Under the pieces are notes generated by a model that searched no databases, was not told the origin of the DNA, and saw only the letters and a list, made by a program, of their open reading frames with translations. This document shows, one piece after another, positions 1-64,000 of a stretch of DNA of 64,000 nucleotides. This stretch comes from a virus: the IMG/VR virus record IMGVR_UViG_3300028572_000010, positions 1 through 64,000 of that record, one strand, 5' to 3'. The stretch's first letter is position 1. Each line of letters starts with the position of its first letter. The position numbers were made by a program, and so were the translations under genes.

Positions 1-1151
1 TCAAGCCAGGAATGTCCCCAAAGATCAAGTTGGGTTATAGTAGGTGGTGGTGGACCGTAAGATATATTACCACTTCCATCATTCTGAAATACCCCTGGAG
101 TATTGGCTACTGATGTTAAATTATCAGCTAAGTTAATGACTTTTCCTGTTGATACCGTACTACCAAAATATTGAGTATTCCAGGTACCAGCTGAAGTTCC
201 ATTACTAGTTAATACTAACTCTAAAAATGCTCCAGCTCCTACAATCCATAAAGTAGTTCCACCATTCATATTTACAGTAACAGCTCCAGTTGAACTATTA
301 TCAATAAAGAATGACGCCCCATTAGAAAGTGTAGTGGCATTAGGTAGTACACAAATCTGAGTTAATGTACCAGTAAAAATTATATAATTAGTAGCTGATC
401 CACTTAATGTAGTTGTACTTCCAGCTGTAGCTACTGAAGAAAACCCTAACACACCATAAGATGCTGTCGTTTGATAAGGTCCACCAGGCAAATCACCAGA
501 CGCTGCAATACTAGGAACACCAGTACCAGTAGTGTTTTTAAGTATACCGGTAGCAAGACCTGCTAATGAAGTACCGTTAATCTTTGCTACTGTAGGACCT
601 GGATAACTACCTGATAAATCACCAGAAGCAGAGGCAGTAGCACCTAAATATGGCCCACCAGGCAAATCACCAGACGCTGCAATACTAGGAACACCAGTAC
701 CAGTAGTATTCTTTAATAACCCTGTAGCTAATCCTGCTAAAGAAGTGCCGTTAATCTTTGCTACTGTAGGACCTGGATAACTACCTGATAAATCACCGCT
801 AGCAGAACCATTAGGAGGTAACGTAGTAGGAATTGCATTTTCAATATCTGTAACTACCTTTTTAGTAACAGTATTGGCTATTTGGTATCCTACAGCAATA
901 GATACAGCAGATGTTCCTTCTTGTGCTCTAGTTATAGTAAATGTATCAGTGGCAACTGCAGTAACCCTAATAATCTCAGCATTAACTGTAGTAGGTATAA
1001 CACCTGAAGGCCAGACAGTGCAATTAAATGGGGGAGTAGGAAATAATGCACCCTGACCAGTAGTTACAGTTAGTGAAGTACCAGAAGTAGGTGGTGATGG
1101 AGCAGTGGCTACTTGTGATATTGCTAGATTTGAATGGGCATCAAAAGCCAT
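1..1151 (-). CDS. tail fibre-like protein, 3' end outside window
   Basis: The reading frame opens with ATG at 1151 and stays open to base 1, giving at least 383 residues with the C-terminus cut off. Composition is Thr, Ser, Gly, Ala and Asn rich with no long charged helix, typical of phage fibres. After an N-terminal region of about 115 residues come two copies of a 58-residue Gly/Pro-rich repeat, each containing GDLSGSYPGPTVAKING. A beta-rich region follows. The last visible residues, LDLWGHSWL, resemble the first block of SGNH hydrolases, so an esterase or glycan-deacetylating domain could follow outside the window; this is a guess. It is the last gene of the minus-strand fibre cluster. Confidence 0.75.
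   Translation of the reverse strand, partial: MAFDAHSNLAISQVATAPSPPTSGTSLTVTTGQGALFPTPPFNCTVWPSGVIPTTVNAEIIRVTAVATDTFTITRAQEGTSAVSIAVGYQIANTVTKKVVTDIENAIPTTLPPNGSASGDLSGSYPGPTVAKINGTSLAGLATGLLKNTTGTGVPSIAASGDLPGGPYLGATASASGDLSGSYPGPTVAKINGTSLAGLATGILKNTTGTGVPSIAASGDLPGGPYQTTASYGVLGFSSVATAGSTTTLSGSATNYIIFTGTLTQICVLPNATTLSNGASFFIDNSSTGAVTVNMNGGTTLWIVGAGAFLELVLTSNGTSAGTWNTQYFGSTVSTGKVINLADNLTSVANTPGVFQNDGSGNISYGPPPPTITQLDLWGHSWL
481..797 (-). repeat. 174-bp tandem repeat inside fibre gene
   Basis: Two in-frame copies start at 481 and 655 (period 174 bp, 58 codons). Long stretches are identical at the DNA level, for example the 47 bases from 486 and from 660, so the duplication is recent or kept alike by recombination. 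Confidence 0.85.
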
Positions 1152-1154
1152 ATA

Positions 1155-1748
1155 TTACATGCTAGTACTATATGATACTTGAATTGTATCACCAGGGTTA
1201 ACAATCTTATCACCACCTGAGAATAGACCAGCAGACCAAAGAGTACCTGAAGTATTAGCAATAGTGGACGAAGCACCAGAGCCAAAGATAATAAAACATC
1301 CTTTAACTGTACCACCAGTAGTGATAATAGGAAAACTTAGAGCTGCGGAAAGTGAAATCGAACCAGCAGAAGCAGCAGACCAGGCACAAGTTTTTCTAGG
1401 AGTAGTGTATAATGGATAATTAGTGCTGGAACCTGCTTCCTTCCAACCATTAGTACCATTAATTTGAGCAGCTGTATCACCAGCAGCTACGGTAGAATAA
1501 GATACTGAACTAATTAAACCCATATAAGGCCCAGTAACAGTATAAGCAGAGCCGTTTAAAAATGTATTAAAAGCCAGGTTTTTACCTTCAGTATTAACTA
1601 CATTATCTATAGTATCTTCCCAAATTAAATTATTATTAGAGTCTATACATCTAGCAGTATAAACACCATGAGCTTCACAAGTTTCAGTGTGTTGGGCTCC
1701 TCTTAAAACAGTACAAGAATTATAATCAATCGCATTAGATGTTTCCAT
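1155..1748 (-). CDS. putative minor tail or fibre protein
   Basis: 197 residues. The N-terminal third is compact and contains several Cys, with a motif around VYTARCIDSNNNLIWEDT, followed by the TxGKNLAFNTFLNG pattern seen in small phage tail proteins, then Ser/Thr/Gly-rich beta sequence. There is no signal peptide or membrane segment. It lies between two fibre genes on the same strand, three bases from the downstream one. A virion appendage role is inferred from context and composition; no enzymatic motif is visible. Confidence 0.6.
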   Translation of the reverse strand: METSNAIDYNSCTVLRGAQHTETCEAHGVYTARCIDSNNNLIWEDTIDNVVNTEGKNLAFNTFLNGSAYTVTGPYMGLISSVSYSTVAAGDTAAQINGTNGWKEAGSSTNYPLYTTPRKTCAWSAASAGSISLSAALSFPIITTGGTVKGCFIIFGSGASSTIANTSGTLWSAGLFSGGDKIVNPGDTIQVSYSTSM

Positions 1749-1790
1749 AATTCCAACTCTAACACAAACTTGATATACCAGTCAATTCAA

Positions 1791-4685
1791 TTAAGTTATT
1801 AGCGATATTAAAGCTGAAGTATCGGTAACAAATGCTGCACATATAGGAGATTGTACTACTTGACCTTGAGATACACTATTAGTAGAAGCAATAGCTAATG
1901 CTTGAACATCAACTCTTTCACTACATTGATATACTAAGGCATCACTTGTAAATATGGGCCAAAGAACTTGATTAGTTGTACCAGTATTATAAGTTGCAAA
2001 TGGACTAAATACACTACTTCTAATACATCCTAAAGTTACAGCTACGGTTCCAGCAGTACTAGCTATTCTATTAATAGATACACTATATATCCACCAACCA
2101 TAAGCTTTTCCTTTAGCTGGTGTATCAGTAGGACCTACTTGATGCCAACCTTGATCAAAGCTAGGAGAATTATAAGTATTATATTGCCACTGATCATAAG
2201 CTCCCCAAATAGTATTACCGCTAGTAAGTGTAGGGGGCATCATTCTAGGAATTGTCTCACTATACCAATAAACAGGGTATCTAGGAAGTGGTGGGATTCT
2301 ATGTTGGCCTGGTTGGAAAGCTTGATAACGAGAAGTAAATTTCCAGGTTATAGTATTATCAGTTACTGTACCTCCTAAAGTTCCAGGCCAGGCAGGTGCT
2401 GATGAATTACTAGTACCGGTATTTTGAGCAGTTTCAATATTACCGTTAGAATCTATTATAGTTTGTCCTGATTGAAATACTGTACTAGCTATCCAAGTAG
2501 TAGCCGGTGCAGTAAATACTTTAGAACAATGCCATACCACTCCATTATCAGTAGTAGATCCACCAAATGCCCCAGACCAAACTGGATGTGAACCGCCAGA
2601 TATACCACCTGTAAATACTGTTTGATAATTACCGTTAGAATCTATAATTGTAAATCCAGACGTAAAATATATAGAAGCAGCCCAACTAGGAGGCTCGGAT
2701 TGACTTTCTACTGGACTGAGTTGATTATATGAGTTAGATACTTGAGCATAAGCACCAAACATACCTGAACCGTTAGGAGCCAAATCACCTTGTAGCATTG
2801 GATTTACTGTAGCATTACCGGCTACTGCATATTTAGTTCTAGTTAAATTCCAAGGCATTGAAGTTAAACTAGGAATAGCTAAACTACTAATAGCAGGTGA
2901 CATTGAAGACCAAAATCCAGCCTTACTAGTACCAATACTCCAACCATTACCAAATATTTTTTCCGGATCATATGTAATAGCAGGAAATGTAGGGCCAGCT
3001 CCAGAATTCCAATTATTATTAGGTATATCCTGCACAAATAATAATCCTGGGCCGTGAGAAAGTCCATCACCAGGTAAGTTTATCTTTTTAATTGGCCATG
3101 CATTATCAATTCCATAAGCTGTAACTGCTGTACTATAACTAATACTGGCTGTGACAGGGCCAAATAATTTTCCATTGCCGCCGCTGCCATCATCTAGTGG
3201 GTTAGTGCCATTTGGGAAAAGGCGTGTATATGTGGTCTGTGTACCGGTTATAGGAACTGATGTGTCATCCGGTAATTGTGGTATGTCCACCTCAAGTTCA
3301 TACCGCCCCGGTGCTAGAGTCGCGCTCACCGCTATTGAAATTTCGACAATCCCAATACTACAAAATCCTGTATCAGCCACCAATGTAGAATAAGAAACTG
3401 AACCAGGAAATGCATTATAACCACCACTAGGAGATAGATTTACAGACCAAAGCGTATTAGGGTCAACTGTATCGGGTGTAATGGTTGTGGTTGGTCCAGG
3501 GTATGTTATCACAGCAGTCCCTCCACGCACATACTCCGCAGTTATATGGAAGGTCCCACTAACAAAGAGAGAATCAACACCACCAACCACAAAGGCTTGT
3601 CGTTGCTTTGTTGTTACTGGATAATAGTATGGTGATGGTGGAAACGTTGACAAAAGCATACTGCAAACGGCATTAGTTCTTAAACCTGCAGAAAAAGGTG
3701 CACCACTACCAGGGAAATTACTACTAATTGTAACTGTTGCTCCACCACCAGTATCTTCAAAATAAAACCAGGTACTTGCATAATTATCATTTGGTCCACC
3801 TACAGGCCAGGGTCCAGAAACACACAATAATGAAGGTGAAGTAACATTCATAAATGTAAAAGAATCATCCAAATCCTTCAACCCCCAAATAGCACTACGA
3901 AGTCTATTTAGTTCAGCTAGCCAAGTAGGTCTTTGAGGAACTATAAACAAACCACCAAAAGTTGCCCCACTACCGGTTCCACCACTAGCAGCTAAATATT
4001 GTGGAGTATTAGATAAGTATTGAAGAAATCCTATATAAGTAGTATTAGGTAATGTGAATGTTAATATCTTGCCACTACCATCAACACTTACAACATGTAC
4101 TGGAACTGGACTGCCACCAACTATCTTAGCTCCAGGCAAAGTTAAATTATCGCCAGCAGTATAACCAGTACCTCCAAAACAAAGATAAAAATCGGTAAAA
4201 TAACCATTACCAGGATTATAGTCTGGAAATGAATAATTTTGAGAAGGGCCTACTTGACTAACAGTAAAAGTAATAGTAGCTCCAGTACCAGAACCAGTTA
4301 CTGTATTAAGTGCGCCAGGAGTAGGGTCTGTATATGAAGGGAATGGAGGTGTGGTAGTCAGATCACCGGAAGGAGAAAAGGCAGAATTAGTATAAGTTAC
4401 CAATCCTATAATAGCTCCAGTAATATCTACTGAACCAACTTCAAAATATGTAGTATAGCCTGGGGAAACTACTATATCTCCAACAGCATAACCACTTCCT
4501 CTAGCAGTTAAAGCAAAAGCACCACAAATACGATAACCATATGGATTACTACTTAAGTCATAAAACATTGGATACACATAATAAAATGTACTCAAGTCAA
4601 AACTAGTAGATGAGACTGCATTAGCTTGAGTTGCTAATGCTTGTAAATCAGTTAATTTAAAGTTATTACCAGGAGCTACAGACAT
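1791..4685 (-). CDS. large fibre or baseplate-like protein with repeated beta modules
   Basis: 964 residues, rich in Gly, Ser, Thr, Pro, Tyr and Trp and almost free of Lys-rich helices. The N-terminal 250 residues contain repeated Gly-rich turns. Around residues 660-760 two related modules occur with the pattern SGxTIIDSNGN...G...W...TDN...W, the same module found once in the gene just upstream. Such modules are common in phage fibres and resemble carbohydrate-binding domains. The start is three bases after the stop of the upstream gene, indicating a shared transcript. The region 3150-3390 is richer in GC than the rest, perhaps an exchanged domain. Confidence 0.65.
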   Translation of the reverse strand: MSVAPGNNFKLTDLQALATQANAVSSTSFDLSTFYYVYPMFYDLSSNPYGYRICGAFALTARGSGYAVGDIVVSPGYTTYFEVGSVDITGAIIGLVTYTNSAFSPSGDLTTTPPFPSYTDPTPGALNTVTGSGTGATITFTVSQVGPSQNYSFPDYNPGNGYFTDFYLCFGGTGYTAGDNLTLPGAKIVGGSPVPVHVVSVDGSGKILTFTLPNTTYIGFLQYLSNTPQYLAASGGTGSGATFGGLFIVPQRPTWLAELNRLRSAIWGLKDLDDSFTFMNVTSPSLLCVSGPWPVGGPNDNYASTWFYFEDTGGGATVTISSNFPGSGAPFSAGLRTNAVCSMLLSTFPPSPYYYPVTTKQRQAFVVGGVDSLFVSGTFHITAEYVRGGTAVITYPGPTTTITPDTVDPNTLWSVNLSPSGGYNAFPGSVSYSTLVADTGFCSIGIVEISIAVSATLAPGRYELEVDIPQLPDDTSVPITGTQTTYTRLFPNGTNPLDDGSGGNGKLFGPVTASISYSTAVTAYGIDNAWPIKKINLPGDGLSHGPGLLFVQDIPNNNWNSGAGPTFPAITYDPEKIFGNGWSIGTSKAGFWSSMSPAISSLAIPSLTSMPWNLTRTKYAVAGNATVNPMLQGDLAPNGSGMFGAYAQVSNSYNQLSPVESQSEPPSWAASIYFTSGFTIIDSNGNYQTVFTGGISGGSHPVWSGAFGGSTTDNGVVWHCSKVFTAPATTWIASTVFQSGQTIIDSNGNIETAQNTGTSNSSAPAWPGTLGGTVTDNTITWKFTSRYQAFQPGQHRIPPLPRYPVYWYSETIPRMMPPTLTSGNTIWGAYDQWQYNTYNSPSFDQGWHQVGPTDTPAKGKAYGWWIYSVSINRIASTAGTVAVTLGCIRSSVFSPFATYNTGTTNQVLWPIFTSDALVYQCSERVDVQALAIASTNSVSQGQVVQSPICAAFVTDTSALISLIT

Positions 4686-4688
4686 AAT

Positions 4689-6509
4689 TTATAACCAGGT
4701 AGCATAAGAACAGGCTTGAAACCAGCCAGTACCAGTATCAGGACTATTAGTATTAGAATTTATTAAACATATATACATACCAGACGAAGTACCTGCCCCT
4801 AATACTGCAACATCATTAAGATTATAAGTAGATAATGCACTCCAAACTCCTCGATAATTAAGCCCGGAACCAGCTGGACTTATTGTAATTGTAGCACTGG
4901 AAGTAGTACCACTTAAAGTACCACCTACAAAAGTAAGCATCTGTGCCCCATTTAATGTAGTAGTGCCATCAGTTAACTTAGTTCCAGTTACGGTAGCTGC
5001 CCCACTAGTACCTCCAACTGTCATTCCATTAAAAGTAATATTAGATACATTACTTAAACTTGTAGTACCATCAGTTATTCCTAAACTTGAAGCACTGCTA
5101 AATGAAAATGAACCAGAAGGAGTTATACCACAAGTAGTAGGAGTTACAGTTAAATAGCTGCTAGTAGTAGGAGAACCACTAGAAATAGATAATGTAGTAG
5201 TTCCACCTGAAGTAGAAGAATTTAAATACCAATTAACAAAATTACCAGGAGCACAACCAGGAACTATTAGATTACCTAGATTTGATAATCCTAAACAAGC
5301 TGAGGGGGTTATTTGAAAAGGTGTATTTCCTCCACCAGTCTGACTAACTGTATTTCCTAATACATCCTTTACACTAGTTACTGAAACTGCGTTTGCTGTA
5401 TAACCTGAAGCACATTTTAAAGCCGGGAAACTTATATTAGTAATACCAAAATTTAAATTACAAGAACTAATAGATAACGCAATAGTTGGATCACCTACTG
5501 GAGCACTATAACCTATATCACCAGGGAATAAAAAGGTAGCTGTCCCACTACCTCCTACACTTAAACCTGATGGACAAACAATACCTAATTCAAGATTACC
5601 TAACAATACTGAACCGCAATCTTTGGTAGTAGGGGGAATTCCATGTATTAATCTATAATAATCATACTGACTTAAAACATCAACATAAGCATAGTTACTT
5701 ATTGATGCTTGAGACATGGTCCAGGTAACATTATGATCTACAGTAGTACCAGATATAGCCCAGGTAGGAGCAGTTACACCGGATGTACCATCACCAGTAA
5801 TAGCAGTGACTGTTTGTAGATTTCCATTAGTATCAATTATGCTCTGTCCTATAGAATAAACCCTTGAATATAAATATGTTATTACTGGTGGTAGAGCTGT
5901 ACTATTATTTAGATTTACCGTTACATTGCTCTGAAATGAAATACCAGCTGCGCAATTAGGGGTTGGTAGATTTATTATAGTATCAATATTCCAGGTACAA
6001 GGCTGGGTTATATCTCCACTAATTCTAGTAGTGCTTAATGAAAAATCATCTGCAATTGGAGAACCATCACCAACCATCTTAAACTGTAAAACTCCACTAA
6101 ATAAAGGACCAGTAGGATAGCAAGGTATAATTAGTGTAGGTGGGATGTCTAAATTAAAATGACAAACATCAACTCCTGGAGTTATACCTACAGTAATAGA
6201 AGTATAAGGAATCATTCCAGAAGTATTTAATATCCCTATAGCTTGAGTATTAGGAGTAAATGAAATACCTGAAGGGCAATTCTCAGGTAATGGAAAGGGT
6301 TCTGGTACTAATGGAAATTGTACGAATAAAGGTACACAAGCTTTTACATTAGATGGTGGTGTGACTGCTCCGATAGTAGGAGGTGTGAGCAATGCTGGTA
6401 AAGTACATCCAGAACTAGGAATACTACTAGACGGTTGTGGTATATACTGTGCTTGATGATTAGTAGAATTAGTTACCTCAATCAAGCTATCTATGAAACT
6501 ATTACTCAT
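4689..6509 (-). CDS. fibre-like protein with C-terminal chitin-binding-like module
   Basis: 606 residues, Gly/Thr/Ser/Pro rich. Around residues 210-270 it carries the IIDTNGNLQTV...TVDHNVTW module shared with the following gene. The C-terminal 50 residues (RGVWSALSTYNLNDVAVLG ... GWFQAC) match the pattern of CBM5/12-type carbohydrate-binding modules: W, TY, DV and a closing W. The middle has repeats of the form CxxGxxF. A role in receptor recognition is inferred. The start codon overlaps the stop of the upstream membrane protein gene. Confidence 0.6.
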   Translation of the reverse strand: MSNSFIDSLIEVTNSTNHQAQYIPQPSSSIPSSGCTLPALLTPPTIGAVTPPSNVKACVPLFVQFPLVPEPFPLPENCPSGISFTPNTQAIGILNTSGMIPYTSITVGITPGVDVCHFNLDIPPTLIIPCYPTGPLFSGVLQFKMVGDGSPIADDFSLSTTRISGDITQPCTWNIDTIINLPTPNCAAGISFQSNVTVNLNNSTALPPVITYLYSRVYSIGQSIIDTNGNLQTVTAITGDGTSGVTAPTWAISGTTVDHNVTWTMSQASISNYAYVDVLSQYDYYRLIHGIPPTTKDCGSVLLGNLELGIVCPSGLSVGGSGTATFLFPGDIGYSAPVGDPTIALSISSCNLNFGITNISFPALKCASGYTANAVSVTSVKDVLGNTVSQTGGGNTPFQITPSACLGLSNLGNLIVPGCAPGNFVNWYLNSSTSGGTTTLSISSGSPTTSSYLTVTPTTCGITPSGSFSFSSASSLGITDGTTSLSNVSNITFNGMTVGGTSGAATVTGTKLTDGTTTLNGAQMLTFVGGTLSGTTSSATITISPAGSGLNYRGVWSALSTYNLNDVAVLGAGTSSGMYICLINSNTNSPDTGTGWFQACSYATWL

Positions 6510-6886
6510 TTATTCATTAGTTTAACCAAAATATAGTACATTAGCAAACTAAAGTAAGCTGCTATAAATATACTTACAGGAATAAATATTAAAGGAAAAT
6601 CTATAAATACGATAATAGGAATATGTAATAGTATAGATAACCAGACTACTATACATTTGGGACAACTAATAATTTTTACAAGGAAGTTAGACCGATTAGC
6701 AGCTAAATATTCTAGATAAGACAAACTAGGGTCATCTACAGTAATATTATTGTATTCTTCTATATAAAAGAACTTAGTCAATCTTAGTAAATTCATATAT
6801 TCAACAAAAGTATTATTAAACCATATAACTAAAAACATGGCTATACTTGCACTTAATAATAGGTATGAAATTAAAATATCAATCAT
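6506..6886 (-). CDS. small membrane protein with CPKC motif
   Basis: 126 residues with an N-terminal hydrophobic segment (about residues 4-24) and a C-terminal hydrophobic region (about 82-122) that can form two more helices. Between them lies SCPKCIVVWL, a CxxC placed just before a membrane helix. This CPxC-W arrangement occurs in small phage and bacterial membrane proteins of unknown function. It overlaps the next fibre gene by four bases, so it is probably co-expressed with the tail genes. Confidence 0.6.
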   Translation of the reverse strand: MIDILISYLLLSASIAMFLVIWFNNTFVEYMNLLRLTKFFYIEEYNNITVDDPSLSYLEYLAANRSNFLVKIISCPKCIVVWLSILLHIPIIVFIDFPLIFIPVSIFIAAYFSLLMYYILVKLMNK

Positions 6887-6895
6887 ATAAATAAA

Positions 6896-6930
6896 ATGAG
6901 GCTAAACTACATTAAATAGCCTAGCCTCAT
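6896..6930 (-). terminator. hairpin after the 64-residue gene
   Basis: Inverted repeat ATGAGGCTA / TAGCCTCAT with a 17-base loop, followed on the minus strand by a T-rich run. It lies between the gene ending at 6946 and the gene starting at 6886. Confidence 0.6.
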
Positions 6931-6945
6931 ATTACTTCAATCTAT

Positions 6946-7140
6946 TTAATCGTCAATACTCTTTTGAGCATTCTTTACAACTTCTGCTTCTTCATTCAGA
7001 ATATCCTTAATTTCAGATTTAATCCGTTTAATATTTTCTGAATGCATCTTACTAGTAGCTTTCTTTTCTTCCTCTGCTTCCAACTGTTCTATATAAAGGT
7101 TGTATATTCTAGTCTTGGTGTCATTTAGCGTTATAGCCAT
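6946..7140 (-). CDS. small coiled-coil protein
   Basis: 64 residues, almost wholly charged helix (Glu/Lys rich, LEAEEEKKATSKMHSENIKR). No membrane segment. It lies four bases after the next minus-strand gene and ahead of a hairpin. Function is not recognised; a small structural or chaperone role among the tail genes is possible. Confidence 0.55.
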   Translation of the reverse strand: MAITLNDTKTRIYNLYIEQLEAEEEKKATSKMHSENIKRIKSEIKDILNEEAEVVKNAQKSIDD

Positions 7141-7143
7141 AAT

Positions 7144-7398
7144 TTATTTAGTCTCTTCTTTAGGTGTGTCTACCGTCTTACTTAGTATATCTTGTATCAA
7201 TTGTTTCTGTCCTACTATAATCAACTGCATTCTCTTCCATTCATTCAATTTATTTGTAGCATCATCTATATTAGATTGTAAACTAGTTAAACTAGTATCT
7301 GCTTGTGCCAAATAACCCTGCAATAACTTAACTATCTGCTCAGTCGACATCTTAAAATTAGGTATCACTGGTGTGTCTAACGTAGCTTGTTCATTCAT
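7144..7398 (-). CDS. small helical protein
   Basis: 84 residues with the start at 7398 (MNEQATLDTP). A longer frame upstream would read through the terminator hairpin and is less likely. The sequence is mostly amphipathic helix (STEQIVKLLQGYLAQADTSL) with a charged tail. No known domain recognised. It lies directly downstream of a terminator and a possible promoter. Confidence 0.6.
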   Translation of the reverse strand: MNEQATLDTPVIPNFKMSTEQIVKLLQGYLAQADTSLTSLQSNIDDATNKLNEWKRMQLIIVGQKQLIQDILSKTVDTPKEETK

Positions 7399-7402
7399 GT
7401 TT

Positions 7403-7434
7403 AGTATCATTTCAAAATAGAGGAAAGTTGTCAA
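7403..7434 (-). promoter_or_regulatory. possible sigma70 promoter for the 84-residue gene
   Basis: On the minus strand TTGACA (7434-7429) precedes an AT-rich region containing GATACT just before ATG at 7398. The -10 match and spacing are imperfect. The position right after a terminator supports a promoter. Confidence 0.4.
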
Positions 7435-7466
7435 ATAAAAAAGCAACCTAAGTAAATAGGTTGCTT
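7434..7466 (-). terminator. intrinsic terminator after the 377-residue fibre gene
   Basis: Perfect 10-bp stem AAGCAACCTA / TAGGTTGCTT with a 6-base loop, followed on the minus strand by TTTTTTATTT. It lies 20 bases after the stop at 7486. Confidence 0.85.
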
Positions 7467-7485
7467 TGTGATAAGATTAAATAGC

Positions 7486-8619
7486 TTACTGAGGTTGCAA
7501 GATAACAGTACCAGTCAACCCAGCCAAACCTGTGACAGTACCAGTAAATCTAAGGGCCAAAGCCTGTCCAGTAGTTATTTGAGTATTAGCAATAGTGGCA
7601 TTCAAAGTACCAATTTGTACAATACCCGGACTTGCAGTGAGTGGGATGGTAGCAGTAAACACATTAGTACCATAAGCTGGCACACCAATAAACAAGGTGC
7701 TATATGACCAAGTTGTAGCAGCTGCATTAAAAGCAGCATTGGCGGTTAGAGTAAGAGATGTAGTACTATTAACGGAAGCAATCACACCAAGAGTTCTACC
7801 ATATTGATCATACAAGTTACTACCAACTGTAACAGAACTAGCAAAACCAGCAGCAGTAACAGTCACAGCAGAAGTTGCAGTAGACGCAGTAAGGTTACCA
7901 GTACCAGTAAGATAAGGGCCGTAATTCCAGGCAGAACCAGTCAATACCTGAGTACCACCACCCCATGCATTAGAAGCAGCCACAGCCAATGTAAGAGAGG
8001 TTGTGCTACCTACAGCTGAGACTGTACCAATATAAGTACCTGAAGGACTGAAAATTGCGGAACCAATTAGTGCAGAAGTAAATGTAGTACTAACACCATT
8101 AACAGTAGCAGAAGAGTTAGTAGTAGTAATAGTACCAGCACCAGCTAATATACCTTGAGAGAAAGGACATACACCTAACTGAAGTGCACAAGAAGAGCCA
8201 CCAGGAGTAGTATATACAAATGAACCACTCAATACGTTATAAGGACGGTCAGCTACATAAACATATTGATCAATAGCATTAGCGGCGAGGGGGACATTGA
8301 TATCTAGTGGATTGTTACCAACTGGAGTCCACTGCGTGCCTGTATTAATGTAAGCCTGACCAGTTTCACGGAGTCTACTAATACCACTTGTATCAGTATA
8401 AGTGAAATAATACCCAGATGGATTTAAACAAAATCTGATACCACCAGCAAAAAATCCAGCTGCTGTGGCTTGAGCACCAGCAAAGCCAGTACCACCAGGG
8501 TTATTTTGTTGTGAACCAGGAGTCAAAACTCCAGGCAATGTACCAGGCTTAGGGTTAGCATTACCAGAAGTTGGAGCTAAAACTGCTGATGTCCTTCTAA
8601 TACTAGAGGCGTCTGACAT
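7486..8619 (-). CDS. fibre-like virion protein with two Ig-like repeats
   Basis: 377 residues with low charge, Ala/Gly/Thr/Ser rich. Two related segments of about 65 residues (around 160-225 and 230-295) share the pattern VTSxxFxSxxxVGSxxxxxxGxxxGxxxSVxSTTSLTL, a common phage fibre or decoration repeat. The N-terminus is disordered (Pro/Gly rich). A promoter lies upstream and a strong terminator downstream, so it is its own transcription unit, which suggests high expression, for example a decoration or fibre protein. The exact role is not shown. Confidence 0.6.
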   Translation of the reverse strand: MSDASSIRRTSAVLAPTSGNANPKPGTLPGVLTPGSQQNNPGGTGFAGAQATAAGFFAGGIRFCLNPSGYYFTYTDTSGISRLRETGQAYINTGTQWTPVGNNPLDINVPLAANAIDQYVYVADRPYNVLSGSFVYTTPGGSSCALQLGVCPFSQGILAGAGTITTTNSSATVNGVSTTFTSALIGSAIFSPSGTYIGTVSAVGSTTSLTLAVAASNAWGGGTQVLTGSAWNYGPYLTGTGNLTASTATSAVTVTAAGFASSVTVGSNLYDQYGRTLGVIASVNSTTSLTLTANAAFNAAATTWSYSTLFIGVPAYGTNVFTATIPLTASPGIVQIGTLNATIANTQITTGQALALRFTGTVTGLAGLTGTVILQPQ

Positions 8620-8669
8620 AGATTGTATAATTAGTTAAAATAAACATAATTGTTTATTCGTATATTTCT

Positions 8670-8698
8670 ATATTAACTATTATTATAAGTTTAGTCAA
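8670..8698 (-). promoter_or_regulatory. sigma70-like promoter for the 377-residue gene
   Basis: On the minus strand TTGACT (8698-8693), a 17-base spacer, then TAATAT (8675-8670). The start codon lies 50 bases downstream at 8619. Confidence 0.65.
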
Positions 8699-8718
8699 CA
8701 GATATATGCGCTATAATA

Positions 8719-8747
8719 TTGACAGCGTGGTAGCTAATGTGTACTGT
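8719..8747 (+). promoter_or_regulatory. leaderless-type promoter of homing endonuclease
   Basis: TTGACA (8719-8724), 17-base spacer, TACTGT (8742-8747), then exactly 6 bases to ATG at 8754. The geometry is identical to the element in front of 34591. Confidence 0.7.
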
Positions 8748-8753
8748 CATTAT

Positions 8754-9404
8754 ATGGATTTAACTAATATAACAGCAGAGACAGCATATACGTTAGGATT
8801 TATCTGGGCCGACGGGTCTATATCTAAAGAAAATAAAATTAAAATAGCTATAAAACAAGTTGATGCAGTAATTATTGAACCAACACTTATGAAAGCCTGG
8901 AATTGGAATATACGTAGAAATATACAAAAAACAAATCCACCAGGGCAATTACAAATGAGTTTTCAAAAAGGTAGTGTAGAATTAGCAACTAAATTAATTA
9001 GTTACAATTATAGAAGTAAAGATCAAGCTCCTACAATATTAAGCATTATACCTGAAAACCTAACTCATTACTGGTGGAGGGGTTACAGTGATGGGGATGG
9101 TTGTTTTTGTATATCCAGAGATGGTCATTGTTCTTATAGTATTTGTGGTCCCTACACTCAAGATTGGTCTGCTTTTGAGAAATTAGTATTACCTATGGAG
9201 ATTCATTATAGAATAGGGAGGGAGATTAATAAAAAAACTGGACATAAGGGTTCTAGAATAGTTATACCTAGCATTTGTGGTGGTTATAAATTCGGTAACT
9301 ATATTTATCAAGGCTTTCTAGAAGACAGAATTGGACTGACTAGAAAGTATGAGAAATATCTACAATTCAACTTACCAAGAAATGAAAGAAGAAGGCCTGC
9401 TTAA
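8754..9404 (+). CDS. free-standing LAGLIDADG homing endonuclease
   Basis: 216 residues. Two LAGLIDADG-type helices are visible: LGFIWADGS near residue 14 and WWRGYSDGDG near residue 120, each carrying the acidic residue that binds metal. The family cuts long DNA sites to spread its own gene. The start at 8754 is chosen over 8706 because a full TTGACA-N17-TACTGT-N6 element ends right before it, and the extra 16 residues would overlap that promoter. It is the only plus-strand gene between minus-strand virion genes, and its 3' end overlaps the opposing gene by four bases, consistent with insertion of a mobile gene. Confidence 0.85.
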   Translation: MDLTNITAETAYTLGFIWADGSISKENKIKIAIKQVDAVIIEPTLMKAWNWNIRRNIQKTNPPGQLQMSFQKGSVELATKLISYNYRSKDQAPTILSIIPENLTHYWWRGYSDGDGCFCISRDGHCSYSICGPYTQDWSAFEKLVLPMEIHYRIGREINKKTGHKGSRIVIPSICGGYKFGNYIYQGFLEDRIGLTRKYEKYLQFNLPRNERRRPA

Positions 9405-9685
9405 CTATGATGTACAAGCAGTAAAGTCTGAATACACCAGCCCGCAAAAATTAATATCACATTTACGGCTACCAATACTCCAGTAGTTTTAGCTTTAGAT
9501 AATTCAAGTTTTTCGACCTTTTCTCTCAGACTTTTTACTTCATCTGCTTGAGCACAACTTAGCTTAATATCAGTAATATCCTTAGCTAATTGTTTTTGAC
9601 CAGTCCTGAGTTCTTCAAGATTATCTTTAATAGTTTTTCTCCATTCAGCATTCAATTGCTGTTCTAATTGTGTTTCGTTCGACAT
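9401..9685 (-). CDS. coiled-coil protein with C-terminal membrane anchor
   Basis: 94 residues: charged helix with heptad-like leucines (residues 1-65, DEVKSLREKVEKLELSKAK) then a hydrophobic segment VLVAVNVILIFAGWCIQTLL (about 70-90). This layout resembles XhlA or holin-accessory type proteins, but it is short on specific motifs. It ends the long minus-strand operon. Confidence 0.5.
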   Translation of the reverse strand: MSNETQLEQQLNAEWRKTIKDNLEELRTGQKQLAKDITDIKLSCAQADEVKSLREKVEKLELSKAKTTGVLVAVNVILIFAGWCIQTLLLVHHS

Positions 9686-9697
9686 ATATTTGAGTAG

Positions 9698-10396
9698 TTA
9701 TTCTTCTTCATTACCTATGACTTTATTATACAATTTATCAAATTCTAGTCCAGTATATTGAGATTTATTTTTATTGAATATTTCAGAACCCCAAACTTTC
9801 TCCATCTCACTATCAGATACGCCCATTTCTTTAAGTAATCCATATAGCTTAATTTGAGTAGTTCCAACTTGATAAACGAATAATGCACGGTCAGGGTAAA
9901 AAATTACTTTGCCACCTACTCCAGTTCCAGGTAAGACATTGATGTGGGCTTCAGCTTCTCCAGATTCCTTAGTACGAGTATAGACACCTGGTAGTAAACG
10001 TTGTTGATGTGCAACTGAGTATTCCGCACCATGTAAGATTACTGTATTCCTTTCAGTAAGCCAGGGGATATGAGCGATAGTTGTAGTTTTGGTATCTAAT
10101 ACATTACCAGTTTTCTTATCTATCATCTGAAAAGTACCTCGTAATGGAGTGGACAAATCTCTTTTCTCCATTATAGCCTTATTTTGTTCTTTATAAGTTG
10201 GAGAATGTTCAGGAGCATTATAAGATAAGTCTGTTACTTTTAGTTTGTAGGCTGGACTTTCAATTGTATTAAGCTTCTTCTGAAAAGAATCCAAGGCTTT
10301 AGTATGTAACCATTCCCTAGTCTTCTCTGGATCGAAAAAACCACGCACATTCTTTGGAATAGGCAAACTATATAATGGATCTATATGATTGTTCAC
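9698..10396 (-). CDS. RNA polymerase beta subunit, N-terminal piece
   Basis: 232 residues. Residues 118-140 (TVILHGAEYSVAHQQRLLPG) match the beta protrusion motif of cellular RpoB (INGTERVIVSQLHRSPG), and residues 160-195 (GGKVIFYPDRALFVYQ) fit the following RpoB region. It ends before the part corresponding to the beta lobe, and the C-terminal beta domains are encoded more than 20 kb away at 31806. Split beta genes are known in phiKZ-like jumbo phages. Neighbours are putative virion proteins, consistent with a packaged polymerase. Confidence is high for the family, lower for whether it works as a separate subunit. Confidence 0.85.
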   Translation of the reverse strand: MNNHIDPLYSLPIPKNVRGFFDPEKTREWLHTKALDSFQKKLNTIESPAYKLKVTDLSYNAPEHSPTYKEQNKAIMEKRDLSTPLRGTFQMIDKKTGNVLDTKTTTIAHIPWLTERNTVILHGAEYSVAHQQRLLPGVYTRTKESGEAEAHINVLPGTGVGGKVIFYPDRALFVYQVGTTQIKLYGLLKEMGVSDSEMEKVWGSEIFNKNKSQYTGLEFDKLYNKVIGNEEE

Positions 10397-10398
10397 AA

Positions 10399-11208
10399 TT
10401 ATAATGATTGTGGAGCATTCAGCCTAGGTTGTAAACTATTTTGTTGAGTTTGTTGGGTAGCTTGGGCTGTGGCTGCGGTATTTTTCATAATACTATACAC
10501 CAAACCTATCAAAGCTGTTCCACCTATCACACTAGCCAGAGTCTGCCAATTATTCTTTAACCACTGACCACTAAGTTCTCCAGCCCTCCCTAACATAGAA
10601 TTAGTGACTAGAGACTTTATTTTAGGATCTTGCATCATCACACTAGATAATGTTTTATGATCTCCAGTTAGGCCTTGTTTAGCAGCACTACCTAAATCAG
10701 ACCAGGAAGCATTACTAAAACTGGATTTAGCTCCTCTCTCTATCTGACTACTTAAGAATTTGGCTAAATCTGGATGATAAGTACCTATAGTATTTATTGC
10801 TACTGCTTGCTGTTCAGGAGGTAAATTTTGAAAACTAGTAAATACATCATTAAGTTTACCTTGATTATCAGCTAATGAAGCACTATTTATAGGATGTGCT
10901 AGTATCTGTGAAAATGAAGGAGTGACTGTATTTTTAAATTGCTCAGGAGTAGTGGAAGCTAATTGATTATCTGGTATACTACTAATAGATTTCTCTATAT
11001 TAGGCAAAGCTGATTCTACTTTAGGATAAACACTTTCAAAATCATTTATTGTATGCTGAGTTTGAGAGAGAAGAGGTGCCTTAATACCTGAGATAACTGG
11101 ACTAGGAGCTGAAGGTGTTATTTGAGGTGTAGGAGGAGTTACTTGAGCAAACTTATTTATCTCACTAAGTACTCCTCTATAAAAAGCATTATTTTGCATA
11201 TTCAACAC
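10399..11208 (-). CDS. putative internal virion protein with membrane helix
   Basis: 269 residues. N-terminus NNAFYRGVLSEINKFAQ belongs to the recurrent aromatic-xx-Gly tag family of this genome. A Pro/Ser-rich linker and a helical region follow, and near residues 220-240 there is a hydrophobic segment (SVIGGTALIGLVYSIM), then a Gln-rich tail. An alternative start at 11199 would shorten the overlap with the upstream gene. Function not known; packaging into the virion is inferred from the tag and context. Confidence 0.55.
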   Translation of the reverse strand: MLNMQNNAFYRGVLSEINKFAQVTPPTPQITPSAPSPVISGIKAPLLSQTQHTINDFESVYPKVESALPNIEKSISSIPDNQLASTTPEQFKNTVTPSFSQILAHPINSASLADNQGKLNDVFTSFQNLPPEQQAVAINTIGTYHPDLAKFLSSQIERGAKSSFSNASWSDLGSAAKQGLTGDHKTLSSVMMQDPKIKSLVTNSMLGRAGELSGQWLKNNWQTLASVIGGTALIGLVYSIMKNTAATAQATQQTQQNSLQPRLNAPQSL

Positions 11209-12157
11209 CTACAGGATATTGAGCTTTTTCTTCCTTCTCTTTTTTCTTTAGATGATTATTTAATAGTATACCGAATGTACCAGCTGTACCTAAACCAGCT
11301 AATGCCTTCCAAGTATCTTTAGTCTGTCCCCAATAATTACCAGTAAGCTTGTTTACAAATGCATTACCACCTTTAGAAGCTTTATTAGATAAACTATCTT
11401 CAGCACTTAACAAGCTAGCATCATCAGTAGGGAGATTCTTCATAATAGTACTACTATCAATACCAGGTACTGCTGAGGGAGCAAATCCCATAGCATTTGG
11501 TGCATTTTCTGTTAAAGATTTAGTAGTTGGTTCTACATAATTATCAGCCACACCTAATGCACCTAAACCTGCGATAGGGGTAACCCATTTATGTTGATTA
11601 GTGAAACCTTTTACAGCATTAAGACCTGGTACTTTATTTATCAGACCTTTTGTCAAACTAAGTAAAGAAGCAGCTTCTTTATCCAATTCTTCTGCAGCAG
11701 CTTTACAGAATGCATCTACTAATGGTGTTTCTTCACTCATTTTATTCATTTGTTGAGCTAGCATTAACTGCTTAGTATAATTCTTTTTAGCTTCGGCTAT
11801 CTGAGCATTTCCTTGATTCTCCTGATATTTGTCATAAAGCGCTTTAGTTCCTAAGAATCCTATAGGCAAACCTACTAAGGCTGAGAGAGGAGAAACATAC
11901 CAATCAGGCTGCATTGGTTCTGCTGATTTACCGAAACCTTGTAATGGACCAGCTTCCCCAGGAGTTACTGAAGCAATTCCATTATTTTCCGGTAATTGTA
12001 GCTTGATTTTATTTTGCTCTACTTTAGGTGGATTTAATTTACTCCCCATATCTGTGAGCAACCTTAGTCCGGCAAATACACTTCCGCCACCCAAAGCAGA
12101 TAACAACATCAATTCTGGGGGAGTATAGCCTGAAGCTTTCTTTAAAATTTCATTCAT
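11189..12157 (-). CDS. putative internal virion membrane protein
   Basis: 322 residues with hydrophobic Gly/Ala-rich segments near residues 18-33, 90-108, 192-205 and 285-300. Residues 148-160 (PLVDAFCKAAAEELDKEA) resemble the tag helices found at the N-termini of neighbouring proteins, here in an internal position. It overlaps both flanking genes slightly, so it is translated from one operon mRNA. No enzymatic motif seen. Confidence 0.5.
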   Translation of the reverse strand: MNEILKKASGYTPPELMLLSALGGGSVFAGLRLLTDMGSKLNPPKVEQNKIKLQLPENNGIASVTPGEAGPLQGFGKSAEPMQPDWYVSPLSALVGLPIGFLGTKALYDKYQENQGNAQIAEAKKNYTKQLMLAQQMNKMSEETPLVDAFCKAAAEELDKEAASLLSLTKGLINKVPGLNAVKGFTNQHKWVTPIAGLGALGVADNYVEPTTKSLTENAPNAMGFAPSAVPGIDSSTIMKNLPTDDASLLSAEDSLSNKASKGGNAFVNKLTGNYWGQTKDTWKALAGLGTAGTFGILLNNHLKKKEKEEKAQYPVGVEYAK

Positions 12158-12558
12158 ATATTGTTTTCCTTCTCTTTCTCCAACTCTGCTTTAACATCCA
12201 GGTTTTCAACATATTCAACAAACATTACCAAATCTCCTTTATGGGTCCAATTATCAGACCGATTCAAAACTCTATATCTTCTAGAGTTATTATATAAATC
12301 TTGTAATAATTGAGCATGTTCATCATCACTACATGGTTTTAAAAATATACACTTATAGATCTCATTAGGAATAGGTACATTATTTGATTTTATACCTAGT
12401 TGAGTTTCAAAAGCATCAAGTATCTTATCCGGGTCACTACTTTTAAATAAATCTTTCTGAATCTGTTCTTCAGACTTTGGTTCCCAAGGTACCTCACTCA
12501 ATGTTCCTTGCAGCATGAAGTCTTCACGATTCTTAATCTCAATATTTTTCTTAGGCAT
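12154..12558 (-). CDS. hypothetical soluble protein
   Basis: 134 residues, charged and without membrane segments. It contains a central region EIYKCIFLKPCSDDEHAQLL and a Lys/Glu-rich end. Not recognised. Overlaps the next gene by four bases (ATGA type), so translation is probably coupled. Confidence 0.5.
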   Translation of the reverse strand: MPKKNIEIKNREDFMLQGTLSEVPWEPKSEEQIQKDLFKSSDPDKILDAFETQLGIKSNNVPIPNEIYKCIFLKPCSDDEHAQLLQDLYNNSRRYRVLNRSDNWTHKGDLVMFVEYVENLDVKAELEKEKENNI

Positions 12559-12560
12559 AA

Positions 12561-12899
12561 TTATAGAGTTGAAGGGTTTTTAATATGTTCTATTAAAGAT
12601 CTGGTAGCTTCTTCGTATTGTTGTTTTTCCCTGATTTTCTTTAATTGTTGATTAGTACTATCCTCATTAGCCTGCAACCCCATATAAGCACCAGTACCTC
12701 CTAATGCACCTACCGCTAATGCTGAGGCTCCGTAAAGATTTAATAGACCTTTACCTACATTAGTGAACGATTCTGGTGAAAAGAACAAGCCACCTCCACC
12801 AGCCTCTTTACTCAAGGCTCTCTCCAAGTCTAACAATGTCTTACCTTCTTTAGCTAATTCAGCAGAGATTGCTTCTTTTATCAATTCAGCTTTATTCAT
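12561..12899 (-). CDS. small membrane protein with N-terminal amphipathic helix
   Basis: 112 residues. N-terminus NKAELIKEAISAELAKEGKT is an amphipathic helix with Lys-Glu-Ala repeats similar to the tag helices. Residues 52-75 (LLNLYGASALAVGALGGTGA) are a Gly/Ala membrane segment. A virion-internal or membrane role is inferred only. Confidence 0.5.
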   Translation of the reverse strand: MNKAELIKEAISAELAKEGKTLLDLERALSKEAGGGGLFFSPESFTNVGKGLLNLYGASALAVGALGGTGAYMGLQANEDSTNQQLKKIREKQQYEEATRSLIEHIKNPSTL

Positions 12900-12902
12900 A
12901 TA

Positions 12903-13205
12903 TTAATATTTATCAGTATCAATCTTATAAGTTCTAGTCTTGTCATCGTAATTAGCAAACTTACTACGATGATAATAATCATAAATCACACTACCCAGAC
13001 CAAAACCTAATAGTGTTAACAATACTTGGGTAGTCTTGCTTAAATCATTAAATTTAGCAACTACCAATCCTATAGCGGAACCAGCTACACTAGATAATAA
13101 CTTTTCAAGTTTCTGTTTATTCTCTGCTTGATTCAATTCCTGTTTCTGCTCACTACTCAGGTTATTATCATTATTAACCAGATTCATTATAGTATCAATA
13201 TCCAT
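12903..13205 (-). CDS. small membrane protein
   Basis: 100 residues. A charged helix (residues 15-35) is followed by two hydrophobic stretches, SSVAGSAIGLVVAKF and TQVLLTLLGFGLGSVIY, and a Tyr/Lys/Asp-rich tail. The double hydrophobic hairpin resembles the glycine-zipper proteins elsewhere in the window. No function recognised. Confidence 0.5.
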   Translation of the reverse strand: MDIDTIMNLVNNDNNLSSEQKQELNQAENKQKLEKLLSSVAGSAIGLVVAKFNDLSKTTQVLLTLLGFGLGSVIYDYYHRSKFANYDDKTRTYKIDTDKY

Positions 13206-13209
13206 TTAA

Positions 13210-14121
13210 TTAAGGAAATATGTTTAATTTAGGATCATTAATAGCGTTAGGTAGCATCTGTCTACCAGCTATATTTAAACCAGCCATACCTAGAGCTGGT
13301 AACATCACTCTTTTACCAAGTTTTCCACCTTCTGCATCTTCTTCAGCATTTTCTTGAGTCGTATTTAACAGATTACGTTTAGCTAAATGATATAATAAAC
13401 CACTACCAGCACCTATCCCACTAGCTAGCAAGGCATTACCGGCTATAGTTCCTGCACCCTCAGTAGATATTGGACCGTTATCTGATTGTTGTACTGGTAC
13501 TTCTCCACCAATTCTACCAGGTAATAGAGGAAGTTTAGTAATTCCATTAGCCAATCCTTGCACTCCTCTACCTATTACATGATTGGCATTATCAAAAAAA
13601 CTTGGTCCATCACCTTCTTTAATGAATTCCTCCAACTCTTTTAACATACCTTCTTTTACTTTTTCCAAGTTTACATTAAGAGGAGTAACTGTTTCTTTTA
13701 GTTGGGCTTTGACTTTTCTAGGTTTAGGAATAGCTTTCCATTTACTATCTCCCTGATGTTTTAAAGTATAGGTTGGATTATTTCGTCCTTCTTGCAAAGT
13801 AAAATATATACTACCTGGATCTGATCTATGTACCTGAGCCCTACCCTTAATCTTAGCATTGGAAAATACATTAGGTAGTGGTGCTTCTGGCATCTTCTCC
13901 AATTCTGTATCATACTCACTTAGATCACCTTTAAAACTATAAGTATGAGTACCATCAGAGAAATGTATATTACCATTATCCTTGGCGAACTGCCAGGTAG
14001 ATTGAGAAGTGTTGTGAGGGAATAAATCACCACTCTTCATTTCAAAGATATTGTTACCTTGTTTATATAGTGCCAGGATATCTTTAACACCTTCACTAAA
14101 ATCATTAATATCTAGTTTCAT
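13210..14121 (-). CDS. putative virion protein, soluble N-part and membrane C-part
   Basis: 303 residues. The N-terminal half is beta-rich and includes a compact block (residues about 95-130, KGRAQVHRSDPGSIYFTLQ and TYTLKHQGDSKWKAIPK) that looks conserved but that I cannot name. The C-terminal third has Gly/Ala-rich hydrophobic segments (AGNALLASGIGAGSGLLYHL). It overlaps the upstream small gene by four bases. Confidence 0.5.
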   Translation of the reverse strand: MKLDINDFSEGVKDILALYKQGNNIFEMKSGDLFPHNTSQSTWQFAKDNGNIHFSDGTHTYSFKGDLSEYDTELEKMPEAPLPNVFSNAKIKGRAQVHRSDPGSIYFTLQEGRNNPTYTLKHQGDSKWKAIPKPRKVKAQLKETVTPLNVNLEKVKEGMLKELEEFIKEGDGPSFFDNANHVIGRGVQGLANGITKLPLLPGRIGGEVPVQQSDNGPISTEGAGTIAGNALLASGIGAGSGLLYHLAKRNLLNTTQENAEEDAEGGKLGKRVMLPALGMAGLNIAGRQMLPNAINDPKLNIFP

Positions 14122-14330
14122 ATAGTTCTGGTAAACCCTGGGCTGTTTGTCTGTATATTAGGTGTCATACCGCCAATACTAGGAACAGGACTAGGTCGTG
14201 GGGCAGGATTAGGAGGAGGTAATGAAGCTGATTGTGGAGCTGGATTTGTATTACTAAAACTTGTATTTGGTTGATTAGCGAAACCAAACTCATTAGCTTC
14301 TTTAAGGATTTGTGTAAGATATAGAAACAT
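14118..14330 (-). CDS. small Pro/Asn-rich tagged protein
   Basis: 70 residues starting at 14330, four bases after the upstream stop; a longer frame would run far into the upstream gene. The N-terminal 15 residues form a helix (MFLYLTQILKEANEFGFA) and the rest is Pro/Ser/Asn rich and probably disordered. The layout (short helix then disordered tail) matches other tagged proteins here. Confidence 0.5.
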   Translation of the reverse strand: MFLYLTQILKEANEFGFANQPNTSFSNTNPAPQSASLPPPNPAPRPSPVPSIGGMTPNIQTNSPGFTRTI

Positions 14331-14334
14331 ATGA

Positions 14335-15096
14335 TTATTTATGTGGTACTGTATTTGTTGCATTATTAACAGGACTAATAGGTTTAACATTAGGAATACT
14401 ATTAGTAGGAGCTGAGGTAGGAGTTGGTTCTATAACACCATGACTCTGATTACTAGGAGCACTAGTAGGTAGATCGTCAGGACCATGATTCAGACTACTA
14501 GGAGCCCTGTCTGGAAGTTCTTGAGGAGGAGGAGTAGGTTTGGGAACTCCATCTCCAGAATTAAACATATCTCTAATACCTTGATTACCTAAGAATGCTC
14601 CTGAAGCTGCACCACCTAAACCACCCAGCATCAGACCAGACATTGGATGACCTAGCAATGCACCAATTAATAGTCCTCCTAAACCACCACCCATACTACC
14701 AGAGAGTAGACTAGATAATAGGTTTGGATTGTTATGTAATGCTTGCTGTATAAATTGAGGCATCCAGGATTGATGCTCCAGCCAATTTTGACCCTGGCTT
14801 AATCCTCCATTATTAAGTCCGCCTAGGAAGTTTTCATAACCTTTCTCAGTATCTTGTAAATCTGCTTGTTTATGTATTTGAGGTAGTAGTTGAGTAAATC
14901 TAATAATCTCATTAGCTAGCTTAACCTTGTATTGAGGGTCACCAGATTCTTTAGCTAGTACGTCAAAGGCTTGCGTCCAAATATCTACTATTTCATCAGC
15001 TTGCTTAATATAGCCTTTGAGGAAATCTACGTCACACTTCTCTTCTTCAGCCAGCTTTAAGAAACCGCTTACAAATTCATTATATAAGTTACTCAT
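14335..15096 (-). CDS. putative internal virion protein with glycine zipper
   Basis: 253 residues. The N-terminus LYNEFVSGFLKLAEEE and then FLKGYIKQADEI are two copies of the [FY]xxG[FY]xKxA helix. Residues about 130-180 are a strongly Gly-rich hydrophobic region (GLGGLLIGALLGHPMSGLMLG), suited to tight helix packing in a membrane. The C-terminus is Pro/Ser/Asn-rich and disordered. Role in DNA ejection or as a packaged protein is inferred. Confidence 0.55.
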   Translation of the reverse strand: MSNLYNEFVSGFLKLAEEEKCDVDFLKGYIKQADEIVDIWTQAFDVLAKESGDPQYKVKLANEIIRFTQLLPQIHKQADLQDTEKGYENFLGGLNNGGLSQGQNWLEHQSWMPQFIQQALHNNPNLLSSLLSGSMGGGLGGLLIGALLGHPMSGLMLGGLGGAASGAFLGNQGIRDMFNSGDGVPKPTPPPQELPDRAPSSLNHGPDDLPTSAPSNQSHGVIEPTPTSAPTNSIPNVKPISPVNNATNTVPHK

Positions 15097-15098
15097 AA

Positions 15099-16118
15099 TT
15101 ATTTGGTTAACTCTGCCTCTCTACGTACTTGTTCTAGTAAATGTGCAATAGTCTGAAAATTCTCAGTATTTCCTTTATTAGACCAAGGAGTAGGGTTATA
15201 ACCTATATTAGCTAATGTACCAGGACTTGTCACTAGATTATTTGATCCAGAACTAAAGAAACTATTTAATCTTTGTTTAGCATCATTGATTAAGGCCGGA
15301 TCGCCAGACCTTAGTTCCTGTCTTATACCAGGGTTATTCTTAGTACCTACTAGACTATCTGCTACACTACCTAGCAAATCTGAATGTTGTTGAGCTTTAT
15401 CTCCTCCTTCATTTAATAAAGCTTGAACTGCAGCCCCACCAGATAACGGTACAGCAGCTACACTACCAGCAGCAGCAGTCATGGCTCGAGGTGCAGCAAA
15501 ACCTGGTAAGAAGCTTTGTATAGCTGGGGCAGTACTTCTAAGAGCTGATGGTAGTAGTTTGGAGGCAAGGTTGGTTATTGGTCTCATAGATACTGATCTA
15601 CCTAGACTACCAAATCCACCCATAGGAACAGATTTACCAGCCAAACCTAAACCACCTAATACTGCTTGAGATGCACCACCTACACCTTGAACTGCTCTTA
15701 AACCAGGACTTAAGTTATCAGGATTTGAAACACTATCATATATATTATTAATTCCACTAAGAGCATCAACTCCACCAGATACTCCATTAAGGCCCCATTT
15801 CTTTACAGCCAAACCACCTAAACCTGCTCCAACTCCAGTAGCTATTCCATTATTCAAAGAGTTAAATGAGGTAGGGGCAGGAGTGGTAGGAGTGGTAGGA
15901 GTAGAGGTAGTAATTGATTGGGTTGGGCTTGTTGCAGGATTATCAAAATATCTATTCAATCCATAAGTACCTAGAGCGCCAGCACCAATACCTAATCCTC
16001 CTAATACATAAGGATTCTGATACCAATGTTTTTTAGATGGTTCTTTAGCTAGTTCAGATAGTTTGGTTAGTTTGGTTAACTCAGCTAGTAAACCTTTATA
16101 GAAGGATGTTTTATTCAT
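15099..16118 (-). CDS. putative internal virion protein, Gly/Ala rich
   Basis: 339 residues. N-terminus MNKTSFYKGLLAELTKL is a tag-like helix, followed by KKHWYQNPYVLGGLGIGAGALGTYGL, a hydrophobic Gly-rich helix. A Thr/Pro linker and further Gly/Ala/Leu-rich segments follow (GVGAGLGGLAVKKWGL, GGASQAVLGGLGLAGK). No catalytic motif. Overlaps the upstream HUH-like gene by four bases. Confidence 0.5.
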   Translation of the reverse strand: MNKTSFYKGLLAELTKLTKLSELAKEPSKKHWYQNPYVLGGLGIGAGALGTYGLNRYFDNPATSPTQSITTSTPTTPTTPAPTSFNSLNNGIATGVGAGLGGLAVKKWGLNGVSGGVDALSGINNIYDSVSNPDNLSPGLRAVQGVGGASQAVLGGLGLAGKSVPMGGFGSLGRSVSMRPITNLASKLLPSALRSTAPAIQSFLPGFAAPRAMTAAAGSVAAVPLSGGAAVQALLNEGGDKAQQHSDLLGSVADSLVGTKNNPGIRQELRSGDPALINDAKQRLNSFFSSGSNNLVTSPGTLANIGYNPTPWSNKGNTENFQTIAHLLEQVRREAELTK

Positions 16119-16924
16119 TGAGAACGAAGTAAATGCAGGGCTACAGTTGACTTTAATTCATTATATTTGATTAATTCTAAAGAGTCTAAAGAATCTATAT
16201 GTTTGATCAATTCATTAACACGATAATGCCAGGAATTACCTAGTACATCTCTTAAAACCATATTATAGGATTCACTAGTTAATTGCAAGCCTTCAGCAAA
16301 TGACTTGAGCTTATTACGGTATGCTTTAGTATACTTATTTAATATCTGACATTTATCTACTACCGCCATACCCCAACTAAAGAAGAATCTAATGTATTTA
16401 TCTCTCTTTTCTCTTTTATAAGGAACATTAGATACTAAATACCATTTATATGCAGTTAGATTCTTTCTAATAGGGGTTAGGAATATTCGACCTAAACCCA
16501 GCTTTTTACCTATACTCATTAGTTTACTATTAATAACTTGCCAGGTAGTAGGGAGGCTATTTCTATACTTCTTGGTATAATAGTTGTAGAATTTCAAGCT
16601 ATCCTTATCTTTAAAATGCTTATATAGATTGTAGTATCTTTCACTCTGTTCAAAAGCTACCCAGTCAAAGTTAGTGACAGGACCAGGCATCTCCACACCT
16701 ATATGAGCATGTAGTTTACCAGAATCAGACCTGGTTACGATAGAGACTCCTTTACTAAACAACTTCTTTAAGCAGGCATTCAGCTTATTTAACTTGTTAG
16801 GAAATTCACCGTCATACTGATCAGACCTTTTAGCCGTAACCAGTATATCTCCAACCAAGTTCTGAGCTGATAGTTGGTCAATACTATAGACTAATTTAGA
16901 GATGATCTGACTACGTGAATACAT
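16115..16924 (-). CDS. putative HUH-type Rep or relaxase-like protein
   Basis: 269 residues, basic, no membrane segment. Residues about 68-80 read GKLHAHIGVEMPG, an His-x-His in a beta-strand context as in the metal site of HUH nickases, preceded by ILVTAKRSD and followed by Tyr-rich helices (SERYYNLYKHF, KFYNYYTKKY) that could supply the catalytic Tyr. The later stretch GRIFLTPIRKNLTAYKWYL resembles Rep proteins of rolling-circle replicons. A nicking role in replication or transfer is inferred and not certain. It is the first gene of the long minus-strand operon, behind a promoter. Confidence 0.45.
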   Translation of the reverse strand: MYSRSQIISKLVYSIDQLSAQNLVGDILVTAKRSDQYDGEFPNKLNKLNACLKKLFSKGVSIVTRSDSGKLHAHIGVEMPGPVTNFDWVAFEQSERYYNLYKHFKDKDSLKFYNYYTKKYRNSLPTTWQVINSKLMSIGKKLGLGRIFLTPIRKNLTAYKWYLVSNVPYKREKRDKYIRFFFSWGMAVVDKCQILNKYTKAYRNKLKSFAEGLQLTSESYNMVLRDVLGNSWHYRVNELIKHIDSLDSLELIKYNELKSTVALHLLRSQ

Positions 16925-16938
16925 TTAGATAAATAAAG

Positions 16939-16966
16939 AGTTTAGAGGTATACGGATTATTGTCAA
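16939..16966 (-). promoter_or_regulatory. sigma70-like promoter of the 16.9-9.4 kb operon
   Basis: On the minus strand TTGACA (16966-16961), 16-base spacer, TAAACT (16944-16939), 14 bases before ATG at 16924. Confidence 0.55.
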
Positions 16967-17016
16967 TTACTATTAGCTAAAAAAAGGAAACACATGAGAT
17001 ATTTCCTTCTAAAAGA

Positions 17017-17056
17017 ATGACCTAAGAGAGCCTTATTAGAAGAAATAAGAGGTCAT
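17017..17056 (-). terminator. hairpin after the Cys-repeat gene
   Basis: ATGACCT (17017-17023) pairs with AGGTCAT (17050-17056), with an inner CTTATT/AATAAG stem. On the minus strand a short T run follows. It lies just after the stop at 17060. Confidence 0.5.
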
Positions 17057-17059
17057 ATT

Positions 17060-17455
17060 TTATAGTTCAAGTTCTAGCCTTCTATCATTAATATTCAGTT
17101 CTGGTCTAGTATCATTTTGAATTATTTTAGGTCTGGGCGATGGTTCACAATCTATTAAATTAGTACAATTACTGCAACTACTACACTCACTACAAGTAAT
17201 ACAATTAATACACGCAATACAATCACTACAATCATCACAATAACTACAATCAATACAATCTCTACAATCAATACAATTACTACAATTATAACAATCTCTA
17301 CAACCATTACAACCACTACAACCACTACAAGCATTACAATCTCTACAATTATAACAATTAGTTAAGGTAGGTGAATATGTAGTAGCTGATTCTTCTGTAG
17401 ACCAACTATTATCGTTTTCGTCATACCATCTATCAGCTCTTTTTGTTAGTTTCAT
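17060..17455 (-). CDS. cysteine-repeat protein, Cys at every third residue
   Basis: 131 residues. Residues 34-97 contain 22 Cys spaced exactly every third position (pattern xxC repeated, with Asn, Asp, Ser and Gly between). The N-terminus is charged with WYDENDNSWST. Such periodicity fits either a metal cluster protein like a metallothionein or a left- or right-handed solenoid with Cys ladders. No signal peptide. The start overlaps the stop of the upstream small membrane gene (ATGA). Function unknown. Confidence 0.65.
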   Translation of the reverse strand: MKLTKRADRWYDENDNSWSTEESATTYSPTLTNCYNCRDCNACSGCSGCNGCRDCYNCSNCIDCRDCIDCSYCDDCSDCIACINCITCSECSSCSNCTNLIDCEPSPRPKIIQNDTRPELNINDRRLELEL

Positions 17456-17589
17456 AAGTCATCAAAGCGTTTATTTTCAATGTCAGAATTAATATCCCTA
17501 CGTCTTTTACTTTCACTTCTGATATAGGTGGACCAGAACCAATAGCTGAGCAGGGAGACTACCAGGATTAAAGGTATGAATAATCTCAT
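17452..17589 (-). CDS. small single-pass membrane protein
   Basis: 45 residues: MRLFIPLILVVSLLSYWFW forms one membrane helix, followed by a charged tail rich in Arg, Lys and Asp. It starts at 17589 within the stop of the upstream gene and stops within the start of the downstream gene, both by ATGA overlap, which strongly supports translation. Function unknown. Confidence 0.6.
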   Translation of the reverse strand: MRLFIPLILVVSLLSYWFWSTYIRSESKRRRDINSDIENKRFDDL

Positions 17590-17954
17590 AATTTAGGACA
17601 GATAGTATCAACGTAAATACAGTATATGCCAGGAATTGCAGCCACTACTTGATTATATAAGGATTTCAATTCATTTTCACAGTAAGTTCTATTACAGGTA
17701 ATTATAGTATCGCCGTAGTGACTAGTATCAAATCCTATCCACCACAATGTTGTATCATATATATTATTAGGTAAATACGGGTTGGAATAAGTAAGCCCAC
17801 CGTGAATGGAAACGTCAAGATTAGTATAATACTTACCGAACCAAGGATGTTCAGGAGGCATACCTACATAACCATTAGCATATCCACCACTTAAACTAAG
17901 AGGTAGCTCCATAATACTGCGTTCAATCAATACTTTCTTAATCTTATCTTTCAT
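17586..17954 (-). CDS. conserved phage hypothetical protein
   Basis: 122 residues. Contains GGYANGYVGMPPEHPWFGK, VSIHGGLTYS and WWIGFDTSHYGD, a set of motifs I recognise from hypothetical proteins shared by many unrelated phages. Function is not known. Overlaps both neighbours by four bases. Confidence 0.65.
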   Translation of the reverse strand: MKDKIKKVLIERSIMELPLSLSGGYANGYVGMPPEHPWFGKYYTNLDVSIHGGLTYSNPYLPNNIYDTTLWWIGFDTSHYGDTIITCNRTYCENELKSLYNQVVAAIPGIYCIYVDTICPKL

Positions 17955-18307
17955 AATATCAGTTGTTTAAGTAGTTCGTATTCATGTTCAGTTAGCAGAT
18001 TAATAACTCTGCTTCCTCGTTGATATGTAAGCGTCTCGGCCAAGTTCTGACTATTCTTTATATATACTAGTATTCTTACCCACTTAGTTCTTTTACTAGT
18101 AGGTAGAGTTCGCCAGTAATCACCTAGATTAACAGTATCCCGTTCCAGGTTATTTACTATACTATTAATAACTATAAAAGAATCAATTAATATAGTATGG
18201 CTGAAATTACTTATAGCTAGTTTACATAAGGCTTTAATTAGTAGTAGTTTGGCCTCACTACTTAAATTGAGGATAAATGGTTCATTAAAGATAGGATTGT
18301 TATTCAT
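17951..18307 (-). CDS. hypothetical protein, family of three (copy 1)
   Basis: 118 residues, helical. C-terminus LLTEHEYELLKQLI matches the ends of the next two genes (YFTKKHIKLLKSI and YLTETDMQILSNLI), and all three have a central segment with W or Y followed by Lys-rich helix. They appear to be tandem duplicates that have diverged. Function unknown. Confidence 0.5.
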   Translation of the reverse strand: MNNNPIFNEPFILNLSSEAKLLLIKALCKLAISNFSHTILIDSFIVINSIVNNLERDTVNLGDYWRTLPTSKRTKWVRILVYIKNSQNLAETLTYQRGSRVINLLTEHEYELLKQLIL

Positions 18308-18615
18308 ATAATTGATTTCAGTAGTTTTATATGTTTCTTAGTAAAATATATATTGATATTAGGATCAGCCTCTAGTTCATCTTCTTTAATGTAAGTTAGG
18401 AGCTTTTTATAATATCCTGTTATCGGATACCAGTCTGAGCTAGGAAAAGATAATGCATGTACTACGGTTAATAGTGATACTTTATCTTTATTACTTCTAC
18501 CAGTATTAACTAGAATGGTATCAAAGAATATATTAGTTAAACTATAAATAAGGTCTAGTCTATCAGTTTTGGATATTAGCTTGATTTTGTTCGGTAGTAA
18601 GGTCATGGAATTCAA
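18304..18615 (-). CDS. hypothetical protein, family of three (copy 2)
   Basis: 103 residues (or 100 from a second Met at 18606). Shares DLIYSLTNIFFDTILVNT...HALSF layout with copy 3 (LINKLTLLYPLSSTTHYYLIVLIHALTS). Overlaps copy 3 by more than 50 bases in another frame, so the start is uncertain. Confidence 0.5.
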   Translation of the reverse strand: MNSMTLLPNKIKLISKTDRLDLIYSLTNIFFDTILVNTGRSNKDKVSLLTVVHALSFPSSDWYPITGYYKKLLTYIKEDELEADPNINIYFTKKHIKLLKSII

Positions 18616-18910
18616 TCAGGTTGGAGAGGATTTGCATGTCAGTTTCGGTTAAGTATTGGTTAGCATTAATATATACTCTATCTTCAACTTTATTATTCTT
18701 AATACATTTAAATAGTTTATAAAAGAATCTACCAATCTCATAATAGGTAATATTAGTGGTAGCGCTAGTTAAGGCATGTATAAGAACGATTAAATAATAG
18801 TGAGTAGTTGAAGAGAGGGGGTATAGGAGGGTTAGTTTATTTATCAGGGTTAGTTTGTATTCTGGAGGTAGGGAGTGGTGGTTTATTGTAATTCGAGTTG
18901 TATGTTTCAT
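18563..18910 (-). CDS. hypothetical protein, family of three (copy 3)
   Basis: 115 residues. Helical, with the shared C-terminal TETDMQILSNLI motif followed by a hydrophilic tail not present in the other copies. It is the first gene of this minus-strand group. No function recognised. Confidence 0.45.
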   Translation of the reverse strand: MKHTTRITINHHSLPPEYKLTLINKLTLLYPLSSTTHYYLIVLIHALTSATTNITYYEIGRFFYKLFKCIKNNKVEDRVYINANQYLTETDMQILSNLIEFHDLTTEQNQANIQN

Positions 18911-19081
18911 ATAGATAAAATAATACTACAGTTTGATATAATGAGTAATGTTTATAGGGTAAAGGTGAGGGTTAGGGGATGCAGAGAGGGGTGGAGGGAG
19001 GTGGATAGGAGGGTAAATGTGGTATATAAGGTAAAACAGTTACTTATAGTTAAAAATAAGTTAAATTATTTATTTTTAAGG

Positions 19082-19120
19082 AATTGGTAGAATAGCCAGA
19101 GTTGAACTATTCTACCAATT
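19082..19120. terminator. 14-bp hairpin
   Basis: Perfect inverted repeat AATTGGTAGAATAG / CTATTCTACCAATT with an 11-base loop. It separates the 17-19 kb gene group from the hexamer array and probably ends transcription through the array on the minus strand. Confidence 0.6.
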
Positions 19121-19147
19121 CAAATTGCTTACTTAATAGCACCTGCC

Positions 19148-19463
19148 CTTGACCCTGACCATTACGATGACCCTGCCCTTGACCCTGACCCTGACCCTGA
19201 CCATGACGATGACGATGACCCTGACCCTGACCCTGACCATGACCTTGTCCCTGACCATGACCTTGACCCTGACCATGACCTTGACCTTGACCCTGACCTT
19301 GACCTTGACACTGACTCTGACCCTGACCTTGACCATGACCTTGACCCTGACCCTGACCCTGACCCTGACCCTGACCCTGACCCTAACCTTGACCCTGACC
19401 CTGACCCTGACCCTGACCCTGACCCTAACCTTGACCTTGTCCCTGACCATGACCTTGACCCTG
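19148..19463. repeat. hexamer array 1, (TGACCC/T/A)n
   Basis: About 50 units of TGACCN or close variants. On the minus strand it reads GGGTCA/AGGTCA. Around 19341-19420 runs of GGG separated by TCA meet the pattern for a G-quadruplex. Two units read CCCTAA and put TAG stops in the frame that is open in array 2. No spacers, so not a CRISPR array. Confidence 0.9.
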
Positions 19464-19472
19464 CGTTATCAT
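19425..19472 (-). pseudogene. truncated copy of Gly-Gln repeat gene
   Basis: The start ATG at 19472 and the first codons (MITQGQGHGQGQGQG) match the gene at 20304, but a TAG at 19427-19425 ends it after 15 codons. The upstream flank is duplicated too, so this is the decayed or switched-off copy. Confidence 0.5.
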
Positions 19473-19573
19473 ATTGTGCTCGTAGTAAAGAAATGTTCAT
19501 GTTGTTTGTTATTGTTAGCTGGCAAAAAAATTAGATGACAAAATAGTAAGTAAACTGCTTACTAAATATAATT

Positions 19574-19610
19574 AGGAGAGGCTGAAGACTATTCTTCTCC
19601 AACCCCTCCT
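19574..19610 (-). terminator. hairpin after the 120-residue gene
   Basis: GGAG-rich inverted repeat around an AAGA/TCTT core, a copy of the hairpin at 20439. On the minus strand it follows the stop at 19622 and is followed by an AT-rich run. Confidence 0.55.
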
Positions 19611-19621
19611 ATTAACTTCAC

Positions 19622-19984
19622 TTACTTGGTCTGGGTAGGTAACACCGGAATCATTACTGCATCCAAAATCGCAGCCCTACCAATAATCACTTTCTGGCAA
19701 GCCGGGTACATCTCAACTTCATTGAAATTACCAGAACTGACCGCTGCTGAAAACTTACCATCATCTGCAACCCATGCGGCCTGGGAGAGGACCAACTCAT
19801 GTTCCGATACCTGCTCTAACTGGCCGGTATAGTGATGGGTAACGGTCCGTACGAAATATTTATCACCGACTTGGTACGGATGGGAGTTATTTTCAGGAGC
19901 AGGTTTGGAACAGAGGTTTAACGACTGAGCAATTTTTGCCAGTTCCTTGACTTCCCCAATAGTTAGTTCATTAATGTTAATCAT
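19622..19984 (-). CDS. conserved phage hypothetical protein
   Basis: 120 residues. Contains YFVRTVTHHYTGQLEQVSEH, LVLSQAAWVADDGKF and KVIIGRAAILDAV, motifs I recognise from hypothetical proteins present in many phages. It appears to be a small beta-rich soluble protein. It lies between the two hexamer arrays. GC content is higher than in the virion genes. Confidence 0.65.
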   Translation of the reverse strand: MININELTIGEVKELAKIAQSLNLCSKPAPENNSHPYQVGDKYFVRTVTHHYTGQLEQVSEHELVLSQAAWVADDGKFSAAVSSGNFNEVEMYPACQKVIIGRAAILDAVMIPVLPTQTK

Positions 19985-20304
19985 ATTTTTGTTGTTGTTT
20001 GTTGTTTGTTGTTTGTTGTTTGTTGTTCGTTGGTAGAGTTGATCAGAACTTTATTATTTTTACCATGTCCCTGACCTTGACCCTGACCTTGACCTTGACC
20101 TTGACCCTGACCTTGACCTTGACCTTGACCTTGACTCTGACCATGACCTTGACCCTGACCTTGACCATGACCTTGACCCTGACCTTGACACTGACCATGA
20201 CCCTGACCTTGACCCTGACCCTGCCCTTGACCTTGACACTGACTCTGACCCTGACCTTGACCCTGACCTTGTCCCTGACCATGACCTTGACCCTGCGTTA
20301 TCAT
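19981..20304 (-). CDS. Gly-Gln repeat protein
   Basis: 107 residues: MITQ followed by about 38 Gly-Gln, Gly-His or Gly-Ser pairs and a tail rich in Asn, Gln and Thr. The frame is one of three that the hexamer array leaves open, but it is the one with an ATG in a conserved, duplicated 5' flank. A disordered low-complexity protein is expected. The array could equally be a DNA or RNA element with only incidental coding. Confidence 0.4.
   Translation of the reverse strand: MITQGQGHGQGQGQGQGQGQSQCQGQGQGQGQGQGHGQCQGQGQGHGQGQGQGHGQSQGQGQGQGQGQGQGQGQGQGQGHGKNNKVLINSTNEQQTTNNKQQTTTKI
20064..20296. repeat. hexamer array 2, (TGACCC/T/A)n
   Basis: About 38 units of the same family as array 1, with more TGACCT units and no TAG on the minus strand. 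The 3' flank (20297-20384) is nearly identical to that of array 1 (19464-19553). Confidence 0.9.
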
Positions 20305-20374
20305 ATTGTGCTCGTAGTAAAGAAATGTTCATGTTGTTTGTTGTTCGCTAGCAAAAAAAATTAGATGACAAAAT

Positions 20375-20416
20375 AGTAAGTAAACTACCTATGAGTATCT
20401 AGGTAGTTTACTTACT
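20375..20416. terminator. 17-bp perfect hairpin
   Basis: AGTAAGTAAACTACCTA (20375-20391) and its exact complement (20400-20416) with an 8-base loop. Array 1 has a shorter version (AGTAAG/CTTACT) at the same relative place. Could be a terminator or an operator-like site upstream of the Gly-Gln gene. Confidence 0.6.
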
Positions 20417-20438
20417 ACTGAATGTAACTGGAAGGATA

Positions 20439-20467
20439 GGGGCTGAAGACTACTCTTCTCCAGCCCC
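20439..20467 (-). terminator. hairpin after the 37-residue gene
   Basis: GGGGCTG / CAGCCCC arms around an AAGA/TCTT core. Second copy of the hairpin at 19574. Confidence 0.5.
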
Positions 20468-20521
20468 CTCCTACCGCAACCGTTGGCTTACTGCTGGGCG
20501 CGCCAGGGTTGAAACTTGTAC

Positions 20522-20635
20522 TTACTTCTGGGCAGTAGGGGCCGGGGCTCTGCTCCCAGAGGGGGTGGTCTTGACAATGGCCCAGCCCAGTAAAACGACA
20601 CAGGCCACGGATAAACAGATAACAGTGATCTTCAT
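20522..20635 (-). CDS. small membrane-anchored protein
   Basis: 37 residues: MKITVICLSVACVVLLGWAI is a single membrane or signal segment, and the tail is Thr/Pro/Ser/Ala rich. The Cys at position 12 sits in SVAC, a weak lipobox. High GC relative to surroundings. Function unknown. Confidence 0.5.
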   Translation of the reverse strand: MKITVICLSVACVVLLGWAIVKTTPSGSRAPAPTAQK

Positions 20636-21000
20636 AATGTTTTGTAGTAACGTTTGTTGCGGTTTACTGAGAACATCTCTAAATATTTAAAGACGCTCTA
20701 TCAGACTATTATACCTTTATTTAGGCAAAATAATTAGGAGGGGAGGGGTCGGGTACTATATTACACGATACATATGAATAACGACCCCTCCCCCCACCAT
20801 CTATATTTACCATAATCAGGTATAATATATTGAACAGAGTTTGTTAACTTAATGAAAATCAAAATCGCAAAAATTCAATTGCTGGCTTTTGTTCCAGCAA
20901 TAAAGATAAGGCAGGAGGGGGTTGTTAGAACTCCTGTAAAACTCACAATCAATAATAGGGACAAGATAAATTCCTTGTTCCTCCTTCAAACTAAAAACAT
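20636..21000. promoter_or_regulatory. intergenic region between divergent units
   Basis: No convincing gene in these 365 bases. It holds a 12-bp GC-rich inverted repeat (20740-20751 with 20782-20793), a TATAAT at 20821-20826 that may be the -10 of the plus-strand island, and a short open frame (20852-21019, 55 codons) that overlaps the next start and could be a leader peptide. Confidence 0.4.
20740..20793. repeat. GC-rich inverted repeat
   Basis: GGGGAGGGGTCG and its exact complement, separated by 30 bases. It lies between divergent transcription units and could be a bidirectional terminator or regulator site. Confidence 0.6.
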
Positions 21001-21843
21001 ATGCGCGTTCACGAATTAGCTAAGAAGTTGGGAATCTCTAGTAAGGAGATTCTCAAGTATGTCCCTCGGCTCAACTCAACCTCCTGCTCCTTAACAGAAC
21101 TTGAGGTTGAGGAAGTTGTTAAACTCACTAAACTCACTAATATTCAACCAGAGATGAAGTCGGTCAAGGTCGAACAGGAGGTAATCGATCTGGTTATTGA
21201 CATTACATTGGCGGGTGGGAAGTATGCCGGATTCATGCTCCGGAAACTGCAGGCTGGGAAAATTCAGCTTAATGTGGTAAAGCGTGATCCGGTTAGTGGC
21301 GAAACCAACTCCATTGCTACTTTGGTAGTGAAGGAGATCAAGCCGGAGGCATTCCCACCAATATCAGATGTAGTGAAGCAGCAAATCAAGGCTGCCTATT
21401 TAGCTACGATAAGGCAGTTGGGTGGGCCGAGTGCGAACTTAGCATCTGTAGGGGAGACTTTGAAAAAGCTCAACCCAGAGATAGACTACACTGAGTTCGG
21501 AGTTACATCGCTCTCCGAAATCATTGAAATGTTACCTGAGTTCGAGATGAAAACCGTTTCTTCAGTTGGTGGGCAGATTCGGTACATTGGGTTGAAGGAA
21601 CTGACCTCATCTAATGAAAGGGTGGAGGGTACTGTCATCTCCATCTTCACTAATGGGTATGGATTTATTCTTCCCAATATCCCTGGGGCACAACGGCTAT
21701 ACTGGCACGTCACTAACTGGGAAGATGTAACATTTCCCATCGATAGCGGGAAACTATATGAAGGAGATACCGTCTCTTTCGTATATTCCACTAATAAGAA
21801 GGGGCCATGTGCAGATAAGATCAGGTTTGTTCGGGAAGGGTAA
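21001..21843 (+). CDS. RNA-binding protein: IF2-N, LOTUS-like and cold-shock domains
   Basis: 280 residues. Residues 1-45 (MRVHELAKKLGISSKEIL) match the N-terminal helical domain of translation factor IF-2. Residues about 118-180 (FPPISDVVKQQIKAAYLATI, ASVGETLKKLNPEIDYTEFG) fit an OST-HTH/LOTUS domain, known to bind RNA. Residues about 205-278 (RVEGTVISIFTNGYGFI...LYWHVTNW...EGDTVSF) form a cold-shock OB fold with the GYGFI RNP1-like motif. The combination suggests a regulator of RNA or translation acting on host or phage transcripts. It is the first gene of the plus-strand island. The fusion is unusual; each domain call is by motif only. Confidence 0.65.
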   Translation: MRVHELAKKLGISSKEILKYVPRLNSTSCSLTELEVEEVVKLTKLTNIQPEMKSVKVEQEVIDLVIDITLAGGKYAGFMLRKLQAGKIQLNVVKRDPVSGETNSIATLVVKEIKPEAFPPISDVVKQQIKAAYLATIRQLGGPSANLASVGETLKKLNPEIDYTEFGVTSLSEIIEMLPEFEMKTVSSVGGQIRYIGLKELTSSNERVEGTVISIFTNGYGFILPNIPGAQRLYWHVTNWEDVTFPIDSGKLYEGDTVSFVYSTNKKGPCADKIRFVREG

Positions 21844-21913
21844 AATAATATAGTTGGTTGACTATAATAACACAACCTGGACTAGCTCCCATAAGAAGCT
21901 GTAGTTAATCTAA

Positions 21914-22300
21914 ATGAAAACAAAAACTAACCGACTAGTAGGAGAGGTTTTAAAAACCCTCTTCACTGAATTGGAAAATATAGGGGTACATGGAGATCAT
22001 ACCCTACTATTACATCATCCTGATTACCAGGAGTTAATTCAGGAATTCGTTCCGATGTGCTATGCCTTCGGACTTAACCCGTTAGGAGCCTTGAGACTTC
22101 GGTTTCCAGGCTTTGTATTCACATATCACCTGTTCCAGCTAGATGATAGTTTGGAGCAACTACAAGGATTCAATAGACCGGTTGCATTAGTGCAGCACGG
22201 TCATGTAGTTAAAATAGAGCTAGTCAAAGCTCTCAAACTAGACCAACCAACGAAAGCTGGGTACATTCCGTATCTAGTAATAACCAAAAAACAATATTGA
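21914..22300 (+). CDS. hypothetical protein
   Basis: 128 residues, soluble, with DHTLLLHHPDYQELIQEF and FGLNPLGALRLRFPGF. No recognised domain. One base separates it from the next gene, so both share a transcript. Confidence 0.5.
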   Translation: MKTKTNRLVGEVLKTLFTELENIGVHGDHTLLLHHPDYQELIQEFVPMCYAFGLNPLGALRLRFPGFVFTYHLFQLDDSLEQLQGFNRPVALVQHGHVVKIELVKALKLDQPTKAGYIPYLVITKKQY

Positions 22301-22301
22301 T

Positions 22302-22631
22302 ATGGCATCATTAGATAACTATAATAGGGCGAACCGTCTCTTTAAGAGGCGGACAGATCCGGGGAAAATTCCACTGCATACTGATATTGCAGTGAACTTA
22401 GGGCAGCAGAATAGTAGTGCTAATCCTCACAAGATTCTGAAGTTGGAAAGCATTACTTTTTGTGGCAAGACGATCAACGGTCACTTCACTGTGATCGTAG
22501 TAGGGCATTACCAGGGTGGTGTGCATATCGAGAAGCACTACTCTGATGATATGACGGCAACTGCTGGCGATCTACCAGCTTATGTTAATGTTCCGGTAGA
22601 GTCTCAGCCCGTTCACTGGTCTCAAATTTAA
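22302..22631 (+). CDS. hypothetical protein
   Basis: 109 residues, beta-rich centre (HFTVIVVGHYQGGVHIEKHY), no membrane segment. Not recognised. Followed directly by a terminator hairpin that is duplicated after the next gene. Confidence 0.5.
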   Translation: MASLDNYNRANRLFKRRTDPGKIPLHTDIAVNLGQQNSSANPHKILKLESITFCGKTINGHFTVIVVGHYQGGVHIEKHYSDDMTATAGDLPAYVNVPVESQPVHWSQI

Positions 22632-22690
22632 ACTAGGAGTGGTGGATTCTAAATGAGTCCACCCTCTTTAATAAAATGATAAAATATGAA
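22631..22690 (+). repeat. duplicated intergenic block, copy 1
   Basis: About 60 bases nearly identical to 23335-23394, holding hairpin GGTGGA/TCCACC (22641-22663), a T-rich tail and the AT-rich leader just before the next ATG. It acts as a portable terminator plus start region. Confidence 0.7.
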
Positions 22691-23324
22691 AAAACATAGA
22701 AGATTAATTGCAGCTTTGATGGCTGCAAAGGAAAATGGAATAAAAGAGGTTGCCCAAAAATGGGCAGAATCCATGACTAAATCCCAGCAAGACTGGGAAC
22801 ATGGGTATCTGGCAGGGACGGCGGAATGCCAATCTTATTGGATAAAAGAAATTCCGGAAAACTATCCGGACGAGTTGGTTTACACCCCATTCAGCCGGTG
22901 GGATGGTAGAAAGTTCATATCTACCGGCATTAATGCCGAATTCAGGGACACATCGGAATCGTACCGAGCCGGATATATTGCTGCTTTAAAGCAGTATATG
23001 GCTGATGAAACAGCCAAGCACCTTTGTTACCTCGAAATAGCAAGGCTAGGTCATTGGATAGGCCTAGCAAAAGAGGTGGCCCTATATCTATGGGCTAATA
23101 ATCAGGACTTCACAGAAGTTCGCAAACTGAAAACAGAGTTTATCCGATGGGATGTCGGTGGTACATACCGCCATCAAGTGCTGCTAGTAGGTGCACATAT
23201 ATGTACCAGCCACCATGGGCATTATAGGCCAGGCATAGTGGGCTACCTGTTTGGTCGTGGTAGCAGTTCTAAATCTGGAGTGGTTGATACTCTAGAAGGG
23301 ATCTTGGTCTATCAAGATCAATAA
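22686..23324 (+). CDS. hypothetical protein
   Basis: 212 residues. N-terminal helix (KKHRRLIAALMAAKENGIKEV), a middle with WEHGYLAGTAECQSYW and SYRAGYIAALKQYMADE, and a His-rich C-terminal region (GAHICTSHHGHY). Not recognised; the repeated G-Y-x-A-G/A motif suggests an internal helical repeat. Confidence 0.5.
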   Translation: MKKHRRLIAALMAAKENGIKEVAQKWAESMTKSQQDWEHGYLAGTAECQSYWIKEIPENYPDELVYTPFSRWDGRKFISTGINAEFRDTSESYRAGYIAALKQYMADETAKHLCYLEIARLGHWIGLAKEVALYLWANNQDFTEVRKLKTEFIRWDVGGTYRHQVLLVGAHICTSHHGHYRPGIVGYLFGRGSSSKSGVVDTLEGILVYQDQ

Positions 23325-23334
23325 CTACAATTAA

Positions 23335-23394
23335 ACTAGGAGGGTGGATTCTAAATGAGTCCACCCTCTTTAATAAAATGATAAAATATGAAAA
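23335..23394 (+). repeat. duplicated intergenic block, copy 2
   Basis: Second copy of the block at 22631. The hairpin GGGTGGA/TCCACCC (23342-23366) is followed by CTCTTT. The copies differ by one or two bases. Confidence 0.7.
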
Positions 23395-23657
23395 ATTTTG
23401 CAAATGCAGTTTGTTGTGAATGCCAACGATTCGTAGTTAATGGAGCATTCTTGGATAATCCGGCTAATCAAGAATATGTAATGAAACGCCATCCAGCTAA
23501 CAGTGTTTTTGTTGATGTATCGAAGGATGGATGGGAAGCCGAGTTCGATCCGGCAGTCCATACTTCTTGTTTAGGAGGTGGTTCTACTCCTCAACTAGTT
23601 GAAGGAATGGTACCTTTATTTGAACGAGGTACAGTTCTATGGTTGGAAAAAGAATAA
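23388..23657 (+). CDS. hypothetical protein
   Basis: 89 residues with an N-terminal CCECQRFV and a later THTSCLGGG-like segment, so a small metal site is possible. Begins inside the duplicated leader block. Function unknown. Confidence 0.5.
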   Translation: MKNFANAVCCECQRFVVNGAFLDNPANQEYVMKRHPANSVFVDVSKDGWEAEFDPAVHTSCLGGGSTPQLVEGMVPLFERGTVLWLEKE

Positions 23658-23658
23658 T

Positions 23659-23916
23659 ATGAAAACTACTCAAGAAACAATTAACTGGCTGGTAGGAGTT
23701 GTTAAAACCTCTCCTACCCAAATCACAGTGAGAGACTTGATAAATTCTGCTCTCAACAACGGGGTGCGTTCAAAAGATATTAGTCACTCTGGTAATTTGT
23801 TCCAAGCAATCCAAGCCTTGATAGTATTAGGCTTCATTAAATCATCAGAAGAACTAGTCTTTATGAATGATGATACAATATTGACTCTTGGAGAAACAAC
23901 GCTATTACAATCATGA
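23659..23916 (+). CDS. hypothetical winged-helix-like protein
   Basis: 85 residues from ATG at 23659, one base after the previous stop; an earlier in-frame Met at 23599 lies in the previous gene. Residues about 20-70 (TVRDLINSALNNGVRSKDIS ... LFQAIQALIVLGFIKSSEEL) resemble a small helix-turn-helix or winged-helix fold. The stop overlaps the next start as ATGA. Confidence 0.45.
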   Translation: MKTTQETINWLVGVVKTSPTQITVRDLINSALNNGVRSKDISHSGNLFQAIQALIVLGFIKSSEELVFMNDDTILTLGETTLLQS

Positions 23917-24041
23917 ACACTACAATTAAAACTATGAGGGCAGCAGGATTTTCCCTCCAAGATTTCCGGGGCAAGTCCAAATTCAAAAGGTACTTGCTCT
24001 GGTGTCTTGTAATTTCCTGCTCATTTCAAGAACCACTATGA
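23913..24041 (+). CDS. small protein with hydrophobic C-terminus
   Basis: 42 residues, MNTTIKTMRAAGFSLQDFR then a basic stretch and YLLWCLVISCSF. It is bracketed by ATGA overlaps with both neighbours, the main support for translation. Function unknown. Confidence 0.45.
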   Translation: MNTTIKTMRAAGFSLQDFRGKSKFKRYLLWCLVISCSFQEPL

Positions 24042-24376
24042 AATACAAAACAGTAATAACCCTCTCTGTTGAAGAGGCACAGGAAGAACTTGCAAGGCAA
24101 AAAAAGGAATTGTCAATAAACCAAGAGTTGCCTATTACTACTGAGTATGTTATTGAATTGCCTACTACTAGACGGAAAGCTGGTGATCCTCTTCCTCTCC
24201 GTCTCCGTCTTTACAAAGACCAAAAATTAGAACTGGCAAAATTTCTGATAGAAGTTATGATAGCCCTGGAGTCTGGTGAACTTAAATATGAGGTTACCGA
24301 TAATGGTTGTAGTGTTCCAGTTACAATCGAACGCGCAAAACTGTTTGTAGATAATTATCTTGCTAGTCAACCTTAA
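24038..24376 (+). CDS. hypothetical protein
   Basis: 112 residues starting at 24038 (MKYKTVITLSVEEAQEELAR). An earlier Met at 24002 is less likely because the chosen start overlaps the previous stop by ATGA. Beta and helix mixed, soluble, no domain recognised. Confidence 0.5.
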   Translation: MKYKTVITLSVEEAQEELARQKKELSINQELPITTEYVIELPTTRRKAGDPLPLRLRLYKDQKLELAKFLIEVMIALESGELKYEVTDNGCSVPVTIERAKLFVDNYLASQP

Positions 24377-24392
24377 ACAAGAAAGGAAAAAT

Positions 24393-24644
24393 ATGGAAGT
24401 AGACTTTGAGTTAGTCCAAACCTGCATTCTTGAAATTAACAAGATTGCAGGGAAAAATTTGCAGTTCACCAAAGTCCTGTGGCATAATGACTTGGACAAT
24501 CCTGAAAATGAAGAAGCGGTTGTCTCGGTAGTGGTTAATGTCAAGGCGATGAAAAAGTTGCCAGGCATTGGTGATAAAAAAGTAGGTCAACTATTAGTCC
24601 AGCCTTTGAAAGATGCTGGATACCGGGTTTTCACTGAGCTTTAA
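24393..24644 (+). CDS. small protein with helix-hairpin-helix-like motif
   Basis: 83 residues from ATG at 24393, which has an AAAGGA Shine-Dalgarno-like site. Residues about 56-72 (MKKLPGIGDKKVGQLLVQPL) look like a helix-hairpin-helix (LPGIGxKxA), which binds DNA backbone in many repair proteins. Otherwise not recognised. Confidence 0.5.
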   Translation: MEVDFELVQTCILEINKIAGKNLQFTKVLWHNDLDNPENEEAVVSVVVNVKAMKKLPGIGDKKVGQLLVQPLKDAGYRVFTEL

Positions 24645-24656
24645 ATAATCAATAAA

Positions 24657-24682
24657 AGTTAGTAGAGTGCATGCTACTAACT
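24657..24682 (+). terminator. hairpin between island genes
   Basis: AGTTAGTAG / CTACTAACT with an 8-base loop, no strong T run. Confidence 0.45.
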
Positions 24683-24703
24683 ATAATAAAAAGGAATTAA
24701 GAT

Positions 24704-25136
24704 ATGAATAAAGCAATCCATGCTATACATTATGTTGGTTTCGGGGACCGAAAACTTATTCAGGACGTGCTGGTAATCATTACGAGCGGACAGGAGCTCG
24801 ACTTGCAACGGTTTGCCGGGGGTCGAGCAGGCCGGAGTCAAAATATTCAGAACTAAACCTAAGGACCTAGCTTTTCAGCTAGTTGACGGTATAGTGTATA
24901 ACGCGAACGTACTCACTAATGGAGTTAACCATGGTGGGTATTCACGGACGTTATGGGTAGATGATTCCTTGGTTAGTATATGTCTAACTATAGATTCAGT
25001 ATTAATAAGAGACAGTTACATCTGGGACATGACTGGTAACTTGATTGTTGAACCAAGACAATCAGTGTTAGCCCAATTTACTGACAAAGAGTTGACAGAA
25101 TTCGCCAGGACTGGGCTTCTCATTAAGATGAAATGA
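24704..25136 (+). CDS. hypothetical protein, frameshifted at a G5 run
   Basis: Two frames join naturally. The first starts at 24704 (MNKAIHAIHYVGFGDRKLIQ ... QELDLQRFAG); the second continues from about 24819 (VEQAGVKIFRTKPKDLAFQL) to 25136. The switch lies in GGGGG near 24817-24821; skipping one G gives one continuous protein of about 143 residues. Starting the second part at TTG 24813 is the alternative. This is either a sequencing error, a recent mutation or a +1 frameshift site. Function unknown. Confidence 0.5.
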
Positions 25137-25245
25137 AATTCACTTACCTACCCCACCCCTCTACCATGATTTCAAGTAATTGTGGTATAACATAATGAAC
25201 AAGGATATTAGCCTTTGTTATAAGAACAATCAACAATTAATAAAT

Positions 25246-25647
25246 ATGAAAAAAGCATTGTGGTTTTCACGGCATACCCCAACCCCTGTCCAAACCGCTG
25301 AGGCGGTGGGGATGGGGTTCGAACTGGTGATATTGGAGGAGGCAACAAAGTATGCCTCCATGTCAATCCAGACTGATGACGATTTATTGGGGGTGGTGGC
25401 GTACTTGCAGTACGCGGAGCTTCCTGACTGTCCTCCTGACTGTCCTCCCTCCGAGAATATATTCTCGGCGGTGTTTGGTGTCTTTGCAGCACCGGTGCAG
25501 TCCCATTTGGTTAATGAAACTGCAAGATATGTAACTGGAGGTGGGACGGCAATTCCATGCTACTCTGCATGGAATGTGCAACGGACGGTGGAAGGTGGGA
25601 AACCTACTTTCGAACACAAGCAGTGGGTGTTTGTAGGGCGGATTTAG
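25246..25647 (+). CDS. conserved phage hypothetical protein
   Basis: 133 residues from ATG at 25246 (MKKALWFSRHTPTPVQTAEA), a start region I recognise from small proteins in phages that begin with LWFSRH-type motifs. The earlier Met at 25180 would run through an intergenic region. Includes a 12-bp duplicated Pro-Asp-Cys-Pro segment (CPPDCPPSEN). Ends just before a strong terminator. Confidence 0.55.
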   Translation: MKKALWFSRHTPTPVQTAEAVGMGFELVILEEATKYASMSIQTDDDLLGVVAYLQYAELPDCPPDCPPSENIFSAVFGVFAAPVQSHLVNETARYVTGGGTAIPCYSAWNVQRTVEGGKPTFEHKQWVFVGRI

Positions 25648-25655
25648 TATTTCAT

Positions 25656-25681
25656 GAGGGATTAATCATCCCTCTTTTTTA
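25656..25681 (+). terminator. intrinsic terminator
   Basis: GAGGGAT / ATCCCTC stem with a 5-base loop, followed by TTTTTT. Confidence 0.85.
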
Positions 25682-25733
25682 ACAATACAATCCCAGCATA
25701 ACAAACTAAGCAAAAGGATGAAAGACAAAAAAT

Positions 25734-26174
25734 ATGAGAACGAGGCAGGAAATAAAAGAAATATTTGAGGGAAGGGGCTGCACCGTAATAGTGGCTTCTT
25801 GTGAGCGTTGTTGGCCTCAACTGCCGGCAAGCGATGGATCCGGTGAGATATGGATTTTGGCACCAGGCTTGCCAACAAAAGGACCATTTGAAATAACCAA
25901 AGCTCCTTTTGGGGCTTCTGATGCTGCAAATACTAATCATCCTGATACACAGGAAACCTATGATATATGGGTGTTTTCAAAACCTGATGAAACCGGCGAT
26001 GGTTATGTTCCTTGTTCTGAGCAGGAATTTAATGAGGCAGCGGCAGATAAGAAAATGTTGTTTAAATACAACTTTTTACCAACAAGCAGAGGCGTTGGTT
26101 GGTTCTGTAGGGCCTCAGAAAAGAAGCGTCTCCAAGCTGACCTTACTAGTACCTTTAAAGTATTAGGAGTATAA
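25734..26174 (+). CDS. hypothetical protein
   Basis: 146 residues, soluble, with CERCWPQL near the start and several acidic loops (PDETGDGYVPCSEQEF). Last gene of the plus-strand island. Not recognised. Confidence 0.5.
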   Translation: MRTRQEIKEIFEGRGCTVIVASCERCWPQLPASDGSGEIWILAPGLPTKGPFEITKAPFGASDAANTNHPDTQETYDIWVFSKPDETGDGYVPCSEQEFNEAAADKKMLFKYNFLPTSRGVGWFCRASEKKRLQADLTSTFKVLGV

Positions 26175-26185
26175 GTTAAAACAAC

Positions 26186-26216
26186 AGGTTGAGAGTGCAA
26201 ACTCAACCTCTTTTTT
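26186..26216. terminator. intrinsic terminator between convergent genes
   Basis: AGGTTGAG / CTCAACCT stem, 8-base loop, then CTTTTTT. It ends the plus-strand island and faces the minus-strand gene ending at 26222. Confidence 0.85.
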
Positions 26217-26221
26217 AACTA

Positions 26222-27016
26222 TCAATTTTGCCCAAAGTACTTCTGATACAATTCTTGAGCTAAAGGTGGATTAGTAGTGGCTAGATGTTTAACCATCTGC
26301 AATAGTTGACCCATACCTTGTTCATGAATTCCAGGATCACTATTCCACAATCTACCAGGCAGACCATTAGCAGCACTTTGTAATTGATCGAATAGACCGT
26401 TATTATTCGTCATATTGTGTTGCAGTCTTTGATATAACTCATTAGGATCAGGTTCAGGACTACCACCTCTAGTAACGCTATCTACTCTAGGAAGACCAAC
26501 ACTAGTATATGGATCACCTAATATATCGTTAGCAGATCTATTCAAATCCAGATCTGGTTTCCCTAAATTACTATAAGCTGAACGCAAAGCTTGGTTCTCT
26601 ACTTCTGGAGTAATAGCTTGTCTAGCAATTGGTTTTTCATTAGATATACTATTATCGTTGTTAAAATCCTCCAAACTTTGAGCACCTTCACCTAATTCAT
26701 GATTCATTAAATGATACTTACCAGCAGTATCTTGGTAATCATAAGTTCCACCATTATTAGATTTAGCATATCCCCTCAATTTCCAACCATCATATTGTGG
26801 CATAATACCATGATTTAGATTAGTAGGTGGTTGAGTAGGTAGAACTTGAGGTGGAGGAGTGTTGGCTAAAGGAGGAGGTGGAGCTGGGTTAGGTGAAGGA
26901 GCTGATTGAATAGGTGGAGAGCTGGGTTTAGGAGCTGGCTTAGGTTGACTAATATTGCCTGGATTAGTTAGAGCAGCCTTAATAAAACCATTAATAAAGT
27001 GTTCATTTAAATGCAT
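26222..27016 (-). CDS. tagged, Pro-rich putative virion protein
   Basis: 264 residues. The N-terminus HFINGFIKAALTNPG is one of the clearest copies of the [FY]xxGFxKxA tag. A Pro/Ala/Ser-rich linker (residues 20-70) follows, then a soluble region with GWKLRGYAKSNNGGTYDY and a C-terminal helical part. The layout (tag, disordered linker, folded domain) matches the caspase-like protein at 30694. Function of the folded part unknown. Confidence 0.55.
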   Translation of the reverse strand: MHLNEHFINGFIKAALTNPGNISQPKPAPKPSSPPIQSAPSPNPAPPPPLANTPPPQVLPTQPPTNLNHGIMPQYDGWKLRGYAKSNNGGTYDYQDTAGKYHLMNHELGEGAQSLEDFNNDNSISNEKPIARQAITPEVENQALRSAYSNLGKPDLDLNRSANDILGDPYTSVGLPRVDSVTRGGSPEPDPNELYQRLQHNMTNNNGLFDQLQSAANGLPGRLWNSDPGIHEQGMGQLLQMVKHLATTNPPLAQELYQKYFGQN

Positions 27017-27061
27017 AATGATATAATACCAAACAATAACAATTTTTACAATAACAACAAT

Positions 27062-27508
27062 ATGGCTTTAATAATTTATACAGATGGTGGAGCAAGTTCA
27101 AAAGATAAGGTTGGTGGGTGTAGCGCCATTATATGTAATGACGATATAGTAATAAAAAGATTAACTGCGGCTTACCCTGATGTTACTAATAACCAGATGG
27201 AAATTTATGGTGCTATTTTAGGATTATCATACATACTAGACAATCCCGAACTAGGTACTATAGTTAAAGTAATTGCTGATAGTGAGTATGTAGTATTGGG
27301 AGCTAGTCTATGGATAACTAATTGGAAGAGAAATGGTTGGAGGACAAAAGATAAAAAACCAGTAAAAAATAAAGTACTGTGGGAAACTATGGATTGTTTT
27401 ATGGATAAATTAAAGATTACCTGGGAATGGACTAAGGGCCATGCCGGAAATCCTCTAAATGAAGAAGCAGATAGTTTGGCAGTACAGGCTTATAAAGACT
27501 TGTTGTAA
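27062..27508 (+). CDS. rnhA: ribonuclease H (type 1)
   Basis: 148 residues from ATG at 27062 (MALIIYTDGGASSKDKVGG). The four catalytic acids are visible: Asp in YTDGG, Glu in NNQMEIYG, Asp in VIADSEYV and the final Asp in NEEADSLA, together with the loop His in WTKGHAGN. RNase HI cuts the RNA of RNA-DNA hybrids, for primer removal or R-loop control. Length equals that of typical bacterial RNase HI. It is an isolated plus-strand gene between minus-strand genes, followed by a weak terminator. Confidence 0.92.
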   Translation: MALIIYTDGGASSKDKVGGCSAIICNDDIVIKRLTAAYPDVTNNQMEIYGAILGLSYILDNPELGTIVKVIADSEYVVLGASLWITNWKRNGWRTKDKKPVKNKVLWETMDCFMDKLKITWEWTKGHAGNPLNEEADSLAVQAYKDLL

Positions 27509-27510
27509 TG

Positions 27511-27537
27511 AGAGGGGAGACTGCAAATCCCTTTTTT
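27511..27537 (+). terminator. weak terminator after RNase H
   Basis: Short AGGGGA/TCCCTT stem then TTTTTTT. Confidence 0.5.
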
Positions 27538-27550
27538 TAGCTATCAGTAA

Positions 27551-27578
27551 TTGACATAAGAAAATATTAAGCTATATT
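27551..27578 (+). promoter_or_regulatory. sigma70-like promoter, near-leaderless
   Basis: TTGACA (27551-27556), 16-base spacer, TATATT (27573-27578), then 7 bases to ATG at 27586. Confidence 0.65.
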
Positions 27579-27585
27579 TACAGTT

Positions 27586-27840
27586 ATGATAAATATTAAT
27601 TCTTATATCGTTACAGAAAATTCAGTGGTTAGTGGAGTTACTTCTGGAGTTGAGGCATTACTTAAAGATGTGAATAACTTTAGCAAACCTGAGGTAGTTA
27701 TAAATACAATCGCTAGTTCGGTAATGGATGAACTATGCAATGTATTTGATTTCGGAGATCAGCCGCTAAGATTCACCCCAGACTTGATGCGGAAAATACT
27801 GCAATTAGCTAAGGAGCAGGAAAAGGAAGAGAAAGCTTAA
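27586..27840 (+). CDS. hypothetical small protein
   Basis: 84 residues, soluble, helical C-terminus (DLMRKILQLAKEQEKEEKA). Its own promoter lies directly upstream. The stop overlaps the stop of the opposing helicase gene by four bases. Function unknown. Confidence 0.5.
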   Translation: MININSYIVTENSVVSGVTSGVEALLKDVNNFSKPEVVINTIASSVMDELCNVFDFGDQPLRFTPDLMRKILQLAKEQEKEEKA

Positions 27841-30692
27841 TTGTAGTTAAGCCAAGATTTAGGTTCTTGATTCTTGGCTATTAAATTAGTTATTTCTTGA
27901 TTAAGATTATCTTTTGGTTTACTGATTGAATTTCTAATATATGAATCTGTACCAGTAGGTTTGGGATTGAATGTAAGTTTATCCAATAAACTAGGTTTTG
28001 GTGTGGCAAAATAACGTTGCACTAAAACCTTTCTCTTTTCTGGAGGCAAACTATCATGACTATGGAAACGTACTGATCTTCCGATAACTTGTCTCTCTTT
28101 AGGAAGGTTCCAAAAAGGTTCCAAAAGTTGTGTCAAATTTGTAGCCTTCAAATCCAATCCTTCAGCCCCAGCTCCTGATACTAATAATGCTCTTAATTTA
28201 TTAGCATTATAATCTTTAACTGCCTGGTCTCTTATAGTAGGTGTTACAGCTCCACTAAACTCTCCAAATGGTATATTATTCTTTCTTAATAATGATTCAT
28301 AAGGTCTAAGACCATTATTAAGATAATTACTATATACTAGAGCTTTATAGTTTGGATCTTGTTTTAATTGTATTTGTAAAAACTTAAAAGCTGCATCTAT
28401 TTTAGGGGATTCCACGTCTCTTAAATTTTTAGTAAATCCAGCAGTTGAATTGCTTACTTGTCTAGGTCCACTTAAAAATGCTCGCATACCTTCTAATTCA
28501 CCACGTCCAGGAGGTAAATTATGTTTAATTCGATAACGTGTCCAAAATGGTGTCTTTCCGAGTATTGTATCATATATCTCTTGTTGTTTAGCACCCATAG
28601 GAACATTAACTTCTTGCTCCGTCACAGTAGGATATCCTTCTTGAGTAGGTTTATAGTAGTCAACATACTTATCCAGAATCTTAGATAGTTGAGCTTTATT
28701 CTGTAGCTTATATTGAATGCCTGGAGAAACTCCCATTAATCTACCAAAAAATCCAGGTTTAACTTCTTCCTGTTTAAAATATTGTTTTTTAAACTCAGAT
28801 AAATTATTAGGTAATACTTGTTTCTTTGCTACTAAGTTAACAAGATTACTTAATTCAGTAGGATCATTTAGAATTGGAGTTCCTGAAAGGAGAAGGCGCT
28901 TGGCTGGATTCGTTTTAACCAATGCTTGATATAATTCACTATTACTATTTTTAGCTTTTTGAGCTTCATCTACTATCTGCAAACCAGTATTGTATATTGG
29001 AGTATTTAACTTAGAATTAGCAAATCTTTGTTGACTAATTAAGTTGATATTAGAAGGATTAGAATTGCCATACCATCTCTGCAACTCTTTACGATAGTTG
29101 GATTTTAATGAAGCTGGAACAATGATATCAGTCTTAGGTAATCCTAATGCTTTCCAGGATTCAATACTTTCGCGTGTATTGTGCGTAACTATACAATGTT
29201 CAGTAATATATAGATGAGAAGGGTCATCGATTGCAATACAGATTGTCTCTTTTTTTCCAACATATTCTATACTTTTTATATATCTAGTTGGTTTATATTT
29301 AGTCTTAGGAATTACTTGAATTGCTTTTCTGTGTAATCTAAATGGATTGATATTTGGTGGTAAACTTAACCAAACCCTATAACATAAAGCTCCTTTCTTT
29401 TTTTCTCCTTTATATGAATATGTTGGAATTCTAGTTGTTATCTTTGCTAAACCTCCTAGTGATTCAACAAGGAATTGCACACCATCTGCTAACTGTTTTG
29501 AGACGGACTCATAAACTATAGCCATACCATCTTTACTTACAGTACCATCAGTATCCATTAACCCTTGTAATAATGCTATGCGAGATTTCACTGTGTTAAA
29601 CATATAAATATCAGGTATAAATTTTGTAAAACAATTCATACCTTGTAATTTTAATTCTTTAAATGCTTGAACAATGTAACTGTTATATCCTTTTGGTTTA
29701 CCTAATCCATAAGTATATTTAGAATATTTTTTAAGAGTAAAATTTGGAAATAAAGACTTAATTGATTGCAGAATTTCGTCATCTGCTGTTGTTATCGCAC
29801 AGCCACCTCCACAAATACTACCATCTCCTAAAATCAAACCAACAAAATACGGGTCTAGTGGAAGTTTTCTATATTTAAAATGAATAGGTTTCACAATAGG
29901 AATAGTATAATTTAAACTATTATCATTAGATAATACTGTATCTTTAATTTCGCTTGTACTCCTGACTTTACCTACCCACCTATATTTAAATTGATCCTTG
30001 CTTTTAACGTAATTTTTACGTTCACATCTAGATTGAGTGAACCATAAATGAGAATCATCACATTCTATAGTAGCACCATCCCTAAAAGTAATTTTATACA
30101 CATCTTTATACCCTTGAGGATAGACTCCAGTCACATTAGCTTTCACACCATTAACAGAAATCACTTCTGTGTTTTGTTTTATATCTTCTATATTTATCCA
30201 CCCTGTAGGTGTTAATATCTTTGAGCCTATAACCAATCCTTTTCCACTACCCATCCCATGATAAAGCACTAACCCTGAAGTATTCTTATCTTGAATCTTC
30301 TTAATTACTCTAGCTTGTTGAGGTTGTAACGCTTCTTCACCAGCCTCCTTCTTCAAAGGTACGGTTCTAGGATTCCCACCTACTACTGGATAACCCTCAG
30401 CCCTTAACTTCTTTGCCAACCATTCCTCGGTTCTTTCAGCTTTATGAAATGGCATGGGATTTAAATCTTTATAATGTTCAGGCCTAAGTCTAAGCCCATG
30501 ATTCTTTACCCAGATATTGGCTTTTAGTCCAGTTTTATGTTTCTCGAATCTAGCTTCAGGACTCAAACCAGTCTCTCCTACATAAAGTGGAGGTAGTTCT
30601 GGATTGTAGTTAGGATTCAACTTTAAAAACTTTTTTTTAGCTAAGACCTCCTTATCCAATTCAACTACATATACATTGTGTCGGTCTGTCAT
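27837..30692 (-). CDS. GIY-YIG / SNF2-like helicase with intein
   Basis: 951 residues from ATG at 30692, just after the upstream stop; earlier in-frame Mets lie in that gene. Residues 1-110 have NVYVVELD ... PLYVGETGLSPEARFEKH, a GIY-YIG nuclease-type domain. A superfamily 2 helicase follows: Walker A GMGSGK-T, interrupted after Lys151 by an intein (residues 152-505); motif II DEAQ near 575; LLSGTPILND motif III; SGAGAEGLDL motif V; QVIGRSVRFH motif VI. SNF2-like ATPases act with viral RNA polymerases in poxviruses; a similar transcription or DNA-remodelling role is inferred. Whether the nuclease domain is active cannot be seen. Confidence 0.85.
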   Translation of the reverse strand: MTDRHNVYVVELDKEVLAKKKFLKLNPNYNPELPPLYVGETGLSPEARFEKHKTGLKANIWVKNHGLRLRPEHYKDLNPMPFHKAERTEEWLAKKLRAEGYPVVGGNPRTVPLKKEAGEEALQPQQARVIKKIQDKNTSGLVLYHGMGSGKGLVIGSKILTPTGWINIEDIKQNTEVISVNGVKANVTGVYPQGYKDVYKITFRDGATIECDDSHLWFTQSRCERKNYVKSKDQFKYRWVGKVRSTSEIKDTVLSNDNSLNYTIPIVKPIHFKYRKLPLDPYFVGLILGDGSICGGGCAITTADDEILQSIKSLFPNFTLKKYSKYTYGLGKPKGYNSYIVQAFKELKLQGMNCFTKFIPDIYMFNTVKSRIALLQGLMDTDGTVSKDGMAIVYESVSKQLADGVQFLVESLGGLAKITTRIPTYSYKGEKKKGALCYRVWLSLPPNINPFRLHRKAIQVIPKTKYKPTRYIKSIEYVGKKETICIAIDDPSHLYITEHCIVTHNTRESIESWKALGLPKTDIIVPASLKSNYRKELQRWYGNSNPSNINLISQQRFANSKLNTPIYNTGLQIVDEAQKAKNSNSELYQALVKTNPAKRLLLSGTPILNDPTELSNLVNLVAKKQVLPNNLSEFKKQYFKQEEVKPGFFGRLMGVSPGIQYKLQNKAQLSKILDKYVDYYKPTQEGYPTVTEQEVNVPMGAKQQEIYDTILGKTPFWTRYRIKHNLPPGRGELEGMRAFLSGPRQVSNSTAGFTKNLRDVESPKIDAAFKFLQIQLKQDPNYKALVYSNYLNNGLRPYESLLRKNNIPFGEFSGAVTPTIRDQAVKDYNANKLRALLVSGAGAEGLDLKATNLTQLLEPFWNLPKERQVIGRSVRFHSHDSLPPEKRKVLVQRYFATPKPSLLDKLTFNPKPTGTDSYIRNSISKPKDNLNQEITNLIAKNQEPKSWLNYN
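29178..30239 (-). other. class 3-like intein in helicase Walker A
   Basis: 354 codons. It starts with Gly (GLVIGSKILTPTGW), not Cys or Ser, and ends CIVTHN followed by Thr. Three features fit class 3 inteins: Trp in block B (SHLWFTQS), Cys in block F (ETICIAID) and Thr at +1. Removing it restores GMGSGKTRES. It carries LAGLIDADG motifs GLILGDGS and GLMDTDGT, so it can home. Confidence 0.85.
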
Positions 30693-30693
30693 A

Positions 30694-31371
30694 TCAGTAA
30701 TTATAGTAAGTCCCTTTATCCACCCAATTAGTACCACCTTGTAGATTATATTGATGAGGCAAGCTTGTAGTTATTGGATCATTAGGATTCCTATCTTTAA
30801 TAATTCTATTTATTATATTCACTACGTCTGGGTATTCATTAGTCTTAAATTGACTTGGAATTAATGGACCATAATGCCTGGGAGGGATTTGAACAACGTT
30901 AGTAAGATTAGGGAATAATTTACGGTACATAGCTGGAGTAGCAAACCCTTTAAGCACTTCGTTTGGACTCACATTAGTATTGGAGCAATCCCCACCATTA
31001 CAAGCAGTAGTATAAATATTATTGATATTGTTAGTAGCTGGACCAATAAGTTTAGCCAATGTTTGAGGAGTATAAGTTAGTGGTTCATTGTTATAAAGCA
31101 AGTTTTTAGAATTATTAGAATCACTTTGAAATGCATATTCTCCATTAATAGCACTATCAGGACCACCGTGAGCATTTATATTAAGGGTATTACCACCTTT
31201 ATTAACAAAATTATGCATATTTGGAGGGAGACCACCAACAGTATAAGCATTGTGTGGTAATGAAATCATCGGAATTTTTGGAGGTGTAGGAGGTGTAGGA
31301 GGTGGAGGAGGTGGAGGGAGTGGGCCAGCAGCCTTGATAAAACCATTAATAAATGCATCTAACTTATTCAT
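30694..31371 (-). CDS. tagged caspase-like (clan CD) putative protease
   Basis: 225 residues. N-terminal tag DAFINGFIKAAG, then a run of prolines, then a folded domain. Residues about 67-80 read NINAHGGPDS and about 120-128 IYTTACNGG; this His-Gly ... Ala-Cys-x-Gly pair is the catalytic layout of clan CD peptidases (caspase, CHAT, C80). A Lys/Leu-rich helix (YTPQTLAKLI) lies between, as in C80 proteins. It may be packaged with the DNA and act on host proteins or other virion proteins; that part is inference. Overlaps the secreted-protein gene by eight bases. Confidence 0.45.
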   Translation of the reverse strand: MNKLDAFINGFIKAAGPLPPPPPPPTPPTPPKIPMISLPHNAYTVGGLPPNMHNFVNKGGNTLNINAHGGPDSAINGEYAFQSDSNNSKNLLYNNEPLTYTPQTLAKLIGPATNNINNIYTTACNGGDCSNTNVSPNEVLKGFATPAMYRKLFPNLTNVVQIPPRHYGPLIPSQFKTNEYPDVVNIINRIIKDRNPNDPITTSLPHQYNLQGGTNWVDKGTYYNY

Positions 31372-31714
31372 ACTGTTTCATTATTAAAGATACATTCTTA
31401 TACCAGTTATCATTTAAATGATTAGGGTCATTTTTAGCATTTATAGGACAATAGTGTTGTTGTAGATATCTTAAGAAATCTGTTTTAGAACTACTATTTA
31501 ACCAGTTATTGTAATTATGTTTTATAGTATTGGCAGCTATAATTCTTGGACTCTTTTTAAAATCTCCAATCACTCCATAAGGATATTTAGTATTAGCCCC
31601 ACCCTCAGCTAGATAAATAGCGTCTAATAAGTGATTTAGATAGACTTTATTTAATTGTTGTGCTTCAATACTAATACTAATCAAGCTAAATACAATAATA
31701 ATCCAACTCTTCAT
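31364..31714 (-). CDS. secreted lysozyme-like putative cell-wall enzyme
   Basis: 116 residues with a signal peptide (MKSWIIIVFSLISISIEAQ). The mature part has LLDAIYLAEGGANTKYPYG, in which Glu in AEGG could be the catalytic acid, and ends with a conserved-looking block HYCPINAKNDPNHLNDNWYK. I have seen this arrangement in phage proteins thought to be peptidoglycan-active, but the assignment rests on memory of motifs only. Confidence 0.45.
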   Translation of the reverse strand: MKSWIIIVFSLISISIEAQQLNKVYLNHLLDAIYLAEGGANTKYPYGVIGDFKKSPRIIAANTIKHNYNNWLNSSSKTDFLRYLQQHYCPINAKNDPNHLNDNWYKNVSLIMKQYE

Positions 31715-31769
31715 AAATCTAACCTAGTTTAATGTATATTCCAGGTTAATTAAAGACTAAAGTTTGAGG

Positions 31770-31799
31770 TTGTGGAAATCAATAATAAGAGTATATAAT
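31770..31799 (+). promoter_or_regulatory. leaderless-type promoter of the RNA polymerase gene
   Basis: TATAAT (31794-31799) followed by exactly 6 bases and ATG at 31806. The -35 (TTGTGG, 18-base spacing) is weak. Confidence 0.5.
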
Positions 31800-31805
31800 C
31801 AAAAT

Positions 31806-34559
31806 ATGAGTTATACTGTACTTAATAAGGGAAATTTTGAGAAGGTGGACAAACTAAATGAAGATCATATATCCATGCCTTCGAGTAGGGATTTATTTGC
31901 TTTACCTACTAACATGATTACTGGGCTAAATTCAGTTTCCGGCGGGCGTGTGTTACTAGGAGCCAAGGCTTCTCTCCAAGCTATACCTTTAGTAAATCCT
32001 GAACGTCCGTTAGTAGAAAGTTCAGATGACACTAACAAAGAAAGTACTCAAGAACTATATGGTAAACATTATTTATCTGTAACTGCAACTAAACCTGGTA
32101 CTGTTACTGAAGTTACTGAAAATCATATTAAAGTAGATAATACAGATAAAACCAAGTCTACCTATCAACTATATAATAACTTTCATTTAGGCAGGAAAAG
32201 CTTTATTACTCATACCCCTAAAGTGAAGGTTGGTGATAAAGTTAAAACTAATGAAGTAATAGCTTACAGTAATTATAATGATAAAGAAGGTAATATGGCG
32301 ATGGGAACTAACCTTACTACTGCTATAATCCCGTACCGCTCAGACAACTTTGAGGATGCTTTTGCAGTGACTGAAAGTGGTGCTAAAAAGTTGGCAGCAG
32401 AACAAATGATCAATTTTAGTATTGAAGAGAAATTTGGAGTAGAGGCAGGCAAGGATAAATTTGTAGCACTATTTCCTAATAAATATACGAATAATCAAAT
32501 TAAAAATATAGATTCAGATGGAGTGGTTATAGTAGGGTCTAGATTGAAAGCTGGAGACCCGGTAATCCTGGCTTACTCACCCAGAGCATTAAAGAGTACA
32601 GATTTGGCATTAGGTAAGCTGAGTAAAGTATTAAAACATGCATTCAAAGATAATTCAGAAGCCTGGGACTACGAACATGATGGAGAAGTAGTGGATGTAA
32701 CCAAACATGGCCCACTTATTACAGTACATATCAAGACGGTAAGAAGTCTATTACCTGGTGATAAGATTTCTAATTACTTTGGAGCTAAGGGTGTAACGAA
32801 GATTGTATCAGACTCACAAGCTCCACTACTACCTAATGGGAAGCCAGTTGATATCATGCTTAACTCCATGTCCATCACGTCAAGAGTTGCACCAGCCTTA
32901 GCCATAACTCTAGGCCTTGGTAAATTAGCTGAGAAGACTGGTAAGACTATTAAAATGGATCAGTTTAGAAAGGATTCATCTATTAAGAATGTAATTAATG
33001 TATTAAAGAAGAATAATATAAATGATACTGAACAACTATATGATCCAATTACTGGTAGAAATATTGAAGCAGTTGTAGGTCCATTATTCTATAGTAGGTT
33101 AACTCATATTAGTGAAGATAAACTAAGTACTAGAAGTCAGGGGTCCGGATACAGTTTCGACCGGCAACCAAGTAAGTCAGCAGTGGAAGGTGGTTCATCA
33201 AAGAGAATAGGAAATTTAGGTACTACAGCTTTGCTAAGTCATGATGTCAGACATGTATTGGAGGATATAGGTACTGTTAAAGGTACTCAGAATGATGAAT
33301 TCTGGCGTGCTATTAAATTGGGCCAAACCCCACCCAGCCCTAAAGTTCCATTCATCTTTAACAAGTTCATAGATAGTTTAAAAGCTGCCGGTATTAATGT
33401 AGATAGAGTTGGTAATACCTTTAATATCCTACCTTTAACAGATAAGGATACTACTGCTTTGAGTAATGGTGAAATTAAGAAACCTTCATTATTCAAGCCA
33501 CATCAAGAAGAACTAATACATGAACCTGGCGGACTATTTGATCCTAATATAATAGGCATATTAGGTGACAAGTTTAATCACATAAATCTTAATCATCCCA
33601 TACCTAATCCTATTAGTGAGGATTATCTCAGAAAGTTGTTAGGAGTTACCAAGTTTAAGTTTAATGATATGGTAGTGGATGGGGAAATGGAAAAAGCCCT
33701 TAATAATATAGATCTGGATAAGAAGATAGAAGAAATGAAGAAGTATATAGGTAGTGAGAAGAAGACTAGAAGAGATGATGCCGTTAAATTGTTAGAATTT
33801 CTCACTACACTAAAAGAACATAAGTTACATCCTAAAGATTTGATGTTGCATAAAGTACCTATTCTACCAGCCCAATACAGACCTGCTAGTAAGATGGGTG
33901 ATGTAGTATTAACTAGTGATGTTAATAATCTATATAAAGACCTCATACTAAATAACAATGCACTTAAAAATACTGAGAATGTGCCGGACGAAGTAGTTAG
34001 GAAATTAAAACAAAATGAATATGATGGAGTAAAAGCTGCCTTTGGTTTGGGTGATCCAATTAATAAGAAACACCAGGATAAGAATGTTAAAGGTATATTA
34101 GCTACTATGTTTGGATTAAAGGGTGGAACGGCTAAAAGTACAATGTTTCAGAGTAAGGTGGTTAATAAGAGTCTGGATTTGGTGGGAAGAGCTGTGTTAA
34201 CTCCAGATACTAGATTGGATGTAGACCAGGCTAGTGTACCTCAAGATATGCTGTGGCAGATATATAAACCTTTTGTTATTAGAAGGTTGGTTATGAAGGG
34301 TGTACCAGCTATTAGTGCGGTTGATTATGTTAAAAAACATAGTCCATTAGCAGTTATGGCATTAAAGGAAGAGATGGCAGTAAGACCTGGTATTATAACG
34401 CGAGATCCAGCCTGGCATAAATATAATCTATTAGGGTTTAATTTAATTGCTAATCCAAATTCTAAAGATAAAACTATTAAAATGAATCCATTAGTATTTA
34501 AGGGGTATGGTGCGGATAGTATTGTAGATTATATTATTTATAGAGAGAAAATTAATTGA
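31806..34559 (+). CDS. RNA polymerase beta C-part fused to beta' N-part, ending in N-intein
   Basis: 917 residues from ATG at 31806. Residues about 28-570 match the C-terminal half of RpoB: GGRVLLGAKASLQAIPLV, NFEDAFAVTES, GDKISNYFGAKGV (from 318), VDIMLNSMSITSRV and the C-terminal clamp helix region. From about 575 the sequence is beta' N-part: GGLFDPNIIG, the switch/rudder region, LWQIYKPFVIRRLV and MNPLVFKGYGAD. Asp904 is the first Asp of the catalytic NADFDGD motif. The following 13 codons (34518-34556) are intein sequence and end at TGA. Beta-beta' fusions exist in some bacteria. The beta lobe is absent. Confidence 0.9.
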   Translation: MSYTVLNKGNFEKVDKLNEDHISMPSSRDLFALPTNMITGLNSVSGGRVLLGAKASLQAIPLVNPERPLVESSDDTNKESTQELYGKHYLSVTATKPGTVTEVTENHIKVDNTDKTKSTYQLYNNFHLGRKSFITHTPKVKVGDKVKTNEVIAYSNYNDKEGNMAMGTNLTTAIIPYRSDNFEDAFAVTESGAKKLAAEQMINFSIEEKFGVEAGKDKFVALFPNKYTNNQIKNIDSDGVVIVGSRLKAGDPVILAYSPRALKSTDLALGKLSKVLKHAFKDNSEAWDYEHDGEVVDVTKHGPLITVHIKTVRSLLPGDKISNYFGAKGVTKIVSDSQAPLLPNGKPVDIMLNSMSITSRVAPALAITLGLGKLAEKTGKTIKMDQFRKDSSIKNVINVLKKNNINDTEQLYDPITGRNIEAVVGPLFYSRLTHISEDKLSTRSQGSGYSFDRQPSKSAVEGGSSKRIGNLGTTALLSHDVRHVLEDIGTVKGTQNDEFWRAIKLGQTPPSPKVPFIFNKFIDSLKAAGINVDRVGNTFNILPLTDKDTTALSNGEIKKPSLFKPHQEELIHEPGGLFDPNIIGILGDKFNHINLNHPIPNPISEDYLRKLLGVTKFKFNDMVVDGEMEKALNNIDLDKKIEEMKKYIGSEKKTRRDDAVKLLEFLTTLKEHKLHPKDLMLHKVPILPAQYRPASKMGDVVLTSDVNNLYKDLILNNNALKNTENVPDEVVRKLKQNEYDGVKAAFGLGDPINKKHQDKNVKGILATMFGLKGGTAKSTMFQSKVVNKSLDLVGRAVLTPDTRLDVDQASVPQDMLWQIYKPFVIRRLVMKGVPAISAVDYVKKHSPLAVMALKEEMAVRPGIITRDPAWHKYNLLGFNLIANPNSKDKTIKMNPLVFKGYGADSIVDYIIYREKIN
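34518..34556 (+). other. N-terminal intein fragment, 13 residues
   Basis: SIVDYIIYREKIN directly follows the catalytic-motif residues GYGAD. Its Ser1 is the expected splicing nucleophile. If the 43 bases from 34558 to 34600 are removed, the frame runs on as INYKYTLVPISDF, which then looks like the start of a normal Ser1 intein of the archaeal polymerase type. Confidence 0.75.
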
Positions 34560-34584
34560 CAAGTTCAACTAGTCACCGTATTGT
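34556..34584 (+). promoter_or_regulatory. leaderless-type promoter inside the split intein
   Basis: TTGACA (34556-34561), 17-base spacer, TATTGT (34579-34584), then exactly 6 bases to ATG at 34591. TTGACA overlaps the TGA stop of the upstream gene. Geometry is identical to the homing endonuclease promoter at 8719. Confidence 0.65.
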
Positions 34585-34590
34585 GTCTAT

Positions 34591-36039
34591 ATGATTAATT
34601 ATAAATATACACTAGTACCTATTTCAGATTTCCCTAGAATAGAAAATTCAGCCACTACTACTATAAATGGTAATATCCTTTATGATGTACCTAGTAATGT
34701 AGAAGTAAAATCATTAAACCTTATAACTGGTGAAGTAGATTGGGTAAATCCAAAGACATTCTCGATTCATCCTAATGTACCTTTATATTTGGTACAATTT
34801 ATAGATGGGGATTTTATATTTGCAGCCAAAGATCATAGTTTATTAGCTTATACTGATAGTGGTATTGAAGAAGTTGATACCGAAGAGGCAGTAGGTAGGT
34901 ATTGTCCTAGTGATGTTACAACTATAGCACCCAATATTCAATCAAGTGTATTAGCTGAAGGTATGATGGGTACTAGAGGAATGAAAGGAATACGAGGAAA
35001 AGGATTTGTTAAAAATTCATTTAACTTGCAACTTAATTATAAAACCGGACTTTTTATAGGAATGGTTTTAGGTGATGGTTGGGTAGATAATGCTAATCAA
35101 CTTTTCTTAGCCGGTTCTACCAAAGAAAAATTAATGAATAGAAAAGTATTTGCTGATTTATGTAATAGTGAATATCTTCCTTATGAAAATGGAGTTAAAG
35201 AAATAGATAGAGTTAGTGAGAATATGATGGGGCAATTTACTTCTAGAGGTAAAACTAGAGCTTCTTGTGCCTGGTTTAATAAGTGGTTAAAAGAGCAGAT
35301 AGGGAGTGGAGCTTTTAATAAGAAAATACCTACTTTTAGTTTAAACGGTCCTGAAGAACATCTACTAGGTATATTAGATGGGTTAATCTCAACTGATGGA
35401 ACAGTAAGTGTCAGTTCTTCTAATAAAACAGTTATAAATATAAGTATCTGCACATCATCAATTCATTTAATTAACGGTTTAAGATATATGAGTAAACGGT
35501 TAAATTTAAATTATGGAGTATATAAAGGGGCATCTAGGCTGAGTAGTAAAGATAATTTCTCCTTCAGATTTCATACTGGGACATTTAAAAAGTTAGTTGA
35601 AAGAACAAAATTTAGAATAAGTCATGAGTTGAAGAAGGAAAAATTAGAGAATAGCTTAAAAGATATAACAGGTATAGGTGATAACTTTAATGACTTAGTA
35701 CCACTTCCTTCAGAAACTGTTAAAAAAAATATAATTACAGCTATTAATAATAAATATAAATTACAAAAGAATAAGGAACTTTATAATTTAAAATATAGAT
35801 TAAGCCAGGAATTTAAAACAGATAGATTTCGTAAAAGCACTTTAAAAGAAATAATTGAAATACTTCTAGTTGAGTTAAAGAATAATGAACAATGGATATC
35901 ATATTTAGGTAAGGTGTATAATGGTAGTTTAAAATGGAAGAAAGTTAAAAGAGTAACTAAGTTACAATCTAATACTGCTTACGATTTGGAAATACCAAAC
36001 TACGGAAGTTTCTTAACTATAGGAGGATATACAAAAAAT
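34591..36039 (+). other. C-terminal intein fragment with LAGLIDADG domain
   Basis: 483 codons ending Lys-Asn before Ser at +1 (36040). The penultimate residue is Lys rather than the usual His. The two LAGLIDADG helices carry Asp residues (LGDGW, STDGT), so the endonuclease could be active. Confidence 0.8.
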
Positions 36040-36312
36040 TCCGACGGAGACCAACTTAATGTCCATATTCCAGGCACTGAAGAAGCACGTAAAGAAGTTA
36101 TAGCTAAAATGATGCCTAGCAAAAATTTATTATCTGTTAAATCTTTTCAACCTGTATTAATCCCTAGTAATGAAGCAGCTTTGGGCCTTTATGGACTAAG
36201 TACAGAAAACAAACATAACACTCCTAAAAAATATAAAACTGAACAAGAAGTAGTTGCTGCATATAACAGAGGTGATTTAGAGCCAGGAGACAACATAGAA
36301 ATAGAGAAATGA
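34591..36312 (+). CDS. C-intein with homing endonuclease plus beta' active-site C-extein
   Basis: 573 residues. Residues 1-483 are the large C-part of an intein: a block B-like DFIFAAKDHSLLA, LAGLIDADG motifs GLFIGMVLGDGW and LLGILDGLISTDGT, and a C-terminal end YDLEIPNYGSFLTI...YTKN. The last 90 residues begin SDGDQLNVHIPGTEEA and match RpoC just after NADF, including the second and third catalytic Asp, then SNEAALGLYGLS. Joined to the upstream product this gives GYGAD-SDGDQ. Expression is from its own promoter or by coupled events (see findings). The protein needs splicing to give any active polymerase. Confidence 0.85.
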   Translation: MINYKYTLVPISDFPRIENSATTTINGNILYDVPSNVEVKSLNLITGEVDWVNPKTFSIHPNVPLYLVQFIDGDFIFAAKDHSLLAYTDSGIEEVDTEEAVGRYCPSDVTTIAPNIQSSVLAEGMMGTRGMKGIRGKGFVKNSFNLQLNYKTGLFIGMVLGDGWVDNANQLFLAGSTKEKLMNRKVFADLCNSEYLPYENGVKEIDRVSENMMGQFTSRGKTRASCAWFNKWLKEQIGSGAFNKKIPTFSLNGPEEHLLGILDGLISTDGTVSVSSSNKTVINISICTSSIHLINGLRYMSKRLNLNYGVYKGASRLSSKDNFSFRFHTGTFKKLVERTKFRISHELKKEKLENSLKDITGIGDNFNDLVPLPSETVKKNIITAINNKYKLQKNKELYNLKYRLSQEFKTDRFRKSTLKEIIEILLVELKNNEQWISYLGKVYNGSLKWKKVKRVTKLQSNTAYDLEIPNYGSFLTIGGYTKNSDGDQLNVHIPGTEEARKEVIAKMMPSKNLLSVKSFQPVLIPSNEAALGLYGLSTENKHNTPKKYKTEQEVVAAYNRGDLEPGDNIEIEK

Positions 36313-36328
36313 AAGAAGAAGACCTTAT

Positions 36329-36550
36329 ATGATAACTAGAGATGTATGGTTAGTATTGAACGAACAACAGAAATTAGATAAGTTGATAGAAGCTCTAACT
36401 CAACTAAGAGATATTGATTTGCCTAAAAGTAAATTAAAGGGTAGAATAGACCAAGGTAGATTAGCTAATGTTAAAAAATCCTTGGAAGAATTTATTATTG
36501 ATGAAGCTGTGGCCTGGGAAAGTGAGAAACTATTACAAAAGTATCATTAA
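36329..36550 (+). CDS. hypothetical small helical protein
   Basis: 73 residues, all helix, charged (LDKLIEALTQLRDIDLPKSK). Between polymerase pieces. Function unknown. Confidence 0.5.
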   Translation: MITRDVWLVLNEQQKLDKLIEALTQLRDIDLPKSKLKGRIDQGRLANVKKSLEEFIIDEAVAWESEKLLQKYH

Positions 36551-36613
36551 TATAACTACCATCAATCTCCATAATAGATAGAACTTTGAAATAGAGATAA
36601 TACCAATTTTAAT

Positions 36614-37267
36614 ATGACTTACAGACAAATCTTAGAAGAAATAGGTAGTATGATGCATAAACAAGCATTTATACCATCACCTAATAGTACTGCTGCTCAA
36701 CAACAAGGAGGTTTACCTGGGCAACAACCTCAACCTCCACAATCTTCACAATCTCCACAACCAAGTCAAGGTGGATCAGGTCAACAACCAGACCCACAAC
36801 AGATGGCTCAATTAGCTCAACAAATGGGTCAAGGCCAAGGAATGCAACAAGAAGGCCAGGGTCAACCTCAGCAAGATCTGAGTCAGGGAGGTCAGCCACA
36901 ACCAGGACAAAGTGATGATTTAGCCCCAAAACAACAGTCTAGAGGGTTAAAAGATACTACAGTTACATTAAGTGTAGCTGATCTATTAGATTTACATAGT
37001 GGCGGGAAGGCAACACAGAGTCATTTGAAGACTGAACAATTAAAAGAAAAGCATCAATATGAACGTGCTAAGATGCATAGGGAAGAGCAACAGAAGCAGA
37101 GAGAAGAACAGCAGAAGCAACAACAAGAACAAATGATGCAACAACAGCAACAACAAGGTATGATGGGTGGAGGTATTTATGGTAGTGGGCCGATGGATGG
37201 TAGTAATCCTGCACAACCAACCCAACCAGCACAATCAGCCCAACCCCAACAAGGTCTAGGTATATGA
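36614..37267 (+). CDS. Gln/Pro-rich putative virion protein
   Basis: 217 residues. N-terminal helix MTYRQILEEIGSMMHKQAF, then long Gln/Pro/Gly-rich disordered stretches around a short conserved-looking block (DTTVTLSVADLLDLHSGGKA). A charged coiled-coil with many Gln follows. Overlaps the next gene by four bases. Function unknown. Confidence 0.5.
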   Translation: MTYRQILEEIGSMMHKQAFIPSPNSTAAQQQGGLPGQQPQPPQSSQSPQPSQGGSGQQPDPQQMAQLAQQMGQGQGMQQEGQGQPQQDLSQGGQPQPGQSDDLAPKQQSRGLKDTTVTLSVADLLDLHSGGKATQSHLKTEQLKEKHQYERAKMHREEQQKQREEQQKQQQEQMMQQQQQQGMMGGGIYGSGPMDGSNPAQPTQPAQSAQPQQGLGI

Positions 37268-37965
37268 ATCTAAATAACGCATTTATTAACGGATTTATTA
37301 AAGCTTCTGCAAATCCTATTAAGTCATTTGAAGAATTGGCTAATGTACTTAAACCTGAAGTTACTGGTGCTACTGAGGCTACTGGTGCTTCTATACCAGA
37401 GGCAGCTGTTTCTAATTTAGCTATACCTAAAGCTCCTTCTAGTTCTGACTTTCCATCTAGTAAACTTAATCTAGGTTCTATAAGTAATAAGATTAAATTA
37501 GATGGCTTTGGAGGAAATCAACTTAAATTAAATAGTAAACCAGAACCAGCTAATATTGATGCCAAATCCGTATTGAGTAAACTATTCAAAAGTAAATCAG
37601 TTGGTGACATGGGACTAGGTACTGCTGCCGGACTTGGAGTAGGTGGAGGCATAGGTGCTCATTATGCTGGTCAAGGATTAGGTAATGTATTTAATAATGT
37701 AAATGCTAATACTACTATTAAACCTAGTATACATGGAGCTATAACTGGAGCAGAACAAGCTTTACATAAGAATGATATTTCTCCCCAATCTTTATTTGAA
37801 GTATTATCCAATCATATTAGTAACAACAAAGTTCCTTATGAATTAGGTTTGGGCGCTGCAGGTTTAGGTGGTTTAGGGGCTTATCTATATAGCAAGCATA
37901 GAAAATCAGAAGATAGTGAATATGATAATGGTGAAGATGAACCAGGCGGAAATCCAGAAATCTAA
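37264..37965 (+). CDS. tagged glycine-zipper putative internal virion protein
   Basis: 233 residues. Tag NNAFINGFIKASAN at the N-terminus. Gly-rich hydrophobic segments at about 118-140 (GLGTAAGLGVGGGIGAHYAG) and 195-210 (LGLGAAGLGGLGAYLYS), the second followed by Lys/Arg and an acidic tail. Expected to insert in a membrane; role in genome ejection is inferred. Confidence 0.55.
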   Translation: MNLNNAFINGFIKASANPIKSFEELANVLKPEVTGATEATGASIPEAAVSNLAIPKAPSSSDFPSSKLNLGSISNKIKLDGFGGNQLKLNSKPEPANIDAKSVLSKLFKSKSVGDMGLGTAAGLGVGGGIGAHYAGQGLGNVFNNVNANTTIKPSIHGAITGAEQALHKNDISPQSLFEVLSNHISNNKVPYELGLGAAGLGGLGAYLYSKHRKSEDSEYDNGEDEPGGNPEI

Positions 37966-37967
37966 CA

Positions 37968-38639
37968 ATGAACTTTAATGTTATCCAATCATTTCTTGAA
38001 AAGTCAGCAGAGTCCAAGGATGTAAAAGTAAAGAAGGCTGCTTCATCCTTACTAGACCAGCTAGTTAATGCTGAAGAAACAGAAGAAATCGAACAACCAG
38101 CTTTACATGCCCAGGAACAGAATCAGCCACTAACAAATCGTACTAAAGATGAGGTTGACCAAAAAATTGATAAATGGATGCCTGATATAGCTAAACCTGA
38201 ACCGAATAAGTCTGAATTTGGCAAGGTTGCTTCTGCTTATGTAGCTGATATTACAGTAAATAGCCTACCCAAAGATACTCAAGCAGATGTATTAAAATTT
38301 GCTCCTGGAGCTGATAAAGATACCAAACTCGTACTTTATGGTATGACAACTAGTGAGCTATTACCTAAAGTAGATATACATAACTACGAATCTGCTAAAT
38401 CTCATATAAAGAAAGAAATGACTAAACTAGGTAAGAAAGCTTTAGCCGATAAATTTCAAGCCAAGAATAATAATAAGTATATATTGTTACTCAATGATAG
38501 TATCCTTGACGGACATCATCACTTAGCTATGGCGGATATATTAGGTATTTCTTGCAGTCTTAAAGTATTAGATCTTACACCTGCTAGATTTCAAATAGTA
38601 AAGAAATCTTCTCTATTTGAACTATATAGCAATCACTAA
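37968..38639 (+). CDS. ParB-like fold protein
   Basis: 223 residues. The C-terminal half contains NNKYILLLNDSILDGHHHLA followed by MADILGI and LKVLDLTPARF, matching the GHHRxxAxxxLG core of ParB/sulfiredoxin-fold proteins. The N-terminal 60 residues are a charged helix and linker. In phages such domains occur in nucleases and in structural proteins; activity cannot be told. Three bases separate it from the beta' gene. Confidence 0.5.
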   Translation: MNFNVIQSFLEKSAESKDVKVKKAASSLLDQLVNAEETEEIEQPALHAQEQNQPLTNRTKDEVDQKIDKWMPDIAKPEPNKSEFGKVASAYVADITVNSLPKDTQADVLKFAPGADKDTKLVLYGMTTSELLPKVDIHNYESAKSHIKKEMTKLGKKALADKFQAKNNNKYILLLNDSILDGHHHLAMADILGISCSLKVLDLTPARFQIVKKSSLFELYSNH

Positions 38640-38641
38640 TT

Positions 38642-40981
38642 ATGTCTGAGGTAACAACAGTAGGCAAAATCCTGCTTAAGCATTACTCTCCTGCTAACTC
38701 TCATTCATTTATAGAAAGCAAAGATTTGGATAAGAAGAATATAGGTGCTTTCTTCTCTAATTTAGCAGAGCATAATGAAGATAGTTATAAGAAAGTAGTA
38801 TCAGATTTAACTAGACTTGGGTTTGAATCAGCTACTAGGTTGGGTAGTACTGTCAGACTAGGTGACTTGCTTCCACCCTCCTTTAAAGATGAGAGATTTA
38901 AAGAACTCAATAAAGAGATTAAGAGCATAAAGGATAAAAAGTTACCTAAAAAGAAAGAAGATGATGAACTAACAAATTTGCTCAACAAGTTTTCTGACAC
39001 TGCAAATAAGGAAATAATAGAAGAAGGCCTTAAAGATAATAAGACTCTAGCCAAGGTAGTTAAAGCCGGAGCGAGAGGGAGTCCCGAACAATATCGTCAA
39101 ACTATTTTCTCCCCAGTAGCCGTTAACGATAATAAAGGCGGTATTCTAACTGATTTTATTATTGATAGATCTTTTGCTGAAGGATTAACCTTGCCCCAAT
39201 ATTTGGCACATACTTTTGGTGCGAGACAAGCCAGCGCGGCCACAAAATTATCAGTGGCAGAAGGTGGGTTTTTAGGCAAGCAATTAGCTAGAGCAAACAT
39301 GACAATGGTGATAGAAGAACATGATTGTGGTACTCATAATGGAATACCTGTAAAAACAAATGATAATGATTACATCGGTTCGTTCTTAGCTCATCCTATA
39401 GACAAATATCACTATAATAATGAAGTTACCTCTAGTATGCTGGGTATTCTAAAAAGCAAAGGCATAGAAGAGATTGTAGTTAGAAATCCTATAACTTGTG
39501 AAGCTAGTCATGATGGAACTTCTAGTGCTCTTTGTCAATTATGTGTGGGTATCAGAGGTAAAGGCTTGTCTGAACTTAATTCTTTTATTGGAGTTGTTGC
39601 CGGTACTTCAGCAGCAGAACCAGTAGCACAAGGGGCGTTAAACTGTTTAGCTGAAGGAACACTAGTAAGAATGGCAGATTATTCTATTAAAGCTATTCAA
39701 GATATAAAGGTCGGAGATATGGTGCTTGGCTCTGATAACGCTGGTCAAACCTCTCCAGTCAAAGTTCTAAGGTTATTCAATCAAGGATTACAACCTGTTA
39801 ATAAATATATATTTATAGATAATAAAGATAAAGTAATTGAACTATATGCTACAGAGAATCATAAGATACTTTGTGAAACCCTGGAATGTAGTAATGTATT
39901 AACAGAAATGCCTCTAAAAGATATTGATGAAACTATAGATGTAGTTACTACAAATGATTATTGGGTAGTACTATACAATAAACCAGAGTATCTAGGATTA
40001 ATACAATGTTGGGATATTGAAGTAGATAGTAAAGATGCTTTATTTGTATTAGCGAATGGCTTAATAGTACATAATAGTAAGCACAAGGGAGGTAGTGCAA
40101 CTGGTTCTAATCAATTTGGTGGCTTTAAATACATCAATCAATTATTTAATATCCCGGATTCATTTGTCCATGAAGCCCCAATAGCTGACTCTGATGGTAA
40201 GATAGAAGAAGTAAGAGTAGCACCACAAGGAGGTCATTATATAGTTATTAAGCATGATAATGGAAAACTTGAAGAATATTATGTACACCCAGATTTGAAA
40301 GTATTGGTTAAATCAGGCCAGCTAGTTGAAGAAGGTGATGTGTTAAGTGATGGTATACCTAATCCAGCTAAAATAACAAAGCATAAAGGTATTGGAGAAG
40401 GTAGAAGGTATTTCTCCAAAGCTATTAAAGATACATTTGAAACTAGTCAATTAGGTGGAATAAATAAACGTAATTTTGATATTATAAGTAAAGGTTTAAT
40501 TACTCATGTTAAAATAACCAATCCTAAAGGCTTAGGGAATAACTTGCCAGACAGTATAGTAAATTATCATACACTGGAGAAAGCCTATTCTCCTAGAACT
40601 AATAGTAAGAAGGTCAGAACTGATATGGCTCAAGGTTTATACTTGGAAATACCTGAATTACACTATACAATAGGAACTAGAATCACCAGTACTGTAATTA
40701 ATGAGTTGAAGAAACATAATATCGATTATGTTACGGTAAATGAGACAAAACCTGAATTTGAACCAGAAATGCAAAGATTATTAGATGTCCCAGCACATGA
40801 ACATGACTGGATGCATACCTTATATAGTACTAATCTGGAACGTAGATTAATAAAGGCTGTCAATACTGGAGCTTCTAGTAGTTTGGAGGGACCATCTCCA
40901 ATACCAGGGCTTGCATATGCCAAAGGATTTGGGACCCATAAATTTGCAGAAGAACTGGAAGAGCAGTTATCATTTGAGTAA
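38642..40981 (+). CDS. RNA polymerase beta' C-terminal piece with mini-intein
   Basis: 779 residues, 635 after splicing. N-terminal TTVGKILLKH resembles the RpoC segment that follows the active site. EEHDCGTHNG (from 225) matches the RpoC region before the trigger loop. CQLCVGIRGKGLSELNSFIG and VAGTSAAEPVAQGALN match the CYGRDLA ... AAQSIGEPGTQL block. An intein follows at residues 335-478, then SKHKGGSATGSNQF (trigger loop). The rest fits the beta' jaw and C-terminus. Together with 31806 and 34591 it makes an almost complete beta'. Confidence 0.9.
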   Translation: MSEVTTVGKILLKHYSPANSHSFIESKDLDKKNIGAFFSNLAEHNEDSYKKVVSDLTRLGFESATRLGSTVRLGDLLPPSFKDERFKELNKEIKSIKDKKLPKKKEDDELTNLLNKFSDTANKEIIEEGLKDNKTLAKVVKAGARGSPEQYRQTIFSPVAVNDNKGGILTDFIIDRSFAEGLTLPQYLAHTFGARQASAATKLSVAEGGFLGKQLARANMTMVIEEHDCGTHNGIPVKTNDNDYIGSFLAHPIDKYHYNNEVTSSMLGILKSKGIEEIVVRNPITCEASHDGTSSALCQLCVGIRGKGLSELNSFIGVVAGTSAAEPVAQGALNCLAEGTLVRMADYSIKAIQDIKVGDMVLGSDNAGQTSPVKVLRLFNQGLQPVNKYIFIDNKDKVIELYATENHKILCETLECSNVLTEMPLKDIDETIDVVTTNDYWVVLYNKPEYLGLIQCWDIEVDSKDALFVLANGLIVHNSKHKGGSATGSNQFGGFKYINQLFNIPDSFVHEAPIADSDGKIEEVRVAPQGGHYIVIKHDNGKLEEYYVHPDLKVLVKSGQLVEEGDVLSDGIPNPAKITKHKGIGEGRRYFSKAIKDTFETSQLGGINKRNFDIISKGLITHVKITNPKGLGNNLPDSIVNYHTLEKAYSPRTNSKKVRTDMAQGLYLEIPELHYTIGTRITSTVINELKKHNIDYVTVNETKPEFEPEMQRLLDVPAHEHDWMHTLYSTNLERRLIKAVNTGASSSLEGPSPIPGLAYAKGFGTHKFAEELEEQLSFE
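39644..40075 (+). other. mini-intein in beta' trigger-loop region
   Basis: 144 codons. Starts CLAEGTLVRMADYSIKAIQD, has block B ATENHKIL, and ends LIVHN with Ser at +1, all canonical for class 1. No LAGLIDADG motif or other endonuclease insert, so it cannot home by itself. Confidence 0.9.
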
Positions 40982-40982
40982 T

Positions 40983-42266
40983 ATGAATGCCAATACTAAA
41001 GCTTTGACTAATTTCATTGATAAGAAAGCTAACGTATTATCTCAATTAGGACGTATATTTGATTATAGTAGAGCTGGTTTGAAAGGTGCTGCCGGTCTAG
41101 GTTTGGGAGCAGGGTTAGCCTCAGCAACTCTAGAATCAGGTGGAAGGACTATTAATAATGCTTTACACGGTCATCTAGAAATGGGTGGTGCTCCTTGGAC
41201 TGGTAGACAAGTAGGCCATCTAACTAGTGCAATACTTAATGCTACTGGTGCTGGTCCTGCTCTTGGTTCTGCTTCTGATAGTGTATTAAATAGTGTAGAT
41301 AAAAATCCTAATGCTCAGAAAGTATTGGATTCACTATCTAATATAACTAATCCTACTACTAGAAATGAATTTGCTGAAGCATTAATAGACAAGGCTAATG
41401 AGAAAATGGGTCCTCTTTATAATGAGGCAGGCAAGGAATTTGGTAAAGGCATATTCTCTAGTACTATGCAAGATATGGCGAATCATCCAGTTAAAAGCAT
41501 ATTAGGGGCTACCGCTCTTTCTGCTGGCCCGGTTATGGCTTATGATGCCATTACTAGGAAGCATAGAAAAGAAGAAGCTGAAAGAACAAATGCTTTATTA
41601 CAGATGCTTACTCATAAACAAGCATCAGTATTGGATAGAATAGTAGACAACCCTCTGTTTAAAAAATATATAAACCGACCATCTAATATTGGAGTTGATA
41701 AATTACAAGAACTGATAAGTAATGCTAAAGATAATGCAGTTCCTCTAAACATATTACAAAAGAATGTAAATCATCCTAATACTCTGTTAAACAATTTTAT
41801 TACTAGGAATCCAGTCAAGAGTTTAATGATTCCTTCAGCTATATTAGGTAGTGCAGAGACTATAGCTGAAAGACAAAATGATAATAGTGGTAACTTTGAT
41901 ACTCTTCCAAAAGCATTAACACGATTAGGCAGTAATGTATTTAAGACTCCAGCTAATCTTATTGAAGGTATTGAAGGTGCTGGTGCTGAGAATATTAACT
42001 TTGACAAATCCAACTCAGTTCAAAAGATTAAGCAGATAGGACAGAATATTAATGATAGTTTTAAACCTGGCTTACCCGTAGCACCTTCTAAGCCTGCTAC
42101 GGGATGGGAAGCTTTAAAACCATATCTAGTAGCTGGTGGTATTATTGGAGCCCCTACAGCTGCTATAGGTGCTTATAATCATTATCATAATAAAGACATA
42201 GACAACTTGAATAATGAGAATAAAATGATGCAAAATAAAGTTAGGAGTGAATTAGCTAATGTATAA
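40983..42266 (+). CDS. putative internal virion membrane protein
   Basis: 427 residues from ATG at 40983 (MNANTKALTNFIDKKANVLS), directly after the beta' stop. Gly/Ala-rich hydrophobic segments near residues 35-52 (GAAGLGLGAGLASATL), 180-195 and 385-400 (YLVAGGIIGAPTAAIGAY). N-terminal helix resembles a degenerate tag. No enzyme motif. Confidence 0.5.
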   Translation: MNANTKALTNFIDKKANVLSQLGRIFDYSRAGLKGAAGLGLGAGLASATLESGGRTINNALHGHLEMGGAPWTGRQVGHLTSAILNATGAGPALGSASDSVLNSVDKNPNAQKVLDSLSNITNPTTRNEFAEALIDKANEKMGPLYNEAGKEFGKGIFSSTMQDMANHPVKSILGATALSAGPVMAYDAITRKHRKEEAERTNALLQMLTHKQASVLDRIVDNPLFKKYINRPSNIGVDKLQELISNAKDNAVPLNILQKNVNHPNTLLNNFITRNPVKSLMIPSAILGSAETIAERQNDNSGNFDTLPKALTRLGSNVFKTPANLIEGIEGAGAENINFDKSNSVQKIKQIGQNINDSFKPGLPVAPSKPATGWEALKPYLVAGGIIGAPTAAIGAYNHYHNKDIDNLNNENKMMQNKVRSELANV

Positions 42267-42350
42267 TAGACATTGCTTAACTATAACTTTCCTAATATGA
42301 TAATAATAAGTGAAGATGAGTATATATAAGAAGCCTTCTTCTTTCAATTT

Positions 42351-44594
42351 ATGAATAGTTCAACTAAATTAGCGAGTTCTGAGGATGATTTTGAGAAAGC
42401 GTTCTTTACTCTTGCATATGATAAGTTACAAGGCAAACTAAGTAACCTAGTACCATTCTTAGTAGGCTTCCAGCTAATTAAAAAGAGTGATAACGATACC
42501 AAAGCTGTGGGTGTTTTTGGATTTAAGAGTAATAATGGACAAATCATGTTTGTCCCTGCTTTCTTTGTTGATGGAAAAATTAAAGACTTGGACATACTAT
42601 ATAGTAAGAACAATCAACAAATGTACCCACTTACTGAAGATTTTGCAGAACTATTCTTAAAAGATGATGTAACTGGGATGGGAAGTGTAAGCAATCAACG
42701 TAAAGAGGATGTGCAAAAAGATATTGTTGCTCCTAGTATGCGTAATGTGATCTGGCCTCCTCGTACTGGACGTATTAGTTATGCTGAAGCTAAAGATTTG
42801 GAAGAAAAGAATTCAGAAGTATTTGATAAGGTTGCTGAGAGCTTGTTAGATAAAAAAGATTTTCTCCCTATCCCTTCTTTATTAGATTATATAAAAAACT
42901 CGGATAATTCAGTTAAAGAAGCATTTTGGGACGTTATGAATAAGAATGCTGAATTTACTGATGCTGTCAGGACATTCTATTCTGATAATGCAATTGCTGA
43001 AGCTTTGACTGTTCCAGCTATTGTAAAAGAAGCTAAACCTAAGAAATTAAAGGTAATAGACTTTGATACCGAAACTAACTTTAAAGATTTGTCTGAACAT
43101 ACTAAGAAAGAACTGGTTACTAAAGGAATTTCTATTGTAGATAATAGAATGAAGGAAGAGATATCTGAAGTTGGTATCTTTAAGTTTACTGAGCAGTTTA
43201 GCAACCCTGTACAAACTGGTTTTTATCCATATATAACTGAGTTAGGTACTATTAGATATGGGTTAGTATTAACTAGTGTTGAATCATTAATACCTGGTTA
43301 TGGTCATGATAAAGCCTTGGTTATAGATTTACAAGCAGCTAGACCGGGACAGGCCTATGATTGCAATGTAAAGGATATATTTATTAAGGACCAAATAGTA
43401 GTTAAAGATATAAGTGAGGCTATGAAGAATTTGGAGGAATTAGCTGAAGCCTTGCCTAGCTATGATGACTATGTATTATTGAATGAGAATCTTAAAGCTA
43501 CTGAACCTTTTAGAATCATTGAGAACTATAAAGATGGTTCTGGTATTAGAAGGCTTAAAATTGAACCTACCTGGTATAATGAAGCTAAAAAAGCTTATAA
43601 CTGTGGTGAACCTAGGAAGAAAGACAATGGCGAAACAATATTGGTACTTACTAAAAAACCAGGGGATAAACTAGAACATCGTAATAAGGCTGTCTATGTT
43701 CCTAAAGGATTCAAATTGCTTAAAATACATTTAAGTTCTTATTATCGTCCTGACATAGATTATTCTGCTTCCAAGACACAACAAGATAAACAGAGAATGG
43801 AGGGTCAGAAACAGCAGTCTGAAATCAAGTCTGGCAAACCTGGTGGTCTATGTTATCTAACTAGTTTCCTTAGAGAGAACAATACTTTCCCGTTAACTTT
43901 ACACACAAATGGTAGTGACTTCTTCCTTAATGTAGCTGGCGCAAAAGTAACTTATGCAAATCCACTTGAAGCTAAAATTGCAATGGTTACTGATATTGGA
44001 TTGAGAGAAAAGGATGCAGAGGCAGTTTTGGCTGACCTAATTCCTAATAAGAAAAGAGAAGGAATGGTTAAAATATCTGTGTTAGGTGACCATACTTTAA
44101 CTCTACAAGATGAAACTCCGGAAAGTAATGAAGCTGGGCAACCTACTTATTATGGCATTCCTTGGGTAGACCAGCATGATTGTAGTGATGGGTATACCAA
44201 AGATCCTACACAGCAAGGTTTGGGGGTTAAGCCTGATGAAGCACAATTAGACGGTACAATCAATCATGCAGTTCAATTAGCTCAACAAGGACAAAAAGAA
44301 ATATTCGATACCCAGACTATTGGTGCATTGGCTAAATATACTAATTCTGGAGATAAAATACAGGAATACGTGCCTAACTTTGTATCGGCTCTAGATAAAC
44401 TTGGTAAAATGTTGTTTTTAACTTATTGGAATACTGATGAATTTGATGAATTGTTCGGCAAAGATCAACTTCCAGAACTAATTGAATTAGTTAAAAATGT
44501 ATTTAATAATTTAGGAGATCTGGTAATCTTCCTAAAAAAACAGATGCCAAATATGGATATCAATTCTAATGACCAATCTAAAAATGATATATAA
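42351..44594 (+). CDS. large putative virion protein
   Basis: 747 residues, soluble. Begins MNSSTKLASSEDDFEKAFFT with a region (VPFLVGFQLI ... GVFGFKSNNGQIMFVPAFFV) that looks like a folded beta domain. A PPRTGRISYAEA block and a central domain (VEIGIF, SYDDYVLLNE) follow. Acidic helical C-terminus. I cannot assign it. Size and position upstream of the protease would also fit a portal-type or inner-core protein, but no portal motif is visible. Confidence 0.55.
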   Translation: MNSSTKLASSEDDFEKAFFTLAYDKLQGKLSNLVPFLVGFQLIKKSDNDTKAVGVFGFKSNNGQIMFVPAFFVDGKIKDLDILYSKNNQQMYPLTEDFAELFLKDDVTGMGSVSNQRKEDVQKDIVAPSMRNVIWPPRTGRISYAEAKDLEEKNSEVFDKVAESLLDKKDFLPIPSLLDYIKNSDNSVKEAFWDVMNKNAEFTDAVRTFYSDNAIAEALTVPAIVKEAKPKKLKVIDFDTETNFKDLSEHTKKELVTKGISIVDNRMKEEISEVGIFKFTEQFSNPVQTGFYPYITELGTIRYGLVLTSVESLIPGYGHDKALVIDLQAARPGQAYDCNVKDIFIKDQIVVKDISEAMKNLEELAEALPSYDDYVLLNENLKATEPFRIIENYKDGSGIRRLKIEPTWYNEAKKAYNCGEPRKKDNGETILVLTKKPGDKLEHRNKAVYVPKGFKLLKIHLSSYYRPDIDYSASKTQQDKQRMEGQKQQSEIKSGKPGGLCYLTSFLRENNTFPLTLHTNGSDFFLNVAGAKVTYANPLEAKIAMVTDIGLREKDAEAVLADLIPNKKREGMVKISVLGDHTLTLQDETPESNEAGQPTYYGIPWVDQHDCSDGYTKDPTQQGLGVKPDEAQLDGTINHAVQLAQQGQKEIFDTQTIGALAKYTNSGDKIQEYVPNFVSALDKLGKMLFLTYWNTDEFDELFGKDQLPELIELVKNVFNNLGDLVIFLKKQMPNMDINSNDQSKNDI

Positions 44595-44595
44595 T

Positions 44596-44883
44596 ATGAC
44601 AATAGAAGATGCATATATTAATGGTTTTATAAAAGCAGCGTTAGGAGAAGGTGGTCAAATTCCGGCTTTAGGTGCAATGAGTAATATGTCACAACCTAAC
44701 CCTGCAATGAATCAACCAGGACCTCAAGCTACTAGACCAGCTCAACCTTCACAACCACAAAATCAATCAGGAGCACAACAACTCCCTTTCTACCAATTAC
44801 TCTCCCAGTTCAGACAACAAAATCCAATATCTCAAGTACCGGGAGTAGTTCCAAATCTAAATAATAAACCATTTAGTATTTAA
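44596..44883 (+). CDS. small tagged Pro/Gln-rich protein
   Basis: 95 residues from ATG at 44596. Tag MTIEDAYINGFIKAALGEGG followed by a disordered Pro/Gln/Asn-rich tail and a short hydrophobic FYQLLSQF. Carries little else, so it may be a tag on a small packaged or scaffolding peptide. Confidence 0.55.
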   Translation: MTIEDAYINGFIKAALGEGGQIPALGAMSNMSQPNPAMNQPGPQATRPAQPSQPQNQSGAQQLPFYQLLSQFRQQNPISQVPGVVPNLNNKPFSI

Positions 44884-44906
44884 TTAGATGGAATCAGATA
44901 GTAATC

Positions 44907-45977
44907 ATGCTTTTACCTATAGTTCCAATCAGCAAGATGGGGACTCAGTTTCAATCCCCTTCCTGGAGATATCAATTAGCTTTTTACCCTGAACGATTTG
45001 GATTTGAAAAGTTCTGTTCCCAGCCCGGTGTTAACTCAGGCAATTTAAAGCGTTTAATTTCTAATGGTATCGTTCCTGTAGATTCTTATGATCTACCTAT
45101 ATATATTAAACAATTATATAACAAGCTTCCAGCCTTACTTTATCAACAACTTATAAAAGTTTGGGATAAAAGATACTTTAATAATAGGGTTAGAAAAGTT
45201 ACTTTCAATAATAACCGGGCAGGGATGATTAACTGGAACATTAATAAGGTTAAAAAGATTAATGACGATTATGTTCAAAAACTTATCTTTCATTGCTATA
45301 ACTATGAAGCTAATGAGTATATTTCAGAAGCTATAAAGTTCTATAAAACCAAGACTAATGAGACTAATTGTAAATGGTTAAATTATAGTATATATGGTAA
45401 TAAAACAGATATAGAACTAGCTAAACAATGGTATAAGCCAGTTAAATTCATAGAAGCTTTAAGATTAATATTCTTTGACTATTCTGGCTGGCCTAAAGAT
45501 AAGTTAGTTCAATATAGTTGCTTAAGACAATTAGCCAATAATAAAGAGATAGATGATGCTGATTATCATGCATTTAAGCGTATTTATGATTTAGGAGAAC
45601 TGGGTTTAAGAAGTATATTGGGACATCAAGTATTAACTGAAGATGAAAGGGATGAGGTTAAGTCTTATTTAGCTGGAGCAGGTGTGGATAACTTAATGGA
45701 TCAGAGATTTGCCATAACTAGTCTTAAAGAATCAGTTATCTTTAATAATTCTGTAGTAGGTTATGTTAATGCTAATCTACACAGACTTGAACTTGAACAA
45801 AGGGCTGCAGTAATGAGGTTGAATGCTCAAAGAATAGAAAAAGAGTTGGGTATCAATGAAACTGTAAGTCTTACCGTAGAAGATAATACTTTAATGGAAA
45901 ACTTAAGAGAAATGATGTTATTAGAGAATCCAGGCAAATATCCTTCATATGTAGATGTGTTGGAGGTAAAGCCTTAA
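44907..45977 (+). CDS. hypothetical protein
   Basis: 356 residues, Lys/Tyr/Asn rich and helical, no membrane segment. Contains WRYQLAFYPERFGFEKFCSQ near the start and a long C-terminal helix region (HRLELEQRAAVMRLNAQRIE). A second Met at 44937 is an alternative start. Not recognised. Confidence 0.5.
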   Translation: MLLPIVPISKMGTQFQSPSWRYQLAFYPERFGFEKFCSQPGVNSGNLKRLISNGIVPVDSYDLPIYIKQLYNKLPALLYQQLIKVWDKRYFNNRVRKVTFNNNRAGMINWNINKVKKINDDYVQKLIFHCYNYEANEYISEAIKFYKTKTNETNCKWLNYSIYGNKTDIELAKQWYKPVKFIEALRLIFFDYSGWPKDKLVQYSCLRQLANNKEIDDADYHAFKRIYDLGELGLRSILGHQVLTEDERDEVKSYLAGAGVDNLMDQRFAITSLKESVIFNNSVVGYVNANLHRLELEQRAAVMRLNAQRIEKELGINETVSLTVEDNTLMENLREMMLLENPGKYPSYVDVLEVKP

Positions 45978-45981
45978 TGAA

Positions 45982-46010
45982 TTGACTAGAATTATATAAC
46001 ATATTAATAT
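45982..46010 (+). promoter_or_regulatory. sigma70-like promoter
   Basis: TTGACT (45982-45987), 17-base spacer, TAATAT (46005-46010), 19 bases before ATG at 46030. Confidence 0.65.
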
Positions 46011-46029
46011 AGATATAACAAACACTTTT

Positions 46030-47421
46030 ATGCGCACACCTGAAGAATTGGTAAAATTTGCAGTCCATGAGATAGTTACTGAGATAAATACTGGTACTCC
46101 ACCTCAAGAAGCAGCTACTAAGGTTGCTAAATCACTGGAACTTAATCATAACTTTATTAAGCGTAGTTGTGAAGCTATTAATGTAGCTTTGCACTATGAT
46201 CACTTTAAGAAGCATCCAGACTCAAAAGCTGATGATTTTCCCATAGTTGATGCAGCCAAAGTTGCTGAAGATATATATAGCGGAAAAGAAAAGACTGCCT
46301 CAGAATTGGAATCAGAACTATTCTCTTCTTTTCAAATCCAAGAAACTGCTCCTAAATTTGCAAGATATTTGGAGCCAGGACCTTATAAAGAAGCTTATGC
46401 TAAACTAATACTTACTGAAGATGTAGGTAAAAATGAATTAAGTAAATCTGGTGCTTATGATAAGAGTGTAAAATATATTAGTAAATTACAAAAACAAGCC
46501 TATGATGCTGAAGCAGATAGATTAGATGCTGAATTTGAAGTAAATAAAAACTTCTGCAATATACTTAGAAAATTCGCTGAGAGTAATGATTGTAGATCTG
46601 CCTGGCATGAATTTGAAACTAGCGTATTTAGTAAGTATGGTAATGCTAGTAATGGATATTTGGATTTGTTATATAAAACCTCTAATCTAAAAGAAGAAAG
46701 AGGTGTTCATGATTCCAACATTAAATTAGCTGCACTATGTAATGAAACTGAACTATATGATAAGTTTATTAATAGTGTAACATATCTTAAAGAAGCTACC
46801 GTAAAGTCAGAAGATGCAGCCTATAACCTTAATTTTGAACAGAGTTATTTTAAAGGATTGTTTAAACAAGATATAGAAAAGATAGCAGATACTGATTCTT
46901 TGTTAGCCCAGGTCGATGCATCTATCAAGGCAGAAAGAAGTAAGATTGCCAAGGCTGACCCTGAAGATCCGGTTATGACTTGTATTGCTGAAAAGAAAGC
47001 TGCGGTAGAGGAGGAGTTTGATAGTAGAATTAAGTCTGCAATTGACCTCATGAATATAACTAAAAGCTTTTCAGGTTATAAGGATAAACAAGGTAAACCA
47101 GAATTGAGTGCCAGTACTAATACTCCTGAAGCGAACAGGGATAGAGCATTATTACTACAAGAACTTGTAGCTACTGATCCTATTATAAGTAAGTTTCCTA
47201 CTCATCATGTAGTAGATGCTTACCAACAAATGCTTAGAATTGCTCCAGAATTAAGTAGTGAGAAGGAAATTACTAGAGCATTCCTTAGACAAGCTGGTGC
47301 GAGTCAGGCCATTTCACCATTTGAGGCAGCTGACTTAATTAAGGCGAATACAGGTTTATTTAAGCAACATCAACTACAAAGAGGACTACAACCGCCTCCT
47401 AATCCAGTAGCAGGGGAATAA
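46030..47421 (+). CDS. putative inner virion protein, helical
   Basis: 463 residues, almost all helix, rich in Ala, Lys, Glu. Starts MRTPEELVKFAVHEIVTEIN; motifs EAATKVAKSLELNHNFIKRS and FEQSYFKGLFKQDIEKIAD (the latter again tag-like). A core or inner-body role is possible given the position ahead of the protease. No enzyme motif. Confidence 0.5.
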   Translation: MRTPEELVKFAVHEIVTEINTGTPPQEAATKVAKSLELNHNFIKRSCEAINVALHYDHFKKHPDSKADDFPIVDAAKVAEDIYSGKEKTASELESELFSSFQIQETAPKFARYLEPGPYKEAYAKLILTEDVGKNELSKSGAYDKSVKYISKLQKQAYDAEADRLDAEFEVNKNFCNILRKFAESNDCRSAWHEFETSVFSKYGNASNGYLDLLYKTSNLKEERGVHDSNIKLAALCNETELYDKFINSVTYLKEATVKSEDAAYNLNFEQSYFKGLFKQDIEKIADTDSLLAQVDASIKAERSKIAKADPEDPVMTCIAEKKAAVEEEFDSRIKSAIDLMNITKSFSGYKDKQGKPELSASTNTPEANRDRALLLQELVATDPIISKFPTHHVVDAYQQMLRIAPELSSEKEITRAFLRQAGASQAISPFEAADLIKANTGLFKQHQLQRGLQPPPNPVAGE

Positions 47422-47445
47422 TGAAAGAAGAGTGCTTCTTAACTA

Positions 47446-47451
47446 TATAAC
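47446..47451 (+). promoter_or_regulatory. -10 box 6 bases before a start codon
   Basis: TATAAC then 6 bases to ATG at 47458. No clear -35. It follows a copy of the ATGAAAGAAGAG repeat at 47421. Confidence 0.4.
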
Positions 47452-47457
47452 AAATTT

Positions 47458-47823
47458 ATGGCTAAACTAAGAGTACAACAACAAATAGTAAATGATAACT
47501 TTAAGTTTCTATTCACTATTGATCCTGAAAGCATTAGTGATACAGATTATTTGTTAGTCAGGAAATTTGGGCAACCTAGTATAGATTTTGGTGGCTCTTT
47601 TACTAATGGAACTCAAATGTATACTATGCCTAGTAATTACTATGACTTCCCTAACGATTTCCCAGTCTGTATTTCATTCTCAGGAACTGTACCATTTGAT
47701 GTTACTGTAGAGGCTAATCTAGACTTATATAGAACTACAATGGTTACTAGAATTACTAGTGCTATAACTACATTGAGATCTACCACAGATAACTTCAGCA
47801 ATGAATTTATTACTGTAATTTAA
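47458..47823 (+). CDS. small beta-rich putative virion protein
   Basis: 121 residues, beta pattern with few charges (TYTMPSNYYDFPNDFPVCIS, FSGTVPFDVTVEANLDL). No Cys pairs or membrane parts. Four bases from the next gene. A decoration or minor capsid function is possible; not recognised. Confidence 0.45.
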   Translation: MAKLRVQQQIVNDNFKFLFTIDPESISDTDYLLVRKFGQPSIDFGGSFTNGTQMYTMPSNYYDFPNDFPVCISFSGTVPFDVTVEANLDLYRTTMVTRITSAITTLRSTTDNFSNEFITVI

Positions 47824-47827
47824 TTTT

Positions 47828-48451
47828 ATGGACCAACAAACAATCGATTTACTTAAAGGTTTGGGTAGTAGTGCAGGTGTAGGTGCTGGAATTGGAGCAG
47901 TTGGTATGGGTGCTGCTAATCTACTATCTCCAGAAGAACACAAGAAAAGAAGTTTGTTAAAGAGTATGCTATTAGGTGGTGCTTTAGGTGGTGTTACTGG
48001 TGGAGGTATGCGCGCTGCCAAAGATTATTTAGATCCAGAAGCATCACATGATCCTTCTGCTGGGTTAGGTGATTTGCTTAACCCTGCTTCTACTCCTAAA
48101 CCTACAGAACAGAAAGGCATGATACATAGTGGTTTAGATTGGGTGGCAGGACATCCAGGACTAAGTTCATTGGGTGGAGGGGCAGTGTTACCTGGACTAT
48201 CACAATATGCTAGAAAACAAATAGATACAGAAAAATATCCAGATCATTGGTATGCCAAATATAAAGGTGCTCCTCCAGAACTCAAATTTGGCAAGTATCC
48301 TACAAAGACGTTATCATTTAAAGGTTTGTTAGGTGCAGGTTTAGGTTATGGATTATCTAGTGGGCTACATGAATATGGGCTGCAAGATGAAAGATATAAC
48401 GATGTTAACAATCTTAATGCGGTAAGAGAGAATGCAGCTAATTTAAAGTAA
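47828..48451 (+). CDS. glycine-zipper putative internal virion protein
   Basis: 207 residues. Residues about 12-35 (SSAGVGAGIGAVGMGAANLL) and 48-65 (LLGGALGGVTGGGMRAA) form a Gly-zipper hairpin, with two more Gly-rich stretches later. No tag seen at the N-terminus. Same type as 37264, 51018 and 53683. Confidence 0.5.
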   Translation: MDQQTIDLLKGLGSSAGVGAGIGAVGMGAANLLSPEEHKKRSLLKSMLLGGALGGVTGGGMRAAKDYLDPEASHDPSAGLGDLLNPASTPKPTEQKGMIHSGLDWVAGHPGLSSLGGGAVLPGLSQYARKQIDTEKYPDHWYAKYKGAPPELKFGKYPTKTLSFKGLLGAGLGYGLSSGLHEYGLQDERYNDVNNLNAVRENAANLK

Positions 48452-48455
48452 TATC

Positions 48456-51014
48456 ATGATTCTTAAATTTACTGGTAATAATGACTTTGATTTTGATTGT
48501 GAAAGTGTGGTGCTTTTAAAAGACTCAGGCAAAGAGTTAAAGAAGAGGGCTTCTGCTAAATCATTATTGAAGTACGAAAAGACTCCAAATCAAGAGGATT
48601 TGCATATAATTGCTGTAGGATCATATGAAGGTACAGGATGTTTCTTTAAAGGAGCACCAGTACAAACTATCAATGGTATAAAACCTATAGAAGATATAAA
48701 AGTTGGAGATTTAGTACTTACACATAAAGGCAGATATAGAAAAGTGCTAAAAACCTACGAAAATGATTTTAGTGGAGTTAAAGTATCATTAGATATTGTT
48801 AGTCTGTGTGATAGAATAGAATGCACTGATAATCATCCTATACAAGTAATTAAAGCTGTAGATTTTAGAACTAAACATCGCTGTCCTTCATTATTAGATG
48901 ATGGTGTGAATCCCAAAGATGTATTGGATGATATTATAAGCAAAGCCCCCTATATTCCAGCTAGTGAGATTAAACCTGGAGATTATGTATTAACTCCTAT
49001 TAATATAGATAATGAAGATAAAAAAGAAGTATTTTCTGAAGATGATGCTTATTTGTTTGGTTATTACTTAGCTGAAGGATGTTTGGCGAAAGAATATAGA
49101 GAAGATAGAAGTCATTGTGGTGAGTATACAAAAATCCTGTTTACTATGGCGGTTGGGGATCAGCCTTGTATTGATAAGATCCAATCTATTATAAAGAAAC
49201 TGAATGGGGCCGAAACTAGTATTCAAAAATCATTTACTAGTGAATATGGCAGAAGATTTTCGTTCCAAAATTATGAAAAAGCCCAACAATGCCTAAAACT
49301 ATTTGGTTGTCATTCCACTATAAAATTCTTATCACCTATAATATTCCAGCAATCTATTGAGTGGAAACTTAAGTTCTTAGCTGCTTATTTTGATGGTGAT
49401 GGACATGTTATAGGACCTGATTCAAATGGAGCAGCCAGATATATAGGTTCAATGTCAGCCTCCACAGCTTCTAGAAATCTAGCTTATGATTTACATCGGT
49501 TATTGGCTTCTTGTGGTATAACTTCGAATGTTTATAAAGGAATGAATAAACACTCTAATGGATGCTTTGGAAAAACTGACCATGTTATTTATACTGTAGG
49601 GGTTGGGAGTTGTCATTCGAATAAAATACTACAATATACTCTTCGACTAGCTCCATCAAGTAAACAACCAAAATATCTTGCAGGTAGATCTTGGATTAGT
49701 AGTAATCATTTAGTATTACAAGTTGGACTGGTTGAACTATCTGAAATAGAAGATACAATAAAGTATAATCTAGAAGTTGAAGAAGATAATACATATGTAG
49801 TGGACATCCAAGTACATAATAGCAATCGCAACGGCGATTGCTTTTTAGAGAAGGATTGTATCAAAAATCATCATTATTTCTCTGATAGTAAAAGAGCTGT
49901 GCATAGGCATCATCAAAATAAACCAAATGATCCTAAGTATGGAACTATAAAAGCTTCAGCTTATAATGACAAGATGCGTAGAATAGAATTAGTAGTAGGA
50001 TTGGATAGAGATAAATGTGCAGATATTCTAGATGAGCAAGAACGAACAGGTAATACGAATTGGAGTATGGCTGCAAAAATGGCCTCTGACCTATGCTCTT
50101 GGTGTGGTCATAGAGCTAAAACAGAGAATGATAGATGTGATTGCGTTAAGAATCATTTAGGAGAAATTAATAAAGAGGGTGAAATGTGCCGAATGATTAA
50201 TACTCCGGACCCTAGATGGTTTGAGATTAGTTATGTACGTAGACCTGCTGACAGGATTGGTATGAGCTTATCCAAACTAGCGTCAGATTTAACTTATAAA
50301 CCACTTCCTCCCTCTCACTTCCTTAATCTATACAGTGATATTTATATACCTGATGAATTAATGATTAGTAAGAAAGCTTCGGATAAAAGGGAATTACTAA
50401 CGAAATTAGCAGAATTAGAAAAGTATGTGGATGCTGTAACTAAAGGTAATCCAGTTACTAGTAAGGATAAGTTTATTAAGGAACATGGACATAAACTTAA
50501 GCATACTCCTAATATAGATAGTAATAGCATAGATTCATTACGTAAACTAGATCCAGGTACTGTATTGAAGACATTGGCAGATCATGGAATAGTTTTAAAG
50601 CCTGAGGATTTTAGTAGATATGTGTTTGATGATAAGGTTAAGCCTGAGCGAGTAGAAGGAATGAAGACACATTTACCTCATATCTATAATAAGCTGGATA
50701 ATGATAAGGCTGTAAACTCTGAAACATTTGATCCTAGCCTGCATACTCATACTCCTCATGATTTGGATAAGACGGTTAAAGGTTTGGAGGAAGGGCATAG
50801 TTTGAAAGAAGGTCCAGTAGTTAGAAGACTAATGATTGTAATTTGTGGTAGTGGGAATATTAAGAGAGAAGAACAAGAACCTACTAAAGAAGCATGTGAC
50901 CTGGAATTTGCAAAGAAGTATGCGGAGTATCAGCTAGCTAGTTTAAACTACATTAATGAACAAGGTAAGCTAACTGATGATATTCTACTTAATACTATTT
51001 TAATGAATCAGTAA
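48456..51014 (+). CDS. putative prohead maturation protease with intein
   Basis: 852 residues, 458 after intein removal. Exteins join as GSYEGTG-SNRNGDCF. The blocks KNHHYFSDSKRAVHRHHQNK, RRIELVVGLDRDK, CSWCGHRAKTENDRCDCVKN and WFEISYVRRPADR match the family of phage head maturation proteases (YEGTGxNRNGD; FFDISxVxxPAD), in which the His and Ser form the active site. Such proteases cut scaffold and N-terminal targeting peptides during head maturation. Position ahead of scaffold and capsid genes fits. The acidic and helical C-terminus (from about residue 640) may be a scaffold-type extension. Confidence 0.7.
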   Translation: MILKFTGNNDFDFDCESVVLLKDSGKELKKRASAKSLLKYEKTPNQEDLHIIAVGSYEGTGCFFKGAPVQTINGIKPIEDIKVGDLVLTHKGRYRKVLKTYENDFSGVKVSLDIVSLCDRIECTDNHPIQVIKAVDFRTKHRCPSLLDDGVNPKDVLDDIISKAPYIPASEIKPGDYVLTPINIDNEDKKEVFSEDDAYLFGYYLAEGCLAKEYREDRSHCGEYTKILFTMAVGDQPCIDKIQSIIKKLNGAETSIQKSFTSEYGRRFSFQNYEKAQQCLKLFGCHSTIKFLSPIIFQQSIEWKLKFLAAYFDGDGHVIGPDSNGAARYIGSMSASTASRNLAYDLHRLLASCGITSNVYKGMNKHSNGCFGKTDHVIYTVGVGSCHSNKILQYTLRLAPSSKQPKYLAGRSWISSNHLVLQVGLVELSEIEDTIKYNLEVEEDNTYVVDIQVHNSNRNGDCFLEKDCIKNHHYFSDSKRAVHRHHQNKPNDPKYGTIKASAYNDKMRRIELVVGLDRDKCADILDEQERTGNTNWSMAAKMASDLCSWCGHRAKTENDRCDCVKNHLGEINKEGEMCRMINTPDPRWFEISYVRRPADRIGMSLSKLASDLTYKPLPPSHFLNLYSDIYIPDELMISKKASDKRELLTKLAELEKYVDAVTKGNPVTSKDKFIKEHGHKLKHTPNIDSNSIDSLRKLDPGTVLKTLADHGIVLKPEDFSRYVFDDKVKPERVEGMKTHLPHIYNKLDNDKAVNSETFDPSLHTHTPHDLDKTVKGLEEGHSLKEGPVVRRLMIVICGSGNIKREEQEPTKEACDLEFAKKYAEYQLASLNYINEQGKLTDDILLNTILMNQ
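48639..49820 (+). other. full-length LAGLIDADG intein in prohead protease
   Basis: 394 codons. Starts CFFKGAPVQTINGIKPIEDI, block B CTDNHPIQ, LAGLIDADG motifs LFGYYLAEGCL and LAAYFDGDGHV, and ends DIQVHN with Ser at +1. A complete class 1 intein. Confidence 0.92.
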
Positions 51015-51017
51015 GTT

Positions 51018-51680
51018 ATGAATGAAGAATCTTTTAAATACGGTTTCATTAAAGCTGCTATCGATAATGGATTAAATCTATTACAGACAGGAGAACTACT
51101 CAAATTAGCTGAATCTTCTGGGTTAGGTAGATACTTTGCCCAAAAAGCTATAGCTGCGCAAACATATGTAGATAATCCAGCTAGATCAGTTCCTGGTATG
51201 ATGTTAGGTTCTGTTCCTTATGTTAGTTTGTTAGGTACCCCAGAAATGTTCGCCAGCCGTTTCTTAGGTAAAAAAGATGAACGAGGGAAAAGGATGAATC
51301 AAAGTTTGCAAGATATGAAGGCAAGGACAACGGGTGAAAATACATGGCATAGTGCTAAACAATGGGCAAAACCTATGGCACTATTAGGTGGTCTTGCTGG
51401 TGCTGCTATTGGTGGATATGCAGGTAGCCACGTTGGGCCTGACCCCGAAATACTAAACACAAAAGAAATGCTAATGAATGGTGGAGTAGGAGCCTTAATT
51501 GGTACTGGTGTTGGAGGTTTGGTTGGAGGTTTGGGCGGAGGTTTGGGTGGTGCAATAAACAAATATATTACAAATAATACTACTAATGAATCACAACATA
51601 GGGCACTTAAAATGAAGAATGAACATCCTTATCTCACTGCTTTGCCTTTTGGTGATATGATTGGTGCAAGGATGGGTTAA
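51018..51680 (+). CDS. tagged glycine-zipper putative internal virion protein
   Basis: 220 residues. N-terminal tag EESFKYGFIKAAIDNGLNLL continues into ELLKLAE, so the unit is a helical hairpin of about 28 residues. Gly-rich membrane segments lie at about 118-135 (LLGGLAGAAIGGYAGS) and 152-180 (GVGALIGTGVGGLVGGLGGG). Three bases downstream of the protease gene. Confidence 0.55.
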   Translation: MNEESFKYGFIKAAIDNGLNLLQTGELLKLAESSGLGRYFAQKAIAAQTYVDNPARSVPGMMLGSVPYVSLLGTPEMFASRFLGKKDERGKRMNQSLQDMKARTTGENTWHSAKQWAKPMALLGGLAGAAIGGYAGSHVGPDPEILNTKEMLMNGGVGALIGTGVGGLVGGLGGGLGGAINKYITNNTTNESQHRALKMKNEHPYLTALPFGDMIGARMG

Positions 51681-51685
51681 ACTCT

Positions 51686-51832
51686 ATGAATAAGTCAGTT
51701 AAAGAAAATAAAATAAAAATAGCATTCAAAGCTGGTTTCTTCAAAGCTGCTGCAGAATTAGGTATAGATAATAACTTCACTAACAAACTATATAATAAGA
51801 GGGCTGGTTGGCTTAAACAATATATTAAATGA
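51686..51832 (+). CDS. small tag-only protein
   Basis: 48 residues, basic. Residues about 11-27 (KIAFKAGFFKAAAELGIDNN) are one copy of the [FY]xxGFxKxA unit and little else is present. The stop overlaps the start of the next gene as ATGA. It may be a free tag or a small packaged peptide. Confidence 0.55.
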   Translation: MNKSVKENKIKIAFKAGFFKAAAELGIDNNFTNKLYNKRAGWLKQYIK

Positions 51833-53229
51833 GTTTTGAAGTACTAAGAGATATAATAAAGAACTCCACCAAATTTGGTGGAGTTCCTCTTTATACTAAG
51901 CTAGCTGATTTTGCTCCTGGAATTAAAGATAGAAACAACTATGGAAATGTAAAAGATATTCCACTCTATAAAAAGCTTAAGTTCGTTGTTCAAAATCATT
52001 ATGCTAGGAAGGCTGGATTTCACCATGATATTAGATTAGGAGATAAAGAACTCCATAGTTTTGTATCTAAACATGGACTACCTAAACCTGGAGAGAAGAG
52101 GTTATTTATCCAACAACCTTTACATACTAGAGAATATGCAGATTTTCGAGGAGAGATTAAAAGTGGATATGGGGCTGGAAAAGTAACCACCAATGAATCA
52201 GGCAGTGCTATTGTAACTAAAGCTGAACCTAAAAAGATTAACTTCACCTTATTACATAGAAAGTTTCCTGAACAGTTCTCCTTAATCAATACTAAAGGTA
52301 AAAACTGGTTGGCATTAAATACAAGTCCTACCAATGCTAAGAAGTATATTAAGAATCCAGAAGCATTGAATAAATTAAAAATGAAGTCTCTAACTAATCC
52401 AGACTTAAAAGAACTATCTAAGACACATCTAATCTCAGCTAAATTGAGTGGGGCTTCGAACTTGTTTAGACTTAATAAAAATAGTGTAGATGTAGTATCT
52501 TATAGAGTTAGTAAGACTGGGAGGCCTATAATACATACTCTTAAAATGTTCGGACTAGATAAACAAGACTTGGATATACCAGATGAATTGGTTGGTACTA
52601 TATTGAGAGGTGAACTATATGGTATTAGAAATGGTGAAGCTATACCTGAACAAACTTTAGGTGGGCTGCTTAATTCTAGTACTGAGAAGTCATTAAATAC
52701 ACAGAAGAAGGAAAAGATAAAACTTAAAGCTGCCATATTTGATATAGTAGGATTTAAAGGTGGCCCAGATAATAGAAGAGCTAAAATACAAGAGATACTA
52801 CAACACCTACCTAAAGATAAATTTGAAGAAGTACCGTATCTAGATAGAGAAAATGTAGTTAAGAAGATACAGGATATAGCTAAAGGTAAGAATAAGTTGA
52901 CTAGTGAGGGTGTGGTAGCCTGGTCTAGAAAAAATAATGAGCCTTTTAAATTGAAGAACTTTATTGAAAGAGATGTATATGCTAGAGGATTTTCTGAAGG
53001 TAAGGGTAGATTGAAGAATAAAGGAGTGGGTGCAGTTAAATATTCTTTAACACCTAAAAGTAAAGTAGTAGGTGAGGTTGCGAGTGGATTGACTGATGCT
53101 ACTAGAAAAGATATATACAACAATCCTAAAGATTATTTAGGACGAGTAGCTAATGTAAGATATAGTAAGCAGATGAGAAGTGGGGCCTTATTCCAACCCT
53201 CATTCCTAGCCTGGCATGAATCGAAGTAA
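51829..53229 (+). CDS. 3'-phosphoesterase and ATP-dependent DNA ligase fusion
   Basis: 466 residues. Residues about 47-125 match the LigD phosphoesterase domain: KFVVQNHYARKAGFHHDIRL, YADFRGEI, GYGAGKVT, with the metal-binding His and Asp in HHDIRL. Residues about 200-465 match ATP-dependent ligases: a motif I site KLSGAS (Lys205, usual KxDG, here Ser for Asp), ELYG, AAIFDIVGF and EGVVAWSRKN. Bacterial LigD repairs broken ends without a template. The phage version may repair or close its own genome. The Ser in motif I could reduce activity. Confidence 0.7.
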   Translation: MSFEVLRDIIKNSTKFGGVPLYTKLADFAPGIKDRNNYGNVKDIPLYKKLKFVVQNHYARKAGFHHDIRLGDKELHSFVSKHGLPKPGEKRLFIQQPLHTREYADFRGEIKSGYGAGKVTTNESGSAIVTKAEPKKINFTLLHRKFPEQFSLINTKGKNWLALNTSPTNAKKYIKNPEALNKLKMKSLTNPDLKELSKTHLISAKLSGASNLFRLNKNSVDVVSYRVSKTGRPIIHTLKMFGLDKQDLDIPDELVGTILRGELYGIRNGEAIPEQTLGGLLNSSTEKSLNTQKKEKIKLKAAIFDIVGFKGGPDNRRAKIQEILQHLPKDKFEEVPYLDRENVVKKIQDIAKGKNKLTSEGVVAWSRKNNEPFKLKNFIERDVYARGFSEGKGRLKNKGVGAVKYSLTPKSKVVGEVASGLTDATRKDIYNNPKDYLGRVANVRYSKQMRSGALFQPSFLAWHESK

Positions 53230-53230
53230 T

Positions 53231-53641
53231 ATGGAACTTAAATGTAAAAATTGTGGTAAAGTATTAAAAGGTAGATGGAAAAACTACTGTTCTAGAAAAT
53301 GTGGTTCTCTATTCTACATAGCTAGCCATCACCATGAAACTGATATAGAGAAGAAGATGAGAGAATGGTTGGAGAAACAAAATATAAACTTTAAATCTCA
53401 AGTAAGTATAAAGAATATTTCTGTTCCTGACTTTGTTTTAGATAATAATGTATTGATTTATTGTGATGGAGATAGATGGCATTCAGGAGCTAAAAGAAGA
53501 TTTCGTGATGCCAGGATAAATAGTAGATTACAAAAGTTAAATTATATTGTTCTAAGATATAAAGGTTCTGCCATACTAAAAGAGTTTGATAAAGTTGCAG
53601 AAGATATATTAACACATTTATCAGCTTGTAATAATATATAA
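53231..53641 (+). CDS. Vsr-like nuclease with zinc ribbon
   Basis: 136 residues from ATG at 53231, just after the ligase stop (an earlier Met at 53216 lies in that gene). N-terminus CKNCGKVLKGRWKNYCSRKC is a zinc ribbon. Residues about 60-120 (INFKSQVSIKNISVPDFVLD, LIYCDGDRWH, YIVLRYKGSAIL) fit the PD-(D/E)xK fold of Vsr-type endonucleases, including Asp in VPDFV and CDGDxWH. Many such phage proteins act as homing enzymes. Confidence 0.65.
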   Translation: MELKCKNCGKVLKGRWKNYCSRKCGSLFYIASHHHETDIEKKMREWLEKQNINFKSQVSIKNISVPDFVLDNNVLIYCDGDRWHSGAKRRFRDARINSRLQKLNYIVLRYKGSAILKEFDKVAEDILTHLSACNNI

Positions 53642-53682
53642 ATAAGTTAAAATGATTAAAGATATCACTTACAATTAACAAT

Positions 53683-54555
53683 ATGCCTAGTACTAGTCAG
53701 AAACAAGAAAAGTTCTTTAATTTTGTGCATGCAGTTCAAAAGGGTGAAGCTAGTGGTAAAGGCTATCCTAAAGTAGAAGAAGTTGCGCACGAACTGAAAC
53801 CAAGCTCTGTAGAACATTTTATGGGAAGAGGACATATAGATAAATCACTGCCTAAAAGAGCAGAAATACTTAAAACTATTAAGAAACAGATGAATAAAGA
53901 AAAGCGAGCAGGCTGGTATGAAGAATATCGTAATAACATCAACAATATTAATGGGCACTATTCTCCAGAAAAATTCAAAGACATGACCGGTATTGATGTT
54001 AAGCGAGGTAGTTGTGAATGTGGTAAATGTCCTGAGTGTATCGGACATGGAGATGAACAAGAAGATAAGAAACTAATTAAAGAGATAGTTAAACCTGAAG
54101 CACTTAAAGACATGAACAAAGAAGCATTTGATAGAGGATTTATAAAGACTGCACTGACTAACGGAGTACAACCTCTATTAGCTGTTAAATTATTGAAGCA
54201 CGCCTTTGATATGCATCAATTACAACAATTAATAGCTCAACACCCTGAAGCTGCTGGTGCTATAGGTGGTGGATTGGGTGGAGCTAGTTTAGGAGCTATG
54301 GCTGGTGGGAAAGAACATAGAGGTAGTGGAGCTTTACTAGGTGGATTGACTGGAGCTGGTTTGGGTGGATTAGGTGGTGCTTCAATTGACCCACATGTAC
54401 TAGCTAAACTATTAGGCCAACAAGAATTACCTTCTAGTGCTCCTGGTGGTAGTCATGGTCCTTTGTCTGCCTTAACTGATGGAGCATTCAATGCACCAAA
54501 GCCTAATCAAGATGAAACTAACGTAATTAATGGTGCTATAAACCACGGTCCTTAA
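53683..54555 (+). CDS. DUF3008-like domain, tag and glycine zipper in one protein
   Basis: 290 residues. Residues 1-70 (MPSTSQKQEKFFNFVHAVQK, EVAHELKPSSVEHF) match small phage proteins of the DUF3008 type. A Cys cluster CECGKCPECIGH (about 107-118) could bind a metal. From about 145 the tag unit appears internally (NKEAFDRGFIKTALTNGVQP, LLAVKLLKHA). Residues about 190-235 are a Gly-zipper (GGGLGGASLGAMAGG). This could be a fusion of a tagged membrane protein to a separate N-terminal domain. Tag position is internal, so cleavage before it would expose it. Confidence 0.55.
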   Translation: MPSTSQKQEKFFNFVHAVQKGEASGKGYPKVEEVAHELKPSSVEHFMGRGHIDKSLPKRAEILKTIKKQMNKEKRAGWYEEYRNNINNINGHYSPEKFKDMTGIDVKRGSCECGKCPECIGHGDEQEDKKLIKEIVKPEALKDMNKEAFDRGFIKTALTNGVQPLLAVKLLKHAFDMHQLQQLIAQHPEAAGAIGGGLGGASLGAMAGGKEHRGSGALLGGLTGAGLGGLGGASIDPHVLAKLLGQQELPSSAPGGSHGPLSALTDGAFNAPKPNQDETNVINGAINHGP

Positions 54556-54567
54556 GATACTAAATAG

Positions 54568-54596
54568 TTGACGATTTAATCAATTTAACATATTAT
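54568..54596 (+). promoter_or_regulatory. sigma70-like promoter
   Basis: TTGACG (54568-54573), 17-base spacer, TATTAT (54591-54596), 22 bases before ATG at 54619. Confidence 0.7.
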
Positions 54597-54618
54597 AATT
54601 ATAACAACACAGGATATC

Positions 54619-55419
54619 ATGAATAATTTATACGTCCAAGAGTTCACTAAGCAAGCTTTGGCTAATGGTGTACCTCAACAAAACATTGCCGCCCTTCTAA
54701 ACAAGGCCTCTCAAATTGCTAGTAGACAAACAAAAACTGCAGCTGCTCCTAAACTAGATATTGTAGATAGTTTACTTAAGAATGCTGGAATGGAAAAGAA
54801 TGCTTCTTCGATTAGTTATGTAAATGGTATTCTTAATGAAGCATTTATGAATGGTGCTAATGTTGCCCAAGCTTTGCAATTCACCAAGACTGCTCTAGAT
54901 GCCACCAATACTAAGTTGGCATTTATGTCTAAGGTTAATGCCATCGCTAATGACCCAAGACTCAGCCAATATGCTGAAGGGTTTATTGGTATGGCTAAAC
55001 AAGCTGGTCTAAGTCAAGATGAAGCTGTTTCACTTTTAGTTGATGTTGTTGATAGAGAGAAGCAAGCACATGGTTCAGATGATAGTACCGGAATGTTTAA
55101 GCAACCTCCTGATGCTGGTGCCGGTGCTCCTCCTAGTGATCCTTCTGCTGGTGCACCTCCAAGTCCTGGTGGTCCTAGTGGTCCTGGTAGTGATCCTAGC
55201 CAAGGTGCTCCAGGTGCTGATGCTGAAACTGCACAAATTATGCAGATGCTTCAAAGCTTGCCTCCTGAAGAACAGCAACAAATAATTCAAAGTCTTTTAG
55301 CTGCAATTAGTGGCCAAGGTGGTGGACCAAGTCCAGCCGGAGCAGGTCCTGCCGGAGCACCCCCAGGAGGTCCTGGTGCAATGCCTCCAATGCCAGCTGG
55401 TCCCCAAGGTCCCTCCTAA
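54619..55419 (+). CDS. triple-tag Pro/Gly-rich putative virion protein
   Basis: 266 residues. Three copies of the helical unit: LYVQEFTKQALANGV...ALLNKA (2-30), SYVNGILNEAFMNGA...FTKTA (65-92) and QYAEGFIGMAKQAGLSQDEA (about 114-140). The C-terminal half is Pro/Gly/Ala-rich low complexity. The repetition shows the unit is a domain and not just a leader. Has its own promoter ahead of scaffold-like and capsid genes. Confidence 0.55.
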   Translation: MNNLYVQEFTKQALANGVPQQNIAALLNKASQIASRQTKTAAAPKLDIVDSLLKNAGMEKNASSISYVNGILNEAFMNGANVAQALQFTKTALDATNTKLAFMSKVNAIANDPRLSQYAEGFIGMAKQAGLSQDEAVSLLVDVVDREKQAHGSDDSTGMFKQPPDAGAGAPPSDPSAGAPPSPGGPSGPGSDPSQGAPGADAETAQIMQMLQSLPPEEQQQIIQSLLAAISGQGGGPSPAGAGPAGAPPGGPGAMPPMPAGPQGPS

Positions 55420-55461
55420 TAAAGCTAGATAATAACTAATAACCACTAACCAATAATAATT

Positions 55462-56628
55462 ATGGGTAAAATTACTAAGAATGCAGCCTTTCTAGAACAA
55501 CTTAATACTATGATCAAGAAAGAAGCCACTGCAGGAGTAGCTACAGGTAAGCCTGGAGCTGATACACATTATACAGAAGTAAGCAAGGAACATGAAAAGG
55601 TAGACAAGAATAAAGAAGGTCACCCCGAACATAATCCTCAAGAGTTTAAACAAGAGATGGGTAATGACAAGGCTATTAAGAATGCTGAAGCCACTCCTAC
55701 TCCTGAACCTGAAAAAGTAGCGGAAATTGCCAAGGAAGCCAAGAAAGAAGAATGTGCGGTTCCTAATACTAAGCCTGCTGAAGTAGCTAAAGAAGAAGCT
55801 CCTACTACAATTATGCAACATGAAGGTAAGAAAATGGCTGCTGAATCTGGCGCTAATGAAAAGTTGGCTCAGTTAGGTCAGCAATTGTTAGATACTATTA
55901 ATGAGATGCAGAAGTCAGGTGAAGCTGGTAAGGCTACCGGTAAACCCTCTGCTGATACACATTACGTCTCTGTTAGTAAAGAGACTGAGAAGGTTAATAA
56001 GAATAAGGAAGGTCATCCCGAACACAATCCTCAAGAATTTAAGCAGGAAAAAGGTAATGACAAGGCTATTAAGAATGCTGAAGAACTTGAATTGGATAAG
56101 GAAGCTAGCTTTGAGTTGGGTAGACAGTTTGCTCGTGAATTCTTGAAGAGTAAGACTGCTAGTGTAGATGCTAATATCTATAAGGAAGCGGGTAGGAGAG
56201 ACTTCGAAGCTCTTATTGCTACTGCTGCGGCTGAACTAGAAAATGAGAATAAAGTAGTTGCTCCTAAACCTGTTACTAAGCAAGCTAATGTTAATGATGC
56301 TCAACTCCAGAAACAGGCAGAAGAACAGCAAGTTAAGCAGGCAGAAGAAGCCGGTGCCCAAGCGTTCTATGCTCTTTTGAAGCAGGCACAGGAAGAAGAA
56401 CAAGCTAATCAAATCAAGGCTGCATTTGAACAGAAGGTTAATGCTTTGACTAATGAGAAGTATGCAGCTGAAAAGAAAGCTAAAGAACTGGCTGACAAGG
56501 TAGCTCATTATGAAACTACTATTGAGAAGCAGGCAGAAGAAGCTAAACTTGATGCTAAATTTGCTTCCTGGGGTGGTAGAGTAGTGGAAGAAGTTATTGC
56601 TAGACTTAAGACTGAGTCTGCTAAATAA
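55462..56628 (+). CDS. scaffold-like protein with internal duplication
   Basis: 388 residues, highly charged, Ala/Lys/Glu rich and mostly helix. Residues 27-76 and 158-207 are a duplicated 50-residue unit (pattern TGKPxADTHYxxVSKE ... EGHPEHNPQEFKQE). The C-terminal half is a coiled coil. Length and position just before the capsid gene fit a scaffold or core protein, a target of the protease. No enzyme motif. Confidence 0.6.
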   Translation: MGKITKNAAFLEQLNTMIKKEATAGVATGKPGADTHYTEVSKEHEKVDKNKEGHPEHNPQEFKQEMGNDKAIKNAEATPTPEPEKVAEIAKEAKKEECAVPNTKPAEVAKEEAPTTIMQHEGKKMAAESGANEKLAQLGQQLLDTINEMQKSGEAGKATGKPSADTHYVSVSKETEKVNKNKEGHPEHNPQEFKQEKGNDKAIKNAEELELDKEASFELGRQFAREFLKSKTASVDANIYKEAGRRDFEALIATAAAELENENKVVAPKPVTKQANVNDAQLQKQAEEQQVKQAEEAGAQAFYALLKQAQEEEQANQIKAAFEQKVNALTNEKYAAEKKAKELADKVAHYETTIEKQAEEAKLDAKFASWGGRVVEEVIARLKTESAK

Positions 56629-56792
56629 TGCCTTCTCTGTTAAATAAACTTCAGACTAAGCTAGAAGTAAATAAACCTACTTCTAGCAAAGTTAATAGCA
56701 ATAGTCTGGATAAACTCCCAGATAAAGAAAAGTTAAAGGTAATCGATTATATAAGTGCAGTAAAACATCTATCTAAACAAGCTAATGGATAA
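56628..56792 (+). CDS. small hydrophilic protein
   Basis: 54 residues, Lys/Asn/Ser rich with two short helices. The start overlaps the previous stop (TAATG) and the stop overlaps the next start, so translation is supported by context. Function unknown. Confidence 0.5.
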   Translation: MPSLLNKLQTKLEVNKPTSSKVNSNSLDKLPDKEKLKVIDYISAVKHLSKQANG

Positions 56793-57180
56793 TAATTTTT
56801 TACATCAAGCGGCATCCTTTATTAAGTTAGCTATAGAAGTAAATGAAGATTTGCAAGATAGATTGTTGAATCAAATAAAAGCTGCTACCGTTCAAGAATT
56901 AAATAAAGAAAAATATAAGATGGCTTTGAATAAGGTTGCTGATGTTTTATATGATAGTGATTTTTTGAGTGGGGAACATGAGAAGAGAAGCTTTGTTAAA
57001 AAAGCTATGGAAGATCCTATCTATATAATAAGGACACTCGAAAAGGTTTGTGCTGCTAGTGATGTGGCGCAAATAGGTAAACCTGCTAGAATTGCGGCTA
57101 GACCTAAAACTGCTGAATCCTACGACCCCGTAATGGAAGCTGCTTTCGGTTATAGTGCTAGAACTTTGGTTGACGAATAG
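56785..57180 (+). CDS. hypothetical helical protein
   Basis: 131 residues. N-terminus MDNNFLHQAASFIKLAIEVN is a variant of the tag helix. Helical centre, then a Pro/Arg-containing tail. Ends before a strong terminator. Function unknown. Confidence 0.5.
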   Translation: MDNNFLHQAASFIKLAIEVNEDLQDRLLNQIKAATVQELNKEKYKMALNKVADVLYDSDFLSGEHEKRSFVKKAMEDPIYIIRTLEKVCAASDVAQIGKPARIAARPKTAESYDPVMEAAFGYSARTLVDE

Positions 57181-57208
57181 GTTGGTTGATTGATTATTCA
57201 TATATTGA

Positions 57209-57245
57209 GGGTGGTTAATTAAGTTTAACCACCCTTCTTATTTTT
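57209..57245 (+). terminator. intrinsic terminator
   Basis: GGGTGGTTAA / TTAACCACCC stem with a 6-base loop, followed by a T-rich run. Confidence 0.9.
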
Positions 57246-57269
57246 AGGTATTAGTATTAATTTCAAAGC

Positions 57270-57282
57270 CTTCTTCTTTCAT
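57270..57282. repeat. CTTCTTCTTTCAT repeat, left side of HNH cassette
   Basis: 13-base sequence found again at 58192 and 60007, with 12-base forms at 42335-42346 and, in reverse orientation (ATGAAAGAAGA), at 36309, 47421 and 61683. All are in gene boundaries of the plus-strand block. Confidence 0.6.
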
Positions 57283-57290
57283 TATATTAT

Positions 57291-57318
57291 TTGACTTAAT
57301 TATATAATTAGATATATT
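57291..57318 (+). promoter_or_regulatory. sigma70-like promoter of HNH gene
   Basis: TTGACT (57291-57296), 16-base spacer, TATATT (57313-57318), then 8 bases to ATG at 57327. Confidence 0.6.
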
Positions 57319-57326
57319 AGAGAATT

Positions 57327-57821
57327 ATGCCAAGCAAATGTAAGGTTGAAGACTGTGATAAAAATGTAAATAGTAATGGATATTGCCAAAAACATTACTA
57401 TAGACTTAAGAAACACGGAACACTAGAATTACCTATAAAACCAGAAAAACCAAAAGTATGTATAAGAGCAGGTTGTAATTTCCCAGTTAAACATTTAGGT
57501 CTCTGTATAACACATTATAATATAGACTATGATGCTAAACCTGAAAATAAATTAAGACGTAGGAATAATGATCTAAAAAGAAGATTTGGTATTACGCTAG
57601 AAGAATATAATAGTCTACTTAAAGCACAAGATAATAAATGTCCTATTTGTGAACAACCATTAGATCTTGTTAATACTAGGCATACCCATCTAGATCATGA
57701 CCACATAACCAGCAAAATACGTGGTGTTTTGCATAGTAAATGTAATCACTTATTAGGATTTGCTTATGAAAATCCACAAACGTTATTAAATGCTATTAAA
57801 TATTTACAAGATAATGAGTAA
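57327..57821 (+). CDS. endonuclease VII-like HNH protein
   Basis: 164 residues. N-terminal Cys/His clusters (CKVEDCDKNVNSNGYCQKHY and CIRAGCNFPVKHLGLCITHY) are two small zinc motifs. The C-terminal domain has GITLEEYNSLLKAQDNKCPI, then HLDHDHITSKIRGVLHSKCN, the endonuclease VII family signature with the metal-binding His-Asp-His. Such genes in phages usually act as free-standing homing nucleases. It has its own promoter right after a terminator. Confidence 0.85.
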   Translation: MPSKCKVEDCDKNVNSNGYCQKHYYRLKKHGTLELPIKPEKPKVCIRAGCNFPVKHLGLCITHYNIDYDAKPENKLRRRNNDLKRRFGITLEEYNSLLKAQDNKCPICEQPLDLVNTRHTHLDHDHITSKIRGVLHSKCNHLLGFAYENPQTLLNAIKYLQDNE

Positions 57822-58206
57822 TAACCCTATTTGGAATAAAATATATAGAAGCAGGCCTGAAGTTAAACTAAGAATTGCAGCTAGAGGTAAAGAATATAGA
57901 AACCGGCCTGAAATTAAACTACAGTATAGAAATAGTAGGTTAAAAAGACTGTATAATATCACACTAGAAGAATATAATAATATATTAATTAAACAGAAAA
58001 ATATTTGTCCTATATGTAATAAACCTTTAGACTTTACAATATTAAAAAGTATTCATTTAGATCATTCACACAAGACAGGCAAGGTTAGAGGTATTGTGCA
58101 TAACAACTGCAATTATATACTAAGTAGGGCTGATGAGAATATTAACACCCTCACAAATGCTATAAAATATCTACAAAAGCATTCTCCAAGTCTTCTTCTT
58201 TCATAA
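57814..58206 (+). CDS. endonuclease VII-like HNH protein
   Basis: 130 residues from ATG at 57814, overlapping the previous stop. HNH domain only: YNITLEEYNNILIKQKNICP, HLDHSHKTGKVRGIVHNNCN. It lacks the N-terminal zinc motifs of the gene before it. The pair likely arose by duplication. Confidence 0.85.
   Translation: MSNNPIWNKIYRSRPEVKLRIAARGKEYRNRPEIKLQYRNSRLKRLYNITLEEYNNILIKQKNICPICNKPLDFTILKSIHLDHSHKTGKVRGIVHNNCNYILSRADENINTLTNAIKYLQKHSPSLLLS
58192..58204. repeat. CTTCTTCTTTCAT repeat, right side of HNH cassette
   Basis: Exact copy of 57270-57282 in the same orientation, 922 bases apart, flanking both HNH genes. It overlaps the last codons of the second HNH gene. Confidence 0.6.
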
Positions 58207-58227
58207 TAGTACTTATTATATAATTAA

Positions 58228-58256
58228 TTGACATAACTATATAATTACCTTAAAAT
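58228..58256 (+). promoter_or_regulatory. sigma70 promoter of the capsid operon
   Basis: TTGACA (58228-58233), 17-base spacer, TAAAAT (58251-58256): the best consensus match in the head block. A leader of about 90 bases follows with inverted repeats (GGTTAT/ATAACC near 58280-58305) and an AAGGA Shine-Dalgarno before ATG at 58348. Confidence 0.75.
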
Positions 58257-58347
58257 AATATTAATCTAGTAAGTGGTCGGTTATCTTGACCAGCATAACC
58301 TACTCATCAAAAGAGAACAATTTTAAACCTTATAAAAGGATTTTTAT

Positions 58348-58968
58348 ATGATTAACGTAAGAAAAGGTACAAGTCATTCGCTAGCACAAGCCGATCTTAT
58401 TGGCCCAGCTACTTCAGGCATTTATGCTGGAATGTTATGCCGCATCGATTCAACTACTGGTAGTATTACTGCTGGTGGCTCAGGTTCAAATGGTATTCGT
58501 GGTTTTGCTATCAATAACTCTACAGATGGTGATGTTATTGAGAGTCAGAAAATCGCCCTCTATTCTTTGGATGGAAATACTATTCTTGAAACCGACCAAG
58601 TAGATATTGCTACTGACAGCGTTTCTGTCATTTCACTCACTAACTACCCTGTCGGTACTGCTATTTATGGTAGTACTAATAACCCTGGTCTAGTACAGAA
58701 AACCTCTACTGGTACTTTGGTTGGATGGGTTAGAGACGTTCGGTTCTTGCAATTGTCAACCCCCAGCTCACTTGGTCCTCCTATTGCTGGTGCCGGTTCT
58801 TCACTTACACAGAACTATACATCTGCTACTGAAGCTGCTGACTATGCTGCTTCTAATGCATCAGGTAATACAGCTTTTCCAGCTTATACACCTACTACTA
58901 AATCAAACACTTACAAGGCCCAAATTAATGTCCCTGTTCTGACGATTAAGCTCGCTGCTACCGTCTAA
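58348..58968 (+). CDS. putative head decoration protein
   Basis: 206 residues, beta-rich with few charges (ITAGGSGSNGIRGFAINNST, NTILETDQVDIATDSVSVIS). Starts with a Shine-Dalgarno (AAGGA) unlike most genes here, indicating high expression. Directly upstream of the major capsid gene, the usual place for decoration proteins. Assignment by context and composition. Confidence 0.6.
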   Translation: MINVRKGTSHSLAQADLIGPATSGIYAGMLCRIDSTTGSITAGGSGSNGIRGFAINNSTDGDVIESQKIALYSLDGNTILETDQVDIATDSVSVISLTNYPVGTAIYGSTNNPGLVQKTSTGTLVGWVRDVRFLQLSTPSSLGPPIAGAGSSLTQNYTSATEAADYAASNASGNTAFPAYTPTTKSNTYKAQINVPVLTIKLAATV

Positions 58969-58987
58969 CCTTAAAGGAAATAATTAT

Positions 58988-59947
58988 ATGTTAGAAAAAA
59001 TTGCTGATATTAAAGTATTCAATAATACTTTTGTTGATATGTTAGAGGGTGGAAATGAAAAGAAAGCAGCTCAATCTGCTCTTACCTTTACTCGTAATAA
59101 ACTCCGTGAAAATTCATTTGCAGAGAAGATCCTTACTCCTATTGACATCGCTAATGATGAACTTGATAAGAGTGAGAATCCTGAATTGCATGTGAAATGG
59201 TGTGATCGTGAACCTGATCAACCTCCGGCAGTTACAGTCCCACTAGGTAACGTTCCAGATGGTTACCAATTCGCTGGTACTCGTTATCCAGTTTACTTCT
59301 CTAGGTTGATGAGTCCTGTGTTCCAGAAAGATATTGATAAACTTCGTGGTTATGATTACGATATTCGCCAAATCTTGCTTGAAAACAGTACTAAAGACTT
59401 GGCTACTGAACTTGATAGTAAGCTCTTGGAAAAGGTTAACAGTATCCTTGGTGTAGCTAATACTGCTAACTCCTTTACTGCTACTGGTCTGCCTAGCTAT
59501 ATTACCTTGAGTGGTGGTATTACTAGAACAAACTTTATTGAAGCAGTTAAAGCGTTCCAGAGATTGCGCGTTCCCTTCGGACCGCTCCAACCTGATGGTG
59601 CTTCTAGTAAGGGTGTTATGCTTGCTAACAACGTAACTATGGCTGACTTCTTGAAGTTTGAACGTAGTGAAGTTGGTGGTGATGAAGCTGAACGTGCTTA
59701 TTTAGAGGGTACTCCTCCTCCTTCTATTCTCGGTATCAAGACTATCATGACTATTAAACGTGAATTGGTTCCTGATGGTACTATCTACTTCTTCAGTTCT
59801 GAGGAATTTCTAGGCAAATACTTCCGTCTCCAACCGTTAACAGTATTTATGGAGACTAAGGCGTTTTTCCTACAGTTCTTCCAGTACTTGAACGTGGGCA
59901 TGAGTATAGGTGGACCAAAAGGTGCTTTCCGTGTTGATTTTGTATAA
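58988..59947 (+). CDS. major capsid protein, HK97-like
   Basis: 319 residues. A helical N-terminus (residues 1-55) is followed by an HK97-like pattern: PVYFSRLMSPVFQKDIDKLR (N-arm to E-loop region), long spine helix DIRQILLENSTKDLATELDS, and a C-terminal part with TIMTIKRELVPDGTIYFFSS and LQPLTVFMETKAFFLQFF. A start codon preceded by AAGGA supports strong translation. Position after decoration and scaffold genes and before neck genes agrees. No cleaved N-terminal delta domain is obvious. Confidence 0.75.
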   Translation: MLEKIADIKVFNNTFVDMLEGGNEKKAAQSALTFTRNKLRENSFAEKILTPIDIANDELDKSENPELHVKWCDREPDQPPAVTVPLGNVPDGYQFAGTRYPVYFSRLMSPVFQKDIDKLRGYDYDIRQILLENSTKDLATELDSKLLEKVNSILGVANTANSFTATGLPSYITLSGGITRTNFIEAVKAFQRLRVPFGPLQPDGASSKGVMLANNVTMADFLKFERSEVGGDEAERAYLEGTPPPSILGIKTIMTIKRELVPDGTIYFFSSEEFLGKYFRLQPLTVFMETKAFFLQFFQYLNVGMSIGGPKGAFRVDFV

Positions 59948-59978
59948 TAATAATTCCCTTTAAAATTAAGGGTTTCAT

Positions 59979-60017
59979 AGGCCTTCTACTTTCACTAGTA
60001 GGAGGCCTTCTTCTTTC
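59979..60017 (+). terminator. intrinsic terminator of capsid operon
   Basis: AGGCCTTCTACT / AGTAGGAGGCCT with a 6-base loop, followed by TCTTCTTTC. Confidence 0.75.
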
Positions 60018-60019
60018 AT
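60007..60019. repeat. CTTCTTCTTTCAT repeat, left side of second cassette
   Basis: Third exact copy; it overlaps the right arm of the terminator. The reverse copy at 61683 lies after the next two endonuclease genes. Confidence 0.55.
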
Positions 60020-60026
60020 TTCTTAC

Positions 60027-60054
60027 TTGACAATTTATTTCTTTCTGATAAGGT
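60027..60054 (+). promoter_or_regulatory. sigma70-like promoter of third HNH gene
   Basis: TTGACA (60027-60032), 16-base spacer, TAAGGT (60049-60054), then 7 bases to ATG at 60062. Confidence 0.55.
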
Positions 60055-60061
60055 AGTAAAC

Positions 60062-60499
60062 ATGAATAAACAGTGTACTCAGTGTAAATTAACTAAAGAT
60101 ATATCAGCATTCTATATTAGAAAGAAAGGAATACGTAAAGGCAAACCTAGAGCTAGTTGTATACTATGTGATAAACAATACAGAATAGCTCATAAATATA
60201 CTACTATAGCTAAATGGAAAGAGAAAAATCCTGATTATGATAGAAGAAGAGATTTAAAAAGAAAATTTAATATAACATTAGAAAAATATAATGACATACT
60301 ACAATTGCAAAATAATAAGTGTGCTATATGTGGTAAAGATGCTTCTACTTTTAAAGTTAATCTAAGTGTTGATCATAACCACACTACTAATAAAGTAAGA
60401 GGTTTGCTCTATATTGACTGTAATTTTGGGCTTGGGCAATTCAAAGACAGTATAACTAATCTAAATAACGCTATAACCTATCTCCAAAAACATGAATAA
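60062..60499 (+). CDS. endonuclease VII-like HNH protein
   Basis: 145 residues. Zinc-type CTQCKLTKDISAF and CILCDKQYR near the N-terminus, then FNITLEKYNDILQLQNNKCA and LSVDHNHTTNKVRGLLYIDC, the endonuclease VII signature. Overlaps the next gene by eight bases. Confidence 0.85.
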   Translation: MNKQCTQCKLTKDISAFYIRKKGIRKGKPRASCILCDKQYRIAHKYTTIAKWKEKNPDYDRRRDLKRKFNITLEKYNDILQLQNNKCAICGKDASTFKVNLSVDHNHTTNKVRGLLYIDCNFGLGQFKDSITNLNNAITYLQKHE

Positions 60500-61634
60500 A
60501 CTCTGGACTCTGGAAGAAGAACTACAACTAAAAGACCTATATAGATTTGCCCCTCAAGAAGATCTGGAAGCCTTATTTAACACGACCTGGCCTAGGATAA
60601 AGGATAAAGCTAAGAAACTAGGTAATCTTAATCGTCAAAAAGCTAAAGTAAATATAACTGAACTAATTAACGATTATAATACTGGAATGAAGGTAGCTGA
60701 TATATGGAGTAAACATAATATAACTAATCCTACACTATTAAAGCTATTAAGAGAGAACAATATACCTAAAAGGAATAGAACCTTGAACCCTATACTACCT
60801 ATTAAAACTTGGCTGGAAGAGATAACTAGTTTGACCTTTACCTCTACTAAAGACGCAGATCTATATAATGATGACCTTAAAGTAGGTATAAACTACTGCA
60901 TATTAAAGGATTGCAATGAATCTAAAGGATGTGGGCAAAAGTATAACTACACTAAATATACTAACTGTAAGAATAACAATATACATCTAATTACTATTTT
61001 TGAAGATGAATGGATAAATAGAAATAAGCAGGTAAAAGGTGCTATCTTATCCATGCTAGGTAAGAACTCCCGGATATTCTATGCTAGGAAATGTGAAGTA
61101 CGGATTATCTCCAAAGATATGGGTAATGCATTTTATGACGAAAACCATATACAAGGGAAGAGCTTTTTGAGCTTTGTATTTGCGGGTCTGTATTTTAACA
61201 ATGAGTTGCTAGGAGTTATGAGTTTTGGCAAGCATCATAGAGACATAGGTAAGTTTGTATTAGATAGACTGTGCTTTAAATATGATGTTAATGTTACTGG
61301 TGGGGCTTCGAAATTATTTAAGTTCTTGTTGAATCATACTGGAATTACTGAGTTGATTAGCTGGTCTGATTGTAGGTGGTTCTCGGGTGGAGTATATCCT
61401 AAGCTTGGGTTTGTACTAGAAGATAGTTTGGATGCAGACTACAGCTATGTTAATATTAATAGTAGTAAGATAGTTAGATTATCGAAGCAGTCACAGAAAA
61501 AGGGAAATACAAATTGCCCTGCAGGATTGACTGAGAAACAATGGAGCATTCAGAATGGTTTATATAGAATCTGGGATGTGGGCAAATTACGCTGGGTTTA
61601 TAAGAAGATTGCTGAAGCTGATAAAATACAGTAA
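60492..61634 (+). CDS. mobile endonuclease-like protein
   Basis: 380 residues. N-terminal helix-turn-helix-like part (WTLEEELQLKDLYRFAPQED, VADIWSKHNITNPTLLKLLR). A central nuclease-like block (NIHLITIFEDEWINRNKQVK) resembles EDxHD or Vsr-type homing enzymes. Then a domain with FAGLYFNNELLGVMSFGKHH and FKFLLNHTGITELISWSDC, GNAT/Mom-like in pattern. C-terminal NCPAGLTEKQWSIQNGLYRI. Such composite genes are seen next to homing endonucleases in phages. Exact activity unknown. Confidence 0.55.
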   Translation: MNKLWTLEEELQLKDLYRFAPQEDLEALFNTTWPRIKDKAKKLGNLNRQKAKVNITELINDYNTGMKVADIWSKHNITNPTLLKLLRENNIPKRNRTLNPILPIKTWLEEITSLTFTSTKDADLYNDDLKVGINYCILKDCNESKGCGQKYNYTKYTNCKNNNIHLITIFEDEWINRNKQVKGAILSMLGKNSRIFYARKCEVRIISKDMGNAFYDENHIQGKSFLSFVFAGLYFNNELLGVMSFGKHHRDIGKFVLDRLCFKYDVNVTGGASKLFKFLLNHTGITELISWSDCRWFSGGVYPKLGFVLEDSLDADYSYVNINSSKIVRLSKQSQKKGNTNCPAGLTEKQWSIQNGLYRIWDVGKLRWVYKKIAEADKIQ

Positions 61635-61682
61635 TATAAGAATAGAATATAAATAATGTTACAATTACTAGATTTATATAAA

Positions 61683-61694
61683 ATGAAAGAAGAG
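61683..61694. repeat. reverse copy of CTTCTTCTTTCAT repeat
   Basis: ATGAAAGAAGAG, with the next bases GTGCTT shared with the copy at 47421. Marks the right side of the second endonuclease cassette. Confidence 0.5.
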
Positions 61695-61707
61695 TGCTTG
61701 AATTAAC

Positions 61708-61713
61708 TACAAT
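61708..61713 (+). promoter_or_regulatory. -10 box 6 bases before a start codon
   Basis: TACAAT then 6 bases to ATG at 61720. No good -35. Confidence 0.4.
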
Positions 61714-61719
61714 AATAAT

Positions 61720-62160
61720 ATGGCAATAGCTCAAATTACAGAAACTGATATAAGAACCTTCTGCATGGACCGTAAAGAACTTAACTCTCTCTTACGTGGG
61801 GTTAGATGGTCTACTGAAGATATAGATAATGCCTTGAATCGCTGTACGGATTTTTTTAATGAAACTGCACCTTTTGTAGTATCATTTACTCCTCAAACCT
61901 TTCCTTATAGATACACACTTCTTATAGGTGTGGCAGGGCATCTATTAAGAAGTGCTAGTATAAATGAAGCTAGCAATCAATTAGACTATTCTGCGGATGG
62001 GGTAACTGTTCAAGATAAGAATAAGGCACAGATTTTTGCTAGTATAGGTAATCAATTCTGGGAAGAGTTTAAAGATAAGGTAGTTAATATAAAGATCACT
62101 ATCAATGTAGCTAATGCATTTGGAACTATGCCTTCAGAGTTGATCTATGTAGCTAGATGA
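61720..62160 (+). CDS. putative head-tail connector protein
   Basis: 146 residues. Helical, MAIAQITETDIRTFCMDRKE, ALNRCTDFFNETAPF and a C-terminal short beta region. Composition and location just after the capsid gene fit head completion or connector proteins of the gp6/gp15 type, which begin with a similar ITxxDIxxFxxD helix. The assignment is by pattern only. Confidence 0.5.
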   Translation: MAIAQITETDIRTFCMDRKELNSLLRGVRWSTEDIDNALNRCTDFFNETAPFVVSFTPQTFPYRYTLLIGVAGHLLRSASINEASNQLDYSADGVTVQDKNKAQIFASIGNQFWEEFKDKVVNIKITINVANAFGTMPSELIYVAR

Positions 62161-62161
62161 T

Positions 62162-62464
62162 ATGGCTGAATACGATAAGATAGTAGATAATGCTAAAAGT
62201 GGACCTACCACTAATCAAATACTAGGTGATAAGAAGTTTGCATTGAACTTAAGGCAGTGGTGTTGTGAGAAGAAGATTAAATCATCATTAAAGAGACTGT
62301 CTGGTAGTAAGGTTGTGGCTCAGGATCAAATACAGAAAATGATTCACGATAAGATAATGAATAATCCTAACCTATTTATGAGTGGTAGAAGTAAGGGGAA
62401 AACTGCCTGGAATATTACTAAAGAATACTACGATAAATTTACTAGACTAAATGTTAAACACTAA
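62162..62464 (+). CDS. hypothetical basic protein
   Basis: 100 residues, Lys/Asn rich, helical, no membrane segment. Overlaps the next gene by 14 bases. Position among neck genes suggests a connector or head-closure factor; not recognised. Confidence 0.5.
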   Translation: MAEYDKIVDNAKSGPTTNQILGDKKFALNLRQWCCEKKIKSSLKRLSGSKVVAQDQIQKMIHDKIMNNPNLFMSGRSKGKTAWNITKEYYDKFTRLNVKH

Positions 62465-63251
62465 TCCATTCATTAATATACAATTAAGTATAGTTGGAAA
62501 TGTCATTACGGTACAATATGACATTGACCCTTTATTTAATGGCAGGGCACCTTATACTTTTGAACTACTAGCATTTGAAGATGAATCATTTAAAACTACA
62601 CTATATTGTATCCCTAGTACTACTTTCTTTGTAATAGATAATACTAATATTAGGCAGAATCAACTACCTGGATTCTTCTACAAACTAAGGTTAACAGATT
62701 TAAATAAGAAATGTTATTATAGCAATTTCTTTGGCTGGCATCCTTCAGATTCAGTAACTCAACATCACTATCTATTAGCTTCGGAAATTACTAGAAGGGA
62801 ACAGGTAAGATTTAACTATGCTGGACTATATGTTTACTTATTAAAGCGAAAGAACTATGCGACTGACTGTATAGCAGAAACAGATCCTATAACTGGGGAA
62901 CCTATGCTAGATACAGTTAAGACTTTCGGTACTGGTGTGGTAGGTGGATATTATGAACCAGTATTGACTAGGATAAGTATTGAGAACAGGGAAGTTAAAG
63001 AAGATTATGATGCTGCGGGTCGAGGGACACAATTTTCAGAAATGTTGTTAATTAGAAGTGCAGGGTTCCCATATATAGATCAACATGATATAATAGTAAT
63101 GAGAGATGGTAAGAGATTCATAGTAATAGACCCGGCAAATAAATACTTTCCTGGTACTACTATGATATTACTACAATCTCCTACACTAAGATTAATACCA
63201 AGTACTGATACTACACAAAGCATTCAAGTTCCTCCATTTCCAGTTCTATGA
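62451..63251 (+). CDS. putative neck or tail structural protein
   Basis: 266 residues, beta-rich. N-terminal Ig-like pattern (NPFINIQLSIVGNVITVQYD, RAPYTFELLAFED ... GFFYKLRLTDLN) followed by a region with ITRREQVRFNYAGLYVYLLK and QHDIIVMRDGKRFIVIDPAN. The layout resembles phage neck or tail-completion proteins. The start is internal to the previous gene by 14 bases. Confidence 0.5.
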   Translation: MLNTNPFINIQLSIVGNVITVQYDIDPLFNGRAPYTFELLAFEDESFKTTLYCIPSTTFFVIDNTNIRQNQLPGFFYKLRLTDLNKKCYYSNFFGWHPSDSVTQHHYLLASEITRREQVRFNYAGLYVYLLKRKNYATDCIAETDPITGEPMLDTVKTFGTGVVGGYYEPVLTRISIENREVKEDYDAAGRGTQFSEMLLIRSAGFPYIDQHDIIVMRDGKRFIVIDPANKYFPGTTMILLQSPTLRLIPSTDTTQSIQVPPFPVL

Positions 63252-63931
63252 GCTACAATATTACCTCAACTGCACTTACCCCTAGTCAAAGACATGGACT
63301 TGAAGTATGTGAACATGATAGATTATTTTTAAATACTATCACCATACCTAGAATAGTATATGAAATAATAAAGAGGTATATGCTCACTAATAAACCTTGT
63401 GATGTAGGTGTCAGGCTAGCTCAAAAATATAGTGCGATAGAAGCTGAGAGTGACATTCTATTAGCTATTGGTTATGATTGGAAACCTAAGACGATGAGTA
63501 AGGTTCCAGCTATCTATGTTCAAAGAGGTGAGGCAGATTTTCAGGCCAAAGTACTGAGACAGGCTATAGCAGGTAATCAACCAGATGGATTAGAGATTAG
63601 AGATGTATTTGTTAAATTACCAGTCATCATTACTTGTGTAGCAGCCGAACCAGTAGAGGTAGTTGAAAACTTAGCTGAATACGTTAAACAACCACTATTA
63701 TATTTTAGACGTACTATTCAACAAGATTTCGGTATTAGAACATTTGAACTAGAAAAGATGTCAGCTCCTGAACTCTTAAAAGAAGGTAAAAACAACTTTT
63801 CCATCCAATTAATGCTTAATGTAACTTATAATGATAGTTGGTCTATTACTAGAAACTCACTGAAAATGAAGCATATATCTATTGAGATTTATAATGCAGT
63901 GCAGGACTTAATAGAAGAGATTTCGTTATAA
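63248..63931 (+). CDS. putative tail-completion-like protein
   Basis: 227 residues, mixed helix and beta, no membrane part. Contains VYEIIKRYMLTNKPCDVGVR, VPAIYVQRGEADFQAKVLRQ and FSIQLMLNVTYNDSWSI. Genes in this position often code for tail terminator proteins, but no clear motif is seen. The 69 bases after it hold no feature I can support. Confidence 0.45.
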   Translation: MSYNITSTALTPSQRHGLEVCEHDRLFLNTITIPRIVYEIIKRYMLTNKPCDVGVRLAQKYSAIEAESDILLAIGYDWKPKTMSKVPAIYVQRGEADFQAKVLRQAIAGNQPDGLEIRDVFVKLPVIITCVAAEPVEVVENLAEYVKQPLLYFRRTIQQDFGIRTFELEKMSAPELLKEGKNNFSIQLMLNVTYNDSWSITRNSLKMKHISIEIYNAVQDLIEEISL

Positions 63932-64000
63932 AAAGTAGTTGCCTAAGCCAGTATAACAAGATAATATTATAGTAAGACATTTAAGTAATCTAACAAGAGA

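What the first reader, a model, noticed from the sequence alone, without database searches (positions are those of the whole stretch)
34518..36042. RNA polymerase beta' catalytic motif interrupted by a naturally split intein with a 13-residue N-part
Seen: the upstream gene ends GYGAD plus 13 residues and TGA; the next gene begins 31 bases later, carries an intein C-part with LAGLIDADG motifs, and continues SDGDQLNVH. Together these give GAD-SDGD, the NADFDGD motif of beta' with Ser for Phe, which the +1 splicing residue requires. Deleting exactly 43 bp between two ATTAATT copies (34551 and 34594) fuses the two frames into one normal-looking Ser1 intein, so the break is a small insertion inside an intein. 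The inserted segment contains stop, promoter and new start. Known: atypical split inteins with short N-parts exist (around 16-25 residues). Inference: this is a trans-splicing intein with an even shorter N-part, controlling assembly of the polymerase active site. An alternative is ribosome bypassing as in T4 gene 60: the take-off codon AAT is followed at once by a stop, and a matching AAT lies 43 bases on.
Basis: partly seen in the sequence, partly recalled or inferred. Interest (0 to 1): 0.95.

Follow-up and report, generated by a model that had tools for sequence, protein, structure and literature searches.

The report
Split intein inside viral RNA polymerase
A bacterial virus appears to make the active centre of its own RNA polymerase as two separate proteins, which a split self-splicing element with an unusually short 13-residue front piece should join; if confirmed at the bench, that piece would be shorter than any characterised one found in the literature searched.

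Summary
ORF1 (31764-34559) ends GYGAD + SIVDYIIYREKIN + TGA. ORF2 (34591-36312) is a 483-aa intein remnant with a LAGLIDADG domain, then SDGDQLNVH. A 78%-identical relative (L015) has an uninterrupted gene reading GAD-N-DGD, which fixes the intein borders and shows the motif's Phe position varies in this clade. Six more distant phages carry contiguous homologous inteins four residues downstream (NADYDGD|S/C). Aligned to them, ORF2 lacks only the first strand, and the break falls in a length-variable hairpin turn, the natural 'S1' split position of the PolB16 and VidaL inteins. The ORF2 ATG context beats all 1,032 internal ATGs tested, so separate translation is well supported. Ribosome bypassing lacks a significant take-off stem-loop. 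The 43-bp insert is identical in three other assemblies, and no second beta' copy was found. Best reading: a naturally split, Ser1/Ser+1, trans-splicing maxi-intein with a 13-aa N-part (shortest characterised: 15). Splicing itself is not shown. Main rival: a recent inactivating insertion. New variant of a known kind.

The parts
31764..34559 (+). ORF1: beta C-part fused to beta' N-part, ending with IntN (translation start more likely ATG 31806, as in L015)
   Evidence: Pfam Rpb2_6 4.8e-45, Rpb1_1, Rpb1_2; 78% identical to L015
34503..34517 (+). GYGAD: end of the N-extein, with the first catalytic Asp at -1
   Evidence: Aligned to uninterrupted L015 (GFGADNDGD) and L016 (GFGADFDGD)
34518..34556 (+). 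IntN, SIVDYIIYREKIN (13 aa, Ser1)
   Evidence: Position and length against contiguous homologs; residue match alone weak, p 0.04-0.07
34551..34600 (+). 43-bp inserted segment between two ATTAATT copies (34551-34557, 34594-34600), holding stop TGA 34557-34559 and start ATG 34591
   Evidence: identical in three other contigs; absent from contiguous homologs
34591..36312 (+). ORF2: IntC plus 90-aa C-extein
   Evidence: start context outranks all 1,032 internal ATGs
34591..36039 (+). IntC, 483 aa: NX-like His (FSIHPN), N3 AKDH, C2 YDLEIP, terminal Lys-Asn
   Evidence: Aligns full length with the L059 intein; NCBIfam PRK14898 (an archaeal RpoA'' model) 1.1e-14
35362..35538 (+). LAGLIDADG_3 homing endonuclease domain in IntC (second motif region)
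   Evidence: Pfam PF14528, 8.4e-8
36040..36309 (+). C-extein SDGDQLNVH... (Ser+1 and the other two catalytic Asp)
   Evidence: Homologous to L015 and Arash, ends at the same place
38642..40981 (+). beta' C-part of the same polymerase, carrying a second, contiguous intein without endonuclease match
   Evidence: L015 has the empty site
9704..10276 (-). part of the beta N-part of the same polymerase
   Evidence: Match to phage Arash beta, E 1.6e-19

Best explanation
This is a naturally split, atypical (S1-position) class-1-like intein with Ser1 and Ser+1. It sits between the first catalytic Asp and the next residue of the beta' motif (NAD^FDGD in general; here GAD^SDGD). The polymerase half ending in a 13-aa IntN and the half beginning with a 483-aa IntC are translated separately. 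IntN supplies the first strand that IntC lacks in the Hint fold, and the two trans-splice to give GADSDGD, completing the three-Asp centre. The split arose when a 43-bp segment with a stop and a new start came to lie in a beta-hairpin turn of a contiguous LAGLIDADG intein. Shown: anatomy, borders, homology of ORF2 to contiguous inteins in beta' of other phages, no second copy, good start context. Inferred: association, splicing, active enzyme, the order of evolutionary events.
For: Exact borders from intein-free relatives. Six contiguous homologous inteins in the same motif; ORF2 matches their profile at E 7.5e-8 from profile position 9 and aligns full length with the L059 intein. Break in a length-variable hairpin: the conserved HI block stands 20 residues after Ser1 when joined, 18 or 22 in homologs. 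Natural S1 splits are known in VidaL and PolB16; PolB16 shares Ser1/Ser+1 and Asp-1 (PMC13014065, PMC10189870). ORF2 start context better than all 1,032 internal ATGs. ORF2 still open over 573 codons. Insert identical in four records. No second beta' copy found.
Against: No splicing data. The 13 IntN residues match the homologs only weakly (p 0.04-0.07). N3 Thr is Ala and the penultimate His is Lys, though homologs also depart there. All carriers are one near-clonal population, so selection on the split cannot be measured. AlphaFold models too poor to use.
Confidence: 0.7

Rival explanations
1. Recent inactivating insertion: a 43-bp insertion broke a contiguous intein in one spreading clone. 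The polymerase is dead or dispensable, and the ORF2 start is incidental.
For: Only one near-clonal population carries it; IntN residue match weak; no diverged split relative found.
Against: Seen in several assemblies; ORF2 fully open with a strong start context; break at a known tolerated split position (PMC13014065); all three catalytic Asp kept.
Confidence: 0.18
2. Ribosome bypassing as in T4 gene 60: ribosomes leave at AAT 34554-34556, skip 43 nt, land at AAT 34597-34599, and the intein then splices in cis.
For: Identical codons flank the gap, a stop follows the first, and the gap is near 50 nt.
Against: RNA folding no better than shuffles (z -0.2 to -0.7), while gene 60 needs a take-off stem-loop and nascent peptide signals (PMC11194080). 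Codon identity follows from the 7-bp repeat. A good start codon in the gap would be unneeded.
Confidence: 0.05
3. No ligation: IntC cleaves itself off or stays on, and the polymerase works from unligated pieces.
For: Jumbo phage polymerases do work from several split subunits (PMC7598289), and C-cleavage occurs in PolB16 (PMC10189870).
Against: The break lies inside the catalytic loop itself and leaves 13 extra residues there; known subunit splits lie elsewhere (PMC7598289).
Confidence: 0.05
4. Assembly artefact.
For: Short direct repeats flank the segment; no reads were available to me.
Against: Identical in four records that differ at other sites; a 7-bp repeat should be far below usual assembly word lengths.
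Confidence: 0.02

Closest known systems
PolB16 OarG split intein (PMC10189870)
   Same: S1 split position directly after the second strand, Ser1/Ser+1, Asp at -1, very short IntN
   Different: IntN 15 aa against 13; DNA polymerase host; IntC 168 aa against 483 with a LAGLIDADG domain here; splicing proven there, not here
VidaL split intein (as described in PMC13014065)
   Same: Natural S1 split with short IntN
   Different: Cysteine-dependent, proven fast splicing
Contiguous inteins in beta' of phages L056, L059, L064, L069, L070, L071
   Same: Homologous intein, same catalytic loop of the same protein
   Different: Not split; inserted four residues downstream (NADYDGD|); Ser1 or Cys1, terminal Asp and Thr+1 where the end is seen
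T4 gene 60 bypass
   Same: Matching codons across a gap, stop directly after the first
   Different: No significant stem-loop here; a good start codon inside the gap
Split subunits of jumbo phage polymerases (PMC7598289)
   Same: beta and beta' encoded in several genes
   Different: Those splits lie between domains and need no ligation

Membership tests
Class 1 intein (Hint) | Nucleophile at position 1 and Cys/Ser/Thr at +1 | tested here: met
   Ser1 at 34518, Ser+1 at 36040; borders fixed by L015
Class 1 intein (Hint) | N3 (block B) Thr and His | tested here: inconclusive
   AKDH: His kept, Thr is Ala; homologs mostly have SRDH
Class 1 intein (Hint) | C2 Asp, C1 penultimate His and terminal Asn | tested here: inconclusive
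   Asp kept (YDLEIP), Asn kept, His is Lys; L059 and L064 have Phe/Tyr and Asp there
Naturally split intein, atypical S1 type | Two separate genes, IntN after the N-extein and IntC before the C-extein, whose exteins together make one known protein | tested here: met
Naturally split intein, atypical S1 type | Break directly after the second strand | tested here: met
   Break in the hairpin turn by alignment to contiguous homologs; no reliable structure model
Naturally split intein, atypical S1 type | Trans-splicing activity | not testable with these tools
   Needs expression and mass spectrometry
LAGLIDADG maxi-intein | LAGLIDADG endonuclease domain within the intein | tested here: met
   PF14528 8.4e-8; acidic residues kept in both motifs, LGDGW and STDGT
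T4 gene 60 type bypass | Matching take-off and landing codons with adjacent stop | tested here: met
   AAT 34554-34556, TGA, AAT 34597-34599
T4 gene 60 type bypass | Take-off stem-loop | tested here: not met
   z -0.2 to -0.7 against shuffles
T4 gene 60 type bypass | Nascent peptide signal | not testable with these tools
   No sequence test available
Multisubunit RNA polymerase beta' | Three-Asp catalytic loop and flanking domains | tested here: met
   Loop complete only in the joined product (GADSDGD); Rpb1_1, Rpb1_2 and Rpb1_5 spread over three ORFs; rpoC TIGR02386 8.6e-55 for the C-part

The most novel reading that the evidence does not exclude
Two layers of removal: ribosomes hop the 43-nt gap and the intein then splices in cis, making this a natural gene-60-like bypass inside an intein.
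Probability: 0.05. Interest if true: 0.95.

Novelty: new variant of a known kind. Interest (0 to 1): 0.72.

Why it matters
If it splices, this is a polymerase whose most conserved loop exists only after two proteins are ligated, with an IntN of 13 aa against 15 aa for the shortest characterised one found. It would also be a split maxi-intein apparently caught soon after its birth: a 43-bp insertion with stop and start in a hairpin turn. The contiguous homologs in the same motif make 'how does an intein become split' directly testable. A 13-residue N-part without cysteine could also be useful for protein labelling. A survey that demanded an intact NADxDGD motif in the gene (PMC7481178) would miss such polymerases.

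Tried and rejected
AlphaFold on IntC and on the L059 intein: confidence too low (pLDDT 49 and 41), so no fold search was run. Sigma-70 promoter in the insert: not above chance. Shine-Dalgarno argument against ORF2: dropped, because few genes in the window have one. PDB sequence search with the joined intein: nothing useful, and with a trimmed query only a weak hit to the TFIIB intein. Origin of the 43 bp: no other copy found. Searches for diverged split relatives in IMG/VR, GTDB genomes and phage records found none. L064 looked split at first because the match began at residue 16; it is contiguous.

Full report
OBSERVATION. ORF1 ends GYGAD + SIVDYIIYREKIN + TGA (34557-34559). ORF2 starts at ATG 34591 and runs MINYKYTLVP...GGYTKN|SDGDQLNVH to 36312. 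Two ATTAATT copies lie 43 bp apart, and leaving out 43 bp gives one open frame. The same insert is present, base for base, in three other IMG/VR contigs with other metagenome identifiers; these differ from the window at 0-1 positions in the stretches compared, the SNPs being at 26069 and 46837. Whether those samples are independent sites is not known to me. An uninterrupted second copy was sought in the 127-kb own record and in the 151-kb record and not found; neither record is known to be complete.

WHAT THE HOST PROTEIN IS. ORF1 is the C-part of beta joined to the N-part of beta' (Rpb2_6 4.8e-45, Rpb1_1, Rpb1_2). Salmonella phage Arash and Vibrio phage D69 have the same fusion, preceded by the beta N-part and uninterrupted through AADYDGD. 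In the window a beta N-part match lies elsewhere, at 9704-10276 on the minus strand. The beta' C-part is 38642-40981.

EMPTY SITES. Relative L015 (78% identical) reads GFGAD-N-DGDQLNIH in one gene that ends where ORF2 ends. L016 and L044-L049 read AD-F-DGD. The borders of the insertion are therefore exact: after the first catalytic Asp, and before a residue that is Phe, Tyr, Asn or Ile in relatives and Ser here. Ser satisfies the +1 requirement, and L015 shows that a non-aromatic residue occurs in this clade without an intein.

CONTIGUOUS HOMOLOGS. A search with L015, L016 and the window brought in phages whose beta' carries a contiguous intein four residues downstream, NADYDGD|S or |C (L056, L059). 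Further searches added L064, L069, L070 and L071. The L059 intein (492 aa) aligns with the joined window intein (493 aa) end to end at 25% identity, including a shared part after the endonuclease. A profile of the homologs' N-terminal 110 residues matches the window sequence with E 7.5e-8 starting at profile position 9: ORF2 lacks just the first strand with the nucleophile. When joined, the conserved HI block (PI in the window) stands 20 residues after Ser1, against 18 or 22 in the homologs. The break lies in the turn where they differ in length.

A CAUTION. The 13 IntN residues add only 3 bits; random or shuffled 13-mers starting with Ser do as well in 4-7% of trials. IntN is identified by position (directly after the junction, Ser first, right length) more than by sequence.

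IS ORF2 STARTED INDEPENDENTLY? Few genes in the window have a Shine-Dalgarno sequence; starts are preceded by A/T-rich sequence, often ending in -TATG or -AATG. A weight matrix from 57 accepted starts ranks the ORF2 ATG above all 1,032 internal coding-strand ATGs and above 91% of real starts with context -18..+9; other context lengths give 0.2-4%. An earlier version with a looser background put it above 99.4% of other ATGs, although two in-frame ATGs inside the intein scored slightly higher there. This favours a genuine start, which a bypass gap or a random insertion would not be expected to have. The promoter-like match is no better than chance.

BYPASSING. Codon identity and the adjacent stop are as in T4 gene 60, but the RNA is no more folded than shuffles, whereas gene 60 depends on a take-off stem-loop and a nascent peptide signal (PMC11194080). 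The codon identity follows from the 7-bp repeat anyway. I give it 5%.

COMPARISON WITH KNOWN SYSTEMS. Natural atypical splits lie directly after beta2 (S1: VidaL, PolB16) or after the first helix (S2: AceL and GOS TerL), with N-parts of 15-37 aa (PMC13014065). PolB16 has a 15-aa IntN, 'the shortest characterized to date', Ser1/Ser+1 and Asp-1 (PMC10189870). The window intein has the same split position, nucleophiles and -1 residue, but a 13-aa IntN, a different host protein, and a LAGLIDADG domain still inside IntC. I found no paper on a split intein in beta' in the library searched; subscription journals are mostly missing from it. In catalytic residues the intein departs from canon (N3 Thr to Ala, penultimate His to Lys), but the contiguous homologs depart at the same positions, so this need not mean decay. 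Its NX-type His (FSIH) is invariant in the alignment, though not preceded by Arg or Lys as in the published motif.

WHAT REMAINS OPEN. All carriers are one near-clonal population, so purifying selection on the split cannot be measured; a recent inactivating insertion stays the main rival (18%). AlphaFold models were too poor to use. 'Control of polymerase assembly' is a possibility without evidence. Splicing itself needs the bench.

Noticed in passing
27837-30737 (-): SNF2-type helicase gene with a contiguous LAGLIDADG intein (PF14528 4.7e-13).
   Followed up: partly
38642-40981: beta' C-part with a second, contiguous intein (CLAEGT...IVHN|S) and no endonuclease match; empty in L015 (LNSKHSGG).
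   Followed up: partly
48456-51014: Probable head maturation protease gene carrying a Hint/LAGLIDADG intein (Hint_2 1.3e-6, PF14528 8.2e-14), the fourth intein in this window; L015's record has no LAGLIDADG_3 match at all.
   Followed up: partly
L056, L059, L064, L069, L070, L071: A family of contiguous inteins directly after NADYDGD in phage beta', some Ser1 and some Cys1, with terminal Asp and Thr+1 where the end is seen; L064 has Ala in place of the N3 His (SRDASMF).
   Followed up: partly
L015:9700-9720 and L057:3748: The catalytic motif has Asn (GADNDGD, L015) and Ile (NGDIDGD, L057) in place of the usual Phe/Tyr, without an intein.
   Followed up: no
window, all genes: Few Shine-Dalgarno sequences and A/T-rich start contexts, as might be expected for a Bacteroidota-like host (host not tested).
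   Followed up: partly
30694-31371 (-), 37264-37965 (+): Several unrelated-looking proteins begin with a similar short N-terminal motif (AFINGFIKA); L015 proteins begin likewise (AFLTGMIKAA, YIDGFVKAA). A shared sorting or packaging signal is possible.
   Followed up: no

What the first reader, a model, noticed from the sequence alone, without database searches (positions are those of the whole stretch)
34556..34590. The insertion that splits the intein is a complete leaderless promoter
TTGACA-N17-TATTGT-N6-ATG lies wholly in the 43-bp insertion, and its -35 overlaps the stop codon of the upstream gene. The same geometry (TTGACA-N17-TACTGT-N6-ATG) drives the free-standing homing endonuclease at 8754. 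Inference: the insertion gives the intein endonuclease its own host-polymerase promoter, making it independent of the polymerase gene, a plausible step in turning an intein into a split one.
Basis: partly seen in the sequence, partly recalled or inferred. Interest (0 to 1): 0.8.

Follow-up and report, generated by a model that had tools for sequence, protein, structure and literature searches.

The report
Split phage intein with own promoter
A short insertion in a bacteriophage's RNA polymerase gene cuts a self-splicing protein element in two after only 13 amino acids and carries a promoter of a kind this phage uses at other genes, so the second piece, with its DNA-cutting enzyme and part of the polymerase, can probably be made on its own; neither transcription nor splicing has been tested.

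Summary
The motif is as described: TTGACA-N17-TATTGT-N6-ATG at 34556-34593, inside a 43-nt insertion flanked by ATTAATT repeats, with the -35 overlapping the upstream TGA. It is more than a chance match. In this phage and a relative (G001, RNAP gene 78% identical in protein), sigma70-like sites pile up 4-7 nt before gene starts, and Shine-Dalgarno signals are scarce. Four orthologous genes keep the arrangement despite diverged DNA. A promoter model trained on G001 alone ranks 34591 sixth of 4118 ATGs. Homing endonuclease genes carry such promoters more often than other genes. The insertion splits a LAGLIDADG intein in the RNAP beta' catalytic loop (GYGAD|S...N|SDGDQ); the relative has an empty site. 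The upstream ORF ends with 13 intein residues. The downstream ORF holds the rest of the intein, its endonuclease and the DGDQ C-extein. All frames close in the gap, so only trans-splicing or a 43-nt ribosomal hop could join the halves. Trans-splicing from a leaderless promoter is favoured. "Host polymerase" and "independent of the polymerase gene" are not shown: the phage encodes its own RNAP, and the transcript must also supply part of it. If active, this would be shorter than the 15-residue N-intein a 2026 paper calls record-short.

The parts
31806..34559 (+). RNAP gene: C-terminal half of beta fused to N-terminal part of beta', ending in 13 intein residues and TGA (ORF extends to a TTG at 31764)
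   Evidence: Pfam Rpb2_6 E 5e-45, Rpb1_1, Rpb1_2; aligned to Salmonella phage Arash gp206; start by comparison with relative L018
34518..34556 (+). N-intein fragment, 13 aa: SIVDYIIYREKIN, first residue Ser1
   Evidence: Extein boundary GYGAD| from the gapless alignment of the joined extein with Arash/D69/D181 and the empty site GFGAD|NDGDQ in L018
34551..34557 (+). Left copy of 7-nt direct repeat ATTAATT
   Evidence: chance of an in-frame repeat of this length at the edges 0.0016
34594..34600 (+). Right copy of 7-nt direct repeat ATTAATT
34557..34599 (+). 43-nt insertion (position ambiguous within the repeat; equally 34551-34593); removing it gives one open frame of 1501 codons
   Evidence: present in four records; not found elsewhere in the genome
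34556..34561 (+). -35 element TTGACA, overlapping stop codon 34557-34559
34579..34584 (+). -10 element TATTGT, 17-nt spacer, 6 nt before ATG
34591..36312 (+). Downstream ORF (573 aa): C-intein with LAGLIDADG endonuclease, then C-extein of beta'
   Evidence: LAGLIDADG_3 E 8e-8, Intein_splicing E 2.7e-6 (below the Pfam cut-off), rpoC TIGR02386 at residues 480-572
34591..36039 (+). C-intein fragment, ends YTKN (terminal Asn; penultimate residue Lys instead of the usual His)
35362..35541 (+). LAGLIDADG endonuclease motif region
   Evidence: PF14528, 31.6 bits, over the cut-off
36040..36309 (+). C-extein of beta' starting with Ser+1: SDGDQLNVHIP...
8719..8753 (+). Leaderless-type promoter TTGACA-N17-TACTGT-N6 before the LAGLIDADG gene 8754-9404
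   Evidence: (rank 9)
57291..57326 (+). Leaderless-type promoter TTGACT-N16-TATATT-N8 before the endonuclease VII-like HNH gene 57327-57821
   Evidence: (rank 4)
60027..60061 (+). Leaderless-type promoter TTGACA-N16-TAAGGT-N7 before the endonuclease VII-like gene 60062-60499
   Evidence: (rank 15)

Best explanation
A 43-nt insertion has turned a contiguous LAGLIDADG intein, lodged in the catalytic loop of a phage-encoded RNA polymerase beta' gene, into a two-gene split intein. The insertion supplies the upstream stop codon, a sigma70-like promoter and an ATG placed so that a transcript starting 6-7 nt after the -10 would begin at or near the ATG and be leaderless. The upstream protein ends with a 13-residue N-intein. 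The downstream protein has the rest of the intein (about 480 residues), the endonuclease and the DGDQ C-extein. The two are expected to associate and trans-splice through Ser1, terminal Asn and Ser+1 to give working polymerase. The same downstream transcript also lets the endonuclease be made on its own schedule, as T4 intron endonucleases are from internal promoters. Shown by sequence: the repeat-bounded insertion, promoter class, split ORFs, intein and empty site. Inferred: transcription start, leaderless translation, trans-splicing, endonuclease activity.
For: Joined extein aligns without a gap at the site to Arash, D69 and D181 RNAP, and the joined ORF has no stop. Relative L018/G001 has an empty site. 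A leaderless promoter class is supported statistically in two genomes and conserved at four orthologous genes with diverged spacers. A PWM from the relative ranks this site 6 of 4118. SD signals are weaker than random at gene starts (-0.58 vs -1.22 kcal/mol), and 34591 has none (+0.6). 71% of gene ATGs are preceded by T, as here, vs 29% of all ATGs. Homing endonuclease genes carry such promoters in 3/4 (G000) and 3/10 (G001) cases vs about 9% of genes. Natural split inteins with 15-16 residue N-fragments exist (PMC13014065). T4 intron endonucleases have their own internal promoters (PMC2988022).
Against: No transcript or protein data. The -10 is only 4/6. Block B Thr is Ala and the penultimate His is Lys, so splicing could be slow or lost. 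A 13-residue N-intein is shorter than the 15-residue one described as record-short. No unsplit homologue was found, so the insertion event is inferred. The four records are nearly identical, so there is no sequence variation to show selection on the halves.
Confidence: 0.68

Rival explanations
1. Translational bypassing as in T4 gene 60: the ribosome leaves at AAT (34554-34556), skips 43 nt and lands on the identical AAT (34597-34599), making one contiguous intein precursor that splices in cis; the promoter-like sequence is incidental.
For: [quoted passage not shown] gene 60 features in PMC5009743). Simple readthrough or frameshifting cannot join the ORFs because all frames close in the gap (TGA 34557, TAG 34570, TGA 34592).
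Against: No unusual RNA structure around the gap (z -0.5); no SD-like sequence in the gap; bypassing predicts neither an in-frame ATG at the landing site nor a promoter of the phage's own class.
Confidence: 0.12
2. The halves are co-transcribed from upstream and the downstream ORF is reached by reinitiation 31 nt after the stop; the split intein is real but the promoter is inactive or minor.
For: Many neighbouring genes in the operon lie a few nt apart, and many genes here have neither SD nor a leaderless promoter.
Against: 31 nt with no SD is far for reinitiation, and the promoter match is in the top 0.2% of ATGs.
Confidence: 0.13
3. A damaged or decaying intein: the insertion inactivated splicing and this lineage carries a broken RNAP gene or two halves that work unspliced.
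For: Block B Thr and penultimate His are both replaced; IntN is only 13 residues (sequence reading).
Against: About 1,500 codons stay open apart from the 43 nt; nucleophiles S1, N493 and S+1 are kept; the split is at the catalytic DGD loop, where an unspliced 480-residue extension should be fatal; the same junction is in several assemblies.
Confidence: 0.07

Closest known systems
Natural atypically split inteins (VidaL, IntN 16 aa; PolB16 OarG, IntN 15 aa; AceL/GOS TerL, 25-37 aa)
   Same: Split near the N terminus, very short IntN and large IntC; PolB16 is also cysteine-less at the splice junctions (PMC13014065, PMC11766414)
   Different: IntN here is 13 aa; host is RNAP beta' at its catalytic loop; the C-intein still holds a LAGLIDADG endonuclease; the halves are separated only by a 43-nt insertion carrying a promoter. 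Activity untested.
T4 intron endonucleases I-TevI, I-TevII, I-TevIII
   Same: A mobile element's endonuclease inside a phage gene with its own internal promoter (PMC2988022)
   Different: Those are group I introns with SD-led genes, late or middle promoters and RNA hairpins; here it is an intein, the promoter is leaderless-type, and the transcript also carries the C-extein.
T4 gene 60 translational bypass
   Same: Short gap, matched codons, stop after the take-off codon (PMC5009743)
   Different: No stem-loop or SD-like signal found; in-frame ATG and promoter present.
Fractured genes with split inteins (Dassa et al. 2009; known here only by citation and recall)
   Same: Genes split at an intein, associated with endonuclease genes
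   Different: There, as recalled, the endonuclease gene is free-standing between the halves; here it stays inside the C-intein.

Membership tests
Natural split intein | Intein sequence inserted in a conserved site that is empty in relatives | tested here: met
   Empty site GFGADNDGDQ in L018; uninterrupted in Arash, D69, D181, L019
Natural split intein | Two separate ORFs, extein-IntN and IntC-extein, with all frames closed between them | tested here: met
   stops at 34557, 34570 and 34592 in the three frames
Natural split intein | Catalytic residues: nucleophile 1, terminal Asn, nucleophile +1 | tested here: met
   S1, N493, S+1 read from the joined sequence
Natural split intein | Conserved block residues (TxxH in block B; penultimate His) | tested here: inconclusive
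   Block B reads AKDH (His kept, Thr lost); the penultimate residue is Lys; Pfam Intein_splicing 27.7 bits vs cut-off 35.8 but E 2.7e-6
Natural split intein | Trans-splicing activity | not testable with these tools
   Needs purified fragments or two-plasmid expression
Leaderless sigma70-type promoter | -35/-10 hexamers with 16-18 nt spacer and -10 placed 5-8 nt before the ATG | tested here: met
Leaderless sigma70-type promoter | The arrangement recurs at gene starts and is conserved in a relative | tested here: met
   not visible in the 59-kb region held only in G002 (2 in bin 4-7)
Leaderless sigma70-type promoter | RNA 5' end at the ATG | not testable with these tools
   Needs 5' end mapping
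Gene 60-type translational bypass | Matched take-off/landing codons with a stop after take-off | tested here: met
   AAT 34554-34556 and AAT 34597-34599; TGA 34557
Gene 60-type translational bypass | Stimulatory RNA structure at take-off | tested here: not met
   fold z-scores about -0.5
Gene 60-type translational bypass | Nascent-peptide signal | not testable with these tools
   Needs translation assays

The most novel reading that the evidence does not exclude
The insertion is a compact control cassette: besides splitting the intein and giving its endonuclease a leaderless promoter, it holds an inverted copy of the endonuclease's target (ACGGTGACTAGTTGAAC vs the relative's empty site ACGGTGACCAGCTAAAC, 14 of 17), so the endonuclease would repress its own promoter as I-TevI does, and the intein is caught in the act of becoming a split, self-regulated element.
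Probability: 0.1. Interest if true: 0.85.

Novelty: new variant of a known kind. Interest (0 to 1): 0.62.

Why it matters
It would be an example of how a contiguous, endonuclease-bearing intein becomes a split intein: one small insertion that brings stop, promoter and start at once, with the endonuclease still in place. If it splices, a 13-residue N-intein would be shorter than the 15-residue one described as record-short and useful for protein labelling. The work also points to a phage lineage that uses leaderless promoters and avoids Shine-Dalgarno signals.

Tried and rejected
AlphaFold2 on the downstream ORF alone gave pLDDT 34, so no fold search was run. DNA search in phages: no match. tblastn in phages found only distant inteins. 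The 25-nt core of the insertion occurs in no viral contig other than this phage's. The pattern TTGACNAGTTCAACT shared with an HTH-HNH gene promoter in G001 was scanned for; of the three other contigs hit, two had only short ORFs and one (L067) a 104-aa ORF of unknown kind, judged not informative. Simple stop readthrough or +1/-1 frameshifting was rejected because every frame is closed in the gap. Raw promoter counts genome-wide were not significant, so the argument rests on position relative to start codons.

Full report
OBSERVATION. TTGACA (34556-34561), a 17-nt spacer, TATTGT (34579-34584), six bases and ATG (34591). The -35 overlaps the TGA at 34557-34559. Two copies of ATTAATT (34551-34557, 34594-34600) bound a 43-nt segment; taking it out leaves one open frame of 1501 codons. 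Drawing random stop and ATG edges from the window, an in-frame repeat of 7 or more appears with frequency 0.0016. The junction is identical in three other IMG/VR contigs. Across the stretches compared, those contigs differ from the window by at most one or two bases, so they look like separate assemblies of one lineage.

WHAT THE GENES ARE. The upstream ORF is the C-terminal half of RNAP beta fused to the first part of beta'. The downstream ORF has a LAGLIDADG endonuclease, an intein splicing match that is below Pfam's cut-off but has E 2.7e-6, and at its end the beta' catalytic DGDQLNVHIP segment. After in-silico splicing the extein aligns through the catalytic loop without a gap to Salmonella phage Arash gp206 and Vibrio phages D69 and D181 (about 30% identity over about 1000 residues). 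A closer relative, IMGVR_UViG_3300049830_000142 (L018/G001, 78% identical in the upstream protein), has the site empty: GFGAD|NDGDQ. So the intein starts at S of SIVDYIIYREKIN and ends at ...YTKN before SDGDQ. The joined intein is 493 residues. The upstream protein carries only 13 of them; the downstream protein carries the remaining 480, preceded by Met and a second copy of Ile-Asn from the repeat. By sequence reading, Ser1, terminal Asn and Ser+1 are present, block B keeps His but has Ala for Thr, and the penultimate residue is Lys.

NO SIMPLE RECODING. Between the ORFs the three frames close at 34557 (TGA), 34570 (TAG) and 34592 (TGA). Readthrough or a one-base shift cannot join the halves. 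Only separate synthesis with trans-splicing, or a 43-nt hop, can.

IS THE PROMOTER REAL? Counted blindly, sigma70-like sites in the genome are no more frequent than in shuffles (88 vs 78-98). What stands out is position. Sites with at least 9/12 matches peak 4-7 nt before gene starts: 12 in that bin against about 2 in neighbouring bins in G000 and 14 against about 2 in G001. Four orthologous gene pairs (27586/43802, 79887/90769, 88488/100795, 89817/101655; protein identities 41-59%) keep the elements while the spacers diverge. A weight matrix from G001 sites only (spacing penalties set by hand) places 34591 sixth and 8754 ninth of 4118 ATGs in G000; in shuffled sequence 0.06% and 0.17% of ATGs reach those scores. 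SD complementarity at gene starts is weaker than at random positions (-0.58 vs -1.22 kcal/mol), and 34591 has none. T precedes 114 of 160 gene ATGs against 29% of all ATGs, and precedes 34591. Among free-standing homing endonuclease genes found by Pfam searches or by reading, 3 of 4 in G000 and 3 of 10 scored in G001 have such a site with at least 9/12, against 16/163 and 16/184 genes overall. The additional 59 kb seen only in G002 shows little of this, so the class is not used evenly across the genome.

MECHANISM. The best account is that the insertion made a two-gene split intein and gave the second gene its own leaderless-type promoter. The first protein would supply extein plus a 13-residue N-intein; the second would supply the rest and complete the RNAP catalytic loop by trans-splicing. 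The endonuclease, being in the second gene, gains its own expression. That the polymerase reading it is the host's is an assumption; the phage has its own multisubunit RNAP.

COMPARISON. Natural split inteins with N-fragments of 15-37 residues are known; a 2026 paper residues (PolB16 OarG) record-short (PMC13014065; PMC11766414). Here it is 13, the endonuclease is still in the C-part, and the host gene is RNAP beta'. T4 intron endonucleases have internal middle or late promoters, and I-TevI represses its own promoter through a site resembling its target, 15 of 20 identical (PMC2988022). Prompted by that, I compared the insertion with the empty site: its reverse complement matches 14 of 17 bases of G001's empty-site DNA (ACGGTGAC[C/T]AG[C/T]T[A/G]AAC), found with frequency 0.001-0.007 in controls, but the phage's own flanks match poorly. 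This was looked for after the fact in several sequences and is a lead only. Gene 60-type bypassing is the main rival for how the halves are joined (PMC5009743): the matched AAT codons and the adjacent stop fit, but no RNA structure was found and it does not explain the promoter or the in-frame ATG.

LIMITS. No transcript, protein or host is available. No contiguous version of this intein was found, so the insertion is inferred from the repeat and the open joined frame. Gene calls were mechanical.

Noticed in passing
window 1-64000 and G000:C1:64001-127352: Start codons avoid Shine-Dalgarno pairing (mean -0.58 vs -1.22 kcal/mol at random sites) and 71% of gene ATGs are preceded by T (TATG) vs 29% of all ATGs, suggesting a host with non-SD or leaderless initiation.
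   Followed up: partly
27837-30737 (-), 48456-51014 (+), 38642-40981 (+): Further inteins: a LAGLIDADG intein in an SNF2-type helicase, a LAGLIDADG match (49359-49562) in an 852-aa ORF, and an intein-like Hint insertion in the beta' C-terminal gene; none shows a top-40 leaderless promoter on its coding strand.
   Followed up: partly
34557-34599: The reverse complement of the insertion matches 14 of 17 bases of the intein-less site of relative G001 (DGDQLN coding DNA); possibly an operator like that of I-TevI, possibly chance.
   Followed up: partly
34556-34570; L046 6407-6393 (-): The insertion's -35 region TTGAC(A)AGTTCAACT is shared (14 of 15) with the leaderless promoter of an HTH-HNH endonuclease gene in relative G001.
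   Followed up: partly
8706-8754: The free-standing LAGLIDADG gene has an in-frame ATG at 8706 upstream of the proposed leaderless start at 8754, so the promoter would be intragenic if 8706 is used.
   Followed up: no
about 47262-47392 and G000:C1:127223-127352: A roughly 130-bp sequence at the end of the G000 contig repeats in the window at 99% identity; contig G003 ends in the same repeat, so contig ends here may be repeat breaks.
   Followed up: no
19230-20386: Pair of about 328-bp copies at about 90% identity; the second overlaps a low-complexity ORF of LT repeats.
   Followed up: no
L018 about 5938-6019: In relative G001 a short ORF with its own leaderless-type promoter (TTGCAA-N17-TACACT-N6-ATG) precedes the RNAP gene start, perhaps a leader peptide.
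   Followed up: no
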